Source of the DNA: a virus | DNA: 64,000 bases | IMG/VR virus record: IMGVR_UViG_3300045107_000106 | Span: 43,080-107,079 of that record | Reading direction: 5' to 3' (one strand) | Part shown: piece after piece, positions 1 through 64,000 of the stretch | Layout of the letters: each line of letters starts with the position of its first letter | Numbering within the stretch: position 1 is the first letter of the stretch | The notes under the pieces: generated by a model | Seen by the model: only the letters and a program-made list of their open reading frames with translations | What the model was told of the DNA's origin: nothing | Database searches by the model: none | Program-made: the position numbers and the translations under genes

Positions 1-1145
1 TGCTCAAGTTGAGCAACGAGTTCCTTTACGACCTGCTGGGTGCCTCGCAGGAACACAACATCAAGCCGAAGAAGTTCCCGCAGGTCAAGATCGACCAGTT
101 CATCGTGGGCCACACCAACCACGCCGAACTCGAACGCCTGCAAGGCAACCGCTTCATGGAAGCCCTCCGTGACCGGACGGTGAAGATCGACGTGCCGTAC
201 CTGCTCCGCTGGACGGACGAGATCAAGGTGCTGGAGAGCGACTACGGTCCAGGCAAGGTGAAGCAGCACATCATGCCGCACACCCTGGAGATCGCAGCCC
301 TCTTCGCAATCCTCACCCGTCTGAAGGACGACAAGGACGTGAAGCTCGACCTTCGGGACAAGGCCAAGCTGTACGACGGCCGGGCACTGCCGGGCTGGAC
401 GGAAGACTCGGTAAAGGAACTGAGGGACAAGTACCCGACGGAAGGTCTGGATCAGGGCGTGTCCGCACGTTACATCCAAGACAAGATTTCGAACTGCTTG
501 GCTCGTAGCGTCAAGGGTTACGTCAACGTCTTCCACGTTCTGAACGAACTGAAGGCAGGGTTCTACAACTCGTCCATGATTGATGTCGAACACATCAAGA
601 AGTACGAGGAAGCCCTGGACTTGGCGATCAAGGAGCTTCAGGAAATCCTGAAGGCCGAGGTTCAGAAGGCGTTGGTGGCCGACGAGAACATCATCGAACG
701 GGTCTGTGCCAAGTACATTGACAACGTGGTGGCGTATGTCAACAAGGAAAAGATCATCAACCCGATCACCAAGCAGCCCCAGGAGCCTGATGAGCGGCTG
801 ATGCGGAGCATCGAAGAGAAGATCGACATCCCCGAGCAAGGTGCCAACGACTTCCGCCGGAGCTTGGCGTCGTTCATCGGGACGCTGACGATCAAGAAGA
901 AGGAGTTCCGGTGGGACAGCAACCCGGAACTGCGGCGTGCCCTTGAGGCGAAGGTGTTCGAGGACACCAGGGACTCCATCAAGCTGTCGGCCCTCACGGG
1001 CGAGGCAGCGGCAGCCGACCCGGACAGCCGGGAAAAGCTGGAGGCCATCAAGGTCCGACTCATCAACCAGTACGGGTACAACGAACAGTCCGCCACGGAC
1101 GTTCTGGAATACGTCGCCAGCCTGTTCACGGGCGGCACCGACTGA
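1..1145 (+). CDS. prkA: PrkA family serine protein kinase, C-terminal part (5' truncated by window)
   Basis: The reading frame is open from the first bases, so the true start lies upstream; about 380 residues are visible. The segment carries the end of the PrkA AAA+ domain (IVGHTNHAELERL, then VPYLLRWTDEIKVLE) and the alpha-helical C-terminal PrkA domain (RLKDDKDVKL, KLYDGRALPGW, GVSARYIQDKISN, NDFRRSLASFIG). These follow the order of E. coli YeaG/PrkA. In bacteria PrkA works with YeaH and SpoVR in starvation, stress or sporulation responses. Here it is followed by a small gene, yeaH and spoVR, the same trio. Whether kinase activity is kept cannot be judged, because the Walker A region lies outside the window. 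The family call is firm; its role in a phage is inference. Confidence 0.9.
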   Translation, partial: LKLSNEFLYDLLGASQEHNIKPKKFPQVKIDQFIVGHTNHAELERLQGNRFMEALRDRTVKIDVPYLLRWTDEIKVLESDYGPGKVKQHIMPHTLEIAALFAILTRLKDDKDVKLDLRDKAKLYDGRALPGWTEDSVKELRDKYPTEGLDQGVSARYIQDKISNCLARSVKGYVNVFHVLNELKAGFYNSSMIDVEHIKKYEEALDLAIKELQEILKAEVQKALVADENIIERVCAKYIDNVVAYVNKEKIINPITKQPQEPDERLMRSIEEKIDIPEQGANDFRRSLASFIGTLTIKKKEFRWDSNPELRRALEAKVFEDTRDSIKLSALTGEAAAADPDSREKLEAIKVRLINQYGYNEQSATDVLEYVASLFTGGTD

Positions 1146-1162
1146 TAAGCAGTAGCCCTGAG

Positions 1163-1193
1163 AAAGCCCGGCCAAGTGCCGGGCTTTTTCTTT
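1163..1193 (+). terminator. Rho-independent terminator after prkA
   Basis: A 7-bp GC stem (GCCCGGC/GCCGGGC) with a CAAGT loop, extended by AAA/TTT pairs and followed by a T-run, lies 17 bases after the prkA stop. Confidence 0.85.
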
Positions 1194-1201
1194 AATAGGA
1201 C

Positions 1202-1230
1202 TTCCAAATGTAAGCCGGATTGTGTAATAT
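1202..1230 (+). promoter_or_regulatory. Possible sigma70-type promoter for the small gene-yeaH-spoVR unit
   Basis: TTCCAA and TAATAT are separated by 17 bases directly after the prkA terminator. A start point about 7 bases downstream would fall at the ATG at 1238. The -35 match is weak, so this is tentative. Confidence 0.3.
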
Positions 1231-1237
1231 GTTGGGC

Positions 1238-1678
1238 ATGGGTGTTAGTCCATTCAAGCGGTCTTCCTCCGGCCCCCGACGAGCGTACTACCCGTCCGGC
1301 CCCTGGATCGACGAAAACGGCAAGCCGTGCAAGTCGCCGACTTACGCTGCTTCCGATTACGACAAGAAGAAGCGGAAGAAGACGGAGCCGCCGAACCCCG
1401 ACCCGCACAACTACAAGTTCGTGCGTGTCGAGGAAGCAGATGGATTTCTCTTAGTCCAACTCAATTATCCTGACTGCACCAACTATGAGGGGAACAAGAT
1501 TCTTCTCTTCAGGGGTGTGAAGCTGATCGATCTGGTCAACCAGAAATACATCGACCCACACTTCTTCCAAGCGAAGGATATCGCCTCCCCCATTGCCCGC
1601 TTCGTCCCCACGGAAGAGGGTTGGAAAATGGGCCTTACTTTAATCACAGCGTTGAAAGCGAGTACGAATGCCTCGTAG
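1238..1678 (+). CDS. Hypothetical protein between prkA and yeaH
   Basis: A 146-residue protein with a basic, proline-rich N-terminal third (PFKRSSSGPRR, KKKRKKTEPPNPDP) and a compact C-terminal half (about residues 55-140) with alternating hydrophobic residues. I do not recognise a family. Its end overlaps the start of yeaH by 11 bases, which implies coupled translation and a place in the PrkA/YeaH/SpoVR unit. Start choice is uncertain: ATG 1229 is also in frame but overlaps a putative -10 box, and neither start has a clear ribosome binding site. It lies where host operons normally have nothing, so it could be a phage-specific partner. Confidence 0.6.
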   Translation: MGVSPFKRSSSGPRRAYYPSGPWIDENGKPCKSPTYAASDYDKKKRKKTEPPNPDPHNYKFVRVEEADGFLLVQLNYPDCTNYEGNKILLFRGVKLIDLVNQKYIDPHFFQAKDIASPIARFVPTEEGWKMGLTLITALKASTNAS

Positions 1679-2864
1679 AATTCAAGAAGACCACAAAGAC
1701 TTCCGGGACGTTGTAGGCGGACGTGTCCGTAGGGAACTGAAGAAGTTCCTGAAAGGGAAGGTCGTCCGCCTACGACCGAAGAACGGGAAGCTCCAGTTCA
1801 CCATCCCGCAGATCGACCAGCCGCACTTCCTCCACGGGGACAACGGCGAGGGCGTCGGCCGGGGCAAGGGTAAGAAGGGTCAGGTCATCGGCCAAGACCC
1901 GCAAGAGGGCGATCCGCAGGCTGGCGAAGAACACGCCGACGGGATCACCATCCAGGTCGATCTCGAAGAAGTGTTGAAGGTCATGCAGGAAGAACTCGGC
2001 CTGCCGGACCTGAAGCCGAAGCCGTCGGAAGTGTACGAGGAAGTCAAGACGGTTTACAACGACATCTCGAAGGTCGGCCCGGAATCGCTACGCCACACCC
2101 GCCGCACGATGTACGAGGCGATGAAGCGGATGGCGATGATGGGCACGCTGGGCGAGAAGAAGATGCTCCCCGGCCACTCCGTCCCGATGCGGGTCATCAC
2201 CCTGGCCGACGGGGACCGCCGCTACCGTCAGTACAAAGAGATCAAGATTCCGTCGTCGAACGCCGTGGTGTTCTTCATCCGGGACTACTCCGGGTCGATG
2301 GACGACTTCCGCTGCGACATCGTTTCCGACATGTCCTGGTGGATCGACGTGTGGATTCGCAAGTTCTACGAGCGGGTAGAGCGGGTCTACATGATCCACG
2401 ACACGGAGGCCGAAGAGGTAGACGAGAAGAAGTTCTACGAAGTCCGGTTCGGCGGCGGCACCAAGATTTCGTGTGCCTTCGACGAGGCGGCGAAGATGCT
2501 GGAGAACCGCTTCCCGGCCCACAACTACAACATCTACGTCATCTACTTCTCTGACGGCGACAATTGGGAAGAAGACAACGCCAAAGTGTCCGACCTGTTG
2601 GGTAAGAAGTTCCCGCCGGAAGTGGTGAACATGGTCGGGTTCGTGCAGATTTGCACCTACAACTACTCACGCAGTATCAAGAAGTTCGTTGACGAACAGA
2701 TCAAGACCGGGGCCATCGGCAAGAACGTCCGCACGGTTACGATTGGTGAAGAGTCCTCCGACAGCAGCAGCATGTTCGGCGGCGGCACGCTCATGACGCC
2801 CGAGGAGCGGGACGAGCAAATCCTGAAGGGAATCAAGACTCTGTTCGGTAAGGAGAAGAACTAA
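1668..2864 (+). CDS. yeaH: YeaH/YhbH family protein (DUF444, VWA-like)
   Basis: A 398-residue DUF444 protein. The N-terminus (about 1-60) is the typical basic stretch (MPRRIQEDHKDFRDVVGGRV). A glycine-rich linker at about 65-85 (GVGRGKGKKGQVIG) precedes the VWA-like domain with the MIDAS-type motif RDYSGSMDDF at about 205. Later come YFSDGDNWEED and GGGTKIS. YeaH/YhbH proteins are encoded with PrkA and SpoVR in many bacteria and act in the same stress or sporulation pathway. The ATG overlaps the preceding gene by 11 bases, and the stop overlaps the spoVR ATG (TAATG). Length and order match bacterial homologues, with no sign of decay. Confidence 0.93.
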   Translation: MPRRIQEDHKDFRDVVGGRVRRELKKFLKGKVVRLRPKNGKLQFTIPQIDQPHFLHGDNGEGVGRGKGKKGQVIGQDPQEGDPQAGEEHADGITIQVDLEEVLKVMQEELGLPDLKPKPSEVYEEVKTVYNDISKVGPESLRHTRRTMYEAMKRMAMMGTLGEKKMLPGHSVPMRVITLADGDRRYRQYKEIKIPSSNAVVFFIRDYSGSMDDFRCDIVSDMSWWIDVWIRKFYERVERVYMIHDTEAEEVDEKKFYEVRFGGGTKISCAFDEAAKMLENRFPAHNYNIYVIYFSDGDNWEEDNAKVSDLLGKKFPPEVVNMVGFVQICTYNYSRSIKKFVDEQIKTGAIGKNVRTVTIGEESSDSSSMFGGGTLMTPEERDEQILKGIKTLFGKEKN

Positions 2865-4465
2865 TGGCTATCAGCAAAATGTTGAACGGTTCGCCTATCC
2901 TGATGGGCAACAACAACGTGCCGGGCGTTCGCATTCACAAAGAAGTCATGGATGTCATGGACACCATCTTCAGTGAATGCCGTAAGTTCGGCCTGGACTT
3001 CTACCCAACCATCGTCGAGTTCTTGACCTACGACGAAATCTCCGAGATCGCCTCATACGGCGGCTTCCCGATCCGCTACCCGCACTGGAGCTTCGGGATG
3101 GAGTACGAGGAACTGTCCCGTGGGTACGAGTACGGCATGCACCGGATCAGCGAGATGGTTGTGAACAACAACCCTTGCTACATCTACTGCCTGGACTCGA
3201 ACACGCTGGTGGACAACATCGACGTGATCGCCCACGCCCTCGGCCACAACCACTTCTTCAAGAACAACGTGTTCTTCAAGGGGACGCACACCGGCATGAT
3301 GGGCAAGTTCGCCGACCATGCCCGCCGCATCCGTAAGTACATGGCCCGGTGGGGCAAGGAGCGGGTGACGGAGTTCATCGACCACTGCCTGCGGCTGAAC
3401 ACGCTCATCGACCCGATGGACAACCTGTATCAGAAGCAGATCAACGACGTGATCGTCAGCGACCACCGGGAATACCGGACGCCGAACCGCCGTCACGCCT
3501 CGTCGAACTACATGGACGACTGGATCAACCCGGTCGAGTACATCAAGAAGGAGAACGAGAAGATCGAAAAGGCGGACGCCGCCGACTACCTGGACATCTT
3601 CGACAAGCCGAACCGTAACATCTTCGGCTATCTGCGTGACCACGCCCCGCTCAAACCGTGGCAGCAGGACATCATCAGCATGCTGTACGAGGAGGCAATG
3701 TACTTCTCGCCGCAGCGGTTGACGAAGATGTTGAACGAAGGGTTCGCCTCGTACACCGACTACTACCTGATGTGCGTCCACGGGCTGTGCGGCCTCGGCC
3801 AGAAGCGGCACGACATGGGCATCATCCAGTACGCCAAGCACAAGATGTTGGTTTTGGGCGGCAAGTACAGCCAGAACCCTTACAAGCTGGGCTTCGAGCT
3901 ACTGACCGACATCGAGGAGCGGTGGAACAAGGGCCGCTTCGGTCGGGAGTACGAGGAGTGCAAGAGCATGAAGGAGCGGGCCGAGTGGGACAAGAAGCTC
4001 GGGCTGGGCAAGGAGAAGGTGTTCGAAGTCTGCCAGTTCTACAACGACGCCCTGGCGATTGCGGAATTCTTCACGCCGGACTTCTGCGAGAAGATGGAAT
4101 ACTTCGAGTACAAGAAGTTTAATAACGGCCAGACGAAGATTCAGAGCCGGGACTACCATAGTATTAAGTCGCAACTCGTCCGGCGTTACATGAATGGCGG
4201 GTTGCCAGATATTCGTCTGACCGACCCGAACCACCTGGGCAAAGGCTGGTTCCTCATGCAGCACTACGGTTGCGGGCTGCCGCTGTACGATCCTTACGCA
4301 AAGGAAACGATCACATCGGTGTTCCGCATCTGGGGTAGCCCCGTGGTTCTGGCTACGAAGAACCCGGACGGTGAGGAATTCGTCTACCTCTGCGATGGGA
4401 CGAACTCCGAGAAGGATGTTCACGTCATGAGACGGGCGGACTACGAGAAGGAGTTTGTCAAATGA
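2864..4465 (+). CDS. spoVR: SpoVR family protein
   Basis: A 533-residue protein covering the full SpoVR/YcgB length. Diagnostic stretches include YPTIVEFLTYDEI, YGGFPIRYPHWSFG, NNPCYIYCLDSNT and DVIAHALGHNHFFKNN near the N-terminus. The C-terminal region carries GWFLMQHYGCGLPLYD. SpoVR proteins take part in Bacillus spore cortex formation; the E. coli homologue YcgB belongs to the PrkA/YeaH stationary-phase module. The start codon overlaps the yeaH stop by one base, and the stop overlaps the next ATG in ATGA, so the unit continues downstream. Family assignment is very secure; why a phage keeps it is unknown. Confidence 0.95.
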   Translation: MAISKMLNGSPILMGNNNVPGVRIHKEVMDVMDTIFSECRKFGLDFYPTIVEFLTYDEISEIASYGGFPIRYPHWSFGMEYEELSRGYEYGMHRISEMVVNNNPCYIYCLDSNTLVDNIDVIAHALGHNHFFKNNVFFKGTHTGMMGKFADHARRIRKYMARWGKERVTEFIDHCLRLNTLIDPMDNLYQKQINDVIVSDHREYRTPNRRHASSNYMDDWINPVEYIKKENEKIEKADAADYLDIFDKPNRNIFGYLRDHAPLKPWQQDIISMLYEEAMYFSPQRLTKMLNEGFASYTDYYLMCVHGLCGLGQKRHDMGIIQYAKHKMLVLGGKYSQNPYKLGFELLTDIEERWNKGRFGREYEECKSMKERAEWDKKLGLGKEKVFEVCQFYNDALAIAEFFTPDFCEKMEYFEYKKFNNGQTKIQSRDYHSIKSQLVRRYMNGGLPDIRLTDPNHLGKGWFLMQHYGCGLPLYDPYAKETITSVFRIWGSPVVLATKNPDGEEFVYLCDGTNSEKDVHVMRRADYEKEFVK

Positions 4466-4980
4466 GTGAAGTCGTCGTCCCTTCACCAACGGTAAAGACC
4501 CCTCTACCCGAGGGGTCCGTTGCCCATGAGGGATTGGAAGTCATCGAAGGTTTCCTCAATACACTGGTTACGCAGTGGGAAACCGAGTACCAGAGCAAGA
4601 GCAAGTGGCTCTGGTTTTTCAAAGCCAAAGTCGGGCTGGCTAAGTGCGCCCGGTTCGTCGCCGGGGCCACGGACGGATTCATCGTTCTGGCCGAAAGGGT
4701 GGGCGAAGCGGGGAGCGGACGGGCAAAGAAGACGCTTGTTACGAATGCCCTGGACCGCCTTTACACGAAGGTCGTGCAGCCCAATCTACCTTTGTGGCTG
4801 AAACCCGTGGGCTGGCTGATCCGGCTCGTGGTGATCCGGTTGATCCTCAGTACACTGATCGACTTCTGCGTCAGCAAGTACAACCAGGGCGATTGGAACG
4901 CCGAAAAGAAGGAAGCGGAAGTCCAGGCTTTGATCGCCCAGAACTTGATCTCACAAGGACTCAAGAAGCAGCAGTTTTAA
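4462..4980 (+). CDS. Putative membrane-associated protein, last gene of the spoVR unit
   Basis: A 172-residue protein starting inside the spoVR stop (ATGA overlap). It has a hydrophobic, tryptophan-containing segment at about 112-135 (PVGWLIRLVVIRLILSTLID), an aromatic/basic patch at about 45-60 (SKSKWLWFFKAKVGLAKC) and a charged C-terminus. This looks like a protein that sits on or crosses the membrane once. No family is recognised. A holin is conceivable from the hydrophobic helix, but nothing else supports lysis. Its coupling to spoVR suggests a role with that module. It converges with, and overlaps by four bases, the minus-strand gene ending at 4977. Confidence 0.65.
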   Translation: MSEVVVPSPTVKTPLPEGSVAHEGLEVIEGFLNTLVTQWETEYQSKSKWLWFFKAKVGLAKCARFVAGATDGFIVLAERVGEAGSGRAKKTLVTNALDRLYTKVVQPNLPLWLKPVGWLIRLVVIRLILSTLIDFCVSKYNQGDWNAEKKEAEVQALIAQNLISQGLKKQQF

Positions 4981-5318
4981 GCAACGCCGAGGGTGCCCGG
5001 TCCTGCGGGCATCTGATTCTGAAGCTCCGGTTCGCCCTGCGGGGTGGGCCGGGGCTTGTTTTTCCACCCGTCCCAAATCTCGAACATTCGGTCACAAACT
5101 TTCTTCAGTTCACCCTTCTCGCCCTTCATGGCGTGGCGGATACGCTCCATGTGCCCGTCGATGGCCTGCACCCGGTCGAAATGCTCTTTGGGCTTGGTTT
5201 TTATCTCGTGCGAGTTAATTTGGGGCTGAAGGCCGGTGCGGATGACTTCCGCAGAAGCGGGCATCGCCGACGCTTTCGCCTCTAACTCTTCGTTCTCTAG
5301 CCACTGTCGGAATCGCAT
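4977..5318 (-). CDS. Small protein with capsid-targeting-like N-terminus (CTS protein A)
   Basis: A 113-residue protein on the opposite strand to its neighbours. The N-terminus, MRFRQWLENEELEAK, resembles the T4 internal-protein signal MKTYQEFIAEA that directs proteins into the prohead and is then cut off. The rest is helical and charged, with a proline-rich tail (PRPTPQGEPELQNQ). A T4-late-like nonamer (GTAGATACC) ends three bases before the ATG and there is no ribosome binding site, so the message may be leaderless. Function is unknown; packaging in the capsid is inferred from the N-terminal pattern shared with the proteins starting at 43581, 47855, 50500 and 54891. Confidence 0.7.
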   Translation of the reverse strand: MRFRQWLENEELEAKASAMPASAEVIRTGLQPQINSHEIKTKPKEHFDRVQAIDGHMERIRHAMKGEKGELKKVCDRMFEIWDGWKNKPRPTPQGEPELQNQMPAGPGTLGVA

Positions 5319-5321
5319 GGA

Positions 5322-5330
5322 GGTATCTAC
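5322..5330 (-). promoter_or_regulatory. T4-late-like promoter element (GTAGATACC)
   Basis: Nonamer matching the recurring nTAnATACY pattern, three bases upstream of the ATG at 5318. Confidence 0.5.
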
Positions 5331-5417
5331 TGGACAACTCGAATTTTCTTTGCTAACATTCCCCTGTTAACTGATCGCCGACGGTAAGGAAACCTCAAAC
5401 AACGTAAGGAGACGACG

Positions 5418-6065
5418 ATGGCGAAGAAGAAGACCGCAGTAGCAGCACAGGCAGTGGAAACCCCGGTTCTCGTGGACACGGTGCCGGACATCTCGAACCT
5501 GAGCGAAGACGCCCTCAGCCAACTGATCTCGGCTGCCAGCACCCGGCGGTACGAGTTGCAGAACGCCGGTTCGGCCGAGCGGGAGGAGAAGTACAACGAG
5601 GCGAAGAAGTCGGACAAGGTGAAGGCTCTCAAGGCCGAACTGAAGGAACTCAACAAGGAGTTCGCCGCTCTCTTGAAGAACGGCCACAAAGTCACCTACC
5701 AGCTTCCGCTCACCCTGACCGTCACCATCGACGCCTACGACGCCGACTACAACGGCGGCACGCTGGCCGAACAACTCGCCAACCAGGACTACTCCGACGT
5801 GGATTGGGACAACCTGTTCCAGATCAGCGTCGAGGGCGACCTGGGCCGGGGCGAACTGCCGAAGGACGTTCACTCACTGATGCAGGAGAACCTGGAGAAC
5901 GTGCTGGCAGACGCCTGCAATGAAGTCGCCCGGCTCACCCCGGACCTGACCAAGCAGTTCGACGCCTTCTGCAAGAAGGTCAACAAGTTCTCGGCGAAGG
6001 TCGTCAAGGCTGCCGAGGAGGTTGACCCGGACGGCTACCACTCGGTCGCCGACCTGCTCGACTAA
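5418..6065 (+). CDS. Hypothetical acidic protein with coiled coil
   Basis: A 215-residue protein preceded by a good ribosome binding site (AAGGAGA). It has an Ala/Lys-rich start, a predicted coiled coil at about 58-95 (REEKYNEAKKSDKVKALKAE and onward), then a strand-rich middle (VTYQLPLTLTVTIDAYDADY) and a helical C-terminal half. No family is recognised. It is bounded by a long leader upstream and a strong hairpin terminator downstream, so it is probably transcribed on its own. The high share of preferred codons and the strong signals suggest an abundant product, but its role is unknown. Confidence 0.75.
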   Translation: MAKKKTAVAAQAVETPVLVDTVPDISNLSEDALSQLISAASTRRYELQNAGSAEREEKYNEAKKSDKVKALKAELKELNKEFAALLKNGHKVTYQLPLTLTVTIDAYDADYNGGTLAEQLANQDYSDVDWDNLFQISVEGDLGRGELPKDVHSLMQENLENVLADACNEVARLTPDLTKQFDAFCKKVNKFSAKVVKAAEEVDPDGYHSVADLLD

Positions 6066-6076
6066 GCAGTAACCCC

Positions 6077-6110
6077 GACGGCACGGGACGTTCCCGTGCC
6101 GTCTTCCCCC
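6077..6110 (+). terminator. Hairpin terminator
   Basis: A 12-bp perfect stem (GACGGCACGGGA/TCCCGTGCCGTC) with a 3-base loop, followed by a pyrimidine run that is C-rich rather than T-rich. Confidence 0.65.
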
Positions 6111-6135
6111 TCTACCCGTTTCTACAAGGAAGAAC

Positions 6136-8085
6136 ATGGACTTCGTGTTGTCCCACCCCTGGCTGATGGTAGGTGCGGGGGTGGCGTTCGTCCTCCTGCT
6201 CCTGGTCTGGCTCGGCGTCCGCTTCGTGGCGAACGACCGACTGGCAATCGTGGAAAAGCTGTGGGGCAGCAAGTCCCTCAGTGAAGGCGACATCATCGCC
6301 CTCAACGGCGAGGCGGGCTTCGAGCCGGACGTGAAGCGTGGTGGCTTCCACTTCGGCTACTGGCGGTGGCAGTTCAAGTTCCACAAGCGGAAGCTCATCA
6401 CCATCAAGCAAGGCAAGATCGGCTACGTCTTCGCACGGGCCGGGAGTGCCCTGGCCCCGACCCAGACACTCGGCACCGTCGTCGAGTGCAACAACTTCCA
6501 GAACGCCCGTGCGTTCTTGAACAACGGCGGGCAGAAGGGTCGCCAGCGGGCCATCCTGCGTGAAGGCGTGTACGCCATCAACCTCGCTGTGTTCAGCGTC
6601 ATCGCCGACGACGGCGTGTACAGCCTGGACAACGACCGGAACCTGGAGTCGTGGCGTGAGCAACTGACCAACTGCCACGGGTTCGACCCGGTGGTGGTCG
6701 GGCAAGACGCCGACGACATCGGCATCGTGACCACCCAGGACGGCCCGGCTCTGGATCAGGGCGAGATCATCGCCCCGGCCGTCGGGACGAAGAAGGACGA
6801 CCCGAACTACCACTCGAACTTCCAAGACATCGAGAAGTTCCTGGCCGCAGGCGGGCGGCGTGGCCTCCAGTACGCCGTGCTGCTGGACGGGACGTACTTC
6901 ATCAACCGCTGGTTCGCCGACGTGGAACTGAAGCCCAAGTTCGTCGTTCCCATCGGGAACGTCGGCGTGGTCGTCAGCTACTACGGCAAGCAAGGGACCG
7001 ACACGAGCGGCACCAAGTTCCGCCACGGCGAGCGGGTCCACGAGGGCGAGCGGGGCGTGTGGGAAACCACGCTCGGTCCGGGCAAGTACCCGTTCAACCC
7101 CTACGCCGGGAACATCGTCCTGGTGCCGACCACGAACTTCGTGCTGCACTGGATCACGGGCAAGTCGGAAGGCCACAAGTACGACGAGAGCCTGAAGTCC
7201 ATCGACCTGATTACGAAGGACGCCTACGAGCCGATCCTGCCGCTGAGCGTCGTGGTTCACTGCGACTACCAGAAGGCTCCGAACGTCATCCAGCGGTTCG
7301 GTGATGTTAAGCAACTCATCACCCAGACCATCGACCCGCTGCTGTCCGCCTTCTTCCGGGACGTGGCCCACAAGAAGACGATGCTGGAACTCGTTCACAG
7401 CCGGGACGAGATTCAGAAGCAGGCTCGTGTCGAACTGCGGGACAAGTTCCAAGAGTTCGACATCGAGTGCATCGACGTGCTGATCGGTCGCCCGGAGAGT
7501 GCGAAGGGCGACGACAAGATCGAGAACCTGCTGGAACAACTCCGGCAGCGGCAACTGTCGCTCGAACAGATCGAGACGTTCGGGAAGCAGGAAGCGGCTG
7601 CGGAGAAGCAGAAGTCGCTGAACGACGCCCAGAGCCGGGCCGTTCTCCAGAAGGAACTGACGGCATCGGCGATCAAGATTCAGATCGCCGCCAACGACGC
7701 CGAAGCGAACCTCGCTCGGGCGAAGAAGGAAGCCGAACAGACCGTCGTCACCGCAGAGGCCGAAGCCAAGAAGCTCAGCCTCGAAGGTAAGGGTAAGGGC
7801 GAACTGATCCTGAGCGTCGGCCAGTCCGAGGCCGAAGTCCTCCAGAAGAAGATCGCCTCGTTCGGCGACAGCAACCTGTACGCCCTGAGCGTCATCGCCG
7901 AGTTCCTGTCCAAGAGCGAACAGCCGCTCGTCCCGGCGACGGTGCTGGGTGGCGGCGGGGACAACGCTGGCGTCCTGAGCCTGCTGATGAACCTGATGGT
8001 CAAGGAGAAGATCACGCCCCGAGACGACGGCGTGACGTTCCTCAGCACGAAGAACGGCAACGGGCACGTCGTCGAAAAGAAGTAA
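6136..8085 (+). CDS. SPFH/band-7 (flotillin-like) membrane protein
   Basis: A 649-residue protein with an N-terminal membrane helix (about 7-28, WLMVGAGVAFVLLLLVWLGV). A long region follows with SPFH-type strands (PVVHCDYQKAP-like core, about 365-450: ILPLSVVVHCDYQKAPNVIQ, RDEIQKQARVELRDKFQEFD). A long Ala/Glu/Lys coiled coil spans about 455-560 (LRQRQLSLEQIETFGKQEAA, AEQTVVTAEAEAKKLSLEGK). SPFH proteins form large ring or cage assemblies on membranes and organise proteases or lipid domains. The gene has its own ribosome binding site and lies between two terminators, so it looks monocistronic. It resembles the large bacterial SPFH proteins that differ from classical flotillin. The exact subgroup is not determined. 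Confidence 0.82.
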   Translation: MDFVLSHPWLMVGAGVAFVLLLLVWLGVRFVANDRLAIVEKLWGSKSLSEGDIIALNGEAGFEPDVKRGGFHFGYWRWQFKFHKRKLITIKQGKIGYVFARAGSALAPTQTLGTVVECNNFQNARAFLNNGGQKGRQRAILREGVYAINLAVFSVIADDGVYSLDNDRNLESWREQLTNCHGFDPVVVGQDADDIGIVTTQDGPALDQGEIIAPAVGTKKDDPNYHSNFQDIEKFLAAGGRRGLQYAVLLDGTYFINRWFADVELKPKFVVPIGNVGVVVSYYGKQGTDTSGTKFRHGERVHEGERGVWETTLGPGKYPFNPYAGNIVLVPTTNFVLHWITGKSEGHKYDESLKSIDLITKDAYEPILPLSVVVHCDYQKAPNVIQRFGDVKQLITQTIDPLLSAFFRDVAHKKTMLELVHSRDEIQKQARVELRDKFQEFDIECIDVLIGRPESAKGDDKIENLLEQLRQRQLSLEQIETFGKQEAAAEKQKSLNDAQSRAVLQKELTASAIKIQIAANDAEANLARAKKEAEQTVVTAEAEAKKLSLEGKGKGELILSVGQSEAEVLQKKIASFGDSNLYALSVIAEFLSKSEQPLVPATVLGGGGDNAGVLSLLMNLMVKEKITPRDDGVTFLSTKNGNGHVVEKK

Positions 8086-8114
8086 AGAAATTCGGCTAGG
8101 AAGCCGATACAATG

Positions 8115-8148
8115 GGCACGGGCGAAGATGCCCGTGCCTGTTTTGTTT
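8115..8148 (+). terminator. Rho-independent terminator after the SPFH gene
   Basis: A 9-bp stem (GGCACGGGC/GCCCGTGCC), loop GAAGAT, followed by TGTTTTGTTT. Confidence 0.85.
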
Positions 8149-8168
8149 CCAAACCAGGGAAGGTTAAC

Positions 8169-9539
8169 ATGTCGAATATGAAGCACCCCATCATGGGGTA
8201 CGAGAACCTGCACCGCCACTCCGAGTACAGTCTGCTGGACGGGTTCGCAAAGGTCGGCGAGTACGCCGCCTACTCCAAAGAGGCAAACCAGCGTTACCTC
8301 TGCATCACCGACCACGGCGTCATGGGGGCCGTTCCGCAGCAGGTCGGCGAGTCCGAAAAGCACGGCCTGAAGCCCATCTTCGGCATCGAGTTCTACATCA
8401 ACCCGATGCAGCCCAAGTCCGAGTACCGTGAGCAGAACGCCGAATTCCGTAAGGGGTTGGGCACCGAGGAAGAACAGAAGCGGTTCGACAAGAGTCACCA
8501 CCTGCTCGGCATCGCCCGCACCAACCAGGGCTACACCAACCTCGTGCGGCTGAGTACCTGGGCCTGGGTTCACGGCTACTACCGTCGGCCCCGCATCAAC
8601 CACGACATCCTGAATCAGTACAAAGAAGGGATCATCTTCACGAGTACCTGTGCCAACAGTGAAATCGCCAACGCCTTCTTCGACCACGGCGAGGAAGCGG
8701 GGATGGCGAAGGTGCAGCAGTACATCGACTTCTTCGGGAAAGAGAACTTCTTCCTCGAACTGATGATGCTCGACTTCAAGATGCAGAAGCCCTACGACGC
8801 CTTCCTGCTACGGGCGATGGATCGGTTCGGCCTGCAAGTCCTGCTCTCCACCGACTGCCACTACTGCAAGAAGGAACACGCCCTGAACCAGCGGATGATG
8901 CTCATGGTTCAGACGGGCCGGACCATGCAGGAGATCGAAGCCCTCGTCGCTTCGGGTGCGGCCGACGACCTGTTCGAGCTTCAGGACACGAACCTGTGGA
9001 TGAAGACCGAAGATGAGATGAACCAGATGTGGGAGGAGAAGTACCAGGACACCATCGACTACGAAATCTTCAAGTGTGCGAAGGCGAACACGGTGAAGGT
9101 GTGCGAGATGTGTGCCGGGGTGCAGATCGACCGGGGCATCAAGCTGCCGATTGAGGAAGACGAAAAGAAGCAGTTGATGAAGTTGATCCGGGAGGGCGTG
9201 GACCGGCGGAAGGTGCCGATGACCCGCCAGTACCTTGACCGAATCAAGGAAGAGTACCAACTGATCTGTGACAAGGGGTTCGCCTCGTACTTCCTGATTC
9301 AGAAGAAGATGGTGGATGAGGCGTTGCGGGTGTGCCCGGAGATTTACGGGTTTCAGGACTCGTCGATGGCCCGAGGGCCGGGGCGGGGGTCAGTAGGCGG
9401 CTCGCTGGTCGCCTACTGTCTGGACATTCACGATCTCGATCCGATCAAGCACGGGCTGCTGTTCTCTCGGTTCCTCAGCCCGGCTCGTGGTGGTAAGCAG
9501 ATGAAAACTCGCTTCTCGCTTAGCCCCTGCGGCGGTTAA
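8169..9539 (+). CDS. dnaE: DNA polymerase III alpha subunit, N-terminal half (PHP domain and start of palm)
   Basis: A 456-residue protein holding the first part of a C-family polymerase. The PHP domain has intact metal-ligand motifs: HRH at 15-17, TDHG at 47-50, GIEFY at about 72-76, and STDCHY near 225. The palm motif GPGRGS at 403-408 continues into SLVAYCLDIHDLDPI and GLLFSRFLSPARGG. The protein then stops after a short unrelated tail (KQMKTRFSLSPCGG), just before the place where the catalytic PDxDxD motif would follow. That motif is in the separate gene at 21703. ATG 8169 is chosen because AGGGAAGG stands in front of it; an ATG at 8112 precedes the terminator. No intein-like sequence is seen at the end. 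The 3' end overlaps a convergent gene by 20 bases. Confidence 0.92.
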   Translation: MSNMKHPIMGYENLHRHSEYSLLDGFAKVGEYAAYSKEANQRYLCITDHGVMGAVPQQVGESEKHGLKPIFGIEFYINPMQPKSEYREQNAEFRKGLGTEEEQKRFDKSHHLLGIARTNQGYTNLVRLSTWAWVHGYYRRPRINHDILNQYKEGIIFTSTCANSEIANAFFDHGEEAGMAKVQQYIDFFGKENFFLELMMLDFKMQKPYDAFLLRAMDRFGLQVLLSTDCHYCKKEHALNQRMMLMVQTGRTMQEIEALVASGAADDLFELQDTNLWMKTEDEMNQMWEEKYQDTIDYEIFKCAKANTVKVCEMCAGVQIDRGIKLPIEEDEKKQLMKLIREGVDRRKVPMTRQYLDRIKEEYQLICDKGFASYFLIQKKMVDEALRVCPEIYGFQDSSMARGPGRGSVGGSLVAYCLDIHDLDPIKHGLLFSRFLSPARGGKQMKTRFSLSPCGG

Positions 9540-10362
9540 GTGCCCGCATCAGGTGTTCCATAGCAGGCGGCATGGGCTTCTTCGGAAGTGCCATGCCGCT
9601 GTCGTCCATAGCGTTCGGATCGACGGCAGCCGGATCACCGTCCAGGGTCATCTCGTCGCCCATCCCGTCTTCATCTCCCGGCAGCGGTTCTTCGTCGCCG
9701 TCGTGCTGCATCTGGCCCAGGAAGTCCATGTCGTCGTCGCCGAGGGTGGCGTCTTCGTCACCCATCTCGCCGTCGTCGCCCATGTCCTCTTCGGCGTCCG
9801 GGTCGTCCATCCCGTCCATTCCCATACCGTCTTCGTCATCGAATTCGGAGAGTCCAAAGTCCTCGTAAGGCGGGGCGACTTCTTCCTTCTTCAGTGCGCT
9901 GACGAGCTTGCGGCTCAGGGTCGGGCCGAAGTCCTTATTAGCCATCACTTCGGCAAGGTGCTTGAAGGTGTCGTTGTGGGTGAACATTTCCGCAACCACC
10001 ACGCCCATCGCACCACGACGCTTCAGGTCGGCGATCAGGTGTTCGGCCAGGAACGGGTTATCAGCGATGGCGGCGGCAGCGGCCTTCACTGCTTGAATGC
10101 CCTCAGCGGTCGGAATCTTGACGTTCTTGCAGGTCTTCTCCGGGTCGTACTTGAGAGCCGAATCGCCCTCGTCGCCGAAGCCCTTCGTGGCCTTTTTGAG
10201 CTTTTTGCCGCCGTCAGCGTAGTGCTTCGGGGTGTACTGTGCGTTCCCCTTCGGCGGTTGTTTGGATTTGCCGGACGGCATATCTACTTTGTCAGCGACA
10301 TCCTTAACAACAGGCTTATCAAGCTTACCGCTGCTGCTCAGGTATTCAGAAAAAATTCCCAT
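9520..10362 (-). CDS. Acidic low-complexity late protein
   Basis: A 280-residue protein. It starts MGIFSEYLSSSGK, a weak relative of the capsid-targeting-like start seen in other minus-strand genes here. A Lys/Pro/Gly-rich stretch and a helical middle (about 85-165) follow. The C-terminal third is extremely acidic with Gly-Met-Asp repeats (DDEDGMGMDGMDDPDAEEDM and onward) and ends PPAMEHLMRALNRRRG. Such acidic, low-complexity composition fits a scaffold, a head core component or a protein bound to basic partners, but none is demonstrated. It has a late-like nonamer (CTAAATAAC) upstream and is isolated among plus-strand genes. It converges with the polymerase N-half gene. Confidence 0.7.
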   Translation of the reverse strand: MGIFSEYLSSSGKLDKPVVKDVADKVDMPSGKSKQPPKGNAQYTPKHYADGGKKLKKATKGFGDEGDSALKYDPEKTCKNVKIPTAEGIQAVKAAAAAIADNPFLAEHLIADLKRRGAMGVVVAEMFTHNDTFKHLAEVMANKDFGPTLSRKLVSALKKEEVAPPYEDFGLSEFDDEDGMGMDGMDDPDAEEDMGDDGEMGDEDATLGDDDMDFLGQMQHDGDEEPLPGDEDGMGDEMTLDGDPAAVDPNAMDDSGMALPKKPMPPAMEHLMRALNRRRG

Positions 10363-10375
10363 GTTTTCACCTGTG

Positions 10376-10384
10376 GTTATTTAG
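10376..10384 (-). promoter_or_regulatory. T4-late-like promoter element (CTAAATAAC, imperfect)
   Basis: Eight of nine positions fit the nTAnATACY pattern; 13 bases upstream of the ATG at 10362. Confidence 0.35.
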
Positions 10385-10416
10385 CACGATCCGACTCATT
10401 TAGATCGGAGGTATCT

Positions 10417-10677
10417 ATGAACGAACAGAAAGAAATCAACCTATTCGAGCGGCATGACCCGTTCTCGAACGGCCAAGTATTCGACGCCAACGCCGTCACC
10501 TACGACCAGGACGGGGACTACTGGAAGCAGCTTTACTGGCTCCAGCGGCACATCGTCCAGTCTTTCCGCAAGGCCAACCTCCCGAACAGATTGGCTAAGG
10601 ACTACGCCGCCCGCTACGGCCGAGACATCCTCGACCGGGCGAAGGCTAAGAGCCTCCCGACGGAACCGGCCGTTTAA
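10417..10677 (+). CDS. Small hypothetical protein
   Basis: An 86-residue protein starting at ATG 10417 behind a strong site (CGGAGG). The sequence is rich in aromatic and charged residues (NLFERHDPFSNGQVFDAN, DYWKQLYWLQRHIVQSFR) and probably helical in its C-terminal half. No family is recognised. Its last four bases overlap a convergent minus-strand gene. Confidence 0.7.
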   Translation: MNEQKEINLFERHDPFSNGQVFDANAVTYDQDGDYWKQLYWLQRHIVQSFRKANLPNRLAKDYAARYGRDILDRAKAKSLPTEPAV

Positions 10678-10988
10678 GTATTCTCATCCCAGCAGATGTC
10701 CGGGTTGAAGTAAGTGATGTGGGCGGGAGAAGTGGCTTCAAAGTCCTTGAGCCGCTTCGACTTTTTGGCATATCTTTCATATTTCCGTTGCGCAGCGGAC
10801 ATCTTGCTGGCGGGGTTACACGAACTCGCCAAATTTCCGCCCGTGTAAGGCACGTCTAACACATTCCCGCAGTCCGGGAACCTAGCCGCCGTTCCGGTCG
10901 GCGACTTTCCGACCAACGGCACGATGAACCCCAAAACCGGGGACACGTTCTCGGAACTGTAGTCCGCTTTTGAATCTGGGCAGGCCAT
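10674..10988 (-). CDS. Small hypothetical late protein
   Basis: A 104-residue protein with a very strong ribosome binding site (AAAGGAGGAG). It has a cysteine-containing N-terminal half (MACPDSKADY, FPDCGNVLDVPYTGGNLASSC) and a basic middle (QRKYERYAKKSKRLKDFE). The family is unknown. A late-like nonamer (CTACATACT) lies 32 bases upstream of the start, as for the other isolated minus-strand genes. Confidence 0.65.
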   Translation of the reverse strand: MACPDSKADYSSENVSPVLGFIVPLVGKSPTGTAARFPDCGNVLDVPYTGGNLASSCNPASKMSAAQRKYERYAKKSKRLKDFEATSPAHITYFNPDICWDENT

Positions 10989-11020
10989 ACTCCTCCTTTA
11001 CGTCCTAAGCCACTCGTGGT

Positions 11021-11029
11021 AGTATGTAG
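11021..11029 (-). promoter_or_regulatory. T4-late-like promoter element (CTACATACT)
   Basis: Matches nTAnATACY upstream of the gene starting at 10988. Confidence 0.4.
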
Positions 11030-11046
11030 TGCCAAAGGAGGCACAT

Positions 11047-11349
11047 ATGCGATTAGTAAAACTGCTGCTCGTTCCGGTCCTGGCCCTCTGTCTGACGGGC
11101 TGTGGCGGGTGCCGGGAGCGGCCGAAAGAGGAGCAAGAAGAGAAGCAGCGGCAGTACGTCCCCATCCTGGTGTGCGAAAAGGACGGGGTGCGGGTGTACA
11201 AGGTGTACGACTCGACCGAAGGCGGCACGAGCTACATCTACTTCACCGTGCCCGTCGGGACGACGCACTGGACGACCGAGGACAGCGAAGGTAACGTGAC
11301 CCACCACCAAGTTGCCGGTCCGCAGACCGGGGCACCCAAGAAGAAGTGA
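11047..11349 (+). CDS. Putative lipoprotein
   Basis: A 100-residue protein. It has a lipoprotein signal peptide (MRLVKLLLVPVLALCLTGCG; lipobox LTGC, cysteine at 19) followed by a charged, Gln/Glu-rich linker and a small strand-rich domain (VCEKDGVRVYKVYDS, SYIYFTVPVG). AAAGGAGG stands just upstream of the chosen ATG. Export and lipid attachment are inferred from the signal. Phage lipoproteins often act in superinfection exclusion or lysis, but nothing here decides between them. It starts a plus-strand run that continues to the ADP-ribosylglycohydrolase. Confidence 0.75.
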   Translation: MRLVKLLLVPVLALCLTGCGGCRERPKEEQEEKQRQYVPILVCEKDGVRVYKVYDSTEGGTSYIYFTVPVGTTHWTTEDSEGNVTHHQVAGPQTGAPKKK

Positions 11350-11356
11350 GGACGCC

Positions 11357-11494
11357 ATGCGGTATCACATCTACGTCTGGTCGGAAGAGGGTGATATCCG
11401 GTACTGTAAGTCGGTGAACACGAAGGAGTCGGTGGATGCCCTCCTCTCGGAACTCCGAAGCATCGGCTTCGGGTGCGAATACCTCGCTTGGTAA
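11357..11494 (+). CDS. Very small hypothetical protein
   Basis: A 45-residue protein (MRYHIYVWSEEGDIRYCKSV and onward) starting 8 bases after the lipoprotein stop with GAGGA in front. The pattern of an initial strand (YHIYVW) then a helix (SVDALLSELRSIG) suggests a small alpha/beta fold. No family is recognised. Confidence 0.6.
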   Translation: MRYHIYVWSEEGDIRYCKSVNTKESVDALLSELRSIGFGCEYLAW

Positions 11495-11506
11495 AGGACA
11501 ACTCTC

Positions 11507-12388
11507 ATGATGCTGGAACTCGCAGTCGCCGACGCCTACGGGGCATGTTTTGAAACCCTGTCGGCAAAGGACATCGGCGACACGAACGACCTGTCCTACC
11601 ACAAGCGACTCCAGCCGTCGATCATCAAGCGGGGTAAGTACACCGACGACGCCCAGATGAGCATCGGCGTGGCCGAAGCTATTCTGGAACGGGACGAGTG
11701 GACGAAGCCCTACCTCGCCCAGAAGTTCGTCGATGTCTTCCGCCGTGACCCCCGACGGGGCTACACCGGCCCGTTCTTCAACATCTTGACCGAGTGCCAG
11801 ACCGGCGGCGACCTTCTCTCGAAAGTGGACGGCAAGAGCCGCAAGGGCGGCGGCTGCATGAGGGCCGGGCCGTGCGGCCTCTACCCGACGCTGGAAGAGG
11901 TTCAGGAACGGGCCGTCGAGCAGGCGAAGATCACCCACAACTCTGTCGTCGGCGTCATGAGTGCCGCTGCTGCGGCGTTCATGGTTCACTACTTCGCCTA
12001 CGATTTGGGAGAGAAAGCCGACCTACGGGAATGGCTGCACAACAACAACTTCCCGTCGAAAGTCACCGGGGCTATCGACGACCCGGAGGGCGAGTTCCGT
12101 GTTTGGGAACCCGGCCAGAAGGTCGGCAACTTCGGCTGGAGTGTCGTCCTGGCTGCTCTCGCCGCCATCGAGCGGACCGATTCCCTGGCCGAGTGCCTGA
12201 AGCAGTGCGTGGCCTGGGGCGGCGACACGGACACGGTGGCGACCGTCGCCCTGGCTGCGGCGTCCTGGTCGAAGGAGATGAAGAAGGACATGCCGCAGGG
12301 ACTTGTTGACATGTTGGAGAACGGCAGGTATGGTAGGGACTACCTGATCGAGTTGGATAACAAACTGAAGGCCAAGTTCGGCCTGTAA
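11507..12388 (+). CDS. ADP-ribosylglycohydrolase (DraG/ARH family)
   Basis: A 293-residue protein of the ADP-ribosyl-(dinitrogenase reductase) hydrolase family. These enzymes remove ADP-ribose from arginine or other acceptors using a two-metal centre. The first metal motif, YTDDAQMSIG, is at about residues 45-54 and the second, GGDTDTVA, at about 235-242; both are intact. Inner helices (HNSVVGVMSAAAAAFMVH, WSVVLAALAAIERT) also fit. The gene follows small unknown genes with a short gap. Likely roles are reversing ADP-ribosylation of host or phage targets, or countering a host ADP-ribosylating defence; neither is shown by the sequence. Confidence 0.88.
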   Translation: MMLELAVADAYGACFETLSAKDIGDTNDLSYHKRLQPSIIKRGKYTDDAQMSIGVAEAILERDEWTKPYLAQKFVDVFRRDPRRGYTGPFFNILTECQTGGDLLSKVDGKSRKGGGCMRAGPCGLYPTLEEVQERAVEQAKITHNSVVGVMSAAAAAFMVHYFAYDLGEKADLREWLHNNNFPSKVTGAIDDPEGEFRVWEPGQKVGNFGWSVVLAALAAIERTDSLAECLKQCVAWGGDTDTVATVALAAASWSKEMKKDMPQGLVDMLENGRYGRDYLIELDNKLKAKFGL

Positions 12389-12400
12389 ACGGAGTCGGCT

Positions 12401-12619
12401 ATGGATGGCCTCAAGAACCTGCTAGTCTACATCTGCCTGTTCACGGGCTTCCCGTTCGCATGGCTCTACGTTAAGCTGTTCTCGTCCCGGCCGAGGCACG
12501 GCGGCTTCCTCGAAAACCTCGGCACCGTCGTCCTGGCGATCTGGATCGGCGTAGCCATGTGGATCGTGGCATTCGTCGCCTTCGCCTGTTTCGGAATCTA
12601 CAAAGCAATCTGCGGGTAA
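12401..12619 (+). CDS. Small two-helix membrane protein
   Basis: A 72-residue protein with two hydrophobic segments (about 6-25, LLVYICLFTGFPFAWLYVKL; about 43-68, VVLAIWIGVAMWIVAFVAFA) joined by a short basic loop (SSRPRHGG). It has the size and topology of small phage membrane proteins, including class II holins, but no lysis genes lie beside it. Start ATG is preceded by CGGAG. Confidence 0.65.
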   Translation: MDGLKNLLVYICLFTGFPFAWLYVKLFSSRPRHGGFLENLGTVVLAIWIGVAMWIVAFVAFACFGIYKAICG

Positions 12620-12622
12620 ACC

Positions 12623-13354
12623 ATGTTCCCTAGCGGCATTAACGAACTGGCGAAGAATGTCCCTCTGCCGAAGTACCAGGAACTCCGCATCCTCCTGATG
12701 CCGATTGTCCTGGGGGACGCCAGCACGAACCCGTACCCCGACTGCAACCCGATGTTGGAAGTGATGGCAGCGGTCCAGCCCCAGCACAAGGGGAAGGTCT
12801 GTTACCTGACTATCGACCAGAAGGGTGTTCCGGCTGGGAAGACGCACCGTCGTGCCGGGCTGCACGTTGACGGCTACCCGTACACCGAAGCCGACAAGCG
12901 GATGCTGGACGGCGGATACATTACCTCTGGCGCTGGCGGCATCTGGGCGGCAAACGCCCACGGCGGCACCTGGGGCGGTGGTGGTGGCTGGGGAGGCGGT
13001 AATTCCGCTCTCTACTGGCACATGGGTAACGGCTTGCTGACGGTTTCGAGCGTCGAGGGCTGTGTCGCCTGGAACCAGGAATTCCCCGGCGAGCCGAAGG
13101 TCGAAGGGGATTGTGAACATCTTCGGGAACACTGCAAGGAGGAGTGTAAGGTCGTACTCAAAGCGAATACCCTCTACTGGATGAGTCCGGGGTGCGTCCA
13201 CGAGTCGCTGCCGCAGCCGGTGGACGTGATCCGCACCTTCGTGCGGCTCTCGCTGCCGTCTAAGTGCGATTGGTACGAGGGTTGTACTCCGAACCCGCTC
13301 GGCGTGAAGCCGACGGGGAAGATCAGCCGCCGTCGCCGCTTCTTGGACGTGTAA
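12623..13354 (+). CDS. Hypothetical protein, possible Fe(II)/2-oxoglutarate oxygenase-like fold
   Basis: A 243-residue protein. A His-x-Asp motif (AGLHVDGYPY, about 74-83), a later histidine (MSPGCVHESLPQ, about 190-201) and a downstream arginine (VIRTFVRLSLPS) follow the spacing order of the cupin-type HxD...H...R iron-binding core of 2OG oxygenases. Between them lies a glycine-rich stretch (GGTWGGGGGWGGGNSALYWH). The match is by motif order only; a cupin without that activity is equally possible. It is the last gene before the tmRNA promoter. Confidence 0.45.
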   Translation: MFPSGINELAKNVPLPKYQELRILLMPIVLGDASTNPYPDCNPMLEVMAAVQPQHKGKVCYLTIDQKGVPAGKTHRRAGLHVDGYPYTEADKRMLDGGYITSGAGGIWAANAHGGTWGGGGGWGGGNSALYWHMGNGLLTVSSVEGCVAWNQEFPGEPKVEGDCEHLREHCKEECKVVLKANTLYWMSPGCVHESLPQPVDVIRTFVRLSLPSKCDWYEGCTPNPLGVKPTGKISRRRRFLDV

Positions 13355-13363
13355 TTTTTCTGG

Positions 13364-13391
13364 TTGACAATCACCGAACCGAGGGTATAAA
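13364..13391 (+). promoter_or_regulatory. Sigma70-type promoter of the tmRNA
   Basis: TTGACA at 13364-13369 and TATAAA at 13386-13391 with a 16-base spacer, 12 bases before the mature tmRNA 5' end. The -10 region also reads TATAAATA, the T4 late core, so it might serve both host and late phage polymerase. Confidence 0.8.
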
Positions 13392-13403
13392 TAGGGTGTG
13401 CAT

Positions 13404-13797
13404 GGGGCCGCTCCGGTATCGAACCGGCGTCAACGGCCGAAAGGACTTGCGTAGTGGTTGGTCGGTGGGCCACTTAAAAAAGCCGACTAAGCCTTAACTG
13501 GCGATACTCTCAGAATGGCTGCCTGAGTTGTGCCCTCGCAAGGGGGCACCGCAATAGCGGCCAAATGAGTCTTCGGACTCAGGGACTCACAGAAGCGATG
13601 CTCCAAGCGTCTGTGTTTCTCACGCCAAAAAGGAGACGAAGCCTAGTGAGTGTCGGTTGTAGCTAGGCGGGTCGCTAACCGAGAATCCCGGTGGTTTTGC
13701 CAGTTGTACGGCACCGTGGATTATCAACAACTGGATACACGCATAAACGCCTTCGGAAGTTCGCTTGGTCACAGGGGTTCGACTCCCCTCGGCTCCA
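13404..13797 (+). ncRNA. ssrA: Transfer-messenger RNA (tmRNA)
   Basis: The 394-base RNA has a tRNA-like acceptor stem (GGGGCCG at 13404-13410 pairing with CGGCTCC at 13790-13796, one G-T pair). It also has a T arm with the TTCGACT loop closed by AGGGG/CCCCT at 13773-13789. The conserved AAAAAGCCG segment lies just before the tag reading frame. The tag starts at GGC 13500 and reads GDTLRMAA followed by TGA (13524-13526); an A at position -4 of the resume codon fits the known rule. CCA is not encoded (the DNA reads CTA after the discriminator A). tmRNA with SmpB rescues stalled ribosomes and adds a degradation tag. No smpB is visible in the window, so host SmpB is presumably used. Confidence 0.93.
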
Positions 13798-13802
13798 CTA
13801 AG

Positions 13803-13848
13803 AAAACCCTCCGGCTCCACTGAAAAGTGGCCGGAGGGTTTCTCTTTT
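13803..13848 (+). terminator. Rho-independent terminator of the tmRNA
   Basis: A long stem formed by AAACCCTCCGGC and its complement with an inner CCACT/AGTGG stem and GAAA loop, followed by TTTCTCTTTT. Confidence 0.85.
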
Positions 13849-13853
13849 AGTGC

Positions 13854-14414
13854 ATGTCTACAACACAAGTCACCTGTGCCCACTGCGGCACGTCATTCTC
13901 CAAACGCACAGCAGAAGTTAATCGCTCAGTCAAGCTGGGCCGTAAACACTACTGCAATCGTTCTTGCATGGGGAAAGACCAACTCGACCACATGCCGTTA
14001 GTAAAGCGTGCCAATGCCCAGCACCTTCGAGGCCACGAGAGCAACCGCAAAGACGAGTACAGCCCGTTCCGCTGGCACTTCCGCAATGCGATCCGCCGCT
14101 CACAAGAGTCGGATCGCAAAGAATGCACGATCACCCTCGATGATCTGAAGAAGCAGTGGGACGACCAGAAAGGAAAGTGCCCGTACACTGGCTGGGAACT
14201 AAAGAACCTGCCAGATACCAACACCAAGAAGCAGCTTCCTCTTACACCAGACCGTGCGAGCCTGGACCGAAAGGATTCGTCAAAGGGATACGTCCCCGGC
14301 AACATCCAGTTCGTCTCGACGATGGCGAACTACGCCAAAAACCGCTGGGGAGATCAAGAGCTATTCGAGTTCTGTGCTGCGGTTTACAAGGGGCATGTTT
14401 CGGGTAAAATGTAG
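13854..14414 (+). CDS. HNH-type homing endonuclease candidate
   Basis: A 186-residue protein. The N-terminus has a zinc-ribbon-like cluster (VTCAHCGTSFSKR, HYCNRSCMGK; about 6-42). The C-terminal part has a motif set common in phage HNH-fold nucleases: KCPYTGWEL, then PDRASLDRKDSSKGY and PGNIQFVSTMANYAKN at about 115-165. Here LDRKDSSKGY takes the place of the central H-N segment. It starts 6 bases after the tmRNA terminator. Codon choice is less biased and more AT-containing than in the flanking genes, as expected for a mobile insertion. Its target is unknown; the nearby tmRNA is an obvious candidate. Confidence 0.72.
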   Translation: MSTTQVTCAHCGTSFSKRTAEVNRSVKLGRKHYCNRSCMGKDQLDHMPLVKRANAQHLRGHESNRKDEYSPFRWHFRNAIRRSQESDRKECTITLDDLKKQWDDQKGKCPYTGWELKNLPDTNTKKQLPLTPDRASLDRKDSSKGYVPGNIQFVSTMANYAKNRWGDQELFEFCAAVYKGHVSGKM

Positions 14415-14430
14415 CAGATAGGAGGACAAC

Positions 14431-15522
14431 ATGCCAGCGAAGAAGACGTACTCAGAAGTCGTTAAGTTCTTCCAAAAACAAGGCCATACACTCCTCACTG
14501 AAACCTACCTCGGTTGTAATCAAACTCTCACTTTCAAGTGTCGTTGCGGCGGCACCGGCACCACTACGTTCGCTATGATGCGTGCTATCGTCAACCGGGG
14601 GAATACGTCTGGTTGTAAAGAATGCCGTGGTGATCGCATCGGCGTCTCCAGCCGATTTACTATTGAGCATGCCAAACAAGTCTATGCCGATGCAGGCTGC
14701 AAGCTACTAGAAGATCAATACGTCAACCACATCACCCCTATGCGGTACATCTGCTTCTGCGGACGTGAGGGGCGGACGAGCTACAACTATTTCACCCAGC
14801 ACGGGCGGCATTGTAAACAATGCGGTTTTGAAAAACGCACTGAGAAAATCAAGTTCTCCCAAGAGGAGGTTGAAGCTATCTTCGAAGCAGAGAACTGTCT
14901 CCTCCTCGGCACATACACCGGCTATCACGATTACATTGATTACATCGCTCAATGTAATCACAAAAGTAACGTCACCCTACAGTATTTCCGAGTCGGGGGC
15001 GGTCGGCAGTGCTGGAAGTGCAGTTGGGAAAACAGGGGGTGGCGTGGCCCAGACTGGACTTTCGAGCAGGTCCGTGATTACGTCGCCTCCCACGGCTGCG
15101 TGCTGCTCTCCACCAGCTACAGCGGCGTGAAAGACCAGATTGAGTACCGCTGCATCTGTGGGTTTCAAACCGAAATCCGATTCAGCAACTTCAAAGAAGG
15201 ACACCGTTGCAAAGAATGTTCCAACCGGCTCGGTGGAGATCGCAGGCGGCACTCCTTCGAATTCGTCAAACTCTTCTTCCAAGAAGCGGGGTGCCGACTC
15301 CTCGCCGATGAGTACGTCGGAAAGGACACGGTGATGCCCTACATCTGCGTTTGCGGTCGAAAATCCAAAATCTGCTTCGCCAGCTTCGCCCGAGGGAGTC
15401 GCTGTAAAGACTGTGGGTTCGTGAAGATCAGTGAATCACAACAACTCGCTCGGCGGCTCTGGGAGGAGGCAGAACTAGGCGATCTGGACAAAATTCTCTC
15501 AGACCGCTTGCGTTGTGATTGA
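14431..15522 (+). CDS. Tandem zinc-cluster repeat protein, five repeats
   Basis: A 363-residue protein built of five repeats of about 60-65 residues. Each has the form F..V..F...GC.LL...Y......M.YIC.CGR......F..G..C..C, giving four cysteines (CxC...CxxC) per unit; one C is replaced by H in repeat 3 (AQCNHKSN). The C-terminal tail (ARRLWEEAELGDLDKILSDR) is shared with the next gene. The repeats look like treble-clef or zinc-ribbon modules that bind nucleic acid; no nuclease motif is seen. Strong site AGGAGG in front. It is probably the paralogue of the gene at 15573 and a passenger of the same mobile island as the HNH gene. Confidence 0.75.
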   Translation: MPAKKTYSEVVKFFQKQGHTLLTETYLGCNQTLTFKCRCGGTGTTTFAMMRAIVNRGNTSGCKECRGDRIGVSSRFTIEHAKQVYADAGCKLLEDQYVNHITPMRYICFCGREGRTSYNYFTQHGRHCKQCGFEKRTEKIKFSQEEVEAIFEAENCLLLGTYTGYHDYIDYIAQCNHKSNVTLQYFRVGGGRQCWKCSWENRGWRGPDWTFEQVRDYVASHGCVLLSTSYSGVKDQIEYRCICGFQTEIRFSNFKEGHRCKECSNRLGGDRRRHSFEFVKLFFQEAGCRLLADEYVGKDTVMPYICVCGRKSKICFASFARGSRCKDCGFVKISESQQLARRLWEEAELGDLDKILSDRLRCD

Positions 15523-15572
15523 GTTGTGTTTAAGATGTGTTTGTGTTGAGGAGACGAGGCAAGGAGGCCGGA

Positions 15573-16484
15573 ATGAGGAGGCTGACATTCGAGTTCGTGC
15601 GGGATGAATTCCGCAAGGCGGGTTGCACACTCCTAGCGACCAGCTACTCCCGCAACAGCGAAAAGCTTCCTTATATCTGCAAGTGTGGTCGTCGGTCGCA
15701 GATCACTTGGAATAAATTCAAAGAAGGGCAACGGTGTTATGATTGCCGCAATCGCAAGATCGGCGATTGCAAACGGACCGACTACGAAGATGTGGTCGCA
15801 TATTATTACGACCAGCAATGTACCCTGCTTGCGGATAAGTATCACGATTGTGATACCCCGATGCCGTTCATTTGTGTCTGCGGCAGAGAAGGTATAACCA
15901 CCTTCTATAACTTCAAACATCTTGGGGTTCGATGTCTCGCTTGTGCCCACGAGAAGACGGGGGACGCATATAGGTATACCCTTGAGCAAGTTAAGGAATT
16001 CTTTCTCGATCAAGGGTGTGTACTTCTTGCAGATAAGTATGTAAATGCCTTCACAGTGATGCCTTACCTGTGTCATTGTGGAAGGTATGCCGAGATCATT
16101 TGGAATTCCTTCCAACGGGGGAACAGGTGTAAGGCGTGTGGTATCGAAAAAATTGCGAATGACCGGAAGTTCAGCTACGAATATGTCAAGATGTACTTTG
16201 AGGGGCGGGGGTGTACCCTCCTATCTTCCGAGTATGTCAACTCTCAGACGCCACTGGAGTACCGTTGTGCCTGTGGCGAAATTGCTAAAGTAACCTTCAA
16301 CCGCTTTACCTCTCAGGGATCGCTGTGTTGGAGTTGCCGTGATCGTAGAGCATGGCAGGTACGTCGAGAGAACGAGAAGCTGTGGAATGAGTCCAACTTG
16401 GACGCAGACCTTGACCGATTACTCACAGAGAGGTGCCGTGGAGAGCAGGCATCCCTCTTAAACAACGCTCTCAAGGAGAAGTAA
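15573..16484 (+). CDS. Tandem zinc-cluster repeat protein, four repeats
   Basis: A 303-residue paralogue of the preceding gene with four repeats (for example FVRDEFRKAGCTLLATSY, PYICKCGRRSQITWNKF, GQRCYDC). It ends in the same kind of tail (EKLWNESNLDADLDRLLTER). The start is ATG 15573 behind AAGGAGG. Its DNA is visibly more AT-rich and less codon-biased than surrounding phage genes, which suggests recent acquisition or low expression. DNA or RNA binding is inferred from the repeated four-cysteine modules. Confidence 0.73.
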   Translation: MRRLTFEFVRDEFRKAGCTLLATSYSRNSEKLPYICKCGRRSQITWNKFKEGQRCYDCRNRKIGDCKRTDYEDVVAYYYDQQCTLLADKYHDCDTPMPFICVCGREGITTFYNFKHLGVRCLACAHEKTGDAYRYTLEQVKEFFLDQGCVLLADKYVNAFTVMPYLCHCGRYAEIIWNSFQRGNRCKACGIEKIANDRKFSYEYVKMYFEGRGCTLLSSEYVNSQTPLEYRCACGEIAKVTFNRFTSQGSLCWSCRDRRAWQVRRENEKLWNESNLDADLDRLLTERCRGEQASLLNNALKEK

Positions 16485-16485
16485 C

Positions 16486-17217
16486 ATGGCGGCACACATG
16501 AACGAAGTTGGCACCGAGGCGAAGGCGATCCTGGCCGACGTGGGCAAGATCGGCAAGCGGGTGATGGAGCAATTCTACCGGGGCTTCCTGGCAGCCCTGC
16601 ACGATGTCCATAAGGGCTGGCGGCATCTCAAGCCCCGTGAGCGGAAGGTCGTGTTCGAGAAGGTGCAGGACACGGCGAAGGAACTCATCGTCTGCAAGGA
16701 GGACGGCGGCGGGGCCGACGACGGCTTGGCCCTGGGCACTTTCCACGGGTACGTCTGCAAAATCAAGCGTGCCCTGATCTTCAACGTTCCGCTGGAGATC
16801 GCCGAGCGGGCGACGAACCAGGAACTCCAAAAGGCCCAGGTGTACGTCAACGACGTGCTTAAGGAATCGCCACAACCGCTCGAAGACAAGATGGTTCTGG
16901 CCTACAAGTGGGTCAAGGAGGAACAGATCAAGGCGAAGCAGCGGTTGAAAGAAGAGGCCGACAGGCTCATCAACCAACCGACTGCGGCCACCCTGGAGAC
17001 GGCATACACCCTGCCCGATCCCGATCAGTATAAGGAGGAGGATTCAGACGCCCTGCTCAACGACATCATCCACGGCATCCATGCGTGTTTGACCAGTCGG
17101 GGGCTGAAGCCGCATCTGACGAAGGATACCCCGGCGGCACGAGTGCTTCGGCGGGTTCTCGGCGAAATCTCGGTGTACGAGACTTTGGGCGAATCGCCCT
17201 GCACGGCCGCTGGCTAA
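16486..17217 (+). CDS. Hypothetical helical protein
   Basis: A 243-residue, largely alpha-helical protein with no recognised family, starting 1 base after the previous stop with AAGGAGA in front. Notable parts are EAKAILADVGKIGKRVMEQF, a basic WRHLKPRERKVVFEKVQD, and a Lys/Glu-rich helix at about 140-165 (KEEQIKAKQRLKEEADR). Its return to strongly GC-rich codon use marks the right edge of the tmRNA-adjacent island. Confidence 0.7.
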   Translation: MAAHMNEVGTEAKAILADVGKIGKRVMEQFYRGFLAALHDVHKGWRHLKPRERKVVFEKVQDTAKELIVCKEDGGGADDGLALGTFHGYVCKIKRALIFNVPLEIAERATNQELQKAQVYVNDVLKESPQPLEDKMVLAYKWVKEEQIKAKQRLKEEADRLINQPTAATLETAYTLPDPDQYKEEDSDALLNDIIHGIHACLTSRGLKPHLTKDTPAARVLRRVLGEISVYETLGESPCTAAG

Positions 17218-17224
17218 GTCAATC

Positions 17225-17255
17225 ACACGCCCGCATTCACTGAATGCGGGCGTGT
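17225..17255 (+). terminator. Perfect inverted repeat between genes
   Basis: Fifteen-base arms (ACACGCCCGCATTCA and its complement) around one base. There is no T-run afterwards, so it may be a transcript-stabilising or processing hairpin rather than a classical terminator. Confidence 0.5.
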
Positions 17256-17271
17256 TGAACAGGAGGTTCAC

Positions 17272-17577
17272 ATGCGATACGACGTTCACTACGCCAAGAT
17301 CGTTCGGCACGAGTTGGTGGTAGAAGTGGAGGCGAACAGCGAAGAGGAGGCCATCCAGAAAGCCCTGAAGGGGCGGCACGAGGCCGTGTTGGAGGATGAC
17401 ATCTCGGTCGAGACGGAGTTCGACCCGATGCAAGATCATCACTGCGATCCTGATTGGTCAACTGCCAACGAACCGGCGGACAATCCTGATTGGGCAACCG
17501 CCGAGCCAGACGATTTTCCAGCCGAAACCCTTTACGCACGGGACTTCATGCCCTATGATCCCACGAAGGGATTCTGA
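17272..17577 (+). CDS. Small acidic hypothetical protein
   Basis: A 101-residue protein behind AGGAGG. The first half (MRYDVHYAKIVRHELVVEVE and onward, then SEEEAIQKALKG) has the strand-helix look of a small ferredoxin-like fold. The second half contains two near-repeats DPDWSTANEP and NPDWATAEP. Family unknown. Confidence 0.65.
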   Translation: MRYDVHYAKIVRHELVVEVEANSEEEAIQKALKGRHEAVLEDDISVETEFDPMQDHHCDPDWSTANEPADNPDWATAEPDDFPAETLYARDFMPYDPTKGF

Positions 17578-17586
17578 CTTAACCTC

Positions 17587-17627
17587 GACCCTCGCCAGAC
17601 CTACCCCCTGGCGAGGGTCTTTCTTTT
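17587..17627 (+). terminator. Rho-independent terminator
   Basis: A 12-bp stem (GACCCTCGCCAG/CTGGCGAGGGTC), 9-base loop, followed by TTTCTTTT. Confidence 0.88.
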
Positions 17628-17636
17628 GGTGCAAGG

Positions 17637-17798
17637 ATGCACGACGACTACGACGACTACTACTCCGAAAGCCTTTTGGAAGAAAACTGGAGGCTCAAGC
17701 GGGAGAACCGCTACCTCAAGCTCCTCTTCCTCCTACTAGCGGCGGGAACGCTGATCTGGTACTATGACATCATCACGTTCTTCACCGTGGAGAAGTAA
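17637..17798 (+). CDS. Small single-span membrane protein
   Basis: A 53-residue protein. An acidic Asp/Tyr-rich start (MHDDYDDYYSESLLEEN) and a charged stretch (WRLKRENRYLK) are followed by one hydrophobic helix at about 29-48 (LLFLLLAAGTLIWYYDII). It lies directly before a lipoprotein gene with one base between. No family is recognised. Confidence 0.6.
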   Translation: MHDDYDDYYSESLLEENWRLKRENRYLKLLFLLLAAGTLIWYYDIITFFTVEK

Positions 17799-17799
17799 G

Positions 17800-18117
17800 A
17801 TGAATAGACTTGTCCGCATTGCACTGACGGCACTGATCGTCGTCCTGGTCGGCCTGCTCGTGGGCTGCGGTGGCCCGTCAACCCCGCTCCCCAAAGGACA
17901 CGTCGCCAAGATCATTGCCACCCAGAACTACTACAACATCCTGATCGAGAACGAGGGGGTCGTTGTTACCAAACAATACCCATACCACCGGGTCACGTTC
18001 GTCACGGGCCTGAAGGCCGACGAGCAGATGTGGATCGAGCCTGACCCGAACGACGGCCTCAGAGTCATCGTCCACGTCCACACCATCAGGCTCGACATCC
18101 AAACACAGGCAGAATAA
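17800..18117 (+). CDS. Putative lipoprotein
   Basis: A 105-residue protein with a lipoprotein signal (MNRLVRIALTALIVVLVGLL, lipobox LVGC, cysteine at about 23). A small strand-rich domain follows (GHVAKIIATQNYYNILIE, RVIVHVHTIRLDIQTQ). The ATG follows the preceding stop directly, and its own stop overlaps the next ATG (TAATG). Membrane anchoring is inferred from the signal. The short preceding membrane protein lacks the periplasmic coiled coil expected of an inner-membrane spanin, so an Rz/Rz1-type pair is not supported. Confidence 0.7.
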   Translation: MNRLVRIALTALIVVLVGLLVGCGGPSTPLPKGHVAKIIATQNYYNILIENEGVVVTKQYPYHRVTFVTGLKADEQMWIEPDPNDGLRVIVHVHTIRLDIQTQAE

Positions 18118-18617
18118 TGTTCGAACTCACCAAAGCCAACTGGACGCCGTTCTTCGGCAACAACCACGAAAAGCTGCCCTGGCCCGACGTGTACGCCGGT
18201 GGCTCGGTCCGGTTCCACCGGCACGTCGGCAGGCCGCTCAGCCAAGAACTCTGGGAAGACTTGGTACACCGCCTACTCGTAACCGGCATGTGCATCTACC
18301 GGCCGAACGACGGCATGTGGACGGTCGGATGGGGCAGCGGCCACATCATCATCCACCTGGACGACAAGGACAACGTAAAGTCCTTCGACTACTTCCCCCG
18401 GCACGACAAGCCGCTGCAAGGGGTGTTCGTCTACTATGACTGCAAGCCGGAAGAGATCAAGGTGTTCCGCTACCTCTCGCACGCCAAGCAGTTCTGCGAG
18501 GAGAAGTGGAACAAGTCGCTCGGGCCGGGCGAAACGGTCGAGTGGACCGAGCCGGAACCCGGCGTCTACCTGTACAATGGTGGTGTAGGAACCATCAGAG
18601 GAACCCCGTTCTCCTGA
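18117..18617 (+). CDS. Hypothetical protein
   Basis: A 166-residue protein rich in Trp, His and Tyr (GGSVRFHRHVGRPL, WTVGWGSGHIIIHLDDKD, GVFVYYDCKPEEIKVFRY). It looks like a compact mixed alpha/beta protein. No family is recognised. Its start overlaps the lipoprotein stop by one base, so the two are translationally coupled. Confidence 0.65.
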   Translation: MFELTKANWTPFFGNNHEKLPWPDVYAGGSVRFHRHVGRPLSQELWEDLVHRLLVTGMCIYRPNDGMWTVGWGSGHIIIHLDDKDNVKSFDYFPRHDKPLQGVFVYYDCKPEEIKVFRYLSHAKQFCEEKWNKSLGPGETVEWTEPEPGVYLYNGGVGTIRGTPFS

Positions 18618-18657
18618 TCGGCATGACGCCGATCACTAACAGCAAGGATGCTAAGAC

Positions 18658-19164
18658 ATGGAAGTCTTCGAGGTTCACATTACCGGCGACAGCCGGATTC
18701 ACGAAGCTGCCAAGAAGTACAACATCAAGTCGATTGAGGTTGAACTTCTACGACCCGACTACTCGGTGCTTCGTACTGAACACATGACATCCCATGTGTT
18801 CAAGTTCCCAAACTACGAAGAGTGCATCCAGCACGTCCTGAACCTCCGGGACGAGTTAAAGCGGTGGTGCGCCGTGTGGCGGGTCAAGGTGGAGTGCCCG
18901 GCGTTCTACGAACACTACCGGGACCGCAGCATCTACCTGGAGAGCCACTTCGAAACCAAAGACAACATGTATCCCATTAGCCGGAACGTGAAGAAGACGA
19001 CGCTGATGGGCACGGACCGCACCTACGCCCACGAGGACTACGACAACTTCCTCCGCATCTGGAAGGGCCAGACGCTCGAACTCGCCCTCTACGACTCGTT
19101 CGTGGAAGAAGACTTCGACTGGCTCGACATGTGGGGCGTTACGAAAGAGGCGGTTTATTGCTGA
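18658..19164 (+). CDS. Hypothetical protein
   Basis: A 168-residue protein that starts with a strand-helix-strand pattern (MEVFEVHITGDSRIHEAAKK, then IKSIEVELLRPD) and continues with several Tyr/Asp-rich segments. An AAGGATG site stands upstream of the ATG. No family is recognised. Its end overlaps by 10 bases the convergent minus-strand gene. Confidence 0.65.
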   Translation: MEVFEVHITGDSRIHEAAKKYNIKSIEVELLRPDYSVLRTEHMTSHVFKFPNYEECIQHVLNLRDELKRWCAVWRVKVECPAFYEHYRDRSIYLESHFETKDNMYPISRNVKKTTLMGTDRTYAHEDYDNFLRIWKGQTLELALYDSFVEEDFDWLDMWGVTKEAVYC

Positions 19165-19391
19165 GGCTTCTCGATGATGAGCTTCCGTTCCGGGGTTTTG
19201 ATGTTGAACCGGAACGGCTCTTTCCCTTCACGGCGGGGGATTTCGATGATGTTCGTGCCCTCCGGCACCGTGATGGTGCGAGGGCCGTCCAGGTCGGGCT
19301 TGATCTTGATGCCCTTGAAGCACAACAGGCACGCCACCCCGATCAGGGTGGTGAGGCACAGCAGTACGAGAAGGGTCTTCTTTGTGTCCAT
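19155..19391 (-). CDS. Small single-span membrane or secreted late protein
   Basis: A 78-residue protein starting MDTKKTLLVLLCLTTLIGVA, with one hydrophobic N-terminal helix (about 5-23). A short domain follows with strand pattern (PRTITVPEGTNIIEIPRREG, FRFNIKTPERKLIIEKP). The ATG at 19391 is preferred over the in-frame ATG at 19409, because the latter lies within the late-like element ATAAATACC, which ends three bases before 19391. No ribosome binding site is present, so a leaderless message is possible. Confidence 0.6.
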   Translation of the reverse strand: MDTKKTLLVLLCLTTLIGVACLLCFKGIKIKPDLDGPRTITVPEGTNIIEIPRREGKEPFRFNIKTPERKLIIEKPQQ

Positions 19392-19394
19392 GAG

Positions 19395-19403
19395 GGTATT
19401 TAT
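19395..19403 (-). promoter_or_regulatory. T4-late-like promoter element (ATAAATACC)
   Basis: Closest kind of match to the T4 late consensus TATAAATACT in this window; ends three bases before the ATG at 19391. Confidence 0.55.
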
Positions 19404-19731
19404 GGGCAAGGTGTATATTTGCGAAATCTGGGCGTTCGAGGTAATGGACGAGCGTGACCAGAACTACGACGGATATTTTGGCCGGGAAACCGAACCTCCG
19501 GCCGGGCTGGAGTGTCACGTCTACAGTTCGGTGAGCAGCAAGCTGTTCCCGCCGCACTACCCGGTCAAGTTCCTCGACGCCATGAAGTTCGGCCCGAAGA
19601 ACCGGGTCAGGATGGTTGCAAACAGTGAAGAAGCAGACTATACTGACTTCACGGTCGGGATGTCCCTCGTGCTGGACGAGGACGGCCGCAAGATCGGGTA
19701 CGGAAGTATCACCGAGGTACTAGATAACTGA
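19402..19731 (+). CDS. Hypothetical protein
   Basis: A 109-residue protein (MGKVYICEIWAFEVMDERD and onward). ATG 19402 has GAGGG six bases upstream; ATG 19444 (MDERDQ) is the alternative. It looks like a small beta-rich protein (LECHVYSSVSSKLFPPH, EDGRKIGYGSITEVLDN). Its start region overlaps the divergent late promoter of the gene at 19391. Confidence 0.6.
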   Translation: MGKVYICEIWAFEVMDERDQNYDGYFGRETEPPAGLECHVYSSVSSKLFPPHYPVKFLDAMKFGPKNRVRMVANSEEADYTDFTVGMSLVLDEDGRKIGYGSITEVLDN

Positions 19732-19732
19732 C

Positions 19733-19849
19733 ATGAACCACATCAAACTCTACCGGCTCATTGGCCGAGCCACCTTCCACAGTATTTTCCCGTGGAGGGT
19801 AATCACCAATGAGAAGATGGCATCAAGACTACAAGATCGCTCGGCGTAA
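19733..19849 (+). CDS. Doubtful 38-residue ORF
   Basis: An ATG directly after the previous stop opens a short basic ORF (MNHIKLYRLIGRATFHSIFP and onward) that overlaps the next gene by 41 bases. There is no good ribosome binding site. It may only be a leader for the gene at 19809. Confidence 0.2.
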   Translation: MNHIKLYRLIGRATFHSIFPWRVITNEKMASRLQDRSA

Positions 19850-20141
19850 CTGGCGGATTCACCGGCAGTCCCACGTCCGTAACAACCTCGATCAAAGCGT
19901 CGGGTACGAGAACTGGCAGCGTTTGCCGGGAGCGTCCCCGTTCGTGGTGAAGTGCGCCTGTGACGAACAGGTCGGGCGGTTCCGCAAGAAGGACGCCTGG
20001 GACTGCGGCAAGCCGCACTGCATGATCTGCCACAGCGACAAGTTCCCGAAGCGGGAAAAGACCCCGCAGGAACTCCTGTCAGAGAAGGACTTCAAGGAAG
20101 CCCTTAAGGACTTCTACGATCATTCTCAGAGCCAAGAGTAG
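19809..20141 (+). CDS. Small putative zinc-binding protein
   Basis: A 110-residue basic protein behind a strong site (GGAGGG). Cysteines in CAC...DCGKPHCMIC form a possible zinc site at about 48-73. A charged helical C-terminus (TPQELLSEKDFKEALKDF) follows. The basic N-terminus (RRWHQDYKIARRNWRIHRQ) suggests nucleic-acid contact. Similar short zinc-containing proteins occur in many large phages without known function. It overlaps a convergent minus-strand gene. Confidence 0.65.
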   Translation: MRRWHQDYKIARRNWRIHRQSHVRNNLDQSVGYENWQRLPGASPFVVKCACDEQVGRFRKKDAWDCGKPHCMICHSDKFPKREKTPQELLSEKDFKEALKDFYDHSQSQE

Positions 20142-20472
20142 TTGGCGAGCCGGTAGCTTCTTGTAGGTTATCGGCACCTACCTGCACTCGGATGAATTCC
20201 AGAAGTGGACCCAGAACCTCGCTCCAGGTAAAGAGCGGGGATTTCTCGACGTACACTCGGAAGGCTTGCGAGGACGCTACCACTACGCCCGGAACGGCAA
20301 AGATACCGTCCATGAAGTCGGACGGGTCGCCGCCGCCGTTGACGTACTCTTCTTTGCCAATCTTCGAACAGTAGGCGGGCACGTCGGTCTTTAACTGAAT
20401 GAAGACCCCTTCGTCGGACGCCCCGCCGATGCCCTTGAAATACTCCAGTTTGAAAACAAGATCGAAAGCCAT
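20104..20472 (-). CDS. Hypothetical late protein, faintly Nfu N-domain-like
   Basis: A 122-residue protein. The stretch SDFMDGIFAVPGVVVASSQA followed by FRVYVEKSPLFTWSEVLGPL recalls the Nfu/NifU N-terminal scaffold domain, where a short helix, 'F.I.GV..V' and 'F.TV.K...W..L' occur in this order. The match is by eye and weak; the zinc or iron ligands of NifU are absent. A late-like nonamer (TTAAATACT) lies upstream. Its 3' end overlaps the gene at 19809. Confidence 0.55.
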   Translation of the reverse strand: MAFDLVFKLEYFKGIGGASDEGVFIQLKTDVPAYCSKIGKEEYVNGGGDPSDFMDGIFAVPGVVVASSQAFRVYVEKSPLFTWSEVLGPLLEFIRVQVGADNLQEATGSPTTLGSENDRRSP

Positions 20473-20495
20473 AGTTTAACACCTAAAAGGAACAC

Positions 20496-20524
20496 TTGAC
20501 ACGCCTGTAGTATTTAACTATAGT
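20496..20524 (+). promoter_or_regulatory. Sigma70-type promoter for the AAA+ ATPase gene
   Basis: TTGACA at 20496-20501 and TATAGT at 20519-20524 with a 17-base spacer. A minus-strand late-like element is embedded in the spacer. Confidence 0.8.
20509..20517 (-). promoter_or_regulatory. T4-late-like promoter element (TTAAATACT)
   Basis: Matches nTAnATACY upstream of the gene starting at 20472, inside the spacer of the opposing sigma70-type promoter. Confidence 0.5.
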
Positions 20525-20563
20525 GACTCTGGAATTCACCAACCTTCCGAACAAGGATGTTCA

Positions 20564-21631
20564 ATGAACGAAAACGCTGAACTCAACCAGATGCTTTCGA
20601 AGGCTTGCAGCAGCGGGATGCCCGCTGTAAAGAGCAGCCGTCCTCCCCGTGGTCGTGACTACGACGACGATGACGACGAGTTCGAGGATCAGGTTACTCA
20701 GTCGTACTCTCAGTGGACGACGAGCAACGGCCGGGTGTTCGTGCCCGCCTCCACCACCAAGAACAAACTGCCGCCGGGCGTCTACGAGATCGACAGCAGC
20801 CCGAACATCGGTTTGTACTTCGAGAAGATTCCGGTCAAGACCGAAGGTCTGCTCCGCTTCCCGGATACCAACTCCGACAAGGTGGTGGACGAAATCCAGC
20901 GGTTCTGGACGCTCGAAGAGAAGTTCAAAGAGTACAGCCTTGCCTACAAGCGGGGCATCCTGCTCTGGGGTCCGCCGGGGTCGGGCAAGTCCTGCACCCT
21001 GCAACTCATCATGGCCGACGTTATCAAACGTGGCGGGCTGGTGGTGAAGTTCGACGACCCGTACCTCTTCATCGACGGCATGCGGGTGCTTCGCCGCATC
21101 CAGCCGGAAACGCCGGTCGTCGTGATGCTCGAAGACATCGATAGCATCATCAAGATGTACAACGAGTCCGAGGTTCTGAACATCCTCGACGGCGTTAACG
21201 AGACGAACCGGATGGTGTTCCTGGCGACCACCAACTACCCGGAGGAGCTTGGGCACCGCATCGTCAACCGGCCGAGCCGGTTCGACAAGCGGTTCAAGAT
21301 CGGGTTCCCGTCCGCCGCAAGCCGGAAGATGTACTTCGAACACCTGATCGGCGGCAAGAAAAAGGTGAAGGAACTCGGAATTGACCTAAAGCAATGGGTC
21401 ACGGACACCGATAAGTTCTCCATCGCCCACCTGAAGGAACTGTTCATCGCAGTACACATCCTCGGCGACAACTACGAGGAGGCGGTCAAGACCCTGCAAT
21501 CCATGCGGGAGGACATCGACACTCGGGAGAGTGACGACATGATGTCCAACATCTTCACCGGCCGGAAGACTAACAAGGAAGAGGACGTTGCGTACTATGA
21601 CGATGACGGTGACGACTCCTGCGGCGGGTAA
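20564..21631 (+). CDS. AAA+ ATPase
   Basis: A 355-residue classical AAA protein. A disordered acidic N-terminus (about 20-45, RDYDDDDDEFEDQ) precedes the ATPase core. Walker A is GPPGSGKS at about 135, Walker B VVVMLEDIDS at about 187, sensor 1 is LATTNYPEEL, and the arginine-finger region is NRPSRFDKRFKIG. The core resembles Bcs1/FtsH-type AAA modules, without a protease or membrane domain. The C-terminus is again acidic. It has its own sigma70-type promoter and a terminator, and lies just before the C-terminal half of the polymerase. A remodelling or unfolding role is likely; its substrate is unknown, and clamp loading is not indicated. Confidence 0.88.
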   Translation: MNENAELNQMLSKACSSGMPAVKSSRPPRGRDYDDDDDEFEDQVTQSYSQWTTSNGRVFVPASTTKNKLPPGVYEIDSSPNIGLYFEKIPVKTEGLLRFPDTNSDKVVDEIQRFWTLEEKFKEYSLAYKRGILLWGPPGSGKSCTLQLIMADVIKRGGLVVKFDDPYLFIDGMRVLRRIQPETPVVVMLEDIDSIIKMYNESEVLNILDGVNETNRMVFLATTNYPEELGHRIVNRPSRFDKRFKIGFPSAASRKMYFEHLIGGKKKVKELGIDLKQWVTDTDKFSIAHLKELFIAVHILGDNYEEAVKTLQSMREDIDTRESDDMMSNIFTGRKTNKEEDVAYYDDDGDDSCGG

Positions 21632-21654
21632 GAATAACAACTAGGCGCATCACA

Positions 21655-21690
21655 ATGAACGGGGTATAATCACCCCGTTCATTTCATTTG
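21655..21690 (+). terminator. Hairpin terminator after the AAA+ gene
   Basis: A 10-bp stem (ATGAACGGGG/CCCCGTTCAT), loop TATAATCA, followed by TTCATTTG. Confidence 0.7.
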
Positions 21691-21702
21691 TAGGAGAACG
21701 TC

Positions 21703-24363
21703 ATGAAGGAACGTGACGAACTGGTAGCCCTGCTGGAAGCGGCTTTGGACGCAAAGGGCTTACGGAACGATCAGTACACAAATCGACTGGCTCTCGAACT
21801 GAAAGAACTCGACGTTCTTGAAGAACACGAATACTTTCTCAAGCTGCACAAAGAGGGGAAGAAGTACCCTGAGAACGAGAACAACCTTCTCGTCCCATAT
21901 CTGCTCGACCTGTGCCCCGACTTCGACATCAACCGGGAACCCGCCTACAACCAGGGCGAGTTCCCCGACATCGACATGGACTACCTGCCGCTCGTCCGTG
22001 ACCACTTGAAGAACGAGTGGGCGGTGAAGGAGTACGGCCGGGATTACGTCTGCTCCATCGGCACCTACGGCACCCTGGGCATCAAGGCAGCCATGCTCGA
22101 CATGGCCCGTGTCCACGGCGTCCCGAAGGACGAAGTGCAGATGGTTACGAAACAGGTCGAAGACAAGGACGACGAAGGCGAGCCGATGGAGTGGGACAAG
22201 GCTCTCGAACTCTACGCCGACTTCAAGGCGTTCTGCGAGCGGCACCCGGACGTGGCCGCAGCCGCCAAGATGATGCTGGACCGGAACAAATCGGGCGGCG
22301 TCCACGCCGGGGGACTCATCATCTCCTCCAAGCCGATCCAAGACTTCGTGCCGCTCGAAGTGCGGTCAGTGAAGAAGGAGAACAAGCACGGCGTCCTCGT
22401 CTCGGCGTGGTGCGAGGGGCAGGCCACCCAGGACTTGCAGCCGGTCGGGCTGGTGAAGTTCGACTTGCTGGTGGTGGACGGGTTGATGCAGATCGCCCAG
22501 GCGTGCGAACTCATCCGCCAGCGGCACGGCATCGAGCGGATCAACGCCCTGCCGGGCGGGCGGAACTGGAGCGACACGGCCTACCTCAACGACCCGAAGG
22601 CGTTGGCGATGGCGAACAAGGCCGACCTGAAGTGCGTGTTCCAGTTCGGGTCGGACGGCATCCGGGCGATGGTCAAGCGGGGCGGCGTGACGAGCTTCGA
22701 CGACCTGATGGCGTACTCGGCCCTCTACCGCCCCGGCCCGCTGAACATGGGGATGGATAAGCACTACTGCGACCGGAAGAAGGGGATCGAGCAGTGGAGC
22801 ATCCACCCGCTGCTCATGCCGATCCTGGGGCGGACTTACGGGGTTCTTGTTTACCAAGAGCAGTGTATGCAAGTCCTCCACACGGTAGGACTCATCCCGC
22901 TCATTCACTGCGAGAAGGTCCGCAAGGCCATCTCGAAGAAGAAGATCGCCCTGTTCGCCAAGTACAAGGACATGTTCATTACGAACGGTCAGAAGGTACT
23001 CGGCGAGAGCGAGGAGTTCGTCCGTGACCTGTGGGACCAGATCGAGGCGTTCGCCGACTACGGCTTCAACGCCAGCCACAGTTGTGCGTACACCTACATC
23101 TCCTCCCGGCAGTTGTGGCTCAAGGCCCACTACCCGCTGGAGTATTACACTGCGGTCCTGATGTGCGAAGACCAGTCGGACAAGATTAAGGAGATCAAGC
23201 AGGACGCCCGGAAGCACGGCATCGAAGTCAAGCCGGTGCATATCAACCACAGCCGGGAACTGTTCCGCATCGTGGACAACGACATCTACTACGGGTTCAG
23301 TAACCTGAAGAAAGTCGGCGAGGCGGTGGCGAAGCGGATCGTGGCGGGGCAACCCTACGCCTCGTTCGAGGACTTCCTGCAACGGTTCGGGACCGACATG
23401 CAGGTGTTGAAGCCGCTCATCTCCCTCGGCGTGTTCGAGGAGAAGGTGGACCGGATCACGCTGTACAAGTTCTACGACAAGTACAGCGATTGGCTCAAGA
23501 AGTGTAAGAGCCGGGACAAGCGGTTCGAGGAGAGCCAAGCCAAGTACGAAACCGAACTCCGGGAACTGCTGAAGCAGTACGGGGCGGACGAGAAGGAAGT
23601 CGAGGCGATGGCCCGGTTCGACGATGATGTCATCAGTGAATGGGAAGCCCGGTTCGGCAACATCAAGGTCGAACAGCAGTACAAGTACAAGGGCGAGATG
23701 CGGACCCGTGAAGTGTCCGTGGTCAAGTTCATGACCGACATCCACGGGCGGCGGAACAAGGGCGTGCGAGGCCAGGAGGAGAAGACCCGGCTCGACCAAG
23801 AGGAACCGCCGACCCTGGCGACCTTCAACGCTAAGACGTGGCCGCTGGAGCAGGCGATCATCGAACTGCTCTCCGACGAGAAGGCAGCCGAACAGGAATA
23901 CTACGGCTTCCAGTGGGTACACGACCTGGAAGAAAGCCCCGACTACGAAGGGTTCACCATCGACCGCTTCACCGAGGTTGTGGCGAACCGGAAGGAGCCG
24001 AGGGGTGCCATCGAGGTTAAGGTACTCCAGGTGACGAAGCGGGAGTTCAAGACCGGCACCATCGCCTACGACGTGAAGGTGGAAGACGCCAACGGCAAGG
24101 TGGTGATCGTCCGGTTCTGGAGCGACGACTACACCCGGTTCCAAGAGGAGATCACGCCCGGTGCGCTCCTACGGCTGCACGTCAAGCCGCCGGAAGGGTT
24201 CCCGAGCTATTCCTTCTGGGCACCGCCGAAGCACCTGCGGCACCGGCTTGTCCCGAAGGATAAGAGCCTGGACGACCGGCTGTACGTCCTGACGCCGGGG
24301 GCGAAGAAGGTTGTCGTGCAAGAGGAGAAACCGGAAGAGGGATTCGAACTGATGGAAGCCTGA
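21703..24363 (+). CDS. dnaE: DNA polymerase III alpha subunit, C-terminal catalytic half
   Basis: An 886-residue protein that continues the polymerase interrupted at 9539. The first about 85 residues (MKERDELVALLEAALDAKGL and onward) have no clear counterpart in E. coli DnaE. Catalytic PDIDMD is at 88-93, and the third acidic residue lies in GLVKFDLLVVDGL at about 250. Fingers motifs include SALYRPGPLNMGM, YQEQCMQVL, KVRKAISKK, FADYGFNASHSCAYTYIS and RQLWLKAHYPLEYY. The C-terminus holds a helix-hairpin-helix-like region (FSNLKKVGEAVAKRI) and an OB-fold domain (about 770-850). It has a ribosome binding site (TAGGAGA), so it is translated independently. No intein C-fragment is seen. Both halves together would make a complete enzyme. 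Confidence 0.95.
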   Translation: MKERDELVALLEAALDAKGLRNDQYTNRLALELKELDVLEEHEYFLKLHKEGKKYPENENNLLVPYLLDLCPDFDINREPAYNQGEFPDIDMDYLPLVRDHLKNEWAVKEYGRDYVCSIGTYGTLGIKAAMLDMARVHGVPKDEVQMVTKQVEDKDDEGEPMEWDKALELYADFKAFCERHPDVAAAAKMMLDRNKSGGVHAGGLIISSKPIQDFVPLEVRSVKKENKHGVLVSAWCEGQATQDLQPVGLVKFDLLVVDGLMQIAQACELIRQRHGIERINALPGGRNWSDTAYLNDPKALAMANKADLKCVFQFGSDGIRAMVKRGGVTSFDDLMAYSALYRPGPLNMGMDKHYCDRKKGIEQWSIHPLLMPILGRTYGVLVYQEQCMQVLHTVGLIPLIHCEKVRKAISKKKIALFAKYKDMFITNGQKVLGESEEFVRDLWDQIEAFADYGFNASHSCAYTYISSRQLWLKAHYPLEYYTAVLMCEDQSDKIKEIKQDARKHGIEVKPVHINHSRELFRIVDNDIYYGFSNLKKVGEAVAKRIVAGQPYASFEDFLQRFGTDMQVLKPLISLGVFEEKVDRITLYKFYDKYSDWLKKCKSRDKRFEESQAKYETELRELLKQYGADEKEVEAMARFDDDVISEWEARFGNIKVEQQYKYKGEMRTREVSVVKFMTDIHGRRNKGVRGQEEKTRLDQEEPPTLATFNAKTWPLEQAIIELLSDEKAAEQEYYGFQWVHDLEESPDYEGFTIDRFTEVVANRKEPRGAIEVKVLQVTKREFKTGTIAYDVKVEDANGKVVIVRFWSDDYTRFQEEITPGALLRLHVKPPEGFPSYSFWAPPKHLRHRLVPKDKSLDDRLYVLTPGAKKVVVQEEKPEEGFELMEA

Positions 24364-24376
24364 CTCTAATACGGGT

Positions 24377-24808
24377 ATGTCAGAACCAGAAGTAGTTATC
24401 ACACCGGAGAACTTCCACGAGTATTTCCATGATGTCCGCACGTCGAAGCCCAAAAAGGGACAGGTGATGGCGAAATTTACCGCCGTCGCCGAGTTCGTCG
24501 AGGGCCGGGGCAAGCGTGACATCATGGTCTTACTCAAGCAGGACAAGGCGTATCAGGCCGCTCAGGTCATGCGGAAGATTCACGGGGCCAGAGTGCCTGA
24601 CTGCTATCGGGTGTGCCGGGAGATCGCCCAGGACATGCTCGAAATGCCGGAAAAGGAAGTGGAGAAGAAGGTCTACGAGTTCCCCATCGAACTCTTCTTC
24701 TACACCGAGAAGCAACACGTCCCGAAGAACGACCCTCATTGGGAAACGATCAACCTCCTCCAGATCGACCCGGAGACGGGCAACATCAAGTCCGTCATCG
24801 AAATCTAA
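24377..24808 (+). CDS. Hypothetical protein downstream of the polymerase
   Basis: A 143-residue protein starting 13 bases after the polymerase stop. It has a strand-rich middle (GQVMAKFTAVAEFVEGRGKR) and a helix-rich second half (VPDCYRVCREIAQDMLEMPE). No family is recognised. Placement suggests co-transcription with the polymerase half. Confidence 0.65.
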   Translation: MSEPEVVITPENFHEYFHDVRTSKPKKGQVMAKFTAVAEFVEGRGKRDIMVLLKQDKAYQAAQVMRKIHGARVPDCYRVCREIAQDMLEMPEKEVEKKVYEFPIELFFYTEKQHVPKNDPHWETINLLQIDPETGNIKSVIEI

Positions 24809-24853
24809 AGAAACGGTCTATATATCTGGAGGATAATAACCAGTGAGCGTATC

Positions 24854-25366
24854 ATGACCGACGACATTGAAGATTTCTGCTCCCTCTGGGATCAGGCCCA
24901 AAAAAGCAACGCCGAATTCAAGTCCAAGAAGCCGGTGAAGGCTGTCGCACCGAAGCGGGAGATGCCGAACTTCAATGAAGACGAGTTCGAGCATGACGAC
25001 CCGTACTTCAACTACATGGACAGCGAGGAAAGCCTTCTTCAAGAATCCGTTGACAAAAACGAGAAGAAGAAGGACGTGACCGGCAACCCGGTCCGTAAGT
25101 GGACGCTCGGCAAGGACTCCAACCCGAAGATTTGGGTTGACGAAGCCGCCCTGGCCGAAGTCGAGAAGCTGAAGCGTAAGCTGTACGAGATCGAGTGCAA
25201 GCTTGCGGCCGAAGGCGGCACCGACTGGCAGGAGAAGGCCGTCGAGCCGAGGGACAAGGCACTTTGGGGTCAAATCGAAAAACTCAAGGGCCAGATCGAT
25301 AAACTGAGCGACACGCTAGGTTTAGACTATGAGCCATCACCTTCACTGTACGACGACGAGAAGTAA
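24854..25366 (+). CDS. Hypothetical charged coiled-coil protein
   Basis: A 170-residue acidic protein with a coiled-coil helix at about 97-118 (ALAEVEKLKRKLYEIECKLA) and a second near 138-155 (LWGQIEKLKGQIDKLSDTLG). No family is recognised. The best ribosome binding site (GGAGG at about 24830) is placed for a GTG at 24843 that opens a four-codon ORF whose stop overlaps this ATG. This gene may therefore be translated by coupling. Confidence 0.65.
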   Translation: MTDDIEDFCSLWDQAQKSNAEFKSKKPVKAVAPKREMPNFNEDEFEHDDPYFNYMDSEESLLQESVDKNEKKKDVTGNPVRKWTLGKDSNPKIWVDEAALAEVEKLKRKLYEIECKLAAEGGTDWQEKAVEPRDKALWGQIEKLKGQIDKLSDTLGLDYEPSPSLYDDEK

Positions 25367-25802
25367 CTGGAAAAAACGGCTAAGCTACGGCCTTTATGCC
25401 GTGGCCTTAGCCTTTATCGCAGTTGCTCCACTGGCATATTTCCTGTATACTGATGACGAGACTGAAGCGGAGGCACCCCTTGTAACCATCGAGTTCACAC
25501 AGCCGCAGCCGAAACCAATGGCACCGGGCGTTGTGTACGGTGTGTTGTCAATCAAGGTGGTGGACGGACATATCTTTAATGTCCTCCTCGACGACCAAGA
25601 GTGGCACGAAGTTCGGCTAACGGCTGTGACCAGGGAAGAGGCAACGGCCGACGTAATTGAAGTCTTGAAACAGACTCACTCTCCCACCGTCACCCTTCGA
25701 CGCCAAGTCGAAGGACATTGGGTGGTGGACTTCAATGTGGTGCTATCCGGTCGGCGGATTAGTCTGGTGGAGTGGCTGGCAGAGAGGAAGCTACTCCTTT
25801 AA
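25329..25802 (+). CDS. Membrane-anchored hypothetical protein
   Basis: A 157-residue protein overlapping the previous gene by 38 bases. It has a basic start, one hydrophobic helix at about 19-40 (LSYGLYAVALAFIAVAPLAY), a Pro-rich linker, and a strand-rich domain (about 65-150). That domain has the pattern VVDGHIFNVLLDDQEWHEVRL and ISLVEWLAERKLLL. A nuclease of the staphylococcal (SNase/OB) type has this general look, but its catalytic residues cannot be assigned with confidence. Topology implies a domain outside the cytoplasm. Confidence 0.6.
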   Translation: MSHHLHCTTTRSNWKKRLSYGLYAVALAFIAVAPLAYFLYTDDETEAEAPLVTIEFTQPQPKPMAPGVVYGVLSIKVVDGHIFNVLLDDQEWHEVRLTAVTREEATADVIEVLKQTHSPTVTLRRQVEGHWVVDFNVVLSGRRISLVEWLAERKLLL

Positions 25803-25814
25803 CTGAGAGAAGAC

Positions 25815-26924
25815 ATGGCCGACGAAGGCAAGGACGAGAAACAACGGAAGTGTTCGTCCCGTGACATAAGTGAACTCTTCAAGAACGTACTGGAAGCCAA
25901 ACTGAAGGACAAGCCGGAAGGCAAGGTGGCGGTGTTCACCCACGCCTTCCCCGACCCCGATGCCCTCGGGGCGATGATGGGCGTCCAGTGGATCATCGGG
26001 AAGCTGTACCCGAACATCCAGGTAGACCTGTTCTACCAGGGTGAAATCAGCCACCCGCAGAACATCGCCGTCAACACCCTGCTCGACCCGCAGTTGCGTA
26101 AGGTCGCAGAGTACAAGGCGGACGAGTACCTGCTGCGGATTCTCGTAGACACGATCCCCGTCAACGCCGGGACCGGCGATAACAAGGTCGATTTCGACCT
26201 GTGCATCGACCACCACAAAGACCTGCCCAACGGGTCGTTCAACGGCGTCGTCATCCACGTCAAGACCGGGGCGTGCTGTTCGATCATTTACAAGATCATG
26301 GCGAAGCTCTGCAAGGAGACGTGGTTCGAGGACAACAACGACCACGACAGCAAGACGGCCACCGCCATCATCTGCGGCATCGTGACCGATACCGAGTACA
26401 TGATGTCGGACGACAGCACCGAACTAGAGTTCGACGCCTTCTCGGCGTTGTTCCCGTTCCGTCATTCGTCGTTCCTGAAGCAGATCGTCTTCTTTAAGAA
26501 GCCCCGCTTCTGGATCGACATCAAGGCGAAGGCGTGCGAGGGGGCCGAAATCGACGAAGAAGGTTACGCCATCGTCGGGCTGGGCCTGATCCCCGACAAG
26601 CAGCGTGACCTGCTCGCCGACATGGCCGACGAGATGATTACATGGGCGTCCGTCGAGACGGCGATTGCATTCGGTGTAATCGGCGGCGAACGCATCGAAG
26701 GGTCGGTCCGCTCGCTCAACCCGTCCATCCCGGTTTCCGATTTCTGCAAGAAACTCGGCGGGAAGCACGGCACCGGCGGCGGTAAACAGGGCAAGGGTGC
26801 CTACCGCTACAGCCTCGGGGGCATGTCGATTGACCCCGATGAGGACGACGACACCAAGAAACGCACCTGGGAACTCCTTCGTGAGAAGGAAGCCAAGCGT
26901 ATCAAGCGGTTGATTTCGAAGTAG
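25815..26924 (+). CDS. DHH/DHHA1 phosphoesterase (NrnA-like)
   Basis: A 369-residue protein of the DHH superfamily. Motifs in order are FTHAFPDPDALGAMMG (about 40-55), then LCIDHHKD at about 135 (the DHH motif). Next are GIVTDTEYM (about 195) and a C-terminal DHHA1-type glycine-rich nucleotide-binding segment GGKHGTGGGKQGKGA at about 315-330. NrnA-like members degrade nanoRNA or pAp and some hydrolyse cyclic dinucleotides. Either a scavenging role or removal of signalling nucleotides used in host defence would fit a phage. The sequence does not tell which. Confidence 0.87.
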   Translation: MADEGKDEKQRKCSSRDISELFKNVLEAKLKDKPEGKVAVFTHAFPDPDALGAMMGVQWIIGKLYPNIQVDLFYQGEISHPQNIAVNTLLDPQLRKVAEYKADEYLLRILVDTIPVNAGTGDNKVDFDLCIDHHKDLPNGSFNGVVIHVKTGACCSIIYKIMAKLCKETWFEDNNDHDSKTATAIICGIVTDTEYMMSDDSTELEFDAFSALFPFRHSSFLKQIVFFKKPRFWIDIKAKACEGAEIDEEGYAIVGLGLIPDKQRDLLADMADEMITWASVETAIAFGVIGGERIEGSVRSLNPSIPVSDFCKKLGGKHGTGGGKQGKGAYRYSLGGMSIDPDEDDDTKKRTWELLREKEAKRIKRLISK

Positions 26925-26939
26925 TATCAGTTTTCCCCC

Positions 26940-26970
26940 GGCCGGTGGCTTTACAACCCACCGGCCTTCT
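26940..26970 (+). terminator. Hairpin terminator after the DHH gene
   Basis: A 9-bp stem (GGCCGGTGG/CCACCGGCC), 9-base loop, followed by TTCT. Confidence 0.65.
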
Positions 26971-27028
26971 AGTATCCTCACCAACAGTTATCGGTCCTGT
27001 CCCGCTTCTCTACTCCAGAAGGGTCCAA

Positions 27029-29119
27029 ATGAGCAAGGCACCGAATCAGGTCACGCTGTACAGCAACGGGATCGGGCACTTCCGCCGCACCTACAAGGTG
27101 GGCAAGGAAGGCACCACGATCAAGATTCCCTTCCGCAAGGAGTACATCGGCGACGTTCTCGCCAGCCTCGCCGTGTTCGGCAAGGTCCGCCTCGTCTCCC
27201 CGCCCTCGTTCACCCCGGCCAACGCCAACGCCACCCAACTCCAGATCGACAGCAGCAACGCCCTCCGGGGGATGCTGAAGTCCCTGTCCGGGGCGGCGGT
27301 CAAGCTGAAGATGATGCGGGAGAACGTCCGCTCCGGCGTGCTGCTCGGCATCGAGACGGTGACGGTCGCCACCAGCAACGGCAACGTGCCGCAGGACTAC
27401 GTTGTCCTGGGTGAAGGGGCGAACGTGTCCCGTATCCTGCTCACCGACATGCAGGGCGTGGACTTCACTGAGGAGAGCGTCCAGGCCGAGATCAAGAAGG
27501 CTCTGGCGGCGAACTTCGCCAAGATCAAGCCGGAGTCCACGTTCCTCGAAGTGACCCTGCTCTCGAAGGACGAGTCCGAGACGGAAGCCGTTCTTCAGTA
27601 CACCCAGCCGGTCGCCGCCTGGAAGATGACCTACGGCATCCGCCAGGACAAGGACCGCTTCTCCCTCGAAGGGGCGGCGGTCATCGACAACAACACCGAC
27701 GAGGACTGGAACGACTTCACCGTCAGCGTCGTCACCGGCAACCCGATCAGCTTCAGCACCGACTTGGCGAACATCGTCGTGCCGAAGCGTAACCACGTCA
27801 GCATCGTGGACGCCCAAGCCCTCGGCAACGTCGCCCTGGCCGAGAGCCAACTGGAGTGCGCCTTCGCCGGTGCGGCGGCGGGCGGGGCTGCACCGAAGGG
27901 GCTGCGTGCCCGTGGCGTGACCCGTGGCATCGAACCGGCGATGGCCTACGCCTCCGTCAGCAACCGGGCGTCGTTCGGGATGGCCGAGCTTCAGGACGCT
28001 TCGGACTACGCCGAGGCTGACATGGAGCAGGCCGAAGTCGCCAGCGTGGAGGCGAAGGAAGTCGGCGACTTCTGCGTCTTCACCAGCGGCGAGACGATCA
28101 GCCTGGGCAGCAAGCGGTCGGCCGTCGTCCCGATGTTCAACGTCGGCCTCAGCACCGCCGGGGGCGTGTTGCTCTACAAGGAGGCCAGCCACGCCCGCCG
28201 CCCGTTCCGGGCGGTGAAGTTCAAGAACGAGACGCCCTACTCGCTCGGCAAGGGCAAGACCGTCGTCTACCTGGACGGCGTGTTCCAGGGCGAGTGCGTG
28301 CTGGACGCCGCCAAGCCGGGCGACCAGCGGACCCTGCCGCACTGCCTGGAGAACGGCGTCCGCATCAGCCTGGAGCGGAAGCCCAGCGAGAGCCGGGTCG
28401 TGTCCGTCGGGTTCAAGAACGGCAGCGTGGTGACGCAGACCGTCAGCCGCCGGACCTACGTCTACGAGTGCGAGAACAAGAAGGACGAAGCCTTCAAGGT
28501 GGTCATCGATCACATCAAGGGGCTGTCCGACCCGACGTACACCTTCAGCGGGATCGAACTCGCCGAGAAGGAGAAGACGGCCACCGGCCAGAGGCTCTAC
28601 TTCAACCTGCCCGCCAAGCCGAAGCCGGACAGCGACGAGCCGAAGGTTCACGCCCTGACGGTGGTGGAACAGCAGATCGAGAGCCGGACGGATTACATCG
28701 TCGGCAACATGAACTACGTCATCCAGGTCAGCAAGGGGCACAGCGAGATCACCAACGACCCGCTGTACCAGGAGTGCCTGGAACTCCAGAAGCAGATCGG
28801 GAAGGCCCAGGAGAAGATCGAGAAGCTGGAGGGGCAGGTCCGCAAGCTGGAAACCCAGAGCGAGCGGACCCGCAAGAACATGGCGGCGGCGAAGGAGGGT
28901 CCGGGCGGCTCGACCTACGACAAGTGGGTCAGCGATCTGGACAAGGCCGACACCGAAATCCGCACCACGCACGACGACCTGATCCCGGCTGCCGAGAAGG
29001 AGCGGGACGCCCTGACCGAGAAGCTGAACGAGAAGATGACCGCCCTGTCGGCAAGCTGGACCGAGTGCTGCGGCGGCAAGCCCGACTGCGGGCACAAGAC
29101 CCCGGCCCTGGTCGGCTAA
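27029..29119 (+). CDS. DUF4139-type protein with C-terminal coiled coil
   Basis: A 696-residue protein. The start QVTLYSNGIGHFRRTYKV resembles the opening strand of DUF4139/DUF4140 proteins. The segment PVAAWKMTYGIR at about 200, followed by AVIDNNTDEDWNDFTVSVVTGNP, is the diagnostic DUF4139 core. An Ala/Glu-rich region (about 280-340) and a second strand-rich part follow. A coiled coil lies at about 585-655 (QKQIGKAQEKIEKLEGQVRK and onward), with a Cys-rich tail (WTECCGGKPDCGH). Bacterial and eukaryotic members are poorly understood. The gene stands alone between two terminators and has highly biased codons, which suggests strong expression. A virion or host-takeover role is open. Confidence 0.72.
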   Translation: MSKAPNQVTLYSNGIGHFRRTYKVGKEGTTIKIPFRKEYIGDVLASLAVFGKVRLVSPPSFTPANANATQLQIDSSNALRGMLKSLSGAAVKLKMMRENVRSGVLLGIETVTVATSNGNVPQDYVVLGEGANVSRILLTDMQGVDFTEESVQAEIKKALAANFAKIKPESTFLEVTLLSKDESETEAVLQYTQPVAAWKMTYGIRQDKDRFSLEGAAVIDNNTDEDWNDFTVSVVTGNPISFSTDLANIVVPKRNHVSIVDAQALGNVALAESQLECAFAGAAAGGAAPKGLRARGVTRGIEPAMAYASVSNRASFGMAELQDASDYAEADMEQAEVASVEAKEVGDFCVFTSGETISLGSKRSAVVPMFNVGLSTAGGVLLYKEASHARRPFRAVKFKNETPYSLGKGKTVVYLDGVFQGECVLDAAKPGDQRTLPHCLENGVRISLERKPSESRVVSVGFKNGSVVTQTVSRRTYVYECENKKDEAFKVVIDHIKGLSDPTYTFSGIELAEKEKTATGQRLYFNLPAKPKPDSDEPKVHALTVVEQQIESRTDYIVGNMNYVIQVSKGHSEITNDPLYQECLELQKQIGKAQEKIEKLEGQVRKLETQSERTRKNMAAAKEGPGGSTYDKWVSDLDKADTEIRTTHDDLIPAAEKERDALTEKLNEKMTALSASWTECCGGKPDCGHKTPALVG

Positions 29120-29143
29120 AAGCAACGAGATCGGGAAACCGAG

Positions 29144-29182
29144 AACCCAGCCGGGTAAAACCGGCTGGGTTTTTTCTTGTTT
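29144..29182 (+). terminator. Rho-independent terminator
   Basis: An 11-bp stem (AACCCAGCCGG/CCGGCTGGGTT), loop GTAAAA, followed by a T-run. Confidence 0.9.
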
Positions 29183-29200
29183 GCTAATAACTACTGTATT

Positions 29201-29443
29201 ATGACAGACATCAACAAGTTATTCCTCATCAAGTGTCCGAGATGTGCTTGGTCGAAGTTCACCAGCGGCCTGAAGCAAGACTTGACCGGCCTCTTCGAGA
29301 TTAAGAAATGTGCCACCTGCGGCGGGCCACGCAAGTTCCGTTGTCAGAAGTGTGGGCAGATTGCTACAATGAAGAGGCTGTCAGGTAACAACAAGGTCGG
29401 TACGGATGCCTCTAGCACTGATTCAACCGAGACAACGAGCTAA
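29201..29443 (+). CDS. Small zinc-ribbon protein
   Basis: An 80-residue protein with three CxxC pairs (KCPRCAW, KCATCGG, RCQKCGQ) over residues 10-55 and a Ser/Thr-rich tail. Zinc binding is clear from the cysteine spacing; nucleic-acid or protein binding is inferred. Its end overlaps the next gene by 38 bases. Confidence 0.7.
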   Translation: MTDINKLFLIKCPRCAWSKFTSGLKQDLTGLFEIKKCATCGGPRKFRCQKCGQIATMKRLSGNNKVGTDASSTDSTETTS

Positions 29444-30596
29444 CCACCCCTCACGCCAAGACGAAGAACGGCTCGAACAGGTTAACTTCCACGTCCACAA
29501 GCTCAACAGTCGTGTAAGACCGGCACGGGATCGCCGCCTCATCGTGGGCTGCTTCTCTGAGTTCGGGTGCGAGATCGTCGGGCGGATGTACTGCATCCCC
29601 CGACTGCTGAAGCGATTCCCCGGTCGCTACGTCATCGCAATGGGCTGGCACGGTCGTGAGTACCTGTACCGCCATCTGGTAGACGAGTTCTGGGAGATCG
29701 ACGAGAAGTACATGTGGTTACGCAACCACGTCTACGCCTTCCACCACCACTCCGACAACCTCACCGCCATCGAGCGGTCCGCCGCCAAGCACGGCGTCGT
29801 CGTCCCCTCCGCTGGCCTCGGCCGGTACGTCGTCGGGAATTTCTGTAAGACGTGCGGTAAATACTGGAACGAGTGGCGTCACACATCCGACACCTGTCCG
29901 GTCTGCAACAGCACCAACATCATCCCCAGCATCTTCGGCAACACCGCCGACTACAAGGACAGTGCGATCCGCATCCCCCAACCGAAAGGGAAGATCGCCG
30001 ATTGGGCGAAGTCCGTCGTCGGCGAGAACGCCGTGGCGATCTTCGCCCGAGGCCGCAAGACCTACGGCCGGAACCTGCCGCCGGAGTTCTACGTCAAGCT
30101 GATCGCCCAGCTACGCAGCCAGGGCTACAACCCGATCTGGTTGGGTGAGAAGATCAGCACGCTGCCGTGCCCGGTGGACGATGTGATCGACTTCTCCCGT
30201 GACCCGACCGCACGGCACCTGGAGAACACGCTGGCGTTGATTTGCGCCTGCAAGTTCACCATCCAGTTCTGGACGGCATCTTCGAGATTGGCGGGGTGCA
30301 TGGGTGTGCCCTACATCCTGTTCGAGAGTCCCGAGCAGATTTACTCCTCCGGCCTGAACCCAGGACAGGAGGGGAAGCGTCTCGACCTGACGACGTTCGG
30401 CCCGAGGAAAGTGGTGCTGTCGCATTATCTTAACGTGCTGAACAACCAGGACGGGGCTTTACTGAAGGTGAACGAGGCCATCGCCGAGTTGCACGCCGGG
30501 AACCACGAGGACATGATCGGGATGGTGGAAGACCCCGAAGCCACGCAGCTATTGAAAGACAAGTTCTACGAATCCGTGAGGGACAATGGAAAGTAA
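29406..30596 (+). CDS. GT-B-like glycosyltransferase candidate with zinc-ribbon insertion
   Basis: A 396-residue protein with two Rossmann-like halves. The first starts RLIVGCFSEFGCEIVGRMYC. The second has VAIFARGRKTYGRNLPPEFY, LIAQLRSQGYNPIWLGEKIS, then CKFTIQFWTASSRLAGCMGVPYI. This is the layout of GT9/heptosyltransferase-type enzymes, where the last motif contacts the sugar nucleotide. Between the halves lies a four-cysteine zinc ribbon (FCKTCGKYWNEWRHT, TCPVCNS, about 150-178), which is unusual for that family. It overlaps the following, similarly built gene by 11 bases. Donor and acceptor are unknown. Confidence 0.62.
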   Translation: MPLALIQPRQRANHPSRQDEERLEQVNFHVHKLNSRVRPARDRRLIVGCFSEFGCEIVGRMYCIPRLLKRFPGRYVIAMGWHGREYLYRHLVDEFWEIDEKYMWLRNHVYAFHHHSDNLTAIERSAAKHGVVVPSAGLGRYVVGNFCKTCGKYWNEWRHTSDTCPVCNSTNIIPSIFGNTADYKDSAIRIPQPKGKIADWAKSVVGENAVAIFARGRKTYGRNLPPEFYVKLIAQLRSQGYNPIWLGEKISTLPCPVDDVIDFSRDPTARHLENTLALICACKFTIQFWTASSRLAGCMGVPYILFESPEQIYSSGLNPGQEGKRLDLTTFGPRKVVLSHYLNVLNNQDGALLKVNEAIAELHAGNHEDMIGMVEDPEATQLLKDKFYESVRDNGK

Positions 30597-31719
30597 CGTA
30601 CCAACCTTCGTCAAGAGGGCGGCAGAGAGAATGGGATACAACCGGGACTCCTTCGTCGAGAAGGACATGCCCACGGTATTGAGTAACATCCACATCCTAC
30701 CGTTTTTCGGCGACATGCGATCCACCGCACTGATGGCATCTCTGGTCGCCACCCGGTTGCAGGAAGACCTGAAGGGGAAGTATCTGGTGGTCTGTAGTTG
30801 GCCGGGAGCGAGGAAGTTGTTCCCGTATGTTAATGAATTCTGGAGCCACAAGGACAACGGGATCATAAATTCTCTTGCAATGGGGGCGAACAACTTCTAT
30901 AATGGCTCTGACGCACAAGTCGAAGTGAAACGTGCCTTGTACGACCATTTCGAAAATGTCCTCTCCTACGACGGCATTAAGAAATACTACGACAATGGCT
31001 TCGCCACCGACTACTGGCGGCAGGGCAAGACAGTAAAACGCTGTCTGCCCGGAGTACCCTCAGTGACGACGCTGACTGCCGACTTCAAGAACGAGATGAC
31101 CCGGAAGGCGGGTGATAAGGTATTGGTCTACCCTACCACCCGCATGCGATCCTGGCAGAAGGGCAAGGTCGAGTACCTGCCCGTGCCCCAGGACGTGTGG
31201 GTCCACATCTGCGAGCGGCTGCTGGCCGAGTCCATCACACCCGTCGTTTACCAAAACAACCAGACCCACGACCTGTCCAAAGTCTTTGCGGACAGGTGCA
31301 TCTACGTCGTGCCGAAAGACTGGACACACGCCATGAGTGCGATGCGGGCCTGCGGCATGGCACTGGATGTCCACTCGGGCATCTCCCGGCTGGCTCTGCT
31401 GGCCCGGTGCCCCTTCGTGGCGGTAGACGAGAGGATGCGGTTCTCTGCCCACAAGGAATACGAGTTCGACGACCTAGCCGGGGAGTGCATGTACCGAAAG
31501 TACATCTTCTCGGCTTCGACCGTTTTCCTGGGCGGAAGCAAGGCCGACTGGAATAACACCGTCGTGGACGGCGTTATTAACGAACTCAAGGGGCTGCGAA
31601 AAACGGCCTCCGTTGCGGCACTCCCCGATGCCACAGAGTCTTACAGCGACGTGTCTTACGACAAAGTGCGTGAACTCAAGCACAAACGGTTAGGAATCCG
31701 TTTTATTAGGAAGTATTAA
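30586..31719 (+). CDS. GT-B-like glycosyltransferase candidate
   Basis: A 377-residue protein overlapping the preceding glycosyltransferase-like gene. It has an N-terminal Rossmann-like part (ILPFFGDMRSTALMASLVAT) and a second half with GDKVLVYPTTRMRSW, VWVHICERLLAESITPVVYQ and MRACGMALDVHSGISRLALL. The last motif is typical of the sugar-nucleotide site in GT9-like folds. It probably acts with its neighbour on one glycan. The family call is by pattern only, and a processive partner or inactive homologue is possible. Confidence 0.55.
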   Translation: MESNVPTFVKRAAERMGYNRDSFVEKDMPTVLSNIHILPFFGDMRSTALMASLVATRLQEDLKGKYLVVCSWPGARKLFPYVNEFWSHKDNGIINSLAMGANNFYNGSDAQVEVKRALYDHFENVLSYDGIKKYYDNGFATDYWRQGKTVKRCLPGVPSVTTLTADFKNEMTRKAGDKVLVYPTTRMRSWQKGKVEYLPVPQDVWVHICERLLAESITPVVYQNNQTHDLSKVFADRCIYVVPKDWTHAMSAMRACGMALDVHSGISRLALLARCPFVAVDERMRFSAHKEYEFDDLAGECMYRKYIFSASTVFLGGSKADWNNTVVDGVINELKGLRKTASVAALPDATESYSDVSYDKVRELKHKRLGIRFIRKY

Positions 31720-31730
31720 GGAGAATCGAC

Positions 31731-32105
31731 ATGGCTAACGTAACTAATGTGCGGGTCGAGTTGAAGCCGGGCCGTGGTAACGACTACCACGACCGTGACC
31801 GGGCCTTCAAGATCATGCTGGCCCTCTTCAAGAGGAAGGTCGCCGACGCCGGGGTCTTGTCTCAGTACAAGGATCACGAGGCTTATGTGTCCCCGTCCCG
31901 CAAGGCACGCCTGAAGATGCGTGCCACGGTCCAGGCGAGGAAGCTCGATGAGATCGAGGGCAAGCTGCGTCGGGGTGAGCCGATTGAGAAAGACAAGAAT
32001 TTGGTGAAGAAAGTCCAGACCCGAATGAAGAAGAAGAAACAACGTAAAGACAAGCAGCGTGACGGTGGTTACAACTTCAACTACCGGGAGTACGCTGATA
32101 GTTAA
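31731..32105 (+). CDS. rpsU: Ribosomal protein bS21 homologue
   Basis: A 124-residue protein whose residues about 5-70 follow the bS21 pattern. VRVELKPGRGNDY corresponds to the first strand, then FKIMLALFKRKVADAGVLSQ, HEAYVSPSRKARLKM and ATVQARK match the 'F..aLr.FkR....aGvl..lr.r..YekPs..rkrk...a..r..k' layout. A second basic segment (KKVQTRMKKKKQRKDKQR) extends it beyond the usual 60-70 residues. bS21 sits near the anti-Shine-Dalgarno end of 16S rRNA and influences initiation. A phage copy could replace the host protein and favour phage messages. The ribosome binding site is AAGGAGA. It lies upstream of deformylase in the same run. Confidence 0.8.
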   Translation: MANVTNVRVELKPGRGNDYHDRDRAFKIMLALFKRKVADAGVLSQYKDHEAYVSPSRKARLKMRATVQARKLDEIEGKLRRGEPIEKDKNLVKKVQTRMKKKKQRKDKQRDGGYNFNYREYADS

Positions 32106-32113
32106 GGGGACAA

Positions 32114-32404
32114 ATGTCGAAGAACAAACAGGTAATGTCCATCGCCATCGAGCCGGACCTGCATAACGAACTCAAGTCTTATGCACGCAAGAAGGGCTTG
32201 TCAGTTTCGGCCTACATTGGCACGTTGGTAAGCAAGGCCGTGAAGCTGCCGATTGACGATGACCCGGTAATTGTTGGGAAACCGGCCGACGAGGACGTTG
32301 TTCCTGTTATGCTGAAGATTCCTGCGAACCTCAAGGGTGACAAGGTGAACCTCGAAGCGTGGCTCGCCGCCCAGGTCGCAGGGATCGTCAACAAGCTGGG
32401 ATAA
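32114..32404 (+). CDS. Ribbon-helix-helix DNA-binding protein
   Basis: A 96-residue protein. Residues 1-45 (MSIAIEPDLHNELKSYARKK, then GLSVSAYIGTLVSKAV) fit the Arc/MetJ-type strand-helix-helix. The remaining part is a short domain with the pattern VVPVMLKIPANLKGDKVNLE. It is a likely dimeric repressor or regulator. It sits between bS21 and deformylase with short gaps, so it may control that cluster. Confidence 0.7.
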   Translation: MSKNKQVMSIAIEPDLHNELKSYARKKGLSVSAYIGTLVSKAVKLPIDDDPVIVGKPADEDVVPVMLKIPANLKGDKVNLEAWLAAQVAGIVNKLG

Positions 32405-32435
32405 GCTTGACTTCCAAAACGGGGATGGGTAACAT

Positions 32436-32912
32436 ATGAAACTGGTTGCACCGGAAGACATCCCTCTGGGGGAGATCGTACCGCTCGACAACAAGGCCAA
32501 AATCTACAACATCTTCACCAATATGATTAAGATGTGTGAAGAGAAAGAAGGGATTGGCCTATCGGCGGTACAGGTCGGCCTGCCATACAAGATGTTTGTC
32601 GTCAAAGACGGCGACAAATACAGGTGTTTCCTGAACTGCGATTACGAACCGACTACCGAAGCTAAACGAACGTTGTCCCTCGAAGGGTGCCTGTCTCTGC
32701 GGTCGCTAGACGGTCGCTTGCGATTCTTCGAGGTTGAGCGGTGGGACCAGATCAAGGTATCTGGAACCGAATTTTGTTTATCATCTATTGATTTTATATT
32801 TGGTTTTATTGAGTGCGTCAGTTCCCCCTTGTGCGTTGTGTTTCAACATGAGATTGACCACGACAAGGGGGTTCTGATCTCTCAGATAGGCAAGGAAGTA
32901 TCGCTCTTTTGA
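32436..32912 (+). CDS. def: Peptide deformylase
   Basis: A 158-residue protein with the three deformylase motifs in order: GIGLSAVQVG (about 40), EGCLS (about 84) and QHEIDHDKG (about 138). The latter two carry the metal-binding Cys and His residues and the catalytic Glu. The enzyme removes the formyl group from new proteins at the ribosome exit. The stretch between the second and third motifs (about 105-135, FCLSSIDFIFGFIECVSS) is unusual for the family and is encoded by the most AT-rich DNA in the neighbourhood, which suggests a locally acquired segment. It belongs to the translation-related cluster with bS21. Confidence 0.93.
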   Translation: MKLVAPEDIPLGEIVPLDNKAKIYNIFTNMIKMCEEKEGIGLSAVQVGLPYKMFVVKDGDKYRCFLNCDYEPTTEAKRTLSLEGCLSLRSLDGRLRFFEVERWDQIKVSGTEFCLSSIDFIFGFIECVSSPLCVVFQHEIDHDKGVLISQIGKEVSLF

Positions 32913-32938
32913 AAAACTAAGGACAAGGATGTGCCGAA

Positions 32939-33385
32939 ATGAGTGAACAAGTCGAAACGTGGGGTCGGTGGAACATTTACAGAGATACCACCGTAGAGCA
33001 ACACATCCGAGAGCGTGCATACTTCATGTGGCTGGAGGCCGGGTGCCCCGACGGTCGGGACAACGAGTTTTGGTTGTCCGCCGAACGGGAACTTCTCCAG
33101 TCGCCTAAAACCAACTGGCGTGGCCCTTCTTACATTATGGAGGAGGGCGTCATCCACTGCCCATATGTTCCCGAGGAGTTCAATTCTCCTGTAGTGGATG
33201 GCATCGATTTCACTTCTACTGAAGAAGTGACCATCGAGTTGACGAAGCGTTACGAACCTACCCAGAACACGTTAAGCTACGAACCTACCGGGCGGACTCG
33301 TGAAGACCCGGTAGCCTCCCGAGCCAGTGCCCTCATCCGGTTCGGTCGTAAGCTTCTGGACAAGGTGAAGGGTAAAAGTGAGTGA
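32939..33385 (+). CDS. DUF2934-containing protein
   Basis: A 148-residue protein. Residues about 20-55 (HIRERAYFMWLEAGCPDGRD, NEFWLSAERELL) match the short DUF2934 helical motif, common in alphaproteobacteria and some phages and of unknown function. The rest is low in recognisable features and ends in a basic helix (ASALIRFGRKLLDKVKGK). AAGGATG stands in front of the ATG. Confidence 0.7.
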   Translation: MSEQVETWGRWNIYRDTTVEQHIRERAYFMWLEAGCPDGRDNEFWLSAERELLQSPKTNWRGPSYIMEEGVIHCPYVPEEFNSPVVDGIDFTSTEEVTIELTKRYEPTQNTLSYEPTGRTREDPVASRASALIRFGRKLLDKVKGKSE

Positions 33386-33398
33386 TCTCTTTCAACGA

Positions 33399-33435
33399 GT
33401 CCTTGCCGCCAACCGGGGCAAGGACTTCTTCTTGG
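33399..33435 (+). terminator. Hairpin terminator
   Basis: A 9-bp stem (GTCCTTGCC/GGCAAGGAC), 9-base loop, followed by TTCTTCTT. Confidence 0.65.
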
Positions 33436-33480
33436 TCCGGGTAATCCGTGACATGTACACAAAGGAAGGTCGAGCAAAGT

Positions 33481-33759
33481 ATGGCGTTGACACTGAAACA
33501 AGTGGCCGATGTATGTCTGCTCCACCAGGGGCACAAGGAGTGCCGCTACCTGGAGGGGGACGACACGGACCCCCAGAAGTTCTACTGCAAGAAGAAGTCA
33601 CCGGACCGAAAGCACATTGACGACTTGGTGCAGGAGTACCTGGACGAGTGCCGGACGAACGGCGAAGACCCCAGGGACGGCGGGGTGGCCCTCGCCGACG
33701 GTTGTGCGGGATACATTAACCTGAAGAACGTGCCGCAAGGCTACGACGTGGAGGACTGA
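33481..33759 (+). CDS. Small hypothetical protein, possibly metal-binding
   Basis: A 92-residue protein with four or five cysteines (VCLLHQGHKECRYLEG, FYCKKK, DECRTNGED, DGCAGY) that could form a zinc or iron-sulfur site. AAGGAAGG stands about 11 bases upstream. Its stop overlaps the next ATG (TGATG). Family unknown. Confidence 0.6.
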   Translation: MALTLKQVADVCLLHQGHKECRYLEGDDTDPQKFYCKKKSPDRKHIDDLVQEYLDECRTNGEDPRDGGVALADGCAGYINLKNVPQGYDVED

Positions 33760-34013
33760 TGACGGCAGGAATCGAAGTAATCAAAGCGAAGAACCCGAGC
33801 CTCGGCCAGTGGCTCGAACAGTGGAAGAAGCGGTACGAGAAGAAGTACAACTTCGCCGACTCGAACGATCAGGCCACGTTCTACGAGGGCATGACGGAGA
33901 TGGCGAAGCATCTGGCCCACTCCTCCAACGGGGCGGGCGTCTCGCTTGTGCTGAACCCGGAGGGCGTGACGACGGTCTACATCAACGCCGCACCGAAGTT
34001 GGTGACGCCATGA
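33759..34013 (+). CDS. Small hypothetical protein
   Basis: An 84-residue protein with a helical first half (LGQWLEQWKKRYEKKYNFAD) and a strand-like second half (GVSLVLNPEGVTTVYINAAP). It is coupled to both neighbours by overlapping start and stop codons. Family unknown. Confidence 0.6.
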   Translation: MTAGIEVIKAKNPSLGQWLEQWKKRYEKKYNFADSNDQATFYEGMTEMAKHLAHSSNGAGVSLVLNPEGVTTVYINAAPKLVTP

Positions 34014-34216
34014 CTAAAGAAGAGTTCTATGAATCGGTGATGAAGATCGTCACGGCCGGTGCCGTCCCTGTCGTCATGTGCCAGTGCGGGTATGGGTCTT
34101 GGCAATATGAAGGCCACACTAAGTACCTACACCAAAACTACGAAGGGCAGTGCAAGAAATGCGGCGAAACAGGTAAGAAGCATTTGTTCGGGGACTTCAA
34201 CGCCCCGGAGTTGTGA
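34010..34216 (+). CDS. Small zinc-ribbon-like protein
   Basis: A 68-residue protein with CQCG and CKKCG separated by about 20 residues, a zinc-ribbon spacing. The start overlaps the preceding stop (ATGA). It is the last gene before a bidirectional terminator. Confidence 0.6.
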   Translation: MTKEEFYESVMKIVTAGAVPVVMCQCGYGSWQYEGHTKYLHQNYEGQCKKCGETGKKHLFGDFNAPEL

Positions 34217-34220
34217 AATG

Positions 34221-34248
34221 AAAAAGCCCGGCGGAAGCCGGGCTTTTT
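34221..34248. terminator. Bidirectional terminator between convergent genes
   Basis: A 12-bp symmetrical stem (AAAAAGCCCGGC/GCCGGGCTTTTT) with loop GGAA provides a T-run in both directions. Confidence 0.9.
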
Positions 34249-34250
34249 GT

Positions 34251-34763
34251 TTACTGATAGTTGACTTGGTGCTTCTTCACCAGGGCAAGGACTTTCTCCT
34301 CAACATCAGTGTACATCGCCGCACGGAACACATTGTCCTGTAGCTCCTCGTCGGCCTTCAAGGCGACCTGCTGGGCGAGCAGGTTAGCTGCCTTGTCTGA
34401 TTCCTTAGCTTGCTTCCGATAGCCCATCGCCACGAAGCCAGCCACGACGGCGATCACGCCACCGATCAGCAGTCCGCCGTTCCCCGAGAGAATCTGGATG
34501 CCGCTGTTTTGGTTTGTACTCTGCAAGTTCGCCATGCCAGCCTGGACGTGATCCAGCTTGCTGTTTTGGATTTCGGCGTTCTGCTTCAAATTGAACAGGT
34601 CATTCTTGAACCCATTCTGAATAGTTTCCAGTTGGTCGATCCGCCCGTTTTGGTTGTTAAGCTTCTGATCCAACTTCGGCTCGAACCGGGGCGACAAGTT
34701 GCCGCAGCCGGAAAGACCGACCATCACGAATAGGGCAAGAAATAGCGTAAGTAGCTTTTTCAT
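34251..34763 (-). CDS. Lipoprotein with second membrane helix (unimolecular spanin candidate)
   Basis: A 170-residue protein. The signal peptide MKKLLTLFLALFVMVGLSGC has a lipobox with the cysteine at 20. A Gln/Asn-rich heptad region at about 28-80 (LDQKLNNQNGRIDQLETIQN and onward) forms a coiled coil. A transmembrane helix lies at 96-114 (GGLLIGGVIAVVAGFVAMGY), and a 55-residue charged tail follows. Outer-membrane lipid anchor, periplasmic coiled coil and inner-membrane helix is the topology of u-spanins, which fuse the two membranes at the end of lysis. The C-terminal tail is longer than usual for that class. It has a late-like promoter (ATAAATACC) and AGGAGG, consistent with late expression. 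No endolysin lies nearby. Confidence 0.65.
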   Translation of the reverse strand: MKKLLTLFLALFVMVGLSGCGNLSPRFEPKLDQKLNNQNGRIDQLETIQNGFKNDLFNLKQNAEIQNSKLDHVQAGMANLQSTNQNSGIQILSGNGGLLIGGVIAVVAGFVAMGYRKQAKESDKAANLLAQQVALKADEELQDNVFRAAMYTDVEEKVLALVKKHQVNYQ

Positions 34764-34779
34764 ATCCTACCTCCTCGTA

Positions 34780-34788
34780 GGTATTTAT
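34780..34788 (-). promoter_or_regulatory. T4-late-like promoter element (ATAAATACC)
   Basis: Close match to the T4 late consensus, 16 bases before the ATG at 34763 with AGGAGG in between. Confidence 0.6.
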
Positions 34789-34870
34789 GCACCGAAAAGG
34801 AATATCCACTTGCCTCCCGCCCGGATGGTGCTACAATGGCGTTTGGCTGCGCCTGTCAAGGAGGACTGGC

Positions 34871-35305
34871 ATGGACGACGAGACGGTGGACTTCACTAAG
34901 TTCGACGAACCCAACCTGGAACTGAAAATCTACATCAAGGCTCTGGAGCGGCAAACTCTGGAGGCCATTGAGAGGTTTTTCAAGGGCCGGACGTGGTTCT
35001 GCGGCGGTCCCATCCCGAAGAACTACCTTTACTCCAAGCAGAGCGTGGACTTGGTGTTGAGTACCGAGTTCCTTAACGGCATTGATGAAGTCCGGGCACT
35101 CCTGCCCCAAGAGGAGCCGCCCAAAGGTTTCGACCCCAAACGGATCGATTGGGACACGCACCGCCTGTTACAGCTTCTTCACGAAGTCAAGCGGTTCGGG
35201 ATTCCGAAAGAGTTCCAGGCGGGTATGATCCTGCTCTACATGCGGTTCTGCATGGGGATTTCAATGCCGGAAAAGAAGAGGAACCTTGCTCATATAACCT
35301 CGTGA
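34871..35305 (+). CDS. Hypothetical helical protein
   Basis: A 144-residue, mostly helical protein (LELKIYIKALERQTLEAIER, DTHRLLQLLHEVKRFGIPKE). The ATG is set by AAGGAGG. Its TGA overlaps a GTG start (GTGA) of the next gene. Family unknown. Confidence 0.65.
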   Translation: MDDETVDFTKFDEPNLELKIYIKALERQTLEAIERFFKGRTWFCGGPIPKNYLYSKQSVDLVLSTEFLNGIDEVRALLPQEEPPKGFDPKRIDWDTHRLLQLLHEVKRFGIPKEFQAGMILLYMRFCMGISMPEKKRNLAHITS

Positions 35306-35610
35306 ACCGTGACCTGATATTCGTGTCGGGGTCGTTCTTTGAGACGGAGATTCCAAAGGACAAGACCTTCCTCCTGAAGTATTACACCACGCCGGTGCAA
35401 CTGGCTTGGCTACGGTACTTTTTCGCCTTCGGGGATACGAAGTGCTTCAGCGACCACACGGGCCACCCGATGACCGACAGGTACGACCGCAGGATGCGGC
35501 GACGGTACAAGCGTCTGGTGGAGTTGGAGAAAGACGCCCGCCTCAAGATGGACTTCGACAAGTTGTGGGAAGTCACGTCCGGCGGCGTCATGATAGACAA
35601 AATCATCTGA
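35302..35610 (+). CDS. Hypothetical basic protein, GTG start
   Basis: A 102-residue protein starting at GTG inside the previous stop. It has an aromatic N-terminal half (LIFVSGSFFETEIPKDKTFL, YFFAFGDTKCFSDHTG) and an Arg-rich middle (DRRMRRRYKRLVELE). The alternative start far upstream would overlap the preceding gene by 157 bases and is not supported. Family unknown. Confidence 0.55.
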   Translation: MNRDLIFVSGSFFETEIPKDKTFLLKYYTTPVQLAWLRYFFAFGDTKCFSDHTGHPMTDRYDRRMRRRYKRLVELEKDARLKMDFDKLWEVTSGGVMIDKII

Positions 35611-35626
35611 CCAGGGAGGGTCAGTC

Positions 35627-35878
35627 ATGGATAAGCGTACCCAGGCCGAAAGGCTCATCAAGAAGTTCAACGCCTACAAGGGCATGACCAGCGAAGTCCT
35701 GATGAAGTGCAAGCTCCTGAAGGCGAAAGTCCAGGCCGCACGCCGAGCGGGCGTCACATCCGACCCGGCCCTGGAAGAGTTAGTTAACAATTCCCTGGCC
35801 CAATATCAATCCGACTTGTCTAAATACAAGAAGAAGATGCGCCGCATCTACAGACAAGTTGAGGAATTATGCCACTAA
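35627..35878 (+). CDS. Small coiled-coil protein
   Basis: An 83-residue, Lys-rich helical protein (QAERLIKKFNAYKGMTSEVL, LAQYQSDLSKYKKKMRRIYR). It overlaps the next gene by 10 bases. Family unknown. Confidence 0.6.
   Translation: MDKRTQAERLIKKFNAYKGMTSEVLMKCKLLKAKVQAARRAGVTSDPALEELVNNSLAQYQSDLSKYKKKMRRIYRQVEELCH
35820..35828 (+). promoter_or_regulatory. Late-like element (CTAAATACA)
   Basis: Inside the 35627 gene, 40 bases before the ATG at 35869; fits nTAnATAC but with A at the last position. Confidence 0.3.
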
Positions 35879-36414
35879 TCAGCTTTGACCAATACCGTGA
35901 GAGCAGCCCCGCCACCCGCAACAAGTGGGCAGCGGCCCTCGGCCTCCAGCCGCCGTACTCAGCAGACGTGTACGGTCACAGCACGCCCATCAAGTTCGTC
36001 GCTGACAAGCTGAAGGAAAAGATCAACGCCAAGCCCAAGAAGGGCAAGCACAAGGATCAGCCGCAGGTGGACGAGTCTCACGACGCCAAGCCCGACTACT
36101 CCTTCGACCGTTTCATCAGTAAAGCCACCCAGATGCGGGGCGAGATGGACGACGAGGAGAAGAAGGCTAAGGAAGACGAAGACAAGCTCGACGCCGACAT
36201 CAAGAAGGCGAAGTCCAAGCCGCAGGATGACGACAAGAAGTCACCCCGTAAGTTCCCGCCGGAAAAGGCACTCGGCCGGGGCAACCCGCACGAGAAGCCG
36301 AAGGGCGACGACGAGAAGGACAAGGACTTCGACGACGACGTTAAGGAATGGGAGCAGGCTTGGGCGGACATGGAGTCCGACATCGAGGCCAGAACGTCGA
36401 ACAAGGGTTGGTAA
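35869..36414 (+). CDS. Highly charged protein, possible virion or core component
   Basis: A 181-residue protein. The N-terminus MPLISFDQYRESSPATRNKW is faintly like the capsid-targeting-type starts elsewhere in the window. The middle and C-terminus are dominated by Lys/Asp/Glu (EEKKAKEDEDKLDADIKKAK, GDDEKDKDFDDDVKEWEQAW). Such composition fits scaffold or core proteins or disordered linkers. It is on the plus strand shortly before a likely virion protein at 37437. Function unknown. Confidence 0.6.
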   Translation: MPLISFDQYRESSPATRNKWAAALGLQPPYSADVYGHSTPIKFVADKLKEKINAKPKKGKHKDQPQVDESHDAKPDYSFDRFISKATQMRGEMDDEEKKAKEDEDKLDADIKKAKSKPQDDDKKSPRKFPPEKALGRGNPHEKPKGDDEKDKDFDDDVKEWEQAWADMESDIEARTSNKGW

Positions 36415-36445
36415 CTCGACACTGTAATTGGTAAGGAGGCCAATT

Positions 36446-36901
36446 ATGCTGACGACAGGGATGTTCACCCCGACGCTCGCAATCGACGAGAAACAGGTCG
36501 CTAAGGACGTTAAGGAAATCAAGACGAGGACGAAGGTCATGCTCGGCAAGGGCAAGACCATTGTCTTCGCCGTGGCGTCCGCCCTCGACACCACCGACAA
36601 CAAGATCATCCACGTCCCCTGCAAGAACGGCATCCACATCTGCAACGCCGTCTACGACGTGACCAAAGACAGTTTCATCGTGGAAGGCGTCGAAGTCTTC
36701 ACCGTGGGCGACATCCCCGCCCACTACTACGTCGAGATGGACGGCGTTCAGGGTTTCCGCATCCACCTGCCCCTTCCCGAGAAGGTCATCAAGCGGTATC
36801 TTACAGAATCCGAGAAGAAGAAGTTTGAGGACTGGAAGGCTAAGTTTCCGGCGGAAAAGTACAACATCAAACTGTTAGAGATGGTGACTACGAATGGCTG
36901 A
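36446..36901 (+). CDS. Hypothetical protein
   Basis: A 151-residue protein behind AAGGAGG. It appears alpha/beta (KTIVFAVASALDTTDNKIIH, SFIVEGVEVFTVGDIPAHYY) with a Lys-rich helical C-terminus. Its end overlaps the deaminase start by 8 bases. Family unknown. Confidence 0.65.
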   Translation: MLTTGMFTPTLAIDEKQVAKDVKEIKTRTKVMLGKGKTIVFAVASALDTTDNKIIHVPCKNGIHICNAVYDVTKDSFIVEGVEVFTVGDIPAHYYVEMDGVQGFRIHLPLPEKVIKRYLTESEKKKFEDWKAKFPAEKYNIKLLEMVTTNG

Positions 36902-37433
36902 AAAGAAGAGAGTCCCGCCCCGGATCGTACCGGACCGGGATAGCAAATACATGGCGATGGCCCTGATCGTGGCCGGGCTGTCCAAAGACCCGTCCACCCA
37001 GATCGGCTCCCTCATCATTGATGAAGACAACTCGCCGCTTGGGTGGGGCTACAACGGCCCTCCGGCCCAGATCGACGACAACGCTATCAATTGGGACCGG
37101 CCCGACAAGTACGATTTCATTATCCACGCCGAAGAGAACGCCATCGACCACTCGAATGCGTGGCTCGGCAACGCCACGATCTACGTCACCGGCCTGCCGT
37201 GCAAGAAGTGCATGCTCCGCATCGTCAGTAAAGGAATCAAGCGGGTCTGCTACCTGGAACGGGAGTACGACAAGAACAGCATGCAGGTCGTCTCGGCCGA
37301 CGTGGCACGGGTCCACGAGATCGCCAAGCTGGGCGGGGTGAAGCTGGATGCGTTCAAGGGCAACCTCAACTGGCTGCCCGACTGGACAATCGTCTTGCGG
37401 AATCTCGGAATCCTGGGCGGCAAAGATAAATAA
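36894..37433 (+). CDS. Deoxycytidylate (dCMP) deaminase family protein
   Basis: A 179-residue zinc deaminase. The catalytic site is HAEENAI (about 83-89) with PCKKC (about 102-106) supplying the two cysteine ligands. The N-terminus (KYMAMALIVAGLSKDPSTQI) matches the 'DP.T.vGavi' start of dCMP/ComE deaminases. The enzyme converts dCMP to dUMP for dTTP synthesis. With dUTPase, CTP synthase and ribonucleotide reductase in this window it forms a pyrimidine supply set. The stop region contains a late-like element for the next gene. Confidence 0.9.
   Translation: MAEKKRVPPRIVPDRDSKYMAMALIVAGLSKDPSTQIGSLIIDEDNSPLGWGYNGPPAQIDDNAINWDRPDKYDFIIHAEENAIDHSNAWLGNATIYVTGLPCKKCMLRIVSKGIKRVCYLEREYDKNSMQVVSADVARVHEIAKLGGVKLDAFKGNLNWLPDWTIVLRNLGILGGKDK
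37425..37433 (+). promoter_or_regulatory. Late-like element before the virion protein (GATAAATAA)
   Basis: Contains the ATAAATA core and ends three bases before the ATG at 37437, similar to the spacing of the minus-strand late-like elements. Confidence 0.35.
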
Positions 37434-37436
37434 GGC

Positions 37437-38522
37437 ATGCCGATCAACTACCAGATTAAGAACACGACTTCCGGGTGCCAGCCGGAGCAATGCCCAGACG
37501 AGTTCGGTTGTCCGCCGGGGGTCTGCCCCGACTTCACGATTCGTCGCCACGATACCCGCCCGCCGTTCAAGGTTCTCGTCGAGGACTGCGACGGGGCACT
37601 GAACGTCCAGGGACTCATCGTCGAAGTGAACATGTGGGCCAACGCCAAGTTGCGTAAGGCCATCACCACCGAGGACACCTACTTCCAACTCGCCGACAAC
37701 ATCGGGTTCAACCAAGTCATGATCGGCGACATCATCCAGATGGACCGGGTACGGCAGCCCGAGTACATGCTGGTCACGGGGTTCGACGAGGAGAACAAGT
37801 TCATCCAGGTCGAACGGGGCTATCGTGGCACCACCCCGAGCAACTGGAAGAAGGGCAACAAGATGCGAATCTTCCGCATCATGAACGCCCCGGCCGAAAC
37901 CGAACTGGTGTTCGACGACATTACAGAACCGGACGGCACGACCCAGAAGGACGTGTTGCAGGAAGCCTACTTGGTATACAACTGGAAGGCCGAGGACACC
38001 TGCCTGCCGGGCTGCTACTGGTTGGAGTTCAAGGTTCTGAAGATGCAGGACTTGGTGCTGTGGCTGCCCGGCGGTCTGTGGGCTGGTCCGGTCCACCAGG
38101 AGGCCGACGGTTTCTTCTACACCGGCACGGACCAGACCGAGAGTTCTGTAAGACTCTCCTACGACTCGGTACATGACAAATACGTCCTGCCGAGTTCCGC
38201 CTGGACCGGCGAATTCAACTATTTCTCTGGATATTACTACACGGGCCTTGTCATCAACGACGGCTCTGTGCTATTAAATCGTAACGACATCCCCGTCAGC
38301 GACGATACAACGATTTCCTCTGTATCCACCGTTGAGGAAGATGTTACAATGATGGCCCTGGCGACTTCCGTAACGCCGAGCTTCACCGAGTACCCCGACC
38401 CGACTCTGTGGAACTACTACTTCGGCTGCGTGTTGGGCGAGGGGGTCGAATGGGAGCGACGGTTCCCGGTCAACCACGAAGGGTTCTTGATTAAGATCAC
38501 GAACTCATACACACCGGAATAA
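37437..38522 (+). CDS. Probable virion structural protein
   Basis: A 361-residue, beta-rich protein with a cysteine-containing start (GCQPEQCPDEFGCPPGVCPD). A domain with the pattern FTIRRHDTRPPFKVLVEDCD, GDIIQMDRVRQPEYMLVTGF and FIQVERGYRGTTPSNWKKGN follows. These resemble beta-sandwich modules in large-phage baseplate or tail-associated proteins. The C-terminal part is also strand-rich and ends GFLIKITNSYTPE. The call rests on composition and style, not on a named family. It directly follows a late-like element with almost no leader. It is the only gene here that looks structural on its own sequence. Confidence 0.5.
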   Translation: MPINYQIKNTTSGCQPEQCPDEFGCPPGVCPDFTIRRHDTRPPFKVLVEDCDGALNVQGLIVEVNMWANAKLRKAITTEDTYFQLADNIGFNQVMIGDIIQMDRVRQPEYMLVTGFDEENKFIQVERGYRGTTPSNWKKGNKMRIFRIMNAPAETELVFDDITEPDGTTQKDVLQEAYLVYNWKAEDTCLPGCYWLEFKVLKMQDLVLWLPGGLWAGPVHQEADGFFYTGTDQTESSVRLSYDSVHDKYVLPSSAWTGEFNYFSGYYYTGLVINDGSVLLNRNDIPVSDDTTISSVSTVEEDVTMMALATSVTPSFTEYPDPTLWNYYFGCVLGEGVEWERRFPVNHEGFLIKITNSYTPE

Positions 38523-38532
38523 GGGGAATTGA

Positions 38533-40164
38533 ATGTCGAGCGTTGCCGACTTCCTGATCGAAAGACTTGAGAACGCAGGTGTAAAGCACGTCTTCGGGCT
38601 GCCCGGAGACTACGTTCTCGACTTCTACGACAAGCTCTGGAACAACCCGAAGATTGACGTAGTGAACACCACCGACGAGGCTCACGCCGGTTTTGCGGCC
38701 GACGCCTACGCCCGTGTCACCGGCATTGGATGCGTCTGCGTGACGTACAACGTCGGGGCACTGAAGATCGCCAACTCGGTCGCCTGTGCCTACGCCGAGC
38801 GGTCCCCACTGGTCGTCATCTCCGGCTCGCCGGGCATGAAGGAACGAAACGAGGACATGCTGCTGCACCACATGGTCCGCAGCTTCAACTGCCAGAAGGA
38901 AATCTTCGAGAAGATCACCTGCGATGCCGTCGTGTTGGACAATCCGGCGATGGCGGGCTACCTGATCGACCGGGCGTTCGAGAACCTGAAGCACTACAAG
39001 CAGCCGATCTACATCGAACTGCCCCGTGACGTGGCGAACAAGCCGCTCGTGTACGACGTGTACAAGCTCGGCACCCCGACCGCCCCCAAGAGCGACCCGG
39101 AGAACCTGAGCGAAGCGATTGACGAAGTAACGACATGGTTGAAGAAGGCCCAAAAGCCGGTCATCATGGCCGGGGTGGAAGTGGCCCGATACGGCCTGGG
39201 CGAGAAACTGGTGAAGTTCGCCGAGCGGCACAACCTGCCGATTGTTACGGAATACCTGAGTAAGTCGGTCGTCCCGGAGACGCACCCGCTGTTCGCCGGA
39301 CTGTACAGTGGCCCGGCCAGCGACGAGTTCACCCGGAAGCTGGTGGACGAGAGCGACTGCCTGCTGATGTTCGGCGTGATGCTGACGGACATGACCCTCA
39401 ACTTCATGCCCGCCAAGTTCCAGAAGCGGCAGGTGGTGAACGCCTCGGCCAACGGGCTGAAGGTGAAGAACCACGCCTACACCAACGTCACGTTCATGGA
39501 CTTCTGCAACACGTTGCTGAAGGCCGAACTCGGCCTGCGGGAAACTCCCGACCTGCCGGTGTACGAGGCCGTCAAGGAGTTCGTCCCGGAGAAGGGCAAG
39601 AAGATCACCACCAGCCGCCTGTTCGAGATGGTGGAAACGATGTTGACCAAGAACACGGCAGTGGTGGCCGACATCGGCGACTGCCTGTTTGGTGCCGCCG
39701 ACATGACGATGCACAACAACAACCTGTTCCTCTCCCCGGCGTTCTACACGAGCATGGGTTTCGCAATCCCTGGGGCGTTGGGTGTGATGACGGCGAAGCC
39801 GCACCTGCGGCCGGTCGTCCTGGTGGGCGACGGGGCGTTCCAGATGAGCTTCGGCGAACTGTCCACCCTGGTGAACCGCAACCTGAACCCGATTGTGATT
39901 GTGTTAAACAACGGCGGGTACAGCACCGAGCGGGTCATGAAGGACGGCGGATACAACAATCTGCGGAACTGGAGCTATCATACGGTCGGCGACTTATTCT
40001 TCGGCGGCTCAGGTGCCGAGGTACGCACGGAAGACGAACTTGAGGCGGCTGTTAATAAAGCCCTTGACTCAAAGCAGCTTTTCGTGTTAAATGTCGTGTT
40101 AGGCCCGAAGGACATCTCCCGTGGTATGCGGCGGATGGCCGAAGCCTTAGCAAAGCGTGTTTAG
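38533..40164 (+). CDS. ThDP-dependent decarboxylase (pyruvate/indolepyruvate decarboxylase-like)
   Basis: A 543-residue protein with the three-domain ThDP fold. The N-terminal pyrimidine-binding domain has the catalytic Glu in DEAHAGFAADAYAR (about 49-62) and a paired His (MLLHHMV, about 113). A middle domain follows. The C-terminal domain holds the ThDP/Mg motif GDGAFQMSFGELSTL ending LNNGGYSTER (about 437-470). The paired His is typical of pyruvate and indolepyruvate decarboxylases and not of acetolactate synthase. Neighbouring sugar genes make a role in making an unusual sugar or short-chain aldehyde plausible. The substrate cannot be read from the sequence. Confidence 0.85.
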   Translation: MSSVADFLIERLENAGVKHVFGLPGDYVLDFYDKLWNNPKIDVVNTTDEAHAGFAADAYARVTGIGCVCVTYNVGALKIANSVACAYAERSPLVVISGSPGMKERNEDMLLHHMVRSFNCQKEIFEKITCDAVVLDNPAMAGYLIDRAFENLKHYKQPIYIELPRDVANKPLVYDVYKLGTPTAPKSDPENLSEAIDEVTTWLKKAQKPVIMAGVEVARYGLGEKLVKFAERHNLPIVTEYLSKSVVPETHPLFAGLYSGPASDEFTRKLVDESDCLLMFGVMLTDMTLNFMPAKFQKRQVVNASANGLKVKNHAYTNVTFMDFCNTLLKAELGLRETPDLPVYEAVKEFVPEKGKKITTSRLFEMVETMLTKNTAVVADIGDCLFGAADMTMHNNNLFLSPAFYTSMGFAIPGALGVMTAKPHLRPVVLVGDGAFQMSFGELSTLVNRNLNPIVIVLNNGGYSTERVMKDGGYNNLRNWSYHTVGDLFFGGSGAEVRTEDELEAAVNKALDSKQLFVLNVVLGPKDISRGMRRMAEALAKRV

Positions 40165-40171
40165 GAACTAC

Positions 40172-40414
40172 ATGGCCGTAGACGAACAAGATGTTCTTCC
40201 TCCTCAATGGAAGGCTTATCTCCAAGACGAGTGGCTGGTCAAAGACCGGCAGGGATTCATCGAGCATATTGATGACCTTGAGGAGAATGCCGATTGGGAG
40301 GAGAACTTCGCCCAGCAATGGCTGGACATGAACAACTACGAGCTTTACCTGAAGCACCGTGATCTAGCCGAAGAAAAACGCATGGAAGCTGAGTACATGC
40401 GTAGTTTACTCTAA
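40172..40414 (+). CDS. Small acidic hypothetical protein
   Basis: An 80-residue, Glu/Asp-rich helical protein (FIEHIDDLEENADWEENFAQ, LKHRDLAEEKRMEAEYMRS). ATG 40172 is preferred to the GTG at 40157. Family unknown. Confidence 0.6.
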   Translation: MAVDEQDVLPPQWKAYLQDEWLVKDRQGFIEHIDDLEENADWEENFAQQWLDMNNYELYLKHRDLAEEKRMEAEYMRSLL

Positions 40415-40436
40415 CAAAGAAGAGGTTTTGCCGCAC

Positions 40437-40472
40437 ATGGCACTGTTTTCAAACCCCAAGAAGGGGGCGTGA
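40437..40472 (+). other. Eleven-codon upstream ORF before IF3
   Basis: ATG 40437 opens MALFSNPKKGA, whose TGA is immediately followed by the GTG start of the IF3 gene. AAGAAGAGG lies upstream. It may couple or regulate IF3 translation. Confidence 0.35.
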
Positions 40473-40997
40473 GTGTTCAATAAGAAATACGACCCGAAGC
40501 AGAAGAAGCAATTCACTCGGGTGAACGAGCAGATTCGCATCTCCCCTGTCCTCGTCGTCAAAGACGGGCAGAAGTTGGGCACCATGCCCAACTACGAGGC
40601 ACTGCGGTTGGCTCGTGACGAAGGGCTTGATCTCGTCGAGATTTCGCCCAACTCCCGCCCTCCGGTCTGCTCGATCATGGACTACGGGAAGTTCAAGTTC
40701 GACCAGTCCAAAAAGAAGAAGGACAAGGGTTCCGCCCAAAAGGAAAAGGAAGTGTCCTTCCGGTACGTCGTGGGCGATCACGACCTGGAAACCAAAGTCA
40801 ACCAGATCAAGGGCTGGCTGGAGTCCGGGGAACGGGTCAAGATCACGGTCAAGTTCAAAGGCCGGGAGAACGCCCACAAAGACGAGGGGATGGTCGTCAT
40901 CAACAAGTGCCTTGAGTTATTGAAGGACGTGGCAAACGTGGAGAAGAAGCCGTCCTTCGAGGGCAGCCAAATCATCGCACGCCTCACCAAGAAGTAA
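40473..40997 (+). CDS. infC: Translation initiation factor IF-3
   Basis: A 174-residue protein with both IF3 domains. The N-domain (about 15-80) has VNEQIRISPVLVV, EALRLARDEGLDLVEISPNS, PPVCSIMDYGKFKF. The linker is Lys-rich. The C-domain (about 90-174) has KEVSFRYVVGDHDLETKVNQ, VKITVKFKGRENAH and SFEGSQIIARLTKK. Length and order match bacterial IF3. IF3 binds the 30S platform, prevents premature 50S joining and checks start-codon and initiator-tRNA pairing. A phage copy, together with bS21 and tmRNA, suggests redirection of initiation. The start is GTG with AGGGGG upstream, and an 11-codon ORF ends right before it. Confidence 0.95.
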   Translation: MFNKKYDPKQKKQFTRVNEQIRISPVLVVKDGQKLGTMPNYEALRLARDEGLDLVEISPNSRPPVCSIMDYGKFKFDQSKKKKDKGSAQKEKEVSFRYVVGDHDLETKVNQIKGWLESGERVKITVKFKGRENAHKDEGMVVINKCLELLKDVANVEKKPSFEGSQIIARLTKK

Positions 40998-40998
40998 G

Positions 40999-42174
40999 GT
41001 GGCTGTGGATAAGGAACAAATCATTAGGCAGCAGGGAACTGCGCTCGTGCGGGTGCTGGAAGAGAAATCCGCTCTCCCGGCACCCCCGGCGTGTTCACTA
41101 TTGACACGTCTCAAGTCTTACACAACCGAAGAACTCCGAAACTGCTTCGGAATCTACGGCCTGAATTTCGCCGCCTTCGCCAACAACATCGACCTGGAAC
41201 ACCCCGACCTGAACGCCCTGTTCGGCGGGCAACTAACTGAGGACCGGCCGGGTTACTTCGGCCGGGACGCCTCGGACCTGCTCAAGCTGGCCTCCTACGG
41301 CACGAACTTCAACCTGTCGCAATACGTCCTCTACAACCTCAAGCGGGTCATCACCCAGCACGAGATGTGGAACGAGATCAGTAAGAAGCTCGACAACCCG
41401 AGTCGAAACCAACTCTACGTCCGGTTCGTGAAGAGTTGGTCGGAGCGACACAACATCCGCAAGTCCAAGAGGACGCAGCCGGTCGAACTCCGGGTGCTGT
41501 TCAAGAAGGGCAGCCGGATGTGGGACTCCCAGCCGGACGACTTCTCTCCGTTCATCCGGGACGAGATCAGATACAGCGTCCAACTCCAGAAGGCGATGGA
41601 TCGGTTCAACCACTTCCAGAAACTCGGCCTCAGTTGCATGGCCGAGGAAGTGAAGAAGTCGGTGGACTTCATCGAGGCAAAGTCACGGTGCGATCTGTAC
41701 CTGGGATACAACAAGATCACGCTCACCCAGGCGGCAATCGTCCTGGCACGCATGATCGGCTGTGAGTTCCACGAGGACTTGGCGTCTACCGTCTGCATTA
41801 ACACGGACAAGTTGTACGATTTCTCCACCGTGTCCCTGAGCCGGGGCTACTTCAAGTACACGCCCCAGGCGTACTGCCTGCACGACATGCCAGAGCCGCC
41901 CGAAGCGGTGCGACGTATTATGGAACACGTCGAGGCCATGCCCGAGTTGGGAAAACGCCCGGCATTCGACCATTATCGGGTGGTTGTCCCGAGTTTTAAC
42001 TACCCGGACATCTACCTAACTTACAGGACGTTGAACGGCGAAACGGTGATTGCCGATACCTACGCCGACATGAGGAAGGGACTCGACCTTGAGCTACTGA
42101 AGGCCGGTATCACCACTGGCGTGTTACTCGGCGAACGAGACGGCGGTTGTTACTTCTTGGGGTATTGGGCGTGA
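40999..42174 (+). CDS. Hypothetical protein downstream of IF3
   Basis: A 391-residue protein with GTG start (a second GTG follows two codons later). It is mainly helical with conserved-looking cysteines and aromatic residues (ELRNCFGIYGLNFAAFANNI, YNKITLTQAAIVLARMIGCE, MPELGKRPAFDHYRVVVPSF). No family is recognised. It starts one base after the IF3 stop and its TGA overlaps the next GTG, so it shares the IF3 message. Confidence 0.65.
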   Translation: MAVDKEQIIRQQGTALVRVLEEKSALPAPPACSLLTRLKSYTTEELRNCFGIYGLNFAAFANNIDLEHPDLNALFGGQLTEDRPGYFGRDASDLLKLASYGTNFNLSQYVLYNLKRVITQHEMWNEISKKLDNPSRNQLYVRFVKSWSERHNIRKSKRTQPVELRVLFKKGSRMWDSQPDDFSPFIRDEIRYSVQLQKAMDRFNHFQKLGLSCMAEEVKKSVDFIEAKSRCDLYLGYNKITLTQAAIVLARMIGCEFHEDLASTVCINTDKLYDFSTVSLSRGYFKYTPQAYCLHDMPEPPEAVRRIMEHVEAMPELGKRPAFDHYRVVVPSFNYPDIYLTYRTLNGETVIADTYADMRKGLDLELLKAGITTGVLLGERDGGCYFLGYWA

Positions 42175-42500
42175 GCGACAGACAGATCAAAATCTCAGCG
42201 GCGTTGTTGCGAGAGATGCTGGTTGAGGCATATCAGAGTGGGTGGTACGGGGTTCAGGAGTTAGACGGCGACACGGCCGACAGTATCATCGAGAAACGTA
42301 TTACCGAGGACATGGTGGTCAAACCCGCACCGCCCCCTGCCACTATGCCGTTCGTCGGCGTCGGCCAGCCGCTCATCGTCAGCGGCCTCGGCATGAACCT
42401 GAACATGAACGGCTGGGCCGCACAGCCGAACAACATCATCATCAGTGCCGACTCTATCAACCCGGTACAGGTCACAAGCAACCAGGATCACTCGATCTGA
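42171..42500 (+). CDS. Small hypothetical protein, GTG start
   Basis: A 109-residue protein coupled to the previous gene by GTGA overlap. The N-terminal helix (IKISAALLREMLVEAYQSGW) is followed by a hydrophobic Pro/Asn-rich half (MPFVGVGQPLIVSGLGMNLN). Family unknown; some phage capsid decoration and tail proteins have similar tails. Confidence 0.6.
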   Translation: MSDRQIKISAALLREMLVEAYQSGWYGVQELDGDTADSIIEKRITEDMVVKPAPPPATMPFVGVGQPLIVSGLGMNLNMNGWAAQPNNIIISADSINPVQVTSNQDHSI

Positions 42501-42514
42501 CACTATCTTAATCC

Positions 42515-43579
42515 ATGTTGCCTTTATTCAAGGTGTTCATGGCTCCCGAGGCCGGTGATGCGGTCAAGGAAACTCTCTACTCCGGTTTCATCGGCCAGGG
42601 GGCGAAAGTCGCCTCCTTCGAGGCCGAGTTACAGAGCTACTTCGGCTCGCCCTGGGTACTCACCACCAACTCCTGCACGAGTGCCTTGCACTTGGCCTAC
42701 CTCTTCGCCGAACCCGGTGAAGCGTTGTGCCCGCCGCTCACCTGCCTCGCCACGTCGGCCGCACTGAAGCAAGCCGGACACACGGTCAAGTGGGTGGATA
42801 TCGAACCCAACGGCAACATCAACCTCGTCGATCTCGCCACCAAGCTCACCCCGCAGACGAAGCTCGTGGTCGTCGTCCACTTCGCCGGGAACCCGGTCGA
42901 TCTGGACAACCTCAACGCTATCCTCGACAAACACGCCGAGAAGCACGGCAACCGGCCGCTCGTTGTGGAAGACTGTGCCCACGCCATCGGCAGCCGCTAT
43001 AACGGCCGCAAGGTGGGCACCACCTTCGGGCACATCTGCTGTTTCTCGTTTCAAGCAGTGAAGACCCTGACCACCGGCGACGGCGGGTGTATCAGCCTGA
43101 GCAGTCAGATCGAGTACGACATCACCAAGCGGCGGCGGTGGTTCGGCTTGAGTCGTGACTGTTCGATCTTTGAGCAGGACGTGACGGAGTTGGGCTATAA
43201 GTATCACATGAACGACATCAACGCCACCATCGGGTTGTGTAACATGTCGCACCTGGACGCCCTGGTGGCGAAGCAGCGTGGGAACTACCACTTCTACCGG
43301 GACGCCCTGCCTGGGATCAGCGTGGCTCAGTGCGGCGAGCCGAACGGCTGGCTGTACCCGGTGTGGGTGGATGACCGTGTGTCGTTCGAGAGGATGATGG
43401 CCGAGCGGGGCGTCCACTGCGGTCCGGCCCACTGCCGTAACGACGTGTACTCGTGTTACAGAAAAGCGGACTTGCCCATCATGGAGTTGGCCGAGAAGCA
43501 CCTGACCTGTATTCCGTGCGGATGGTGGATAGAAGAAGCCGACAGGCAGTACATAGTTGACTGTATCGTGAAAGGGTAA
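42515..43579 (+). CDS. DegT/DnrJ/EryC1/StrS aminotransferase
   Basis: A 354-residue PLP enzyme of the sugar aminotransferase family. Motifs include TTNSCTSALHLAYLFAEPGE (about 48-67), VEDCAHAIG (about 150) and the PLP lysine in FSFQAVKTLTTGDGG (about 175-189). A C-terminal substrate part follows (GWLYPVWVDD). These enzymes add an amino group to a 3- or 4-keto nucleotide sugar. It opens a cluster with an acetyltransferase, an epimerase and a GT2 enzyme, consistent with making and attaching an acetamido sugar. Confidence 0.93.
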   Translation: MLPLFKVFMAPEAGDAVKETLYSGFIGQGAKVASFEAELQSYFGSPWVLTTNSCTSALHLAYLFAEPGEALCPPLTCLATSAALKQAGHTVKWVDIEPNGNINLVDLATKLTPQTKLVVVVHFAGNPVDLDNLNAILDKHAEKHGNRPLVVEDCAHAIGSRYNGRKVGTTFGHICCFSFQAVKTLTTGDGGCISLSSQIEYDITKRRRWFGLSRDCSIFEQDVTELGYKYHMNDINATIGLCNMSHLDALVAKQRGNYHFYRDALPGISVAQCGEPNGWLYPVWVDDRVSFERMMAERGVHCGPAHCRNDVYSCYRKADLPIMELAEKHLTCIPCGWWIEEADRQYIVDCIVKG

Positions 43580-43580
43580 C

Positions 43581-43919
43581 ATGCAATTCCGTGAGTTCGT
43601 AGTTCAGGAAGGCGATCTCCTGAAATCCATCGTGTTCGGCGTCAGGCAGGGCATCAAGAAGTTCAACGAGAAGCCAACCCCGCCGCCCGAGAAAAAGGTG
43701 TCGGAAAAGAAGCAAATCCTCAATCAACTAATGTCGGCGACGAACGACAAAGACCTGTCGGCTGTCGTCGAAAAGATGATTCAGAATAACTTGAGGCTTA
43801 CCGCCAACGGCGAACTGAAGAAACCCAACAAGAACTGGTTGATGGAGAGACATGTACACGCACAAAAACGGAATCACCTTCAGAAAGGTCGAGGAAGACG
43901 ACCTGCGGTTACTGCTTGA
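43581..43919 (+). CDS. Small protein with capsid-targeting-like N-terminus (CTS protein B)
   Basis: A 112-residue protein on the plus strand with N-terminus MQFREFVVQEGDLLKS, the same F-[RK]-x-[FW]-[LIV]-x-x-E pattern as the minus-strand CTS candidates. It is basic, with a Pro/Lys stretch (KPTPPPEKKVSEKKQ) and an Arg/Lys/His-rich tail (MERHVHAQKRNHLQKGRGRR). The tail overlaps the acetyltransferase gene by 68 bases. A DNA-binding internal head protein would have this look; this is inference. Confidence 0.55.
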   Translation: MQFREFVVQEGDLLKSIVFGVRQGIKKFNEKPTPPPEKKVSEKKQILNQLMSATNDKDLSAVVEKMIQNNLRLTANGELKKPNKNWLMERHVHAQKRNHLQKGRGRRPAVTA

Positions 43920-44466
43920 CCTGAAGAACGAGAGTTGGTGGGGGACGCACAGTGTCCTCTTTGCCAACATGCGTGACCAGAAGCGGTGGTTCGACAACCT
44001 CGGCGACAAGCTCGTCTTCTCCATCATCCGTGGCGAGTCCGTCATGGGCGTCTGCGTCGTCAGCGACATCGACTACATTTCCCGGAAAGCCTCGATCAGC
44101 GGCTCGGTCATCAAAGACTTCAGAAACAACAACAACCCACGCCTGATCTTCGAGGCCGGTATCGACTTCGCCTTCGAGATGTTCAATTTCAACCGCCTGG
44201 AGGCGGAAGTGCTGGAATCCAACTATTCGGCTCAACTACTGGAAGTAAAAATGCTTGGATTCACGGTCGAGGGGAAAAAGAGGATGGCAGTTTACAAGGC
44301 GGGGCGGTATTATGACTCAATCGTACTCGGGCTACTCCGCTCCGAGTGGGAACAACAGGACCGTGTAAAAGAACTGCACGGCGGCTGCAACACCAACTTC
44401 TGCCACGACAAGGCAGAGAAGTTCGTGCAGCGTTCACGGAAGAACATCCAGGGGGTTACGGAATGA
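43852..44466 (+). CDS. GNAT family N-acetyltransferase
   Basis: A 204-residue protein with a GNAT core at about 8-150 (ITFRKVEEDDLRLLLDLKNE, IIRGESVMGVCVVSDIDYIS, LEAEVLESNYSAQLLEVKML, GFTVEGKKR) in the RimJ/PseH-like style. A charged C-terminal extension of about 45 residues follows. In this cluster it most likely acetylates the amino sugar made by the aminotransferase. Its stop overlaps the epimerase ATG. Confidence 0.82.
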   Translation: MYTHKNGITFRKVEEDDLRLLLDLKNESWWGTHSVLFANMRDQKRWFDNLGDKLVFSIIRGESVMGVCVVSDIDYISRKASISGSVIKDFRNNNNPRLIFEAGIDFAFEMFNFNRLEAEVLESNYSAQLLEVKMLGFTVEGKKRMAVYKAGRYYDSIVLGLLRSEWEQQDRVKELHGGCNTNFCHDKAEKFVQRSRKNIQGVTE

Positions 44467-45332
44467 AATGTCTCGTCACCGGCGGTGCCGGATTCATCGG
44501 AGCCAACCTCGTCCGCCGTCTACTGAACGACGGCCACGTTGTCGTGGTCTGGGACAACCTTTCGACCGGAAAGCGTGAAAACCTGCCGGGCAGTCCGCAC
44601 GGCCACCTGAGCTTCTACGAGATCGACGTGGCCGACATCAGCCCGGAGAAGCACGTTGAGAAGCGGTTCGACATCATCTACCACTTGGCGGCACACGCCC
44701 GCATCCAGCCCAGCTTCAAGTCGCCCGACGAGTCGTTCAAGGCCAACGTCGGCGGCACGCTGAAGATGCTCGAACTCGCCAAGAAGCATGACGTGCCGTT
44801 GATCTACGCCGGGTCGAGTTCGTTCTACCACGACAAGTACGCCAACCCCTACACCTTTACCAAGTGGCAGGGCGAAGAGTTGTGCGTCATGTACAACAAG
44901 GTCTACAAGGTGCCGACGGCCATCGCCCGGTTCTTCAACGTCTACGGCCCGTTCCAGATCGAAGACGGCCCGTTCGCAACCGTCATGGGCGTCTTCGAGA
45001 AGTGTAAGAGAGAGGGCAAGGCGTTCCCCATCACCGGCACCGGCGAGCAGCGACGGGACTTCACCCACGTTGACGACGTGGTGGAAGGTCTGGTCAAGGT
45101 CGCCGAAAAGCGTTGGAACGCCGACATCTTCAACTTCGGCACCGGGGCCAACTACTCGGTGAAGGAGATCGCCCGGATGTTCAAGCCGTCTGCGGCGAGC
45201 TATGTTCCGGGACGACCGGGCGAGGCACCGGAAACCCTGGCCGACATCAAAGCCACGAAGAAGGCGTTGGGCTGGACGCCGAAGATCAAGGTCGATGAGT
45301 ACATCAAGGAATTCGTGAGCAAATGCGGGTAA
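44463..45332 (+). CDS. NAD-dependent sugar epimerase/dehydratase
   Basis: A 289-residue extended short-chain dehydrogenase. The NAD motif GGAGFIGANL is at about 7-16, the catalytic Ser/Thr region is AGSSSFY, and the Tyr-x3-Lys pair is in NPYTFTKWQGE at about 138. RFFNVYGP and RRDFTHVDDV are typical of GalE/GMD-type enzymes. It probably makes the keto or epimerised nucleotide sugar for the adjoining aminotransferase. Starts inside the GNAT stop (ATGA) and overlaps the next gene by 10 bases. Confidence 0.93.
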   Translation: MKCLVTGGAGFIGANLVRRLLNDGHVVVVWDNLSTGKRENLPGSPHGHLSFYEIDVADISPEKHVEKRFDIIYHLAAHARIQPSFKSPDESFKANVGGTLKMLELAKKHDVPLIYAGSSSFYHDKYANPYTFTKWQGEELCVMYNKVYKVPTAIARFFNVYGPFQIEDGPFATVMGVFEKCKREGKAFPITGTGEQRRDFTHVDDVVEGLVKVAEKRWNADIFNFGTGANYSVKEIARMFKPSAASYVPGRPGEAPETLADIKATKKALGWTPKIKVDEYIKEFVSKCG

Positions 45333-46048
45333 TCGTCCTCGGCGTCTACTACAACCGTCCGCTCCTGTTCCGCAAGGCGTTGGAGAGTCTGAAGGTCACT
45401 GCCTCTACACATCCCGATTGGGAGATGGTGATCGGGGACGACAACAGCCCAAACCCGGCCGAACCCATCGTCCGGGAAGTTCTACCGGAATACGCCGACC
45501 GGGTGAAAGTTCTCAATTCGTACACCAGCAGGGAAGAAAAGGGGCAGGGCGTCGGCCGGGTCGGTGCCCTTGCCAACCAAGCCATCCGGGAGTCGAGTGC
45601 CGACATCGGCATCTTCCTCTGTGATGATGACCTGCTGATGCCTAACTACTTTAAGACACTGAGCGAGTATTACAGCAGAACTCCTGCCATGTACGGGTAT
45701 TGCGACATCGCAATCTACAACCCGTTGAAGCCGGGCGAAGCCAACTACTCAGTGAGCTACAACAAAGACGTGGACGACCCGGTGAACCACCTGGACGCAT
45801 CCCAGATTTCGTTCCGACTCGACGCCTTCCGTAAGCACGGTGTTTCCTTCCCCGAGAAGGCGAGCCTGATCGAGAACCTGGACGCCGCCGTGCTGCGGCA
45901 GATGTACCAGAAGTTCGGCAAGCCGGACCGGATCAACTGCTACGGGCAGATCAAGGGCATCCACGACTACCAGATGATGTGGAACAAGAAGAAAGATATC
46001 TTAACACATCTGCAACACATAGACAGTCTAGCCGGAAAAGTATTCTGA
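45323..46048 (+). CDS. Family 2 glycosyltransferase
   Basis: A 241-residue GT-A enzyme: [20 protein letters not shown] start, [10 protein letters not shown] at about 37, and the metal-binding DDD in [12 protein letters not shown] at about 100. It likely transfers the sugar made by the preceding genes. The stop overlaps the dnaJ ATG (TGATG). Confidence 0.85.
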
Positions 46049-47142
46049 TGAAGAACCTGTACGAAGTTCTCGGAGTCGAAAAGACGGCGACGAACGAAGA
46101 GATTCAAAAGGCGTACCGAAAGCTCGCCATGAAGTACCACCCGGACCGTAATCCGGGGGACGACGAGGCCACCGAGAAGTTTAAGGAAGCCGTAGCCGCC
46201 TACGAAGTGCTGTCCGACGATGACAAGCGGCGTCATTACGATATGGTCGGCGAAGCCCCACGCCGGACCGGCAACGCCCCGCCACCGCCGTCCTACGACG
46301 ACTTCTTACGCAACTTCTTCAACGGCCAACAGACCAACCGCCAGAACGGCACGAACCTCATGACCGAGGTTGTGATCGACCTGGAGGACGTATTGACCGG
46401 CAAGGAAATCGAAATCCCGCACACCACCAAGAAAACCTGCCCCGACTGCGAAGGTGCAGGCGGCGATAAGATCGTCTGTCATGAGTGCGGCGGCTCAGGC
46501 TGGCGGCGGGCACAGCACTCGATGCGGGGCCAGAACATGTTCGTGCAGCAGTCGTGTAACACCTGCCAGGGGAAAGGCTACAAGATCGGTGCCCCGTGCG
46601 ACAAGTGCAGCGGCCGGGGCATGACCGAAGAGGGCGAGAACATCCTGAAGCTGGTCATCCCGCCGGGCATCCCGGACGGCGGGCAGATGATCTTCAAGGG
46701 CTGCGGCGGGCCGGGCAAGAACGGCGGCAGACCGGGCCACCTGATCGTCACCATCGCCGTTCGGGAACACAACCTGTACAAGCGGCTGGACGACGGCAAC
46801 CTGTTGATTAAGGTGCCCGTGTCGTTCACCCAACTGGTGCTGGGCGACGAGCTAGAGATTCCGACGTTGGACAAGAAGGTGGTTAACTTCCGCATCCCGC
46901 CGAAGTCCACGGCCGGGCGGAAGATGCGACTGGCCGGACAAGGACTGCCGAAGCACCACGAGTCGCCGGAGCGGGGCGACATCCTGGCCGAACTGATGCT
47001 GGAAGTTCCGCAGGGGGCGAACGAAGAGTTGGTCGCCCTGGTGGAGAAGATGGCAAAGTTCGACGAGGACGGATCGGTCTACCCCCGGAAAAAGCATCTC
47101 AAAGATGTGTGTGCGGGACTAAATAATAACCGGGAGGCATAA
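46048..47142 (+). CDS. dnaJ: DnaJ (Hsp40) co-chaperone
   Basis: A 364-residue type I DnaJ. The J domain with HPD is at about 31-33 ([10 protein letters not shown]), followed by a short Pro/Asn-rich linker. Four zinc modules ([32 protein letters not shown]) lie at about 131-200. A C-terminal substrate domain and a short tail end the protein. It stimulates a DnaK-type ATPase; no dnaK is in the window, so host DnaK is the likely partner. Phages such as lambda depend on DnaJ for replication or morphogenesis; a self-encoded copy is uncommon. It is coupled to a glycosyltransferase gene, which may be chance. Confidence 0.95.
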
Positions 47143-47143
47143 C

Positions 47144-47455
47144 ATGGAATGGGATACACTTAAGAAAAGCGTGCTGTTCTGGGTCGTGGTTGGTTTCACC
47201 GCCCTCAACGTCTCGGCTTTCCTCTTCTCGAAGTTCATCATTCACCAGACCACTCAGCGGGTGCTGGAGAAGCTTCAAAAGGAATACTCGCCGTCGCCTT
47301 ACGGTCCTGGCTTCGACCCGGATCGGGTGAACATCGACGGCCTCAAGCAACAACCGGCACCGGGCGGTCCATTCCCTGTGGCCTTCACTGAAGGCAATGA
47401 CGCAGAGTGGGAAGCGGGATGGGAAAAGGCCAGAGGCTTTAATCCAGAACGATAG
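47144..47455 (+). CDS. Single-span membrane protein
   Basis: A 103-residue protein with an N-terminal membrane helix (about 9-28, VLFWVVVGFTALNVSAFLFS), a short coiled part (TTQRVLEKLQKEY) and a Pro/Gly-rich tail. The ribosome binding site is GGGAGG. Its 3' end overlaps a convergent late gene. Family unknown. Confidence 0.65.
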   Translation: MEWDTLKKSVLFWVVVGFTALNVSAFLFSKFIIHQTTQRVLEKLQKEYSPSPYGPGFDPDRVNIDGLKQQPAPGGPFPVAFTEGNDAEWEAGWEKARGFNPER

Positions 47456-47855
47456 CCTTCGTAATGCGTGAGTGGTTCTTGGCGGCATCTTTGGGGTGCC
47501 GCTGGAACGAAATCATCATCGTCTTCCCCAACTTCGGCTCACCCTTAATCCGCTTGAACTCATCGTAAGTAAAGTTAGCCTCGGTCCCGTCCGACAGCCG
47601 GATGAAGATCGGGTTTCGTTTGGTCAAGAGAGTTGTGATTCTACCCTGTCGCTCGATCTGCGGGATTTGCAGGTCCGTGGACGGGAGCATGAGCGAGTGG
47701 CCCGGCGACACTTCCTGGGCCTCAGACCCGTTCACGTCGCTGCTGACGTAAGCCCCCGCCTGCTGCTGGAACCCCTTGACGCCGAACAGCCGGTCCATCT
47801 GGCCTGGGATGTTACCCAGGGCGATTTCCTCATTGATGAAGTCTTTGAAATTCAT
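47439..47855 (-). CDS. Protein with capsid-targeting-like N-terminus (CTS protein C)
   Basis: A 138-residue protein starting MNFKDFINEEIALGNIPGQ, a clear member of the F-[KR]-x-[FW]-[LI] set with INE, which fits the (L/I)xE cleavage rule of T4-type prohead proteases. The C-terminal half is strand-rich (RITTLLTKRNPIFIRLSDGT, GKTMMISFQRHP) and may be a small beta-barrel. A late-like nonamer (ATATATACC) lies upstream. Packaging is inferred; function unknown. Confidence 0.68.
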   Translation of the reverse strand: MNFKDFINEEIALGNIPGQMDRLFGVKGFQQQAGAYVSSDVNGSEAQEVSPGHSLMLPSTDLQIPQIERQGRITTLLTKRNPIFIRLSDGTEANFTYDEFKRIKGEPKLGKTMMISFQRHPKDAAKNHSRITKAIVLD

Positions 47856-47879
47856 TTGCTCACACTCAGGTAGTCTGAA

Positions 47880-47888
47880 GGTATATAT
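47880..47888 (-). promoter_or_regulatory. T4-late-like promoter element (ATATATACC)
   Basis: Matches nTAnATACY, 24 bases before the ATG at 47855; it overlaps the divergent ATG at 47887. Confidence 0.45.
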
Positions 47889-48249
47889 GGCAGAACAAAA
47901 ACACTTCTCCTACGAAGGTCACGTTACGGTTAAGCAACCTGACTACGCCAACGCCGAAGTAACCGGCGTCGAGTTCTTAGTCCCCGTCCGGGTCAAGGTT
48001 AAGCACAAGAACGGGCAAGAAGAAACGATCAACGGGCAGGTCAATTGGGCCGAGCAGAAAGCGTACTTCTTTAACAAGCCCGAACTGGACGCCGCTCTCT
48101 CCGCTAACGTGTTCGCCTATGTCACCGGGAAGTTGGCCGTTCCGGCAGACCTGTACGCCGCATCGGAAGACATTCGTGAAGAAGCCGGGGAAGTACACAG
48201 CGAGTTCCAGAACCTTTACACCCAAAACGTAGGAGATTTAGATGAGTGA
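47887..48249 (+). CDS. Hypothetical protein
   Basis: A 120-residue protein with a strand-rich N-terminal half (FSYEGHVTVKQPDYANAEVT, VEFLVPVRVKVKHKNG) and an acidic helical C-terminus. Start ATG lies next to a divergent late promoter. Its end overlaps the next gene by 8 bases. Family unknown. Confidence 0.65.
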   Translation: MAEQKHFSYEGHVTVKQPDYANAEVTGVEFLVPVRVKVKHKNGQEETINGQVNWAEQKAYFFNKPELDAALSANVFAYVTGKLAVPADLYAASEDIREEAGEVHSEFQNLYTQNVGDLDE

Positions 48250-48646
48250 ACCCAGCAGACTAGCCATTTCCGTAAGCACGGATTCGGTACGCCGCCCGAC
48301 CAACGTCGGGAAGATGTTAACTTTGGAGCGTATCGTAGACTACATTGAAAAACAAGGTCTGGACGAGTACACTACGAAGGGTCTGATTGAGGAAGCTTCG
48401 AAGTATCCTCACCAAGCTCTCGGCTCGTTCCGCCGGAACTTCAACCTCATGATTCAGCGGGTTCGTGCCCGCCGAAAGAAAGAACAGCAAGGGATTGAAA
48501 ATGAAAAGCAAGAAGCTAAGCCAAAAATCGCCGCCCGCCAAGCCATCTCGCTCGACGAAGCCATCAACTTCAAGAGCAAAGAAGAAGTCTCTGAGTACGA
48601 GTGCCACGGAGCAGCCGGTCCCGAGTCCTTCGACCCAGCTAACTGA
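48242..48646 (+). CDS. Hypothetical basic helical protein
   Basis: A 134-residue protein with a helical, basic middle (LTLERIVDYIEKQGLDEYTT, FRRNFNLMIQRVRARRKKEQ). Its last 146 bases overlap the N-terminal part of the dUTPase frame, so one of the two start or stop assignments could be improved. Family unknown. Confidence 0.55.
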   Translation: MSEPSRLAISVSTDSVRRPTNVGKMLTLERIVDYIEKQGLDEYTTKGLIEEASKYPHQALGSFRRNFNLMIQRVRARRKKEQQGIENEKQEAKPKIAARQAISLDEAINFKSKEEVSEYECHGAAGPESFDPAN

Positions 48647-49127
48647 ACAAGACGGCTTCCTCTACCTCGAAGTGCCAATGGTGCTGGACTCGCCCGAGTC
48701 CTTACCTCAGTACAAGTCCGACGAAGCTGCCTGTGCCGACCTGTACGCCCTGATCCCGCCCAACGTAGTCGGCGGGATGAACATCGGCTCGAAGATCACG
48801 TTGCAGCACCGGGCCGGAGCGAAGGTTAAGACCGGCGTCAAGGTGGCCGTCCCCCGTGGCTACAAGCTCTGCGTGGCTGCCCGCTCTGGGCTGGCCGAAC
48901 GTGGCCTGCTCGTGGCGAACGCACCGGGGCAAGTGGACAGCGACTACCGGGGCGAGATCATGCTGCTCCTGCGGAACGTGGGGCAGGAGATCATCGAAGT
49001 CAAACACGGCGAACGCCTCGCCCAATGTTGGCTCGAACGAGTCATCCGCATCAAACCCAAGATTGTTACCGAACTTCCCAAGACCGAACGTGGCGAGGGC
49101 GGCTTCGGTTCGACAGGAGTCAAGTGA
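48501..49127 (+). CDS. dut: dUTP diphosphatase (dUTPase) with basic N-terminal linker
   Basis: A 208-residue protein. The trimeric dUTPase core begins at about residue 60. Motif 1 is SDEAACADLYA; motif 2 lies in VAVPRGYKLCVAARS with GLAERGL; motif 3 is APGQVDSDYRGEI; motif 4 is GERLAQCWLERV; motif 5 is RGEGGFGSTG. The first about 55 residues are Lys/Ser/Pro-rich (KSKKLSQKSPPAKPSRSTKP) and unlike usual dUTPases. ATG 48501 is preceded by AAGGGA, but an internal start (ATG 48676) would give just the core. The enzyme limits dUTP and supplies dUMP for dTTP. The stop overlaps the next GTG start. Confidence 0.9.
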   Translation: MKSKKLSQKSPPAKPSRSTKPSTSRAKKKSLSTSATEQPVPSPSTQLTEQDGFLYLEVPMVLDSPESLPQYKSDEAACADLYALIPPNVVGGMNIGSKITLQHRAGAKVKTGVKVAVPRGYKLCVAARSGLAERGLLVANAPGQVDSDYRGEIMLLLRNVGQEIIEVKHGERLAQCWLERVIRIKPKIVTELPKTERGEGGFGSTGVK

Positions 49128-49324
49128 AAGTTAACTTCGTAACGCTACTCGCCCGCCAAGTGGAGGGCGAGTATTTCAACCTGCGAATCCTCGGCGTCTT
49201 CGCCGACAAGCAGAAGATGCAGGAGTTCGTGAACGGACTGGATATCCCCAGAGGGCAGGTGATCGAGGGCATCCCCTGCCTACTGGAAATCGGCATCTAC
49301 GAAGATGTCGAAGTGACCGAGTAA
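49124..49324 (+). CDS. Small hypothetical protein, GTG start
   Basis: A 66-residue protein coupled to dut by GTGA overlap. Its strand-helix-strand pattern (VNFVTLLARQVEGEYFNLRI, QKMQEFVNGLDIP) fits a small ferredoxin-like fold. Family unknown. Confidence 0.6.
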   Translation: MKVNFVTLLARQVEGEYFNLRILGVFADKQKMQEFVNGLDIPRGQVIEGIPCLLEIGIYEDVEVTE

Positions 49325-49340
49325 CGCCCCACGGAGGAAA

Positions 49341-50069
49341 ATGAAGACAGTTTGGAACCCGCTCGAATCGCCAGAGAAGCCGGAACTCACCATCGACCTG
49401 CAAGACGGCAGCACCGAACAGGTGTCGATCATCGTCCTGCACCACAACCGGCCCGAATTCTTGAACATGTGCTTGCAGTCGATCCACGTCATGTCGAACT
49501 GCAACAACTACGAAGTCGTCGTGGTTGACAACGCATCCACAGACCCGGACGCCCACGAATTCCTCGACGCCATCGAGAAGGAAGGCGTCAAGGTCGTCCG
49601 CAACAAGACCAACCTCTACTGGTCGGCCGGTGCCAACATCGGTGCCTCCGTGGCCGACAAGCTCTCCAAGTACCTCGTGTTCATGCACTGCGACACGGTT
49701 GTCCTCAACCAGTCGTGGCTCGACGTGATGATTAACGTCTCCGTCGCCAAGAACAGCGGCTTGGTCGGCAACCAGTTGTCCTCGTACTACGTCCACCGGC
49801 ACAAGGCCGACTTCGTGCAGGAGTGGTGCATGCTGATGACCCGTGAGTGTTGGAACGACTGCGGCCCGTGGCCGGAGGAACTGCCGCTCATCGGCCACTC
49901 GTTCATCATGACCCTGAACGCACAAAACCGTGGGTACAAGCCCACGGCCTCGACGAACAACCTCGTCCACCACTACCGGGCGATCTCCTTCGACCCGAAC
50001 GAGTTCGAGCGGATGAGTGAACAGGCTATGACGATCATTCCAAAGCTCATGCAGAAGGCACAAGCTTAA
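49341..50069 (+). CDS. Family 2 glycosyltransferase
   Basis: A 242-residue GT-A protein: VSIIVLHHNRPEFLNMCLQS at about 28, VVVDNASTDPDAHEF at about 58, and the metal-binding segment FMHCDTVVLNQSW at about 113. The rhamnosyltransferase-like layout is intact. It likely takes part in surface glycan changes along with the cluster at 42-46 kb. It overlaps a convergent gene by four bases. Confidence 0.85.
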   Translation: MKTVWNPLESPEKPELTIDLQDGSTEQVSIIVLHHNRPEFLNMCLQSIHVMSNCNNYEVVVVDNASTDPDAHEFLDAIEKEGVKVVRNKTNLYWSAGANIGASVADKLSKYLVFMHCDTVVLNQSWLDVMINVSVAKNSGLVGNQLSSYYVHRHKADFVQEWCMLMTRECWNDCGPWPEELPLIGHSFIMTLNAQNRGYKPTASTNNLVHHYRAISFDPNEFERMSEQAMTIIPKLMQKAQA

Positions 50070-50500
50070 GACGGCAAGTTCTCAATGAACTTGTTCCAGG
50101 CCGGGCAGTCGTGAACGACGACCCGATTCTTGACGTAGTAGTTGGCGTAGGCCATGCAAAACAGTTCCTCCGGGGACTGTTTTTGTCGTTTAGGGTTCAT
50201 CGGGACGACCTTAGCCCACGCCTTCTTGTAGTTGTCAGGCAGCCGTTCCCAAACCCGGTGGCCGATCTCGTGCAGGATGGTGAACTCCCGGCCGTAGTTC
50301 CACGGGGCGGCGACGGCGATCTCCTTCCCCTTCTCGTCCATGTAGCCGACGTGTTCGTCATCCCCGTCCAGGGTGTTGCCGGGCTGGAACTTGAAGTCAA
50401 ATCCCTTGACGAGCGCACGGTGCGACGGCGGCAGCTTCCCCAGCATTTGCTGGAGGTTCTTCGTCTCTTCGTTCTCTAGGAATGTGCGGAAGGTTAACAT
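50066..50500 (-). CDS. Zinc metalloprotease with capsid-targeting-like N-terminus (CTS protein D)
   Basis: A 144-residue protein. The N-terminus MLTFRTFLENEETKN fits the capsid-targeting-like set. The catalytic motif is HEIGH at about 93-97 (TILHEIGHRVWERLP), and a downstream SPEELFCMAYANYY at about 115-130 supplies a glutamate in the position typical of gluzincin proteases (ImmA/IrrE or lethal-factor type). The ATG at 50500 is set by a late-like nonamer (ATAGATACT) five bases upstream; longer frames are not supported. A protease packed into the head and injected with the DNA would be well placed to cut host repressors or defence proteins. Packaging and target are inferred. Confidence 0.75.
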   Translation of the reverse strand: MLTFRTFLENEETKNLQQMLGKLPPSHRALVKGFDFKFQPGNTLDGDDEHVGYMDEKGKEIAVAAPWNYGREFTILHEIGHRVWERLPDNYKKAWAKVVPMNPKRQKQSPEELFCMAYANYYVKNRVVVHDCPAWNKFIENLPS

Positions 50501-50505
50501 CTTCC

Positions 50506-50514
50506 AGTATCTAT
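50506..50514 (-). promoter_or_regulatory. T4-late-like promoter element (ATAGATACT)
   Basis: Matches nTAnATACY, five bases before the ATG at 50500. Confidence 0.55.
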
Positions 50515-50515
50515 C

Positions 50516-50544
50516 TTTCAATAATCGAATTCCGGTAGTATAAT
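50516..50544 (+). promoter_or_regulatory. Possible sigma70-type promoter of the phoH leader
   Basis: TATAAT at 50539-50544 is a perfect -10; the -35 at 50516-50521 (TTTCAA) is weak, spacer 17. Confidence 0.5.
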
Positions 50545-50690
50545 AGGGCGTCCCCTCGCAAGAGGGGCACAAGTGGATGTACCGTTATTGAACCAGATTG
50601 GAGGCGGGAAACTTTCCACACGAGGCGATCCGGTCGAACGTCACCGCCGGGTTGGTTCCCAGAACCCAAGCTTGGTACTCGTGAGGACAT
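50545..50690 (+). ncRNA. Possible structured leader or small RNA upstream of phoH
   Basis: The stretch of about 290 bases between the promoter and phoH starts with a strong hairpin (CCCCTC, GCAA tetraloop, GAGGGG at 50552-50567) and continues with several GC-rich complementary segments. No convincing ORF fills 50545-50690. It does not match a tRNA, RNase P RNA or any riboswitch I can recognise. Confidence 0.35.
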
Positions 50691-50691
50691 T

Positions 50692-50883
50692 GTGGCGACC
50701 TGCGGAAATAAGTCGGTCTTGTCCCCGATGGGTGGTCGTCGGGAAGCAAAGTCGGCCGGATGTCGAATCTGCGGTACACCAAATCCACCTGTTAATAGCT
50801 ATAGATACGGGCATAACACCATCGAGGAGTTACATGCCAAAGAAGAAGACGGTAGCAAATCAACCTCCGAAGCAACACGGTAA
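50692..50883 (+). CDS. Doubtful small ORF overlapping phoH start
   Basis: A GTG with GAGGA in front opens a 63-residue frame with Cys pairs (MATCGN, GCRICGTPNPP) that overlaps the phoH start by 50 bases. It could be a small zinc protein or a chance frame in the leader. Confidence 0.3.
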   Translation: MATCGNKSVLSPMGGRREAKSAGCRICGTPNPPVNSYRYGHNTIEELHAKEEDGSKSTSEATR

Positions 50884-51622
50884 GGATTTCCACATCGAGT
50901 TGCTAAACGGTGCCCAGAAACTTGCCTGGGCGGCTTTCCAACAGCACGACGTTCTGTTCCTGATTGGCCCGGCCGGTTGCGGTAAGACTTTCCTGTCCTG
51001 TGCATTCGCAGTTAAGGAACTGCTCTCCAAGTCCAAGTCTAAGATCGTACTCACCCGCCCGATTGTCGAAGCCGGTGAATCCCTCGGTTATCTTCCGGGT
51101 GACTTCTACGAGAAGGTCAACCCCTACATGATGCCGATGTACGACTGCCTGGACAAGCTGGTGGGCCGGGAAGGCACTCCCCTCCGGGAGAAGATCATGA
51201 ACGACATCGAGATCGCTCCTCTAGCATTCATGCGTGGTAGAACGTTTGACGATGCCGTGTGCTTGCTGGACGAGGCTCAGAACTGCTCCATGCAACAACT
51301 CAAGCTGTTCATGACCCGGTTTGGCGAGAACTCCAAGATCATCATCACCGGCGACCCGAACCAGTCGGACCTTCGGGGCAACGTCGCCCTGATCCAAGCG
51401 GTGCGTAAACTCCGTGGCGTGAGCGGAATCGGCGTCGTGGAGTTCAAGAACAACTCCATCGTGCGTCACCCGCTGGTCGGATCGATCCTCGACGCCCTGG
51501 CCGAAGAAGGCGAAGTCAACCACTCCTACACCCCGGTACTGGAAGACACGGCTGAAGAGGCCGACGAGGACGACGGCGACGTGCCGAGCTACTACCCGAA
51601 GCGGCTGCGGGACATCGACTAA
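50834..51622 (+). CDS. phoH: PhoH-like ATPase
   Basis: A 262-residue protein with Walker A LIGPAGCGKTFLSCAFA at about 38-54, Walker B VCLLDEAQN at about 144 and the TGDPNQSDLRG motif at about 178. It carries TRPIVEAGESLGYLPGD, typical of PhoH. The acidic tail ends YYPKRLRDID. The chosen ATG has GAGGAG in front; the frame is open further upstream but without a start signal. PhoH proteins are frequent in T4-like and marine phages and resemble RNA helicase/nuclease ATPases; the role in infection is unsettled. Confidence 0.93.
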   Translation: MPKKKTVANQPPKQHGKDFHIELLNGAQKLAWAAFQQHDVLFLIGPAGCGKTFLSCAFAVKELLSKSKSKIVLTRPIVEAGESLGYLPGDFYEKVNPYMMPMYDCLDKLVGREGTPLREKIMNDIEIAPLAFMRGRTFDDAVCLLDEAQNCSMQQLKLFMTRFGENSKIIITGDPNQSDLRGNVALIQAVRKLRGVSGIGVVEFKNNSIVRHPLVGSILDALAEEGEVNHSYTPVLEDTAEEADEDDGDVPSYYPKRLRDID

Positions 51623-51628
51623 ATGAAG

Positions 51629-51655
51629 AAGCCCAGGGGCAACCCTGGGCTTTTG
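51629..51655. terminator. Terminator between convergent phoH and the 52363 gene
   Basis: A 10-bp stem (AAGCCCAGGG with CCCTGGGCTT), loop GCAA, followed by TTTTG on the plus strand and TTCTTCATTT on the minus strand. Confidence 0.8.
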
Positions 51656-52363
51656 TCATGACCAGTAGACGTAGATCATGGGCCTGAGTTGTGTCCACAC
51701 GCTCGGGTCCGTGAACGCATTCCCCCACTCACAGAGCAGCCGGACGCACTCCGGCACGATGGGGGCAATGTTCTCTTTTAGCTCTTTCCAGGTATCCGAG
51801 CCGTGGTGCCGGGCCACGATGTTCAGTTCCTCTTCGTCGAAGAACTTCTCACTGTACTTGTGTTCCATGATCTCCCACGGAACCCGCTTGAACGTCCGTT
51901 GGTCCCAATACTGGTGGTTCCAGGGGTGGAAGCCCTCCGGGATCGGACGGACGTGGTTAATGCACTGGTAGTCCTTCTCCACCCGGCCCCGGTTCGACTC
52001 CTCGGCGTAGTCGATGGCGTCGTTGTACCGGAACCACTCGTTCTGATGCGAGAGCGGCACGACGACCAGAACGTTGTTCAACCCGTACTCGCCGTCGTAG
52101 ACGAAACTGCGGCGGGGGTCGAGCCGAACCCTCATCTTCTTCAGGTCACGCAGGTGGGCGAACTCGAACGACGCCTCGAAGCCGTGTTCCTTATTCTTCC
52201 GCCGCCCCTGCCGCAAGAACTTCATGAAGTCCTCGACCTTGTACTCTCGCTCCTGCTCACAGAAAATACCCTCGGGGTTGATCCGAGGGTCGGCGATGTT
52301 GTACTTGTCGGACTTCACGTCTGTCAGGCCGTAGCCCATCAATTTGTGAACTCGAATGCCCAT
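51656..52363 (-). CDS. Hypothetical protein
   Basis: A 235-residue protein rich in Trp, Tyr and charged residues (GIRVHKLMGYGLTDVKSDKY, FHPWNHQYWDQRTFKRVPWE, PECVRLLCEWGNAFTD). Related-looking proteins occur in large phages but I cannot name a family. The start overlaps the stop of the upstream gene (TAATG), so it belongs to the minus-strand unit that runs from 54.4 kb. Confidence 0.65.
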   Translation of the reverse strand: MGIRVHKLMGYGLTDVKSDKYNIADPRINPEGIFCEQEREYKVEDFMKFLRQGRRKNKEHGFEASFEFAHLRDLKKMRVRLDPRRSFVYDGEYGLNNVLVVVPLSHQNEWFRYNDAIDYAEESNRGRVEKDYQCINHVRPIPEGFHPWNHQYWDQRTFKRVPWEIMEHKYSEKFFDEEELNIVARHHGSDTWKELKENIAPIVPECVRLLCEWGNAFTDPSVWTQLRPMIYVYWS

Positions 52364-52737
52364 TACTTCCTCGGGTCTGGAGTACCGAACGGTTCCTGAG
52401 AGAGCATGACGGTGTTGCCGGTCGGAAACACGACCGACACCTTGTACTGCTGGAATTCCTTGAGGTAGATTTCGGCCAGCTTCAGGGCGTGGTTGCCGAT
52501 CACTTCCGGGGTGGACGGGAAACGAGGGTAGTTAATCAACCCAACCGCCACGCCCGACTCGTTTCCGCCATTGTATACGAACGTCGTCGGCGTGAGCGTC
52601 ACGCAGAGCTTGTGTTCGTCGCAATACTTCTGGGCGATCTGCTGGGCGTCTTCGAGCGTGTAGTAGTCCTCCGTGCCCCGCACTTCCAGCCCGACCCAAA
52701 TGGTAGCGGTGAATGTCTGAACTTCCTTGACTTCCAT
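52363..52737 (-). CDS. Hypothetical protein
   Basis: A 124-residue protein starting MEVKEVQTFTATIWVGLEVR behind AGGAGGG. It has a strand-helix-strand pattern (YTLEDAQQIAQKYCDEHKLC, VTLTPTTFVYNGGNESGVAV) that resembles a small ferredoxin-like domain. Family unknown. Confidence 0.65.
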   Translation of the reverse strand: MEVKEVQTFTATIWVGLEVRGTEDYYTLEDAQQIAQKYCDEHKLCVTLTPTTFVYNGGNESGVAVGLINYPRFPSTPEVIGNHALKLAEIYLKEFQQYKVSVVFPTGNTVMLSQEPFGTPDPRK

Positions 52738-52738
52738 G

Positions 52739-53107
52739 TCACCCTCCTGCGAGTTTAATGAGGGCAGCGGCACGCTTGCTCGGCTTGGTGTAGCCGTTCA
52801 TGAAGCCTGCCTTCTTACCCAGGTGGTATGGAGGGGTTTCGTCGTACTGGTCGAACGTGGCGTCTAGGATCACGCCAGCGTCGTTGATGAGCCACCAGTG
52901 GGTTTCGTCGCCGTCCTTGAGGTAGACGGGCTTGAAGCCGCTCTTGAGGCCACCGATCATGTGGAACAACGCCTCGGTGGCGATGTAGCAGAATCCGGTG
53001 GATGGTGTAGACGAAGATTCGTTCTGCGCCCGCCAGTACGGAGTCAGCAGACCCCGTGCCTTGACGAACGCAGAACGAATGCGAACAACAGCAGAAATGG
53101 CATCCAT
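52739..53107 (-). CDS. Hypothetical protein with Cys-His arrangement, possible papain-like fold
   Basis: A 122-residue protein. The segment GFCYIATEALFHMIGG at about 39-54, followed by ETHWWLINDAGVILDATFDQ at about 71-90, has the Cys...His...Asp order and spacing of papain- or transglutaminase-like hydrolases. The evidence is motif order only. ATG 53107 is preferred because GGAGGGG lies nine bases upstream; an in-frame ATG at 53134 adds nine residues. Confidence 0.55.
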   Translation of the reverse strand: MDAISAVVRIRSAFVKARGLLTPYWRAQNESSSTPSTGFCYIATEALFHMIGGLKSGFKPVYLKDGDETHWWLINDAGVILDATFDQYDETPPYHLGKKAGFMNGYTKPSKRAAALIKLAGG

Positions 53108-53152
53108 GCCAAATTGCCCCTCCGTGGTAGACATTTTCTACCACAACGAGGG

Positions 53153-54370
53153 TTATGTGTCAATGATGGCCTCGGTCCCCTCAAGGTCGTGGGCCGTCTG
53201 CTGGAGCATGTCCACGATCTCCTCGTAGATGTCGTGCGTCACCATCCCGCCCATCACGTTGTTGTGGACGGTGGTGCGGATGTTCTCGATGATCTGCTCC
53301 ATGTGAGTCAGAAGGGCGTCCACAGAGGAAGTATCGGATTGAAGAAAGCAGTCGTCGTCACCGCACGTCGGCCTCACCGCCTTCCTCGGCCCGTAGGGGC
53401 CGTAGTTCTCTTTCGGAACAAGACTCGTGACTTCGGGTTTCTTCTTCGGTTTCTGAACCTTCGGCTTTCTGATGGAAAGCGGGTTGTCGTTGGCGTCCAT
53501 CGCCGTCACCACCGGAACTTTCACTTCGGCGGCGGGAATCTTCTCCGACACGCCCGACGGCAGCGGTTGGAACTCGTTGATCTTCACCCGGAATCGCTTG
53601 CACTGCTTCGGCGACATGCGGGGCTGTTCGGCCGTCGTTTCGAAGAACCAAATCTCCTGCACGGGAATCTCCGTGAGCTTCTGGCTCATGAGCATGTTGC
53701 GGTGCTTCGGCAAGTCCTTTACGGCGGCGTACCAAATCTCCGTGGACGAGAAGAAGAACATCTGCCCGAGCAGGTCCGTCAGGTCGGCCATCCACAACGG
53801 CCGCTTATCGTTCCGGGTCAGGTACAGCCTGCGGCCCTGCCCGACCCGTCGGCCCGTGGCGACGGCCATGTGGCCCCGTGCGACCACCGACCAGATGTTC
53901 TTCAAGCCTTCGATGATCTGGTCCCCGTCCACTTCCTTCGACGACTCGATGATCCTCAGTAAAACCTCCGAGTCCGTGTCCGACTTGATCTCGTAGCGGT
54001 TCTTTAGGAACTCGAACTCGTAGATGTTGCCGTTGTGGATCAGGCCGATCTCTTTGTCTTCGGTGACGAACGGGTGGTTGTTCTTGTTGACGGCGGCGTG
54101 ACCGACGCCCGGAGACGTGGCACGGGCGTGCATCAAGAGCAGGTCCGGGTTGTACTTCTCGATGTTCTTCCAGAAGTCCGTTTCGATGAACTCGGACGAC
54201 TTCCCCGGCTCTTTGTGGTAGAGGATAGAACCAGTCGAGCCTGATTCAACCCCCCAGACCCCGGCGGCATCAATGCCCCGTGTTTCCAGGTGGTTGAACA
54301 GGCTCGTGGCGAGGTTGTATGTTAGCTTTGGGTCTTTAGACAGACCGATAAATCCGCTGATTCCGCACAT
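53153..54370 (-). CDS. Class II glutamine amidotransferase domain protein (GlmS/AsnB-type N-domain)
   Basis: A 405-residue protein. The first about 230 residues form an Ntn-hydrolase glutaminase: Cys2 nucleophile (MCGISGFIG), HLETRGIDAAGVWG, MHARATSPG and GLIHNGNIYEFEFL with SDTDSEVLL. The rest lacks the SIS isomerase domains of GlmS. It has a Pro/Lys-rich linker (about 290-320, RKPKVQKPKKKPEV) and a helical C-terminus. Ammonia released from glutamine must therefore pass to another protein, or the domain has a different amidation target. Its long-range partner is unknown. It lies upstream of three small genes in the same unit. Confidence 0.85.
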   Translation of the reverse strand: MCGISGFIGLSKDPKLTYNLATSLFNHLETRGIDAAGVWGVESGSTGSILYHKEPGKSSEFIETDFWKNIEKYNPDLLLMHARATSPGVGHAAVNKNNHPFVTEDKEIGLIHNGNIYEFEFLKNRYEIKSDTDSEVLLRIIESSKEVDGDQIIEGLKNIWSVVARGHMAVATGRRVGQGRRLYLTRNDKRPLWMADLTDLLGQMFFFSSTEIWYAAVKDLPKHRNMLMSQKLTEIPVQEIWFFETTAEQPRMSPKQCKRFRVKINEFQPLPSGVSEKIPAAEVKVPVVTAMDANDNPLSIRKPKVQKPKKKPEVTSLVPKENYGPYGPRKAVRPTCGDDDCFLQSDTSSVDALLTHMEQIIENIRTTVHNNVMGGMVTHDIYEEIVDMLQQTAHDLEGTEAIIDT

Positions 54371-54405
54371 GTGTTAATGATAGAGTAATCCGTCTTGGAG
54401 ATCAA

Positions 54406-54891
54406 TCACATTTGCGGCGGTTGACCCGGCAGAGCGGCCGGTTGTTGACCCTGCGGCGGCGTCTGGCCCGGCGGCGGGGTCGGGGGTGGCGTCTCGGGCA
54501 TTGCCGCCTGATCGACTTCCTGGCCTGCGTCCTGCGGGGCGGCGTTGAGGTTGTTCACCTTGCCGCCGATCTTACCGGCCAACTGTTCGAGCGACTGCAC
54601 GAGGTTGGGGATGTCGTCCTTGAGGGTGTTCTTCTCCTCGACGGACTTCATCAGTGCAACCCCGATCTTCTGGAGTTCGATCAGGTGCCCACGCACCTTC
54701 GGCGACCACGAACTGTGAAGAATCTTGCGGATGGCGTCCACAATGTCTTCGGCCACTTTGGCGATGTGACGAAGCCCCATGCCGTCCATGTCGGTCTGAA
54801 GGTCTTGCATGGACGTAAGAACGTCACCGATCTGGTGGTTCAGATAGGCTTTGTCCTCGTTCAGTAAGAATTCCTTGAAGCTCAATGGCAT
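54406..54891 (-). CDS. Protein with capsid-targeting-like N-terminus and Pro/Gln tail (CTS protein E)
   Basis: A 161-residue protein starting MPLSFKEFLLNEDKAYLNHQ. FKEFLLNE is the closest match in the window to the T4 internal-protein start TYQEFIAE. Helices fill residues 20-115, followed by a Pro/Gln/Ala-rich tail (PETPPPTPPPGQTPPQGQQP). The late-like nonamer TTATATACT ends three bases before the ATG and no ribosome binding site is present. Internal head protein status is inferred. Confidence 0.7.
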   Translation of the reverse strand: MPLSFKEFLLNEDKAYLNHQIGDVLTSMQDLQTDMDGMGLRHIAKVAEDIVDAIRKILHSSWSPKVRGHLIELQKIGVALMKSVEEKNTLKDDIPNLVQSLEQLAGKIGGKVNNLNAAPQDAGQEVDQAAMPETPPPTPPPGQTPPQGQQPAALPGQPPQM

Positions 54892-54894
54892 ACC

Positions 54895-54903
54895 AGTATA
54901 TAA
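54895..54903 (-). promoter_or_regulatory. T4-late-like promoter element (TTATATACT)
   Basis: Matches nTAnATACY, three bases before the ATG at 54891. Confidence 0.5.
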
Positions 54904-54921
54904 ATGCCCGCCGCCAGTTTA

Positions 54922-56568
54922 TTAGGCAACGGGAGTCCCTTTACTTTCTCTGGCGTTTTTATACACCAGTGCCGCCTGGATCAGCCCGTCAAACAAAGGT
55001 GACGGTTCGCCCAGCCGACTCTTAAATTCCGGGTGTGCTTGAGTTCCGACGAAGAACGGGTGCTGTTTGCGATCCAGTTCCATCATTTCGACGAGCTTGC
55101 TTTCCGGGTTCCTGCCGCTGACCTTGAAGCCCCGAGCCTCAAAGTCCTTAACGTATTTATCATTCACTTCGTAGCGATGGCGGTGCCTTTCGCTGATATT
55201 CTTCTTTTTGTACAACTGGTGAACGAGGGAGTCCTTCTCCAATTCGCACTCGTAAGCCCCGAGCCGCATCGTCCCCGCCTTCTTGGTGATATTCTCCTGC
55301 CCGGCGATGTAGTGAACGACCTTGTGTTCGGCGTCCTTGTTGAACTCCTCGCTGGTGGCGTTCGGGAGCTTCAGGACGTTCCGGGCGAATTCGATGGTGG
55401 CGCACTGGAGTCCCAGGCAGATGCCGAGGAACGGGATTTTCTTCTCCCGGACGTAGTTGACCGCCTTCAGCTTCCCCTCGACGCCCCGCTTGTCGAAGCC
55501 GCCCGGCACGATCACGCCGTCGCAGTCGTCGAAGTACCGCCACAGGCCACGCCCGTCCTTCGCCTCTTCCATCTGCTCGGCCTTCATCCAGGCGATCTCG
55601 ACCTTTGCGTTGTTGGCGATCCCGGCGTGCATCAAAGCCTCTTTCAGCGACATGTAAGCCTCGTCGCCGTTCTCGTACTTGCCGACGACGCCGATCTTCA
55701 CCTTCGGGAGATCGTGCCCGTTGGTGTACATCTCGACCAGTTCCTTGTACTTGTGGATGCGGCAGCCGTTCCGCCGCAGGTGGAACTTGTCGGCGATCAC
55801 GTCGTCGATGTGCCGGTTCCAATACTCAATCGGAACCTCGTAGATCGTGCTGACGGTGGGTGCCTCGAACACACACGCCCGGTTCACGTTGGTCAACCGG
55901 GACACCTTGTCGAGTAGCTGCGGGGACACGGGGCGGCTGCACCGGCACAGAAGCATCTCCGGCTGGAGGCCGAAGCTCTGGAGGGTCTTCACTGAGTTTT
56001 GCAGCGGCTTGGTCTTGAGTTCCTTAACCGTGTCGTCCCAGATGATCGGGGCGACCATCAGGATCATGACTTGGTTCGGGTAGGTCTGCTTGAACTGGCG
56101 GATCGCCTCGAAGAAGCACATGGACTCGATGTCGCCGACGGTGCCGCCGATCTCGGCGATGACGATATCCGCCTCCTCGCCGAGCTTCAGCAGGCGTTGC
56201 TGAATCATGTCGGTGACGTGTGGGATGATCTGAACAGTCTGGCCCAGGTAGCTGCCCTGTTCCTCTTGCTCGATGAGTTCCTTGTAGAGCGTGCCGCTGG
56301 TGAAGATGTTGCGGCCCGACATCTCGATGCCGGTGATCCGCTCGTAGTGGCCCAGGTCGAGATCGGTTTCACTGCCGTCGTTGCAGAGGAACACTTCCCC
56401 GTGTTGGTTGGGATTCATCGTCCCAGCGTTGATGTTCAAGTAGGGATCGCACTTGATGAGTTGGACGCTCGCCCCTCGCATTTTGAGGAGCAGCCCGATG
56501 GATGCCGCCCCGATCCCTTTACCCGTTCCGCTGTAGACGCCGCCGACGACAATGATAAAGTTTCCCAC
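54922..56568 (-). CDS. pyrG: CTP synthase
   Basis: A 548-residue protein of full length. The N-terminal synthetase domain has VVGGVYSGTGKGIGAASIG (P-loop, about 6-24), KCDPYLNINAGTMNPNQHGE and DLDLGHYERI. The C-terminal class I glutaminase has the nucleophile in FLGICLGLQCA (about 377) and HPEF near 520. Compared with most CTP synthases the P-loop reads VYSGTGKG rather than VVSSLGKG. The enzyme makes CTP from UTP and supports the phage's large nucleotide demand. The start is GTG behind AAGGAAG. It is followed downstream by the CTS protein E gene. Confidence 0.95.
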   Translation of the reverse strand: MGNFIIVVGGVYSGTGKGIGAASIGLLLKMRGASVQLIKCDPYLNINAGTMNPNQHGEVFLCNDGSETDLDLGHYERITGIEMSGRNIFTSGTLYKELIEQEEQGSYLGQTVQIIPHVTDMIQQRLLKLGEEADIVIAEIGGTVGDIESMCFFEAIRQFKQTYPNQVMILMVAPIIWDDTVKELKTKPLQNSVKTLQSFGLQPEMLLCRCSRPVSPQLLDKVSRLTNVNRACVFEAPTVSTIYEVPIEYWNRHIDDVIADKFHLRRNGCRIHKYKELVEMYTNGHDLPKVKIGVVGKYENGDEAYMSLKEALMHAGIANNAKVEIAWMKAEQMEEAKDGRGLWRYFDDCDGVIVPGGFDKRGVEGKLKAVNYVREKKIPFLGICLGLQCATIEFARNVLKLPNATSEEFNKDAEHKVVHYIAGQENITKKAGTMRLGAYECELEKDSLVHQLYKKKNISERHRHRYEVNDKYVKDFEARGFKVSGRNPESKLVEMMELDRKQHPFFVGTQAHPEFKSRLGEPSPLFDGLIQAALVYKNARESKGTPVA

Positions 56569-56593
56569 GCTTCACTTCCTTTCCTTTCTTTAT

Positions 56594-56926
56594 TTACTCT
56601 TCTTCTTCGTTGTTTCTCGGGGCAGTCGGGATTTGACCCCGCTGAACCACCCACACGCCCTGCTGGGGCTGGTTATTAGGCAGCTTCCGACCGGCCGGAA
56701 CGGCAGTGCGGATCACGAAAATGATCCAGTACACCGCACACCACGACAGAAAGTCCAACGGGATGTTCAGGTTGAACAGGTAGTTCAGGCTCTCGATGGT
56801 CAGGATCGGCGAGCCGATCAAAAGTAATAGAGCCAGGAAGGCCAGAAAGAAGAACCCCCTGGCCTCATCTTTTCGGCCGTCCTTCCACCAGTAGATGCCT
56901 TCTTGCAGGAATTCTAGGAACAGCAT
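56594..56926 (-). CDS. Small membrane protein with two helices
   Basis: A 110-residue protein with hydrophobic segments at about 25-47 (FFFLAFLALLLLIGSPILTI) and 55-76 (IPLDFLSWCAVYWIIFVIRT). A polar tail ends NNEEEE. The site AAGGAGA precedes the ATG. Family unknown. Confidence 0.65.
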   Translation of the reverse strand: MLFLEFLQEGIYWWKDGRKDEARGFFFLAFLALLLLIGSPILTIESLNYLFNLNIPLDFLSWCAVYWIIFVIRTAVPAGRKLPNNQPQQGVWVVQRGQIPTAPRNNEEEE

Positions 56927-56959
56927 CGGTTCTCCTTGTTAGGCGACACGGTACTGTAA

Positions 56960-56992
56960 CATAAAGAAAGAAGTCGGGCAATGCCCGACTTC
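56960..56992 (-). terminator. Terminator after the ribonucleotide reductase gene
   Basis: A 10-bp stem (GAAGTCGGGC/GCCCGACTTC) with a 3-base loop, followed on the minus strand by TTTCTTTATG. Confidence 0.85.
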
Positions 56993-57010
56993 TTCACGAT
57001 TTTAGCACTT

Positions 57011-59251
57011 TTAGCGGAGTTCGCAGGCACCACCGTAGCACCCGCCCTCTTGCTGGAGGTTGGTGTTGTCTTCCTCTTCGATGAGGGTGGTGTAGTCCAC
57101 GTCAACGTAGTCCCGCTTCAACTGGCACCACAGGTGCCACAGGTACACGTCCTTGACACAGTATCCCATCTTCCGCTCGTCGCCGCCGAAATACCGGACG
57201 GCGAACTGCTTGGCCCGGCGGACCCAATCCTGCTTCTCCAGGTAGTCGTTGTGGGCCAACTCGTAGTTCAGGTAGTCCTCACGGGGCGACCCATCAACCG
57301 GCATGGTCGGTTCCGTAAGTTTCTCACCCAAACCGGCAACCGTGTCGCAGGCTTTCCACAGGTTCTTGTCGAACGCACGCAGGCCGTCCACGATCAGGCC
57401 CGAGGCGAACAACGCCCCGTCGCCGTACATGTTCACGATCTCCCGTGGGGTGTGAACGGCGGTGAACGGAGCCTGCGGGTAGTCCTTGTCGCCGGAGAAC
57501 GGCAGCAGGGACACGCCAGCGAAATACTGCCGGTTGTCGTAGATGAAGGCGGCAACGGCGTCCCACTCGTCGTCCTTCACGGTGATCGTGTTGGAAACGT
57601 TGTGCGACAGGAAGTCCTTCACGCAGCGATCCTTCCGGCAACCAGCATCGACCCAATTCATCTGGGTCAGCTTGACGTGTTCCAGAAGGGTCACGGCGTC
57701 CATCTGGTTCTTCGTCTTTGCCCCGGCCGGGACTTCGACGCAGAACTTGATGACCTTATCCGTGCCGTTCGCACTCCACACCGACTTCTCGACCGCACTC
57801 GGGTTGTACTTATTGAAGTGCTGCACCGGGGCTTCGAGGTAGTTCCCCTGCACGAGCCGGAAGTACCGGGTGGCGTGGTGCGGGTGGATGCCGGAAGCCG
57901 TGCCGAGGAAGCACGAAGTCGTACCGGCGGGCTTGATGCAGGTCGCCCGAGCCGTCGGGTTGATGCCGATCTTGGCGGCGCACTTCTCATTCACTGCGAG
58001 AATGAGTTCGGCCATCTCCCGCTGGATGTCCGGGTTGAACAGGATGTCCGGGTTGTCCATCATGCCTGTGATGGAAACGCCCAGCAACGCCTCCCGCTCG
58101 ATGATCCGCTTGGTGGCGGCGTCGAGGTAGTGGAAGTCCGTGTAGCCCGCCTGTGCGGTGCCGATGATCGCCGCTGCCGTGGCAGCGATCTTGAAGTCTT
58201 CAATCGTGCGAATCTTGCCGCCGTTGATCTCGCACAGGTTGCATACCTGCCAGCCGGTGATGCCGGTTTCTACGTCAACCGGGTACAGGCCGATCTCACA
58301 GCACGGGTTGAAGACGATCTCGGTGCTGTCCGCCCACACGAAGCCCGGCTCGCCGAACTGGCGGACGAACGCCATCAGCGTGTTGAACTCCTCACGGGTC
58401 GTCTGACCACGGATGAGCAACGCCGAGTTGTTCGACCGGCCACGCTGCGGGTTCTCAGTGAACCAGTTGCCCGTCTTGGCGGCAGCCATCTCCAGGTCGT
58501 CCGGGCTGAATAGGCAGATCGTCGCACTGCGGCGAACGCCACCGCTCAGCACGGCGTCGGACGAGAACATCACGATGTCGTATGCGTCAATCGGCCGCAG
58601 CTTCTTCTGGCCGTTGGCAACGCAGCGGTTCAGTAACTTACGGATCGCTTCCATCGCATTACGCAACGGAATCGGACCCGGAGCCTTGCCCGAGGACGAC
58701 GACAGCGGTGCGCCTTCCAGGCGAATCTCCGTGTAGTCGAACTGAACGTCGTAGCCTGCGTACTCCGGGAAGTCGCCCCCGCCGAAGTAGCTGCTCATCA
58801 GGACGCCGAGTGCGTCCGCCCAGCCCTCGATGGTATCGGGGATGACGTACTTCTTCTTCTCGCCCTTGCGAGCCACGAACTCCGGCAGTTGTGCAACGTG
58901 GTGCTTCTGCACAGAGAAGCCGGTGCCGCAGCCGCACAACAAGAGCCAGAAGCACTCTTGGAAGAAGCGGAGGCGGTTGCAGTGGGACGCCGTGCAGTTG
59001 TACAACCGGGCGTGCTTACGCAACACCGGCTCGCCGCCGAATTGCAGTGCCCGCTGGCTGCCTAATACCCGCTTCGCCCGTACTTGCTCGAACGCCCAGG
59101 TCAGTTCTTCCTTCAGTTGCGGGTAGCGGGAAAGGTGCATGTCCCGGACCCGATCTACCGCCTCATCCCATGTTTCCCGCCGCTTCTTATCCTTCAAGTA
59201 TCTCGCATACTTCGAGACGAACGTGTACTCCTGTAACGCTTTCAAAGACAT
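57011..59251 (-). CDS. nrdJ: Adenosylcobalamin-dependent ribonucleotide reductase (class II)
   Basis: A 746-residue single-chain reductase of the Lactobacillus leichmannii type. Features are YNCTASHC with the first active-site cysteine (about 105-112) and the B12-proximal Cys/Glu pair in NPCCEIGL. The second redox partner is supported by GWQVCNLCEING, and the C-terminal CYGGAC pair re-reduces the site. SGGVRRSATI and CIKPAGTTSC also match. It reduces ribonucleotide triphosphates without oxygen or a separate radical subunit, but needs cobalamin from the host. A late-like nonamer lies upstream of the start. It ends at a good terminator. Confidence 0.95.
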   Translation of the reverse strand: MSLKALQEYTFVSKYARYLKDKKRRETWDEAVDRVRDMHLSRYPQLKEELTWAFEQVRAKRVLGSQRALQFGGEPVLRKHARLYNCTASHCNRLRFFQECFWLLLCGCGTGFSVQKHHVAQLPEFVARKGEKKKYVIPDTIEGWADALGVLMSSYFGGGDFPEYAGYDVQFDYTEIRLEGAPLSSSSGKAPGPIPLRNAMEAIRKLLNRCVANGQKKLRPIDAYDIVMFSSDAVLSGGVRRSATICLFSPDDLEMAAAKTGNWFTENPQRGRSNNSALLIRGQTTREEFNTLMAFVRQFGEPGFVWADSTEIVFNPCCEIGLYPVDVETGITGWQVCNLCEINGGKIRTIEDFKIAATAAAIIGTAQAGYTDFHYLDAATKRIIEREALLGVSITGMMDNPDILFNPDIQREMAELILAVNEKCAAKIGINPTARATCIKPAGTTSCFLGTASGIHPHHATRYFRLVQGNYLEAPVQHFNKYNPSAVEKSVWSANGTDKVIKFCVEVPAGAKTKNQMDAVTLLEHVKLTQMNWVDAGCRKDRCVKDFLSHNVSNTITVKDDEWDAVAAFIYDNRQYFAGVSLLPFSGDKDYPQAPFTAVHTPREIVNMYGDGALFASGLIVDGLRAFDKNLWKACDTVAGLGEKLTEPTMPVDGSPREDYLNYELAHNDYLEKQDWVRRAKQFAVRYFGGDERKMGYCVKDVYLWHLWCQLKRDYVDVDYTTLIEEEDNTNLQQEGGCYGGACELR

Positions 59252-59281
59252 ATCTCATACTCCATCTGATTTTTTAGGTTC

Positions 59282-59290
59282 CGTATCTAA
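59282..59290 (-). promoter_or_regulatory. Late-like element before nrdJ (TTAGATACG)
   Basis: Fits nTAnATAC with G at the last position, 30 bases before the ATG at 59251. Because nrdJ would normally be an early gene, this assignment is doubtful. Confidence 0.3.
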
Positions 59291-59354
59291 CGCTATGAAG
59301 ACGATTTCGCCAGCTTCTTTTCAGAAGCGACGGAAACCCTGTCTCCACAAGCAG

Positions 59355-61346
59355 TTAGGCCGACAGTTTTGTAATATCGTCCTTCTTAACAAGCTTGATG
59401 GCATCACAGCCAGACAGCATGTCGAGGAGGATTTGGTTGTGCGTGGTGACGAAGACCTGCCGCTCTTTGGCGAGTTCGAAAATGAGGTTGTACACCCCGG
59501 TCACGCCCGCCCGGTCGATGCCGCCGCCCGTGATCTCGTCGAGAAAGACGATGGACGGGCAGGCACCCGAGTTGAGGGTCATGACGTAGGCGAACGCCTG
59601 CGACACGGCGAGGTTAATACGCCGCTTCTCGCCGTTGCTCATTGCGTAATAGTAAGCCTCGTTACCGTTTCTCTTGATCGTCTCGTTCAACTCGCTGTCG
59701 AAGTTCACTTCGATCTTCGAGTCGATGAGGTACTGCATGCAGTAGGCGATGCGGCTGTTCAGCGACGGGATGATCCCATCGACGACGTAACGCCGGATGC
59801 CCTTGTCGCCGAACGCCTCGTACCAGTATTCCAGGTACGGGATTTCGTCTTCGGCCGCTTTCAGTTCCACGCCCTTCTGCTTGCTGATCTCTTCCTGGTT
59901 GCGGATGTCGTCCCCGTACCGAGCGATGATCTCGGCATACGGCGACCCGCCACTCAATTCATCTTGCTTCGCTTTCAGTTGGTTCTTCAACCCGCTGATC
60001 TCTGCCTCCAGCCGGGCACTGGCCGCACCCGTGTCGGGCCGGACCATGCCGTTGATCTGGCCGATCTTCCGACGCAGCTTTTCCAACTCGACGGTCACGC
60101 CGTTGAGCCGCTGTTCGGCTTCACTGATGCCAGCCGTGATCTTCTGAACCTGGGCCACCTTCTCGTCGAACTGCTTCTTCAGGTCGGCCAGCACTGCCCG
60201 GTTCTTGGCGATCTTCGCCTCGGCCCCGGACACGCAGTTCCGCTCGTGCGTTAGCACGCTGCCGTAGTTCTCGACGGAGATCAGCCCGTGACAGACCCCG
60301 CACCGCTCGCCGGTTTCCAAACCTTCGAGCTTGATGATTTTACCCTTGCTGTTGTTCAACTCGACTTCGAACGCCTTGTTCTCGGCGACGAGCTTGCTCA
60401 TCTCCGCTTGCAGGTCGTCTCGGCCGTTCCGGGCCGTGTCCAGCGACGGGCGTGCCTTCTCCAAGAGAGCAACGAGCTTCGTCTTGGCAACCTCGAACTT
60501 CTCGACGTTGGTTTCGAGTTCGGGCAGCTTGGCTTGTTCCGCTTCGTAGGTGACGAGGGCCGCACCGCCGTCGGCCATCGCTTCGAGTTGCTTCTGCTTC
60601 TCGGCGATCTGCTTCGTCAGCGTGGAGATTTCGTAGTCCTTCGTCTTCTTCCAGGTGACTTCCTGGTCTTCCACCTTCTTGATCCGGGCGGTGATGGCGT
60701 CGATCTCGTTCTGGGAAGTTTCGTAGTCCTTAGTCAACTCCTTGACCTTCGCCTTCGCATCCTTCAGTTCGTCCTTCGTGTTCTCCAGGTACTCCCGGTA
60801 GCGGTCCAGCCCCAACAGGTTCTCGACGACCGTCCGCTTGCCCTCGGTGGTGAGTTCGAGGAACGAGTAAGCGTTGCTGTCGTCGAATACGACGACGTTA
60901 CAGAATGCGGTGTGGCTCAGGCCGATGATCCGCTCGATTTCCTTCTGCGTCTCGGCCATCGTGCCTTTGGTGATCTCGCTGTTCTCGTCCCAGATGCGGT
61001 CCTTCGAGTGCCACAGTTTCAGCTTGTTCGGGTCACGCCCCCGCAGCACCCGGTAGTCGTCGAACTGAACTTCGACTTCGAGCCTACCCCGGTTCACGGT
61101 GTTGATGACGGTGGAGTTGTCCTGCTTCTTCTTGACGCACTTGCCGTAGAGGCAGTACGAGATGATGTCTTGCAGTGAAGACTTGCCCGCCCCGTTCGAC
61201 GCCGGGACGGTATCCGTACCAGTGTCCAGGTTCACGCCGATGACTTCGACCACGCTGCCGTAGTCGTTGAAGTGTAACTCAATCCCTTCGGGGCCGAAGC
61301 ACAGGAAGTTCTTGGCTCGGGCGTAGTGGAACTTAAGGTTTCGCAT
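59355..61346 (-). CDS. gp46: Recombination endonuclease subunit gp46 (Rad50/SbcC-like)
   Basis: A 663-residue SMC-like ATPase: Walker A SNGAGKSSLQD at about 47-57, two long coiled coils, a zinc-hook ERCGVCHGL near the middle (CxxC), the signature SNGEKRRINLAVSQAF and Walker B SIVFLDEITGG near the C-terminus. The compact size matches T4 gp46. With gp47, encoded in the same unit, it resects DNA ends for recombination-dependent replication and break repair. Overlaps the upstream glycosyltransferase gene by 14 bases. Confidence 0.94.
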   Translation of the reverse strand: MRNLKFHYARAKNFLCFGPEGIELHFNDYGSVVEVIGVNLDTGTDTVPASNGAGKSSLQDIISYCLYGKCVKKKQDNSTVINTVNRGRLEVEVQFDDYRVLRGRDPNKLKLWHSKDRIWDENSEITKGTMAETQKEIERIIGLSHTAFCNVVVFDDSNAYSFLELTTEGKRTVVENLLGLDRYREYLENTKDELKDAKAKVKELTKDYETSQNEIDAITARIKKVEDQEVTWKKTKDYEISTLTKQIAEKQKQLEAMADGGAALVTYEAEQAKLPELETNVEKFEVAKTKLVALLEKARPSLDTARNGRDDLQAEMSKLVAENKAFEVELNNSKGKIIKLEGLETGERCGVCHGLISVENYGSVLTHERNCVSGAEAKIAKNRAVLADLKKQFDEKVAQVQKITAGISEAEQRLNGVTVELEKLRRKIGQINGMVRPDTGAASARLEAEISGLKNQLKAKQDELSGGSPYAEIIARYGDDIRNQEEISKQKGVELKAAEDEIPYLEYWYEAFGDKGIRRYVVDGIIPSLNSRIAYCMQYLIDSKIEVNFDSELNETIKRNGNEAYYYAMSNGEKRRINLAVSQAFAYVMTLNSGACPSIVFLDEITGGGIDRAGVTGVYNLIFELAKERQVFVTTHNQILLDMLSGCDAIKLVKKDDITKLSA

Positions 61347-62175
61347 TTGCTCCCTCCGTGGAGTCTTGTAGTGTATCAGAAATCCCGTGGTGTTTCAGCA
61401 GCGCATCTGCAAATTCCAACCGATCCCATTGATGAACAACGCAGTACGGACCTTCCCGGCGTTGCACTATACCATCCTTAAACTCCACGTCCAGCGGCAC
61501 ATGCAACTCCCGCCGTACTTTAACACCCTCCCCGGTCAGGCAGATGCCGCTGTTGTACGGGTCGATCATCCGGTAGCGGGTATCTTCCTTAATCCATTGC
61601 CAGAGGTAATTTAAGGAAGCCTGATCCGTACAGCGGCCGATGGTTTTGACACCCAAAAGCCAGATGTTAAGGAACAAGTCAGCAAGGTGCTTGGCGTTTC
61701 CAAACATCGTGCCCCCGTTCAGTACCGGCCGGTCGCCCATGTCGATCTTGAACTCGGCGACGTTCCGCTGGAACTCGAACTGCTCGATGGTGTTGAATCC
61801 GCTGGCGGCGTGCTTGAACCCCTCGCAAACGACGTAGGCCAGATCGTCCCGCAGGAATTCGAGCGGGTCTTCTTGGAACAGCACGTCACGAGAGTCGGTG
61901 ACTACCGCATGCGTGTAGAGGTAGTCCATCCTCTTGATCCACTGGCAGTAGTGCAGGTGACGATCCCGCATCACGAAATGAACGTCTTTGCAGCGGACGA
62001 CGTGGAAGCCCTCGGCCTTGATCCACCGCTCCGTCAACTCCGACATGTCATGAGTGAAAACGAACCTGTCGTATCCCGACAGGTTCTTGGCCGTCTTCAT
62101 GTAAAGACGAAAGCCAGCGGAGGAGCAGAACTCGTCCCCGCTGGCCCAGGTGAGCATTACTTTTTTGTTACGCAT
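61333..62175 (-). CDS. Glycosyltransferase-like protein between gp46 and gp47
   Basis: A 280-residue protein. VVTDSRDVLFQEDPLEFL at about 91-108 gives a DxD-type metal site (DSRD), and RPVLNGGTMFGNAKHL at about 148 is the acceptor-side motif of small GT-A transferases with this style. CTDQASLNYLW also fits. It lies inside the gp46/gp47 unit with overlaps on both sides, an odd place for a sugar enzyme. It could glycosylate DNA or a capsid protein, but no target is shown. Confidence 0.72.
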   Translation of the reverse strand: MRNKKVMLTWASGDEFCSSAGFRLYMKTAKNLSGYDRFVFTHDMSELTERWIKAEGFHVVRCKDVHFVMRDRHLHYCQWIKRMDYLYTHAVVTDSRDVLFQEDPLEFLRDDLAYVVCEGFKHAASGFNTIEQFEFQRNVAEFKIDMGDRPVLNGGTMFGNAKHLADLFLNIWLLGVKTIGRCTDQASLNYLWQWIKEDTRYRMIDPYNSGICLTGEGVKVRRELHVPLDVEFKDGIVQRREGPYCVVHQWDRLEFADALLKHHGISDTLQDSTEGANAKP

Positions 62176-63227
62176 AGTCGCAATCCCATTGCCTTCAGCC
62201 GAGCAGCATCCATGCCCGCTGGAACGCCCTTGTGCTTCATGTAGTTTTCAATCGTCTCTTCTTCGTTGAGGAGCATCGCCTTCGCCCCCTCGACGATGGT
62301 GCGGTCCTCTTCGACCTTCTTGTCCTTCTGCTTGAAGTCCAGCGAGCCGAGTTGGAAATCGGCCGACAGCTTCCGCTTCAGGTCGGTCAGGTCTTTCTTG
62401 CCCATGTCGTCCACGACGATGCGGACGAAGTTTTTGTTCAGGTCGTAGGCGGCGACATCATCCGGGCTGAGGATCAAGTGCTTCGGCGAGAAGTCGTTCT
62501 TGATGTACTCCGTCTCCAGCGTGTCGAGATCGAGGATGGCGATGTGCTTCTCCTCGAAGCTCTCGCCGAAGTTCAGTTGCAGCGGGCTGCCCAGGTATTC
62601 GACCCGCTCGTCAACGTGCTGGGCACCGTGGTAGTGACCGAGGATGACCCGCTCCCACGGCTTGAACTGATCGACACTGACGGGCACCATGTCGTTGTCA
62701 TATTCCACAATCACGTCGGACTTCGTTCCGTAAAGCTTGTTCAGCTTCGCCCCGTGGACGGCCATGTGCCCGAGCAACAGCCGACCGGGCTTGTCCCGCA
62801 GCTTGCCGAGTTCCTTCATCGGGTTCTCGGCGTGCGGGCAGAAGTCTACGGCGAGGCCGTCGATGACTTCGTGAACGGGGCTGTCGATGATCCTGATCTT
62901 GGGAATGGCAGTGAGGGGCTTCACTGAGTTAATGTCCCACTTCTCCTTGTGGTACATGTCGTGGTTGCCGATCAGTAGCACCACGTCGAACTCCGGCTTA
63001 CGGAGCAGCATGTACTCCATGAAGACTTCGAAGGTGAGCAGGTAGTTCCGCACGTCGATCTTGGCCCGCTCGTGGAACAAGTCCCCGAGGAACCAGACGT
63101 GCTGGATTTTCCGCTCGTAGGCCGTGTCAAAAACCCAGCGGAGCGCCGTCAGGCAGTCCTGAAGACGCTCCACAGTGTCCTTGTGCGAATGAATATGCAA
63201 ATCGGAAAAAAGCAACGCCTTAGACAT
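62157..63227 (-). CDS. gp47: Recombination endonuclease subunit gp47 (Mre11/SbcD-like)
   Basis: A 356-residue calcineurin-type phosphoesterase. The five metal motifs are in order: FSDLHIHSH (about 7-15), LGDLFHERA (about 47), GNHDMYHK (about 87), GHMAVHG (about 155) and LGHYHGAQH (about 200). The C-terminal capping region is charged. It is the nuclease partner of gp46. It overlaps the glycosyltransferase gene by 19 bases and the HNH gene by 8. Confidence 0.94.
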   Translation of the reverse strand: MSKALLFSDLHIHSHKDTVERLQDCLTALRWVFDTAYERKIQHVWFLGDLFHERAKIDVRNYLLTFEVFMEYMLLRKPEFDVVLLIGNHDMYHKEKWDINSVKPLTAIPKIRIIDSPVHEVIDGLAVDFCPHAENPMKELGKLRDKPGRLLLGHMAVHGAKLNKLYGTKSDVIVEYDNDMVPVSVDQFKPWERVILGHYHGAQHVDERVEYLGSPLQLNFGESFEEKHIAILDLDTLETEYIKNDFSPKHLILSPDDVAAYDLNKNFVRIVVDDMGKKDLTDLKRKLSADFQLGSLDFKQKDKKVEEDRTIVEGAKAMLLNEEETIENYMKHKGVPAGMDAARLKAMGLRLCVTKK

Positions 63228-63786
63228 CCTTGTCTCCCCAGATTATTTTGAACGGAAGCTTCCCATGCTTCAGTTCTAGGTAGTGTATCGAGTTACACGG
63301 CTTACACAAGAGTTCAAGATCATCTACGGGTCGTTCGCCATCCATGATCTTCTTGTAAAGCTTCATGTTGCTATTCCCGTTTCGCTTGTACTCTTGGGCA
63401 CCGCCTCCGTTTATGTGGTTGATTTCTAAACACTCAGCCATGTCGCAACCACAACGAACACAGACAAGAGGTTTACCATTCGCAACCTTCTCAAGCAACT
63501 TGAGACGTTGCTTTTTATTGGTTGCCTTCCAGATTTCCTTATATCTTTCTGGATTGCGTGTGATCCAGTTCTTTTGTAGTTGCTTGTCTCGTTCAGGGTT
63601 TTTCTTACGCCACTCAAGTCGCTTCTGGATCAGGACTTCTTTGTTCTCTTCGTAATACTGCCGTTGTCGTTTCTGTTGGCACTCTCGGCACACTGCCTGC
63701 TTACCGTGTTTCCCTTTGGCGGCGTTATTGAATGCGTCGAGAGGCAGTTCCTCTTTGCAATCAGTACACTCTTTTGAGATATTCAT
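63220..63786 (-). CDS. HNH endonuclease, probably homing type
   Basis: A 188-residue protein. An N-terminal zinc ribbon (ECTDCKEELPLDAF, VCRECQQKRQ) is followed by a basic helical region with repeated K/R-NPER units. The C-terminal HNH core is VCVRCGCDMAECLEINHING at about 110-130, then LYKKIMDGER and LLCKPCNSIHYLELK. DNA is more AT-rich than in the flanking gp47. AGGAGA precedes the ATG. It is a typical free-standing homing nuclease inserted beside a conserved gene. Confidence 0.88.
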   Translation of the reverse strand: MNISKECTDCKEELPLDAFNNAAKGKHGKQAVCRECQQKRQRQYYEENKEVLIQKRLEWRKKNPERDKQLQKNWITRNPERYKEIWKATNKKQRLKLLEKVANGKPLVCVRCGCDMAECLEINHINGGGAQEYKRNGNSNMKLYKKIMDGERPVDDLELLCKPCNSIHYLELKHGKLPFKIIWGDKDV

Positions 63787-63834
63787 GCGTTCTCCTAAAT
63801 GTCGCAGAATATCTAAGTAGCTCGTCCGACCTTT

Positions 63835-64000
63835 TCAGGAACATTCTGTAAATTTCATGTCGCCGGGCTGTGGTGGTTCAATAACAAGTGGTCCGTAGAC
63901 GCCGTTTACCCACGCCAGGGCGAGGCGAACTTCTCCCCAGATGTTCTGCACAGCAAAGGCGTCAGGGTGGAGAGAGCGGATCGGGTTATCTTGCTCAACT
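63835..64000 (-). CDS. Partial hypothetical protein at right edge
   Basis: The C-terminal 54 residues of a minus-strand gene that continues beyond the window, ending PQPGDMKFTECS. The part contains HPDAFAVQNIWGEVRLALAW and is too short to assign. The interval 63787-63834 to the HNH gene holds only its ribosome binding site and a weak TTAGATATT element. Confidence 0.5.
   Translation of the reverse strand, partial: VEQDNPIRSLHPDAFAVQNIWGEVRLALAWVNGVYGPLVIEPPQPGDMKFTECS

Follow-up and report, generated by a model that had tools for sequence, protein, structure and literature searches.

The window analyzed here, a stretch of 64,000 nucleotides, lies on a 107-kb viral contig that encodes PrkA, YeaH/DUF444 and SpoVR in the bacterial order (Table 1). 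The sequence-only reading of this DNA had claimed a complete PrkA-YeaH-SpoVR module on a phage, and searches with Pfam profiles bore out the families; their order, strand and coordinates were also correctly given. The overlapping start and stop codons that it described are present at gA/yeaH (1668-1678), yeaH/spoVR (1 nt) and spoVR/gB (4 nt). The 3' end of prkA has no such overlap and is separated from the next gene by a 92-nt gap. Judged by its sequence, the trio looks like a functional module carried by the virus. The phage module genes are under purifying selection, with dN/dS values of 0.02-0.13 wherever these were measurable.

Table 1. Features of the PrkA-YeaH-SpoVR locus and of the split dnaE downstream (window positions).
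Feature	Position	Strand	Details
prkA, 3' part	1..1145	+	380/686 codons inside window; PF06798 1.6e-67, PF08298 8.4e-24
Terminator-like hairpin directly 3' of prkA	1160..1190	+	13 pairs, 5-nt loop
gA, inserted phage gene, phrog_13501	1238..1678	+	PHROG match 1.1e-25
yeaH/yhbH (DUF444)	1668..2864	+	PF04285 3.1e-65
spoVR	2864..4465	+	PF04293 3.5e-104
gB, orphan small gene with hydrophobic stretch	4462..4980	+	
Terminator-like hairpin after gB	5022..5057 (L004 12102-12137)	+	16 pairs, 10 G-C
Split phage DnaE, N-terminal half, conserved downstream neighbor of the module	8112..9539	+	PHP, DNA_pol3_alpha
Split DnaE, C-terminal half	21703..24363	+	finger domain, rest of DNA_pol3_alpha, HHH_6

The whole prkA gene encodes 686 amino acids (L004:6165-8225) and starts 916 bases before the first base of the window, at record position 42164. 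The AAA_PrkA profile (PF08298) covered positions 1-357 of 358, and the PrkA C-terminal domain (PF06798) was also matched. The Walker motif that was expected upstream of the window is present there, with the Walker A sequence GPVGSAKS at residues 112-119; G112, P113, K118, S119, E302 and E305 are invariant across 30 PrkA sequences. In our reading, the NRGxxEFxEM stretch, with its two invariant acidic residues, may be Walker-B-like. A PDB sequence search with PrkA returned one strong match, 9xip/9xiq/9xir. The published activities of PrkA relatives contradict each other: according to PMC13001217, Bacillus anthracis PrkA has negligible kinase and protease activity and forms oligomers upon ATP addition, and the same source cites B. 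subtilis PrkA as a weak ATP-dependent protease, which makes proteolysis an alternative activity.

In YeaH, the MIDAS residues are D206, S208 and S210 (2283-2297), T265 and D296, and the DxSxS/T/D pattern is invariant among 24 YeaH sequences. The sequence of YeaH gave chance-like matches only against the PDB and did not reach the NCBIfam equivalog cut-offs. Structure models were made for SpoVR and YeaH, and that of YeaH has a VWA fold (Z 16.2). The SpoVR profile PF04293 covered positions 5-405 of 407, and the invariant residues of the protein include E97 (3152-3154), H124xxxH128 (3233-3247) and E292 (3737-3739); this H-x3-H and the two glutamates are among 17 invariant columns in an alignment of 33 SpoVR sequences. 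Against the NCBIfam equivalog PRK11767 SpoVR scored below the cut-off (175 of 679 bits), and a sequence search of the PDB gave no match. With the model of residues ~6-425, the top structural match in VIA-align was the putative lipoprotein 3o0y (Z 10.0), and ranks 2-10 were entries that we class as metallopeptidases (M1, M32, collagenase and ACE, three of them ACE), at Z 6.5-8.3, although Z 7-10 can be background; Foldseek returned nothing at E <= 0.001. A gluzincin-like fold is tentatively predicted for SpoVR from its model. The catalytic glutamate of HExxH is absent from the window SpoVR, which has HAxGH instead, and the protein is therefore classed as gluzincin-like only and not as a gluzincin peptidase. 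We infer that SpoVR holds a metal site.

The two small genes had been counted with the module as extra genes, an assignment that found no support for either of them. The start of gA at 1238, as originally proposed, is supported by its relatives, which begin mostly with MG[VI]. Its seven other matches all lie on viral contigs, and module genes are absent from their 6-kb loci; gA was consequently rejected as a module part and belongs to a phage family that also occurs without the module. For gB there was no match in Pfam, PHROG or NCBIfam and no relative in the IMG/VR scan. The hairpin behind prkA, as a 51-nt fold, has a predicted energy of -24.4 kcal/mol (z -3.96; 0/200 shuffles as good), and a comparable hairpin follows 22 of 50 clade-A prkA ends, against 1/200 shuffles. 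This hairpin was spotted by eye and then tested; it is missing from the list of the hairpin scan that yielded the one after gB, probably because its stem extends into the T tract. Over the whole scan, 12 terminator-like sites were found where 10.0 are expected by chance, a number not above chance.

A survey of other huge phages, suggested by the sequence-only reading, found the module in the same order in 77 of 80 IMG/VR loci retrieved with SpoVR, the remaining three ending at a contig edge. Anchored on dnaE by an alignment-based scan, all three module genes lay upstream of dnaE in 56/79 loci, and at the level of whole records at least one module gene was present in 48 of 52 non-redundant loci; scans with single sequences gave no match for dnaE and four loci for PrkA. 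The module is near-core in this giant-phage clade. Since most sampled relatives retain it under strong selection, the module seems to belong to the regular equipment of the virus and not to be a piece of host DNA that strayed in. The T4-type capsid gene gp23 was found on 10 of the 22 module contigs searched and on none of 14 controls, and a T4-type terminase is present on contigs G006 and G022. On LR756502, spoVR lies ~243 kb away from prkA-yeaH, so that close linkage of the trio is not compulsory.

In trees, the clade-A copies form a separate branch of their own. The phage copies overall fall into at least three lineages, for which repeated acquisition of the module by phages would be the simplest reading. 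The PrkA tree is a quick tree, and YeaH and the Ralstonia phage RsoM2USA were left out of the trees. In a scan of genome contigs with SpoVR, the matches listed were nearly all from Alphaproteobacteria, at ~28% identity, and yielded no host assignment. Inteins occupy conserved positions in some SpoVR and one PrkA of clade A; together with the invariant residues, these positions offer candidate active-site residues of SpoVR.

The trio is most likely an AAA+/VWA/metalloprotein remodeling machine. PrkA would act as an ATP-driven AAA+ ring, an assembly that its bacterial relatives suggest, with YeaH as its VWA/MIDAS partner and SpoVR as the metal-site protein. By analogy with MoxR-type AAA+/VWA pairs such as NorQ-NorD, PrkA might pull or twist YeaH, which in turn would remodel or metal-load SpoVR or a client of SpoVR. 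PMC4664914 describes for E. coli yeaG/yeaH a starvation phenotype and effects on toxin/antitoxin genes and rpoS, with yeaG repressing mqsR/mqsA and dinJ/yafQ. By this analogy an action of the phage module on host dormancy is plausible, and host stress would be its target: with a copy of its own, a phage may keep the cell from toxin-driven shutdown and continue a long infection in starving or slow hosts. We tentatively prefer the joint reading of a phage-owned, NorQD-like PrkA-YeaH-SpoVR machine that sustains giant-phage infection in such hosts, and put it somewhat short of an even chance. A more elaborate version, which we consider improbable, makes the module part of a core takeover kit. Here SpoVR would be a gluzincin-like enzyme with a non-canonical motif, HAxGH, that receives its metal from PrkA and YeaH and processes a host or phage target needed for replication in dormant cells. 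Through the recurrent terminator behind prkA, the AAA+ motor would stay in excess, while the inteins located in the active sites of SpoVR and PrkA would spread among co-infecting giant phages.

That the locus is a host DNA fragment or an assembly chimera is very improbable. A likely case of this kind in the collections is Enterobacter phage LAU1, which ends in YeaG/YeaH and whose PrkA groups with bacterial ones. The clade-A module, in contrast, stands on a branch of its own. It passed the bacterial-contig or chimera test posed by the sequence-only reading: dozens of independent contigs show this block next to the corresponding phage dnaE, which makes it neither chance nor chimera, and gp23 lies on the same contigs. 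For clade A, a bacterial or chimeric origin is refuted.

It is possible, if rather unlikely, that the clients of the module are proteins of the phage itself, with AAA+/VWA remodeling directed at virion assembly, the replisome or translation and not at host dormancy; such a role comes into consideration because the sequence names no target and the neighborhood varies by lineage. Near-core conservation fits an intrinsic role, and the stable neighbors are phage functions: the split dnaE of clade A, the genes for portal, minor head protein and TerL that flank the module of Lalka8, a terminase near that of phiYS40, a PAAR protein gene 3.3-4.3 kb upstream of the module in 16 clade-B loci, and an EF-G gene 59-997 bases downstream of spoVR in nine loci. 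However, as these neighbors differ among phage lineages, from DNA polymerase to portal/terminase, PAAR protein or EF-G, the context points to no single target; moreover, the module is distant from gp23 and terminase in G015, G016 and G022, and the bacterial homologs work in starvation and sporulation. Unlikely, too, is a counter-dormancy or counter-defense device, in which phage PrkA-YeaH would silence host toxins or clear activated ones and thereby avert abortive infection. The repression of toxin/antitoxin genes by E. coli yeaG, repeated capture and strong selection all speak for such a device, but the selection measured is purifying, and the presence of the module is stable and not patchy.

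Carriage of the module by phages is already known, as its genes are annotated in phages of Thermus and in a jumbo phage of Ralstonia. What is new is its near-core status in a giant-phage clade, the recurrent terminators after prkA, the SpoVR and PrkA inteins and the predicted gluzincin-like fold of SpoVR. Within the titles, abstracts and some passages of the open literature, to which this statement is confined, no paper analyzing the module as such in phages was found, and the main text of Al-Shayeb 2020 (PMC7162821) has no occurrence of sporulation, SpoVR or PrkA. Near-core phage copies and cultivable Thermus phages together provide a compact genetic system for the still unsettled biochemical job of the module. 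If the module permits growth in starving cells, it bears on viral reproduction in slow-growing hosts, which are common in waters and soils.

The bacterial PrkA-YeaH/YhbH-SpoVR operon (Thermomicrobium roseum, Legionella adelaidensis, Alphaproteobacteria) shares families, order, strand and invariant residues with the phage module. Clade A differs in the hairpin of terminator type that often follows prkA together with small inserted genes, in its inteins and in the adjoining phage dnaE. The Thermus phages phiYS40, whose genome reportedly dates from 2006, phiLo, MN1 and Lalka8 likewise carry all three families, and public records of Thermus phages annotate SpoVR and a serine kinase; their order, however, is VWA-SpoVR-PrkA, and they form a separate branch with ~27-32% identity to the window PrkA. 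In the Ralstonia jumbo phage RsoM2USA, ORF28 is annotated as SpoVR and ORF30 as PrkA, and since the best homologs named in the source (PMC8504454) are from Vibrio and Alcanivorax, its module seems to be of another, proteobacterial type. NorQ-NorD is a precedent for a MoxR AAA+/VWA pair (PMC13036017). As here, such pairs combine an AAA+ ATPase with an adjacently encoded VWA/MIDAS protein and a probable metal-site protein, and a NorQD-like action of our module may be supposed by analogy; the AAA+ family that PrkA matches is a separate one, however, and SpoVR differs from nitric oxide reductase. Among the models listed for the window part of PrkA and for the full-length relative L300 there was none of MoxR type, AAA_PrkA being matched instead, and the likeness to NorQD is therefore one of parts. 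Although its record is unannotated and its DnaE is intact (1179 aa), the uncultured huge phage LR756511.1 (595 kb) shares clade, gene order and dnaE linkage with the window, with identities of 63% for PrkA, 57% for SpoVR and 49% for YeaH.

All three families claimed by the sequence-only reading were recovered by profile search on the plus strand of the window (bases 43080-107079 of the 107,079-base IMG/VR record), where that reading had put them. The prkA reading frame begins upstream of the window and encodes 686 aa in all; its AAA domain is complete, with GPVGSAKS as the Walker A motif. The overlapping start and stop codons described earlier are present at gA/yeaH (11 bases), yeaH/spoVR (1 base) and spoVR/gB (4 bases), but prkA is followed by a 92-base gap instead. 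The two small genes exist, but their membership of the module finds no support: the loci of gA's seven relatives, on other viral contigs, carry no module genes (0/7), and gB gave no family match in profile searches and no relative.

Features of the window and of the related loci (window coordinates unless another record is named; values are profile matches)
Feature	Position	Observation
prkA, 3' part		PrkA C-terminal domain, 1.6e-67; AAA_PrkA domain, its end part, 8.4e-24
yeaH		DUF444, 3.1e-65
spoVR		SpoVR, 3.5e-104
gA	1238-1678	phrog_13501, 1.1e-25
gB	4462-4980	
Hairpin 3' of prkA	1160-1190	inside the 92-base gap; T-rich stretch follows
Split dnaE, two ORFs	8112-9539; 21703-24363	~12 kb apart, break just before catalytic PDxDxD stretch; no intein remnant recognised at break; same split in most clade-A loci (L009-L029), L005 and L022 intact
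ORF adjoining dnaE (minus)	9520-10362	acidic low-complexity tail; kept in 15 clade-A-set loci; no Pfam family match
tmRNA, phage-encoded	13404-13798	tag GDTLRMAA
Related ORF pair downstream of tmRNA	14431-15522; 15537-16484	first matches HNH endonuclease families
HldE-like gene upstream of module	L004 (window's own locus, shifted by 7080): 3428-4795	PfkB kinase plus cytidylyltransferase-like domain; family in 13 clade-A loci; hints at a Gram-negative host
Huge phage LR756502.1, prkA-yeaH and spoVR	274638-277013; 519971-521401	~243 kb apart; linkage exception
Enterobacter phage LAU1, YeaG and YeaH	MN688132.1: 1-3308	extreme record end
SpoVR with inteins	L284: 5116-9222; L029: 4581-8702	
PrkA with intein	L300: 1544-4792	one, 390 aa, directly ahead of conserved NRG stretch
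DnaE with intein	L298: 9983-11791	
DnaE with intein-like insert	L305: 10004-12628	judged from length and ends only
EF-G gene, clade B	L049: 9661-11757	member scanned

Since no gp23 was found in the window's own record, its viral nature rests on its place in IMG/VR, on phage-type genes (including a DnaB-like helicase, a UvsX-like recombinase, thymidylate synthase, ribonucleotide reductase and SbcCD-like genes) and on its relatives. These fall into clade A, the window's giant-phage group with the module beside a phage dnaE, and the more distant clade B. Among the module contigs searched for capsid and terminase, which are mostly fragments, the T4-type capsid family PF07068 (gp23) was matched in 10 of 22, against 0 of 14 control genomes; the matches are G006 (343 kb) and G007 in clade A and G015, G016, G018, G019, G020, G022, G023 and G024 in clade B. 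The family phrog_2, which we take to be terminase, had matches in 16 of the 24 records or genomes; as 11 of the 14 controls matched too, only its ten matches below 1e-40 were counted; Pfam confirmed a T4-type terminase in two of these ten.

An IMG/VR scan with SpoVR yielded 120 stretches, of which 80 were kept; 77 of these loci have the PrkA-YeaH-SpoVR order on one strand, and the other three (L024, L046 and L069) are cut off by contig ends. They encode 56 distinct SpoVRs, 14 in clade A (50-64% identical to that of the window) and 42 in clade B (25-30%). To keep the module itself from deciding which loci were sampled, the N-terminal part of the adjacent DnaE served, as an alignment (A5), to search IMG/VR; the best 80 of 106 relative-encoding stretches were kept and 79 examined (L230-L308), L015 being omitted as already counted. 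The module recurs beside dnaE, with all three genes upstream at 56 of the 79 loci and the PrkA-YeaH-SpoVR-DnaE order on one strand in every one of these (56/56). The remaining loci comprise five with a partial module at the flank edge, eleven with too short a flank and seven with no module gene in the flank; when the whole records of these seven were searched, PrkA and SpoVR turned up outside the flank in L245 and L262, but no module gene in the other five, fragments of 24-104 kb that include the near-copies L270 and L271. After removal of redundancy, 48 of 52 loci have at least one module gene, with none found in 4. Because the query was derived from module-bearing contigs, these figures speak for that clade only.

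The window's PrkA part matched 16 of 50,697 named-phage records (11 Thermus phage, four uncultured huge phages and LAU1), and its YeaH had 17 named-phage matches, including a partial one in Bacillus phage CM1 that covers 28% of the query. For SpoVR there were four with the window's protein and nine with a clade-B one. Given their place at the record end and a PrkA that clusters with bacterial ones, the LAU1 genes are treated as probable host flanking DNA that has been annotated as phage.

A quick maximum-likelihood tree of PrkA (52 of 201 rows after thinning) placed clade A on a single branch (SH-aLRT 99), next to PDB chain 9xip (100) on the Thermomicrobium/Bacillus side, and the Thermus phages on a branch of their own (100). 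Its clade-B rows are interspersed with PrkA of proteobacteria, L030 alone falling on the opposite side, and require at least four label changes. In the SpoVR tree (44 rows) clade A and the Thermus branch were recovered with support of 100 each, clade B requiring at least two changes. Both trees have flagged long branches and thin bacterial sampling, and the direction of transfer is not readable from them; their simplest reading would be at least three separate phage acquisitions of the module. The Walker A of PrkA (30 rows) and the MIDAS set of YeaH (24 rows) are invariant across phage and bacterial rows, as are 17 SpoVR columns including E97, H124, H128 and E292 (33 rows). Nei-Gojobori dN/dS was 0.023-0.125 in 14 chosen pairs, saturated and identical-sequence values being set aside. 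The module is real, viral and conserved.

The 51-base fold at the window's prkA end has an energy of -24.4 kcal/mol, equalled by 0 of 200 shuffles. A fixed rule defined a terminator as a hairpin of less than -14 kcal/mol, no more than 70 bases away, with five or more T among the 8 bases after it. Such a site was present at 22 of the 50 non-redundant prkA ends from clade A and in 1 of 200 dinucleotide shuffles; for the other genes the counts were 0 of 52 ends (yeaH) and 3 of 55 ends (spoVR). Frequent uncoupling of prkA from yeaH-spoVR is therefore probable in clade A. Between prkA and yeaH the median distance is 479 bases in clade A (longest 2465; 20 loci) and 11 bases in clade B (57 loci), lengths that hinge on mechanically chosen start codons.

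Modelling of SpoVR (alignment A2, 25 rows; pLDDT 83.0, pTM 0.79) gave no Foldseek match at E <= 0.001. VIA-align, drawing on Foldseek's candidates, ranked the putative lipoprotein 3o0y first (Z 10.0, 3.6 Å, 189 residues), followed by cold aminopeptidase (Z 8.3, 3.9 Å, 183) and leukotriene A4 hydrolase (Z 8.3, 4.2 Å, 180), with M32-type carboxypeptidases (Z 7.4 and 7.3), collagenase T (7.0) and ACE (6.5-6.9) at lower values. Because this list is uniform and an H-x3-H plus Glu pattern is present, a gluzincin-like metal site is our best guess from the model; against it, Z scores of this size may be no more than background, and Ala replaces the catalytic Glu of HExxH. In the YeaH model (pLDDT 75.7), residues 197-394 form a VWA domain resembling proteasome subunit entry 9cgc_W (Z 16.2, 2.6 Å, 171 residues; Foldseek 7.3e-8).

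Several clade-A SpoVRs reach 932-1373 aa, the surplus of 400-440 aa lying at two fixed positions: one follows N100, close to invariant E97, and the other follows A295, directly past invariant E292-G293. The inserts start with Cys and end in His-Asn before Thr or Ser; in L284, the one SpoVR put through the profile match, LAGLIDADG_3 (2.9e-35) and Intein_splicing (69.1 bits against a cut-off of 35.8) were both recognised in them. One or two SpoVR inteins occur in L284, L029, L293, L244, L255 and others. Inteins usually enter conserved active-site stretches, and the insertion sites therefore independently mark the same SpoVR residues.

Module genes are already named in records of phages phiYS40, MN1 and phiLo and annotated in Ralstonia phage RsoM2USA (PMC8504454), and a marine low-oxygen survey gives spoVR as the most abundant sporulation-type viral gene (PMC8940887). 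In the portions of the literature on these phage genes available to us, no discussion of the three as one phage module was found. New here are the clade-wide conservation beside dnaE, the apparent repeated acquisition, the candidate prkA terminators and the inteins.

The proposal that the phage manipulates host dormancy or stationary-phase physiology through a complete stress module is supported in part. By analogy with bacterial PrkA and yeaG phenotypes, we rate host stress physiology as the likeliest target, at somewhat short of an even chance. B. anthracis PrkA is reported to have negligible kinase and protease activity, to form ATP-dependent oligomers and to be linked to sporulation and osmotic-stress defects (PMC13001217, which also cites previous work that ascribed a limited protease activity to B. 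subtilis PrkA); in E. coli, loss of yeaG, yeaH or both gives the same recovery behaviour after nitrogen starvation, yeaG acting via toxin/antitoxin repression and rpoS (PMC4664914). Those phenotypes place action on the phage's own proteins second, as a less likely alternative. The neighbours, which vary by lineage, are compatible with both targets: clade A has dnaE beside the module; Lalka8 has genes for portal, minor head and TerL; and clade B has a PAAR-motif protein upstream of prkA in 16 loci (L031, L039, L048, L076 and others; one member scanned) or EF-G downstream of spoVR in nine (L035, L041, L047, L049, L063 and L072-L075). A DUF7217 protein also lies upstream of prkA in 21 clade-B loci (one member scanned).

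Whether directed at host stress physiology, the preferred target, or at phage proteins, an AAA+ motor, a VWA/MIDAS partner and a likely metal-site protein in one block would work like NorQ-NorD. That system has the same parts list as the phage trio; its VWA protein is remodelled by the AAA+ ring, driving metal insertion (PMC13036017).

Follow-up and report, generated by a model that had tools for sequence, protein, structure and literature searches.

The tmRNA gene and its flanking signals

The stretch of DNA analysed here (the window, 64,000 nucleotides) takes up the end of a linear IMG/VR record of 107,079 bp, which is probably a fragment of a very large phage, and carries on its plus strand a one-piece tmRNA gene (ssrA, 13404-13800) called by both ARAGORN and RF00023, in which CTA replaces CCA. 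A covariance-model search had been proposed as a check on the original prediction of a phage tmRNA, and the Rfam model RF00023 matches 13404-13800 (+) over its full length (model positions 1-374) with 79.4 bits (E 3.5e-29), above the curated cut-off of 47 bits. ARAGORN reports a single tmRNA in the window (13404-13798) with the tag GDTLRMAA*. Of the features by which RF00023 members are recognised, a tRNA-like domain, pseudoknot 1 (PK1), an A at -4 and a stop-terminated tag frame are present.

In the tRNA-like domain the acceptor stem is formed by GGGGCCG (13404-13410, +) and CGGCTCC (13790-13796, +) and includes the G3·U70 alanine identity pair; this position-3 G·U pair (G-T in the DNA) is invariant among the phage tmRNAs compared (6/6). 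The T arm (AGGGG-TTCGACT-CCCCT, 13773-13789, +) is supported by the RF00023 match and by the alignment of phage tmRNAs. Since the discriminator A (13797) precedes CTA, CCA is not encoded. The tag frame GDTLRMAA (13500-13526, +) opens at the resume codon GGC (13500) and closes at TGA (13524-13526), and the base at -4 is A (13496), a position at which mutation abolishes the activity of E. coli tmRNA (PMC2481249). Acceptor stem, T arm, unencoded CCA, resume codon with its A and tag sequence all stand as originally predicted.

The consensus promoter and strong terminator that had been proposed to frame the gene were likewise recovered, the former as a promoter-like site. This site (13364-13391, +) lies 12 nt 5' of the tmRNA and consists of TTGACA (13364-13369), a 16-nt spacer and TATAAA (13386-13391), agreeing with 11/12 consensus bases; by a hand estimate that assumes equal base use, the chance of such a match within the 40 upstream bases is about 3 in 10,000. 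A promoter scan overlooked the site, since the scan accepts nothing but T in the final -10 position. The tmRNAs of LR756511 and of locus L139 likewise have TTGACA sites in front of them. Downstream, an intrinsic terminator (13800-13847, +) forms a hairpin at 13800-13846 of -29.5 kcal/mol (z -5.98), and 0/200 shuffles were equally stable. The terminator stem contains, at 13812-13821, an exact repeat of the 10 bases that end the tmRNA gene (CGGCTCCACT, 13790-13799), which may reflect a duplication, an attachment-site remnant or chance.

Pseudoknot 1 (13453-13489, +) is built from AGTGG/CCACT (13453-57 with 13470-74) interleaved with TGGTCGG/CCGACTA (13459-65 with 13483-89). Both stems are completely paired in all phage and bacterial sequences compared, while the letters differ. 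The PK1 strands were paired by hand in each sequence, the MAFFT alignment having misplaced stem 2, and when these hand-picked strands were dealt to partners at random, full pairing was reached in 0/20,000 and 1/20,000 trials. Candidate distal stems were also found in the window tmRNA (13641/13663 with 13653/13677; 13689/13712 with 13700/13727), but pseudoknots 2-4 are not claimed because 43/300 shuffles reached the number of interleaved stems that a blind count gave. The distal pseudoknots are unlike those of the relatives, which we count against the explanation favoured below.

A conserved tmRNA locus in huge phages

The record is related to the huge phages LR756511 and G005. It encodes DnaE, DnaB, a UvsX-like recombinase, SbcC, a class II ribonucleotide reductase and CTP synthase, and no structural genes were found among its scanned ORFs. 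For both DnaE (42% identity) and CTP synthase (65%) the nearest phage record is LR756511, a 595-kb uncultured phage that encodes a terminase, and further relatives in IMG/VR are L014 (27.7 kb), G003 (L029, 76.9 kb), G004 (L030, 27.7 kb) and G005 (L031, 527 kb). Neither the tmRNA nor the window's first 24 kb found a match when searched as DNA against 50,697 phage records, and no relatives were found with the protein encoded just upstream of the tmRNA (12623-13354) as query.

In the window and its five relatives (6/6 records) a tmRNA gene lies about 3-12 kb upstream of the C-terminal part of dnaE on the same strand. The six tmRNAs share 49-74% identity, and the tag frame of the window aligns with the tags of the other five. 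ARAGORN reads these as GETQYALAA (L014), GKSDLAMAA (L030) and ANPEFAMAA (LR756511), as it does GDTLRMAA in the window, while VEAPLQMAA (G005) and GNTLALAA (G003) were read by eye from tmRNAs that ARAGORN does not report. That five related phage records have this gene in the corresponding place argues that the window tmRNA is not a chance occurrence. Taken with the 49-74% identity and the compensatory changes in PK1, it also points to a gene under selection, one that on these comparisons appears to be maintained and not captured in passing.

Recent capture of a host ssrA gene, for instance by imprecise prophage excision, with the copy now decaying or neutral, would be a possible source of such a gene, since integration often takes place in tmRNA genes and phages have been suggested to acquire ssrA through imprecise prophage excision (PMC9004378); the repeat of the tmRNA end within the terminator is also compatible with it. 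However, the fold and frame are complete, the gene has a promoter-like site and terminator of its own, the locus with its compensatory changes is shared by phages as divergent as described above, and strict tmRNA patterns found no close copy in the viral and bacterial collections, matches appearing only when the patterns were loosened. We consider recent capture highly improbable.

The relatives also bear on the possibility that the window RNA inhibits host trans-translation or serves as a decoy for it, in the manner of the tmRNA of phage DS6A, which has a tRNA-like domain only. RNAs of the DS6A type inhibit host tmRNA (PMC4131195; PMC11915505), and LR756511 carries, in addition to a full tmRNA (341278-341632), a second tmRNA of 137 nt with a tRNA-like domain and no tag frame (LR756511.1 2250-2386; L007 1501-1637), which scores 50.4 bits with RF00023, is not called by ARAGORN and resembles the DS6A form. 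The window RNA, on the other hand, has an intact tag frame, the A at -4 and PK1, all superfluous for a decoy, and the window record holds no second tmRNA copy, leaving this the least probable of the readings weighed here.

Directly downstream of the tmRNA, and outside the gene, lies an endonuclease VII/HNH-like ORF (13854-14414, +; phrog_1035, phrog_3322). Such a gene occupies this position in 4/6 phages, its homologues lying beside the tmRNA at L014 955-1482, L138 1417-884 and L140 1167-610, and it may encode a homing endonuclease associated with this locus.

The DNA polymerase III alpha gene near the tmRNA is itself split at a point in the palm domain, giving two genes (8112-9539 and 21703-24363) that are separated by 12 kb and flank the tmRNA. 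The gene for the N-terminal part is also found in L030, while dnaE of LR756511 is one fused gene. An N-terminal extension of about 85 aa on the C-terminal product is common to the window, L014, L029, L030 and L031 and resembles a degenerate palm segment that lacks GPGRGS. A split intein was considered as the cause of the division and rejected, no intein motif being seen at the break on inspection by eye. In L014 an intein does lie within the C-terminal dnaE gene (about 11323-12494), after GFNKS.

The tag and its expected recognition by ClpXP

The tag had been described as short and unusual. It is short, with 8 codons (as in G003) against a commonest length of 10 (PMC11915505), but its MAA ending is not unusual: MAA terminates 4/6 tags in the phage clade and 24 of the roughly 108 pattern-matched Bacteroidota tags. 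The latter come from 395 Bacteroidota genomes, taken as the phylum of a Flavobacteriales MAG, where G....YAMAA tags occur in 24 and G....YALAA tags in 84, and where a reversed control pattern had no match; GNTSYAMAA at the bacterial locus L149 is of the same kind. A literature search for YAMAA-type tags found nothing relevant. The MAA ending is best read as an ordinary alternative to LAA in Bacteroidota.

It had further been suggested that a tag ending in MAA might be handled differently by ClpXP. One version of this idea is that tagged proteins escape ClpXP or are degraded more slowly, or are directed to a phage-encoded ClpP, and consistent with it the tag is short, R and M stand where the usual YALAA has its -4 and -3 residues, and ClpP-family proteins are encoded by LR756511 and G005. 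The published specificity of ClpX does not support a special role for MAA. The terminal Ala-Ala is the main determinant, KM rises only modestly when the Leu before it is mutated, and a tag of just five residues, YALAA, is enough for degradation of GFP by ClpXP (PMC7652416). Because Ala-Ala dominates recognition and the effect of mutating Leu is modest, Met would be expected to behave much like Leu, and the window tag keeps the terminal Ala-Ala-COO- of the degron. Together with the frequency of MAA among Bacteroidota tags and the failure to find a ClpP in the window record, this makes an altered fate of tagged proteins very unlikely.

Host and SmpB

A search with the resume context CCTTAAC-N-GGC-RA gave 13 matching bacterial contigs, all but one from Bacteroidota, so that the phage tmRNA is of the Bacteroidota type. 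A Bacteroidota host is slightly favoured, although the promoter type and the GC content of 57% argue somewhat against it. A TTGACA/TATAAA promoter and 57% GC are atypical of Bacteroidota promoters.

The original prediction proposed a search for smpB elsewhere in the genome. None was found in the window record, LR756511, G005 or G003, of which the window record, G003 and G005 may be fragments; the same search recovers SmpB in 10 control bacteria. The phages therefore presumably use the SmpB of the host. Some huge phages have been reported to carry SmpB (PMC7162821).

Comparison with known tmRNAs and proposed function

Phage tmRNAs are already well known, and the window gene adds one more. They were found in 402/18,146 phages, counting one- and two-piece forms together (PMC9004378), and are described in mycobacteriophages and phage G (PMC4131195) and in huge phages (PMC7162821). 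Like the one-piece tmRNAs of Bxz1, Wildcat and Bacillus phage G, the window gene has full tRNA-like and mRNA-like domains with a tag frame in a phage genome, but it belongs to a different phage group with unrelated DNA (0 matches in the search above) and has the tag GDTLRMAA. The LR756511 tmRNA shares with it the locus upstream of dnaE, the TTGACA promoter-like site, a terminator and the MAA ending, whereas its overall identity is 49%, its distal pseudoknot region is different, its tag has 9 codons and its genome carries the second, tag-less tmRNA. Bacteroidota tmRNAs (tags GNTQYAMAA, GNTDYALAA, GETSYAMAA) resemble it in the CCTTAAC-N-GGC context, the G(N/D/E)T opening and the MAA/LAA end, and differ in overall sequence (43-48% identity), in their 9-codon tags and in having YA before the last three residues.

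What was directly observed is the anatomy of the gene, the covariation of PK1 and a locus that related huge phages have conserved. On this comparative evidence the window gene is very probably a functional phage-encoded tmRNA of the ordinary one-piece form, and the most economical account would be that it carries out trans-translation together with host factors and so keeps ribosomes cycling. We infer the following course for expression, charging, tagging, the use of host SmpB and the fate of the tagged proteins. Transcription would be driven by the gene's own sigma-70-like promoter, after which host RNases would trim the RNA and nucleotidyltransferase would add CCA. The G3·U70 pair would direct charging with alanine, and the tmRNA with host SmpB would enter ribosomes stalled on broken mRNA. 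Ala-GDTLRMAA would then be appended, translation would end at UGA with release of the ribosome, and the tagged protein would pass to ClpXP-type proteases. The benefit to the phage is probably that ribosome recycling is sustained while host transcripts are destroyed. With the window gene, a conserved tmRNA locus becomes known from a lineage of huge phages in which ribosome rescue would be a maintained phage function. A broader scheme, in which the whole clade runs a trans-translation system of its own with a fast-changing tag, a ClpP encoded by some of the phages and, in a single member, a separate tag-less tmRNA that blocks that of the host while the full phage tmRNA stays active, seems to us a long shot.

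Variant tmRNAs in other viral records

Two forms among the relatives are more interesting than the window gene itself, the tag-less tmRNA of LR756511 and the tmRNA of G003 (L140, IMG/VR 3300031885_000006, about 71.4-71.9 kb). The T loop of the latter holds a group I intron of approximately 230 nt (RF00028, 74.2 bits; extent approximate). The portion consulted of PMC11915505 describes tmRNA genes with a T-loop group I intron from bacteria and makes no mention of this form in a phage. Another viral contig (L024, 6693-7010) carries a permuted two-piece tmRNA with the 8-residue tag ANRLAMAA.

What the first reader, a model, noticed from the sequence alone, without database searches (positions are those of the whole stretch)
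50066..50500. Candidate head-packaged, injected zinc metalloprotease
A 144-residue protein combines the capsid-targeting-like start MLTFRTFLENEE with HEIGH and a downstream EE glutamate typical of ImmA/IrrE or lethal-factor-type gluzincins. A protease delivered with the DNA could destroy a host regulator or defence protein before any phage gene is expressed. I know of no described phage effector of this build.
Basis: partly seen in the sequence, partly recalled or inferred. Interest (0 to 1): 0.8.

Follow-up and report, generated by a model that had tools for sequence, protein, structure and literature searches.

The report
Phage protease with head-packing leader
A small predicted zinc protease, kept by at least 18 very large phages, starts with the same short tag that phage T4 uses to load proteins into its head for injection, and dozens of other phage enzymes share that tag, so it probably marks a set of weapons delivered with the DNA.

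Summary
The gene at 50066-50500 (-) is real. It has 17 homologues in other large phages (41-58% identity), none found in GTDB genomes. H77, E78, H81, E112 and two leader residues, F4 and F7, are invariant. The predicted fold (pLDDT 90) is nearest IrrE/PprI, anthrax lethal factor and PPEP-3, so it is a gluzincin-type zincin, though no match passes E 0.001.

F4 and F7 coincide with the two residues shown in T4 IPIII to direct capsid targeting. The same start recurs on otherwise unrelated proteins in the same phages: 37 genes in LR756511.1, p=5e-11 against internal Mets; phiKZ and T7 show none. They include C39 peptidases, ART-PolyVal, SAM lyase, SprT, NUDIX and a 2H phosphodiesterase. In the six huge phages tested these genes are also enriched for a TAAATA/TATATA/TAGATA element just before the start codon.

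As an outside check, in cyanophage S-CREM2 the leader marks 4/28 non-structural virion proteins against 1/167 undetected ones (p=0.0016), including SAM hydrolase and a kinase. Packaging is therefore likely. Injection and host-protein cleavage are inferred by analogy with T4 Alt and the IPs; the substrate is unknown.

Packaged zincins and the T4 capsid targeting sequence were known. The stand-alone protease and the leader-plus-promoter repertoire appear new.

The parts
50066..50500 (-). stand-alone gluzincin-like protein, 144 aa, with CTS-like leader
50465..50500 (-). CTS-like leader MLTFRTFLENEE (F4, F7 and L8 match Y4, F7 and I8 of the T4 IPII/IPIII leader)
50258..50272 (-). HEIGH, residues 77-81 (predicted zinc ligands H77 and H81, catalytic E78)
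   Evidence: on model helix 69-86
50165..50167 (-). E112, invariant glutamate, predicted third zinc ligand, on model helix 110-122
50508..50513 (-). TAGATA element 7 nt upstream of the ATG; member of the TA[TAG]ATA class enriched before leader-bearing genes
47439..47855 (-). 138-aa protein MNFKDFINEE...; second leader-bearing gene of the syntenic block, found in 17 loci, mostly with the leader, always on the same strand as the protease
54406..54891 (-). leader-bearing protein MPLSFKEFLLNEDK..., homologue in LR756511.1 (33% identity) also with the leader
4977..5318 (-). leader-bearing protein MRFRQWLENEE...
43581..43919 (+). leader-bearing protein MQFREFVVQEGD...
50834..51622 (+). PhoH-like ATPase, divergent neighbour present at all 18 loci

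Best explanation
The protein is a small zinc metallopeptidase of the IrrE/ImmA and lethal-factor type. It is made together with other leader-bearing proteins, is drawn into the prohead by its N-terminal leader (aromatic residues 4 and 7, as in the T4 capsid targeting sequence), is stored with the DNA and enters the host with it. Once in the cytoplasm it cleaves one or a few host proteins, most likely a first-response defence component or a regulator. Shown here: conservation, predicted fold and site, leader match, recurrence of the leader on unrelated proteins, the shared upstream element, and association of the leader with virion proteins in a cultured relative. Inferred: packaging of this particular protein, injection, catalysis and the nature of the target.
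For: Invariant H77/E78/H81/E112. Model pLDDT 90.3, pTM 0.84, nearest folds IrrE, lethal factor, PprI and PPEP-3; Peptidase_M78 and ATLF are the most frequent Pfam signals among members, all below cut-off or weak. F4 and F7 invariant; T4 mutants place targeting at residues 4 and 7 (PMC9026906). Leader enriched at starts in LR756511.1 (39/1800 vs 7/2991, p=5e-11), G014 (p=9e-6), the window's contig (p=2e-5), G004 and G002 (p about 0.001); not in phiKZ or T7; only the F-x2-aromatic spacing is enriched. Other bearers: C39, ART-PolyVal, SprT, NUDIX, HAD, SAM lyase, 2H phosphodiesterase. S-CREM2 virion proteome: 4/28 non-structural virion proteins vs 1/167 undetected (p=0.0016). Shared upstream element: 26/37 vs 81/1024 in LR756511.1, p=2e-19, and enriched in five further phages. 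gp23-like capsid in six relatives.
Against: No proteome exists for any phage carrying this protease. Foldseek E-values are 0.04-0.3, none below 0.001. Residue 10 is Asn, not Glu, so the T4-type cleavage site is imperfect. A gp21-like protease was found only in LR756511.1, although phiKZ, which is reported to have one (PMC5694885), is also missed by that model. G007 alone shows no significant leader enrichment. The neighbour family with the leader has no known function.
Confidence: 0.65

Rival explanations
1. It is packaged by the leader but acts inside the head: a maturation or processing peptidase for other internal proteins, not a host-directed effector.
For: Polyvalent-protein authors propose this role for packaged zincins (PMC5512222) and for an uncharacterised zincin of group 1 jumbo phages (PMC7824862). 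No S77 or S78 protease was detected in most of these phages.
Against: LR756511.1 has both a gp21-type protease next to its gp23-like capsid gene and this gene. The S77 model also misses phiKZ, so absence is weak evidence. The gene lies in a metabolic block, not in a head cluster.
Confidence: 0.15
2. The leader is not a head signal but an assembly or docking motif for another late process, and the protease works in the infected cell late in infection.
For: The leader also sits on proteins of unknown, possibly structural role. Only one full proteome could be tested, with a partial second.
Against: Residues match the mutated T4 positions. In S-CREM2 the motif marks virion-detected non-structural proteins and none of 24 structural ones. 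In S-SCSM1 two of three leader proteins are virion-detected, and its leaderless IrrE gene is not labelled as a virion protein.
Confidence: 0.13
3. The zincin fold is retained but catalysis is lost or unimportant; the protein binds DNA or a partner, as an internal protein of structural or decoy type.
For: Some IrrE-like proteins bind DNA (8sln is a PprI-ssDNA complex), and T4 IPI is an inhibitor rather than an enzyme (PMC9026906).
Against: All four predicted catalytic and ligand residues are invariant in all 16 aligned members.
Confidence: 0.07

Closest known systems
T4 capsid targeting sequence proteins (IPI, IPII, IPIII, Alt)
   Same: short N-terminal leader with aromatic residues at 4 and 7 and a hydrophobic at 8; enzyme or anti-defence cargo; gp23-type capsid
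   Different: the cargo is a zincin protease; far more leader-bearing genes per genome; residue 10 is not Glu in this member; FxxW versions common in LR756511.1
Zincin-like metallopeptidase domains of polyvalent proteins (N4 vRNAP, P1 DdrB, ArdC)
   Same: same fold class, HEXXH plus a downstream Glu, delivered with phage or plasmid DNA
   Different: stand-alone 144-aa single domain with a short leader instead of one domain in a long multidomain chain
Peptidase M78 (ImmA/IrrE, PprI, CapP)
   Same: HEXXH helix and a following helix carrying the third ligand; nearest PDB match is IrrE
   Different: sequence below the Pfam cut-off; no partner repressor gene recognised beside it; carries a leader
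Anthrax lethal factor C-terminal domain / PPEP (M34)
   Same: weak Pfam ATLF signal and Foldseek matches
   Different: much smaller, no binding domains, bacterial host; longer HEXXH-to-Glu spacing in lethal factor (from memory)
SprT-like and ArdC-like zincins of jumbo phages (PMC7824862)
   Same: phage zincins suggested to cleave host proteins
   Different: another family; no packaging signal was described for them

Membership tests
Gluzincin / zincin-like metallopeptidase | HEXXH on a helix | tested here: met
   H77, E78, H81 invariant, on model helix 69-86
Gluzincin / zincin-like metallopeptidase | third ligand Glu on the following helix | tested here: met
   E112 invariant, on helix 110-122; one more helix, 89-101, lies between; metal binding itself not testable
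Gluzincin / zincin-like metallopeptidase | fold match to solved members | tested here: inconclusive
   best matches nearly all zincins, probability up to 0.96, but E 0.04-0.3
Peptidase_M78 (PF06114) | score above Pfam gathering cut-off | tested here: not met
   3 of 16 members, best E 0.0026; the window member gives no M78 match at E 0.5
ATLF (PF07737) | score above Pfam gathering cut-off | tested here: not met
   11.7 bits against 27.4
T4 capsid targeting sequence | aromatic residues at positions 4 and 7 (targeting) | tested here: met
   F4 and F7 invariant; role of 4 and 7 from PMC9026906
T4 capsid targeting sequence | hydrophobic 8 and Glu 10 (processing by gp21) | tested here: not met
   L8 fits, residue 10 is Asn here; some homologues have LLE, LTE or LIE
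T4 capsid targeting sequence | sufficient for packaging into heads | not testable with these tools
   needs fusions; association with virions in S-CREM2 is indirect
Polyvalent protein | several domains in one polypeptide | tested here: not met
   144 aa, single domain

The most novel reading that the evidence does not exclude
Huge phages with gp23-type heads load a large repertoire of unrelated enzymes, tens of genes in one genome, by a common N-terminal leader (M-x-x-F-x-x-[FWY]-hydrophobic...E) and express them from a common TAAATA-like element at the start codon. This amounts to a head-based delivery system with a readable signal, of which this protease is the most widely kept member found here.
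Probability: 0.55. Interest if true: 0.87.

Novelty: new variant of a known kind. Interest (0 to 1): 0.73.

Why it matters
If the leader is a packaging signal outside T4-like coliphages, the injected proteins of uncultured huge phages can be listed from sequence alone. Anti-restriction, anti-signalling and proteolytic enzymes already appear in that list. It turns a long-standing question, what large phages deliver before their first gene is expressed, into one that reporter fusions and virion proteomics can settle. The protease itself would be a first-wave weapon acting on a host protein, with a substrate to be found.

Tried and rejected
Single-sequence search of viral contigs found nothing; the two-row alignment found 16 loci. 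GTDB genome contigs: none. Solved-structure sequence searches: none of note. PHROGs and Pfam: nothing above cut-off. Exact T4 late promoter TATAAATA: not enriched in LR756511.1 and only 2/18 in G014; the looser TA[TAG]ATA was. The element class was chosen after seeing upstream sequences of LR756511.1 and the window's contig, so only the other phages are an unbiased test. The first regex (F only at the first aromatic position, at most two residues before E) was widened after the T4 control and was fixed before the S-CREM2 test. Aromatic spacings x0, x1, x3 and x4: no enrichment. Considered and rejected: chance HEXXH; mis-called start; leader shared by recent duplication (bodies of the leader-bearing proteins within one phage are unrelated at E 1e-3). 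No Rfam family besides tmRNA. S-CREM1 proteome gives no table in the text.

Full report
Observation. The minus strand of 50066-50500 encodes the 144-residue protein described. Searching 50,697 phage records found one relative, in the 595-kb uncultured phage LR756511.1 (45.5% identity over 97%). With a two-row alignment, 16 IMG/VR contigs of 50-436 kb were found and none in 84,980 bacterial and archaeal genomes. In the 16-row alignment the invariant columns include H77, E78, H81, E112, most of the block around NYGREF (N68-F73), and F4 and F7 of the start.

Fold. AlphaFold2 on that alignment gives pLDDT 90.3 and pTM 0.84, with strands at 35-65, the HEXXH helix at 69-86 and the E112 helix at 110-122. 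The best PDB neighbours are IrrE, anthrax lethal factor, PprI, Certhrax and PPEP-3 (probability up to 0.96, E 0.04-0.3). In the viral library the neighbours include IrrE-like and polyvalent phage proteins. Pfam M78 and ATLF appear weakly in some members. I therefore call it gluzincin-like, not a member of M78 or M34.

Leader. In T4 IPIII the first ten residues, MKTYQEFIAE, suffice for packaging; targeting depends mainly on residues 4 and 7 and processing on 8 and 10, and Asp at 10 blocks processing but not targeting (PMC9026906). The protease has F4, F7 and L8, but Asn at 10. The motif at gene starts was compared with the same motif at internal Met residues: LR756511.1 39/1800 against 7/2991, G014 18/1317 against 4/2437, window contig 9/242 against 0/557, G004 13/1063 against 6/2291, G002 13/948 against 5/1769, G007 not significant; phiKZ 1/645 and T7 0/81; P-SSM2 5/485 against 0/1094; T4 recovers IPII and IPIII. 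Only the two-residue spacing between the aromatics is enriched. Apart from the leader, the proteins within one phage are unrelated. At the internal-Met rate a minority of the motif hits (very roughly one in six) would be expected by chance, so single hits, such as the membrane protein at 56594-56926, should not be trusted alone.

Cargo. Leader-bearing proteins include two C39 peptidases, an ART-PolyVal, a SprT-like protease, a NUDIX and a HAD protein, a SAM lyase and a tRNA-ligase-type 2H phosphodiesterase. Several of these activities are known or proposed counter-defences.

Independent check. S-CREM2, a T4-like cyanophage with a published virion proteome (PMC10665884 Table 3), was used with the regex already fixed. 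The leader is at the annotated start of SAM hydrolase (MKDFDSFLEE), the APH-like kinase (MKRFDAFLTEE), the cytidylyltransferase (MKNFSSFLTEA) and gp136, all detected in virions; of 167 undetected proteins only one matches; none of 24 structural proteins does (p=0.0016). In S-SCSM1 the NMNAT gp91 (MKSFLQFLKEA) and gp31 are virion proteins and gp30 is not labelled as one; its IrrE-like gp264 has no leader and is not labelled as one. The authors of both papers note that abundant proteins may co-purify, so this is association.

Co-regulation. TA[TAG]ATA within 22 bases before the start codon occurs in 26/37 leader genes of LR756511.1 against 81/1024 others (p=2e-19), in G014 9/18 against 38/700, G004 8/12 against 27/643, G002 5/11 against 22/533, G007 4/7 against 10/281, and in the window contig 3/9 against 2/131, the protease among them (TAGATA at 50508-50513). 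P-SSM2, T4 and phiKZ show no enrichment. The pattern was picked after viewing LR756511.1 and the window contig; the other phages are the unbiased test. Many further genes behind the element have looser leaders. It resembles the T4 late promoter TATAAATA, but late timing is not shown.

Neighbourhood. A divergent PhoH gene is present at all 18 loci, and glycosyltransferase, dUTPase-like and DnaJ genes at most. The protease and the 138-aa leader protein (window 47439-47855) are the two genes conserved on the opposite strand. gp23-like capsid genes are present in LR756511.1, G002, G003, G004, G012 and G014. A gp21-type protease was found only in LR756511.1, but the model also misses phiKZ.

Mechanism. 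Most likely: synthesis with other leader proteins, prohead loading by the leader, injection, and cleavage of a host protein. The parallel is T4, where Alt modifies host RNA polymerase (PMC9026906), IPI blocks a restriction enzyme, and IPIII without its capsid targeting sequence restores growth on ECOR17 when expressed in the host (PMC9391042). The main rival is a peptidase acting inside the head, as proposed for zincins of polyvalent proteins (PMC5512222) and of group 1 jumbo phages (PMC7824862).

Novelty. The leader and packaged zincins were each known; P1 DarB also has a packaging leader, but no shared sequence was found among Dar proteins (PMC9024508). I found no report of a capsid targeting sequence-like leader plus promoter defining a large repertoire outside the T4 group, nor of a stand-alone protease carrying it; the paper library holds open-licence papers only.

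Noticed in passing
window 13404-13798 (+): tmRNA gene with tag GDTLRMAA on a phage contig (ARAGORN; Rfam RF00023).
   Followed up: no
window 40473-40997 and 32436-32912 (+): Proteins that read as translation initiation factor IF-3 and a peptide deformylase; an IF-3-like gene occurs in 8 of the related loci. With the tmRNA this suggests phage control of translation.
   Followed up: no
window 9-4465 (+): Three neighbouring genes that read as a PrkA-type kinase, YeaH/DUF444 and SpoVR.
   Followed up: no
window 8112-9539 and 21703-24363 (+): DNA polymerase III alpha appears split into two genes 12 kb apart, broken before the PDIDMDY active-site motif; no intein ends were seen by eye.
   Followed up: no
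window 14431-16484 (+): Two neighbouring proteins made of repeated CxC zinc-ribbon-like units (about 60 residues each, ...CTLL...Y.C.CG...).
   Followed up: no
L002:20414-21196 (LR756511.1): The gene directly after the protease homologue also has a leader (MKFSEWLTLKEN) behind a CTAAATA element.
   Followed up: partly
L119:6179-7528 (IMG/VR contig of L007): Leader-bearing 450-aa protein with a SAM lyase domain, the same activity class as the virion-borne SAM hydrolase of S-CREM2, which also has the leader.
   Followed up: partly
OR473000.1 7704-10313 (S-CREM2 gp12): Virion-detected Cas9-like nuclease; its annotated start lacks the leader but FASFMAE lies about 18 residues in, so the start may be mis-called or the leader internal.
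   Followed up: no
W01:242618-242992 (LR756511.1): A second, diverged copy of the gp21-type prohead protease far from the capsid gene.
   Followed up: no
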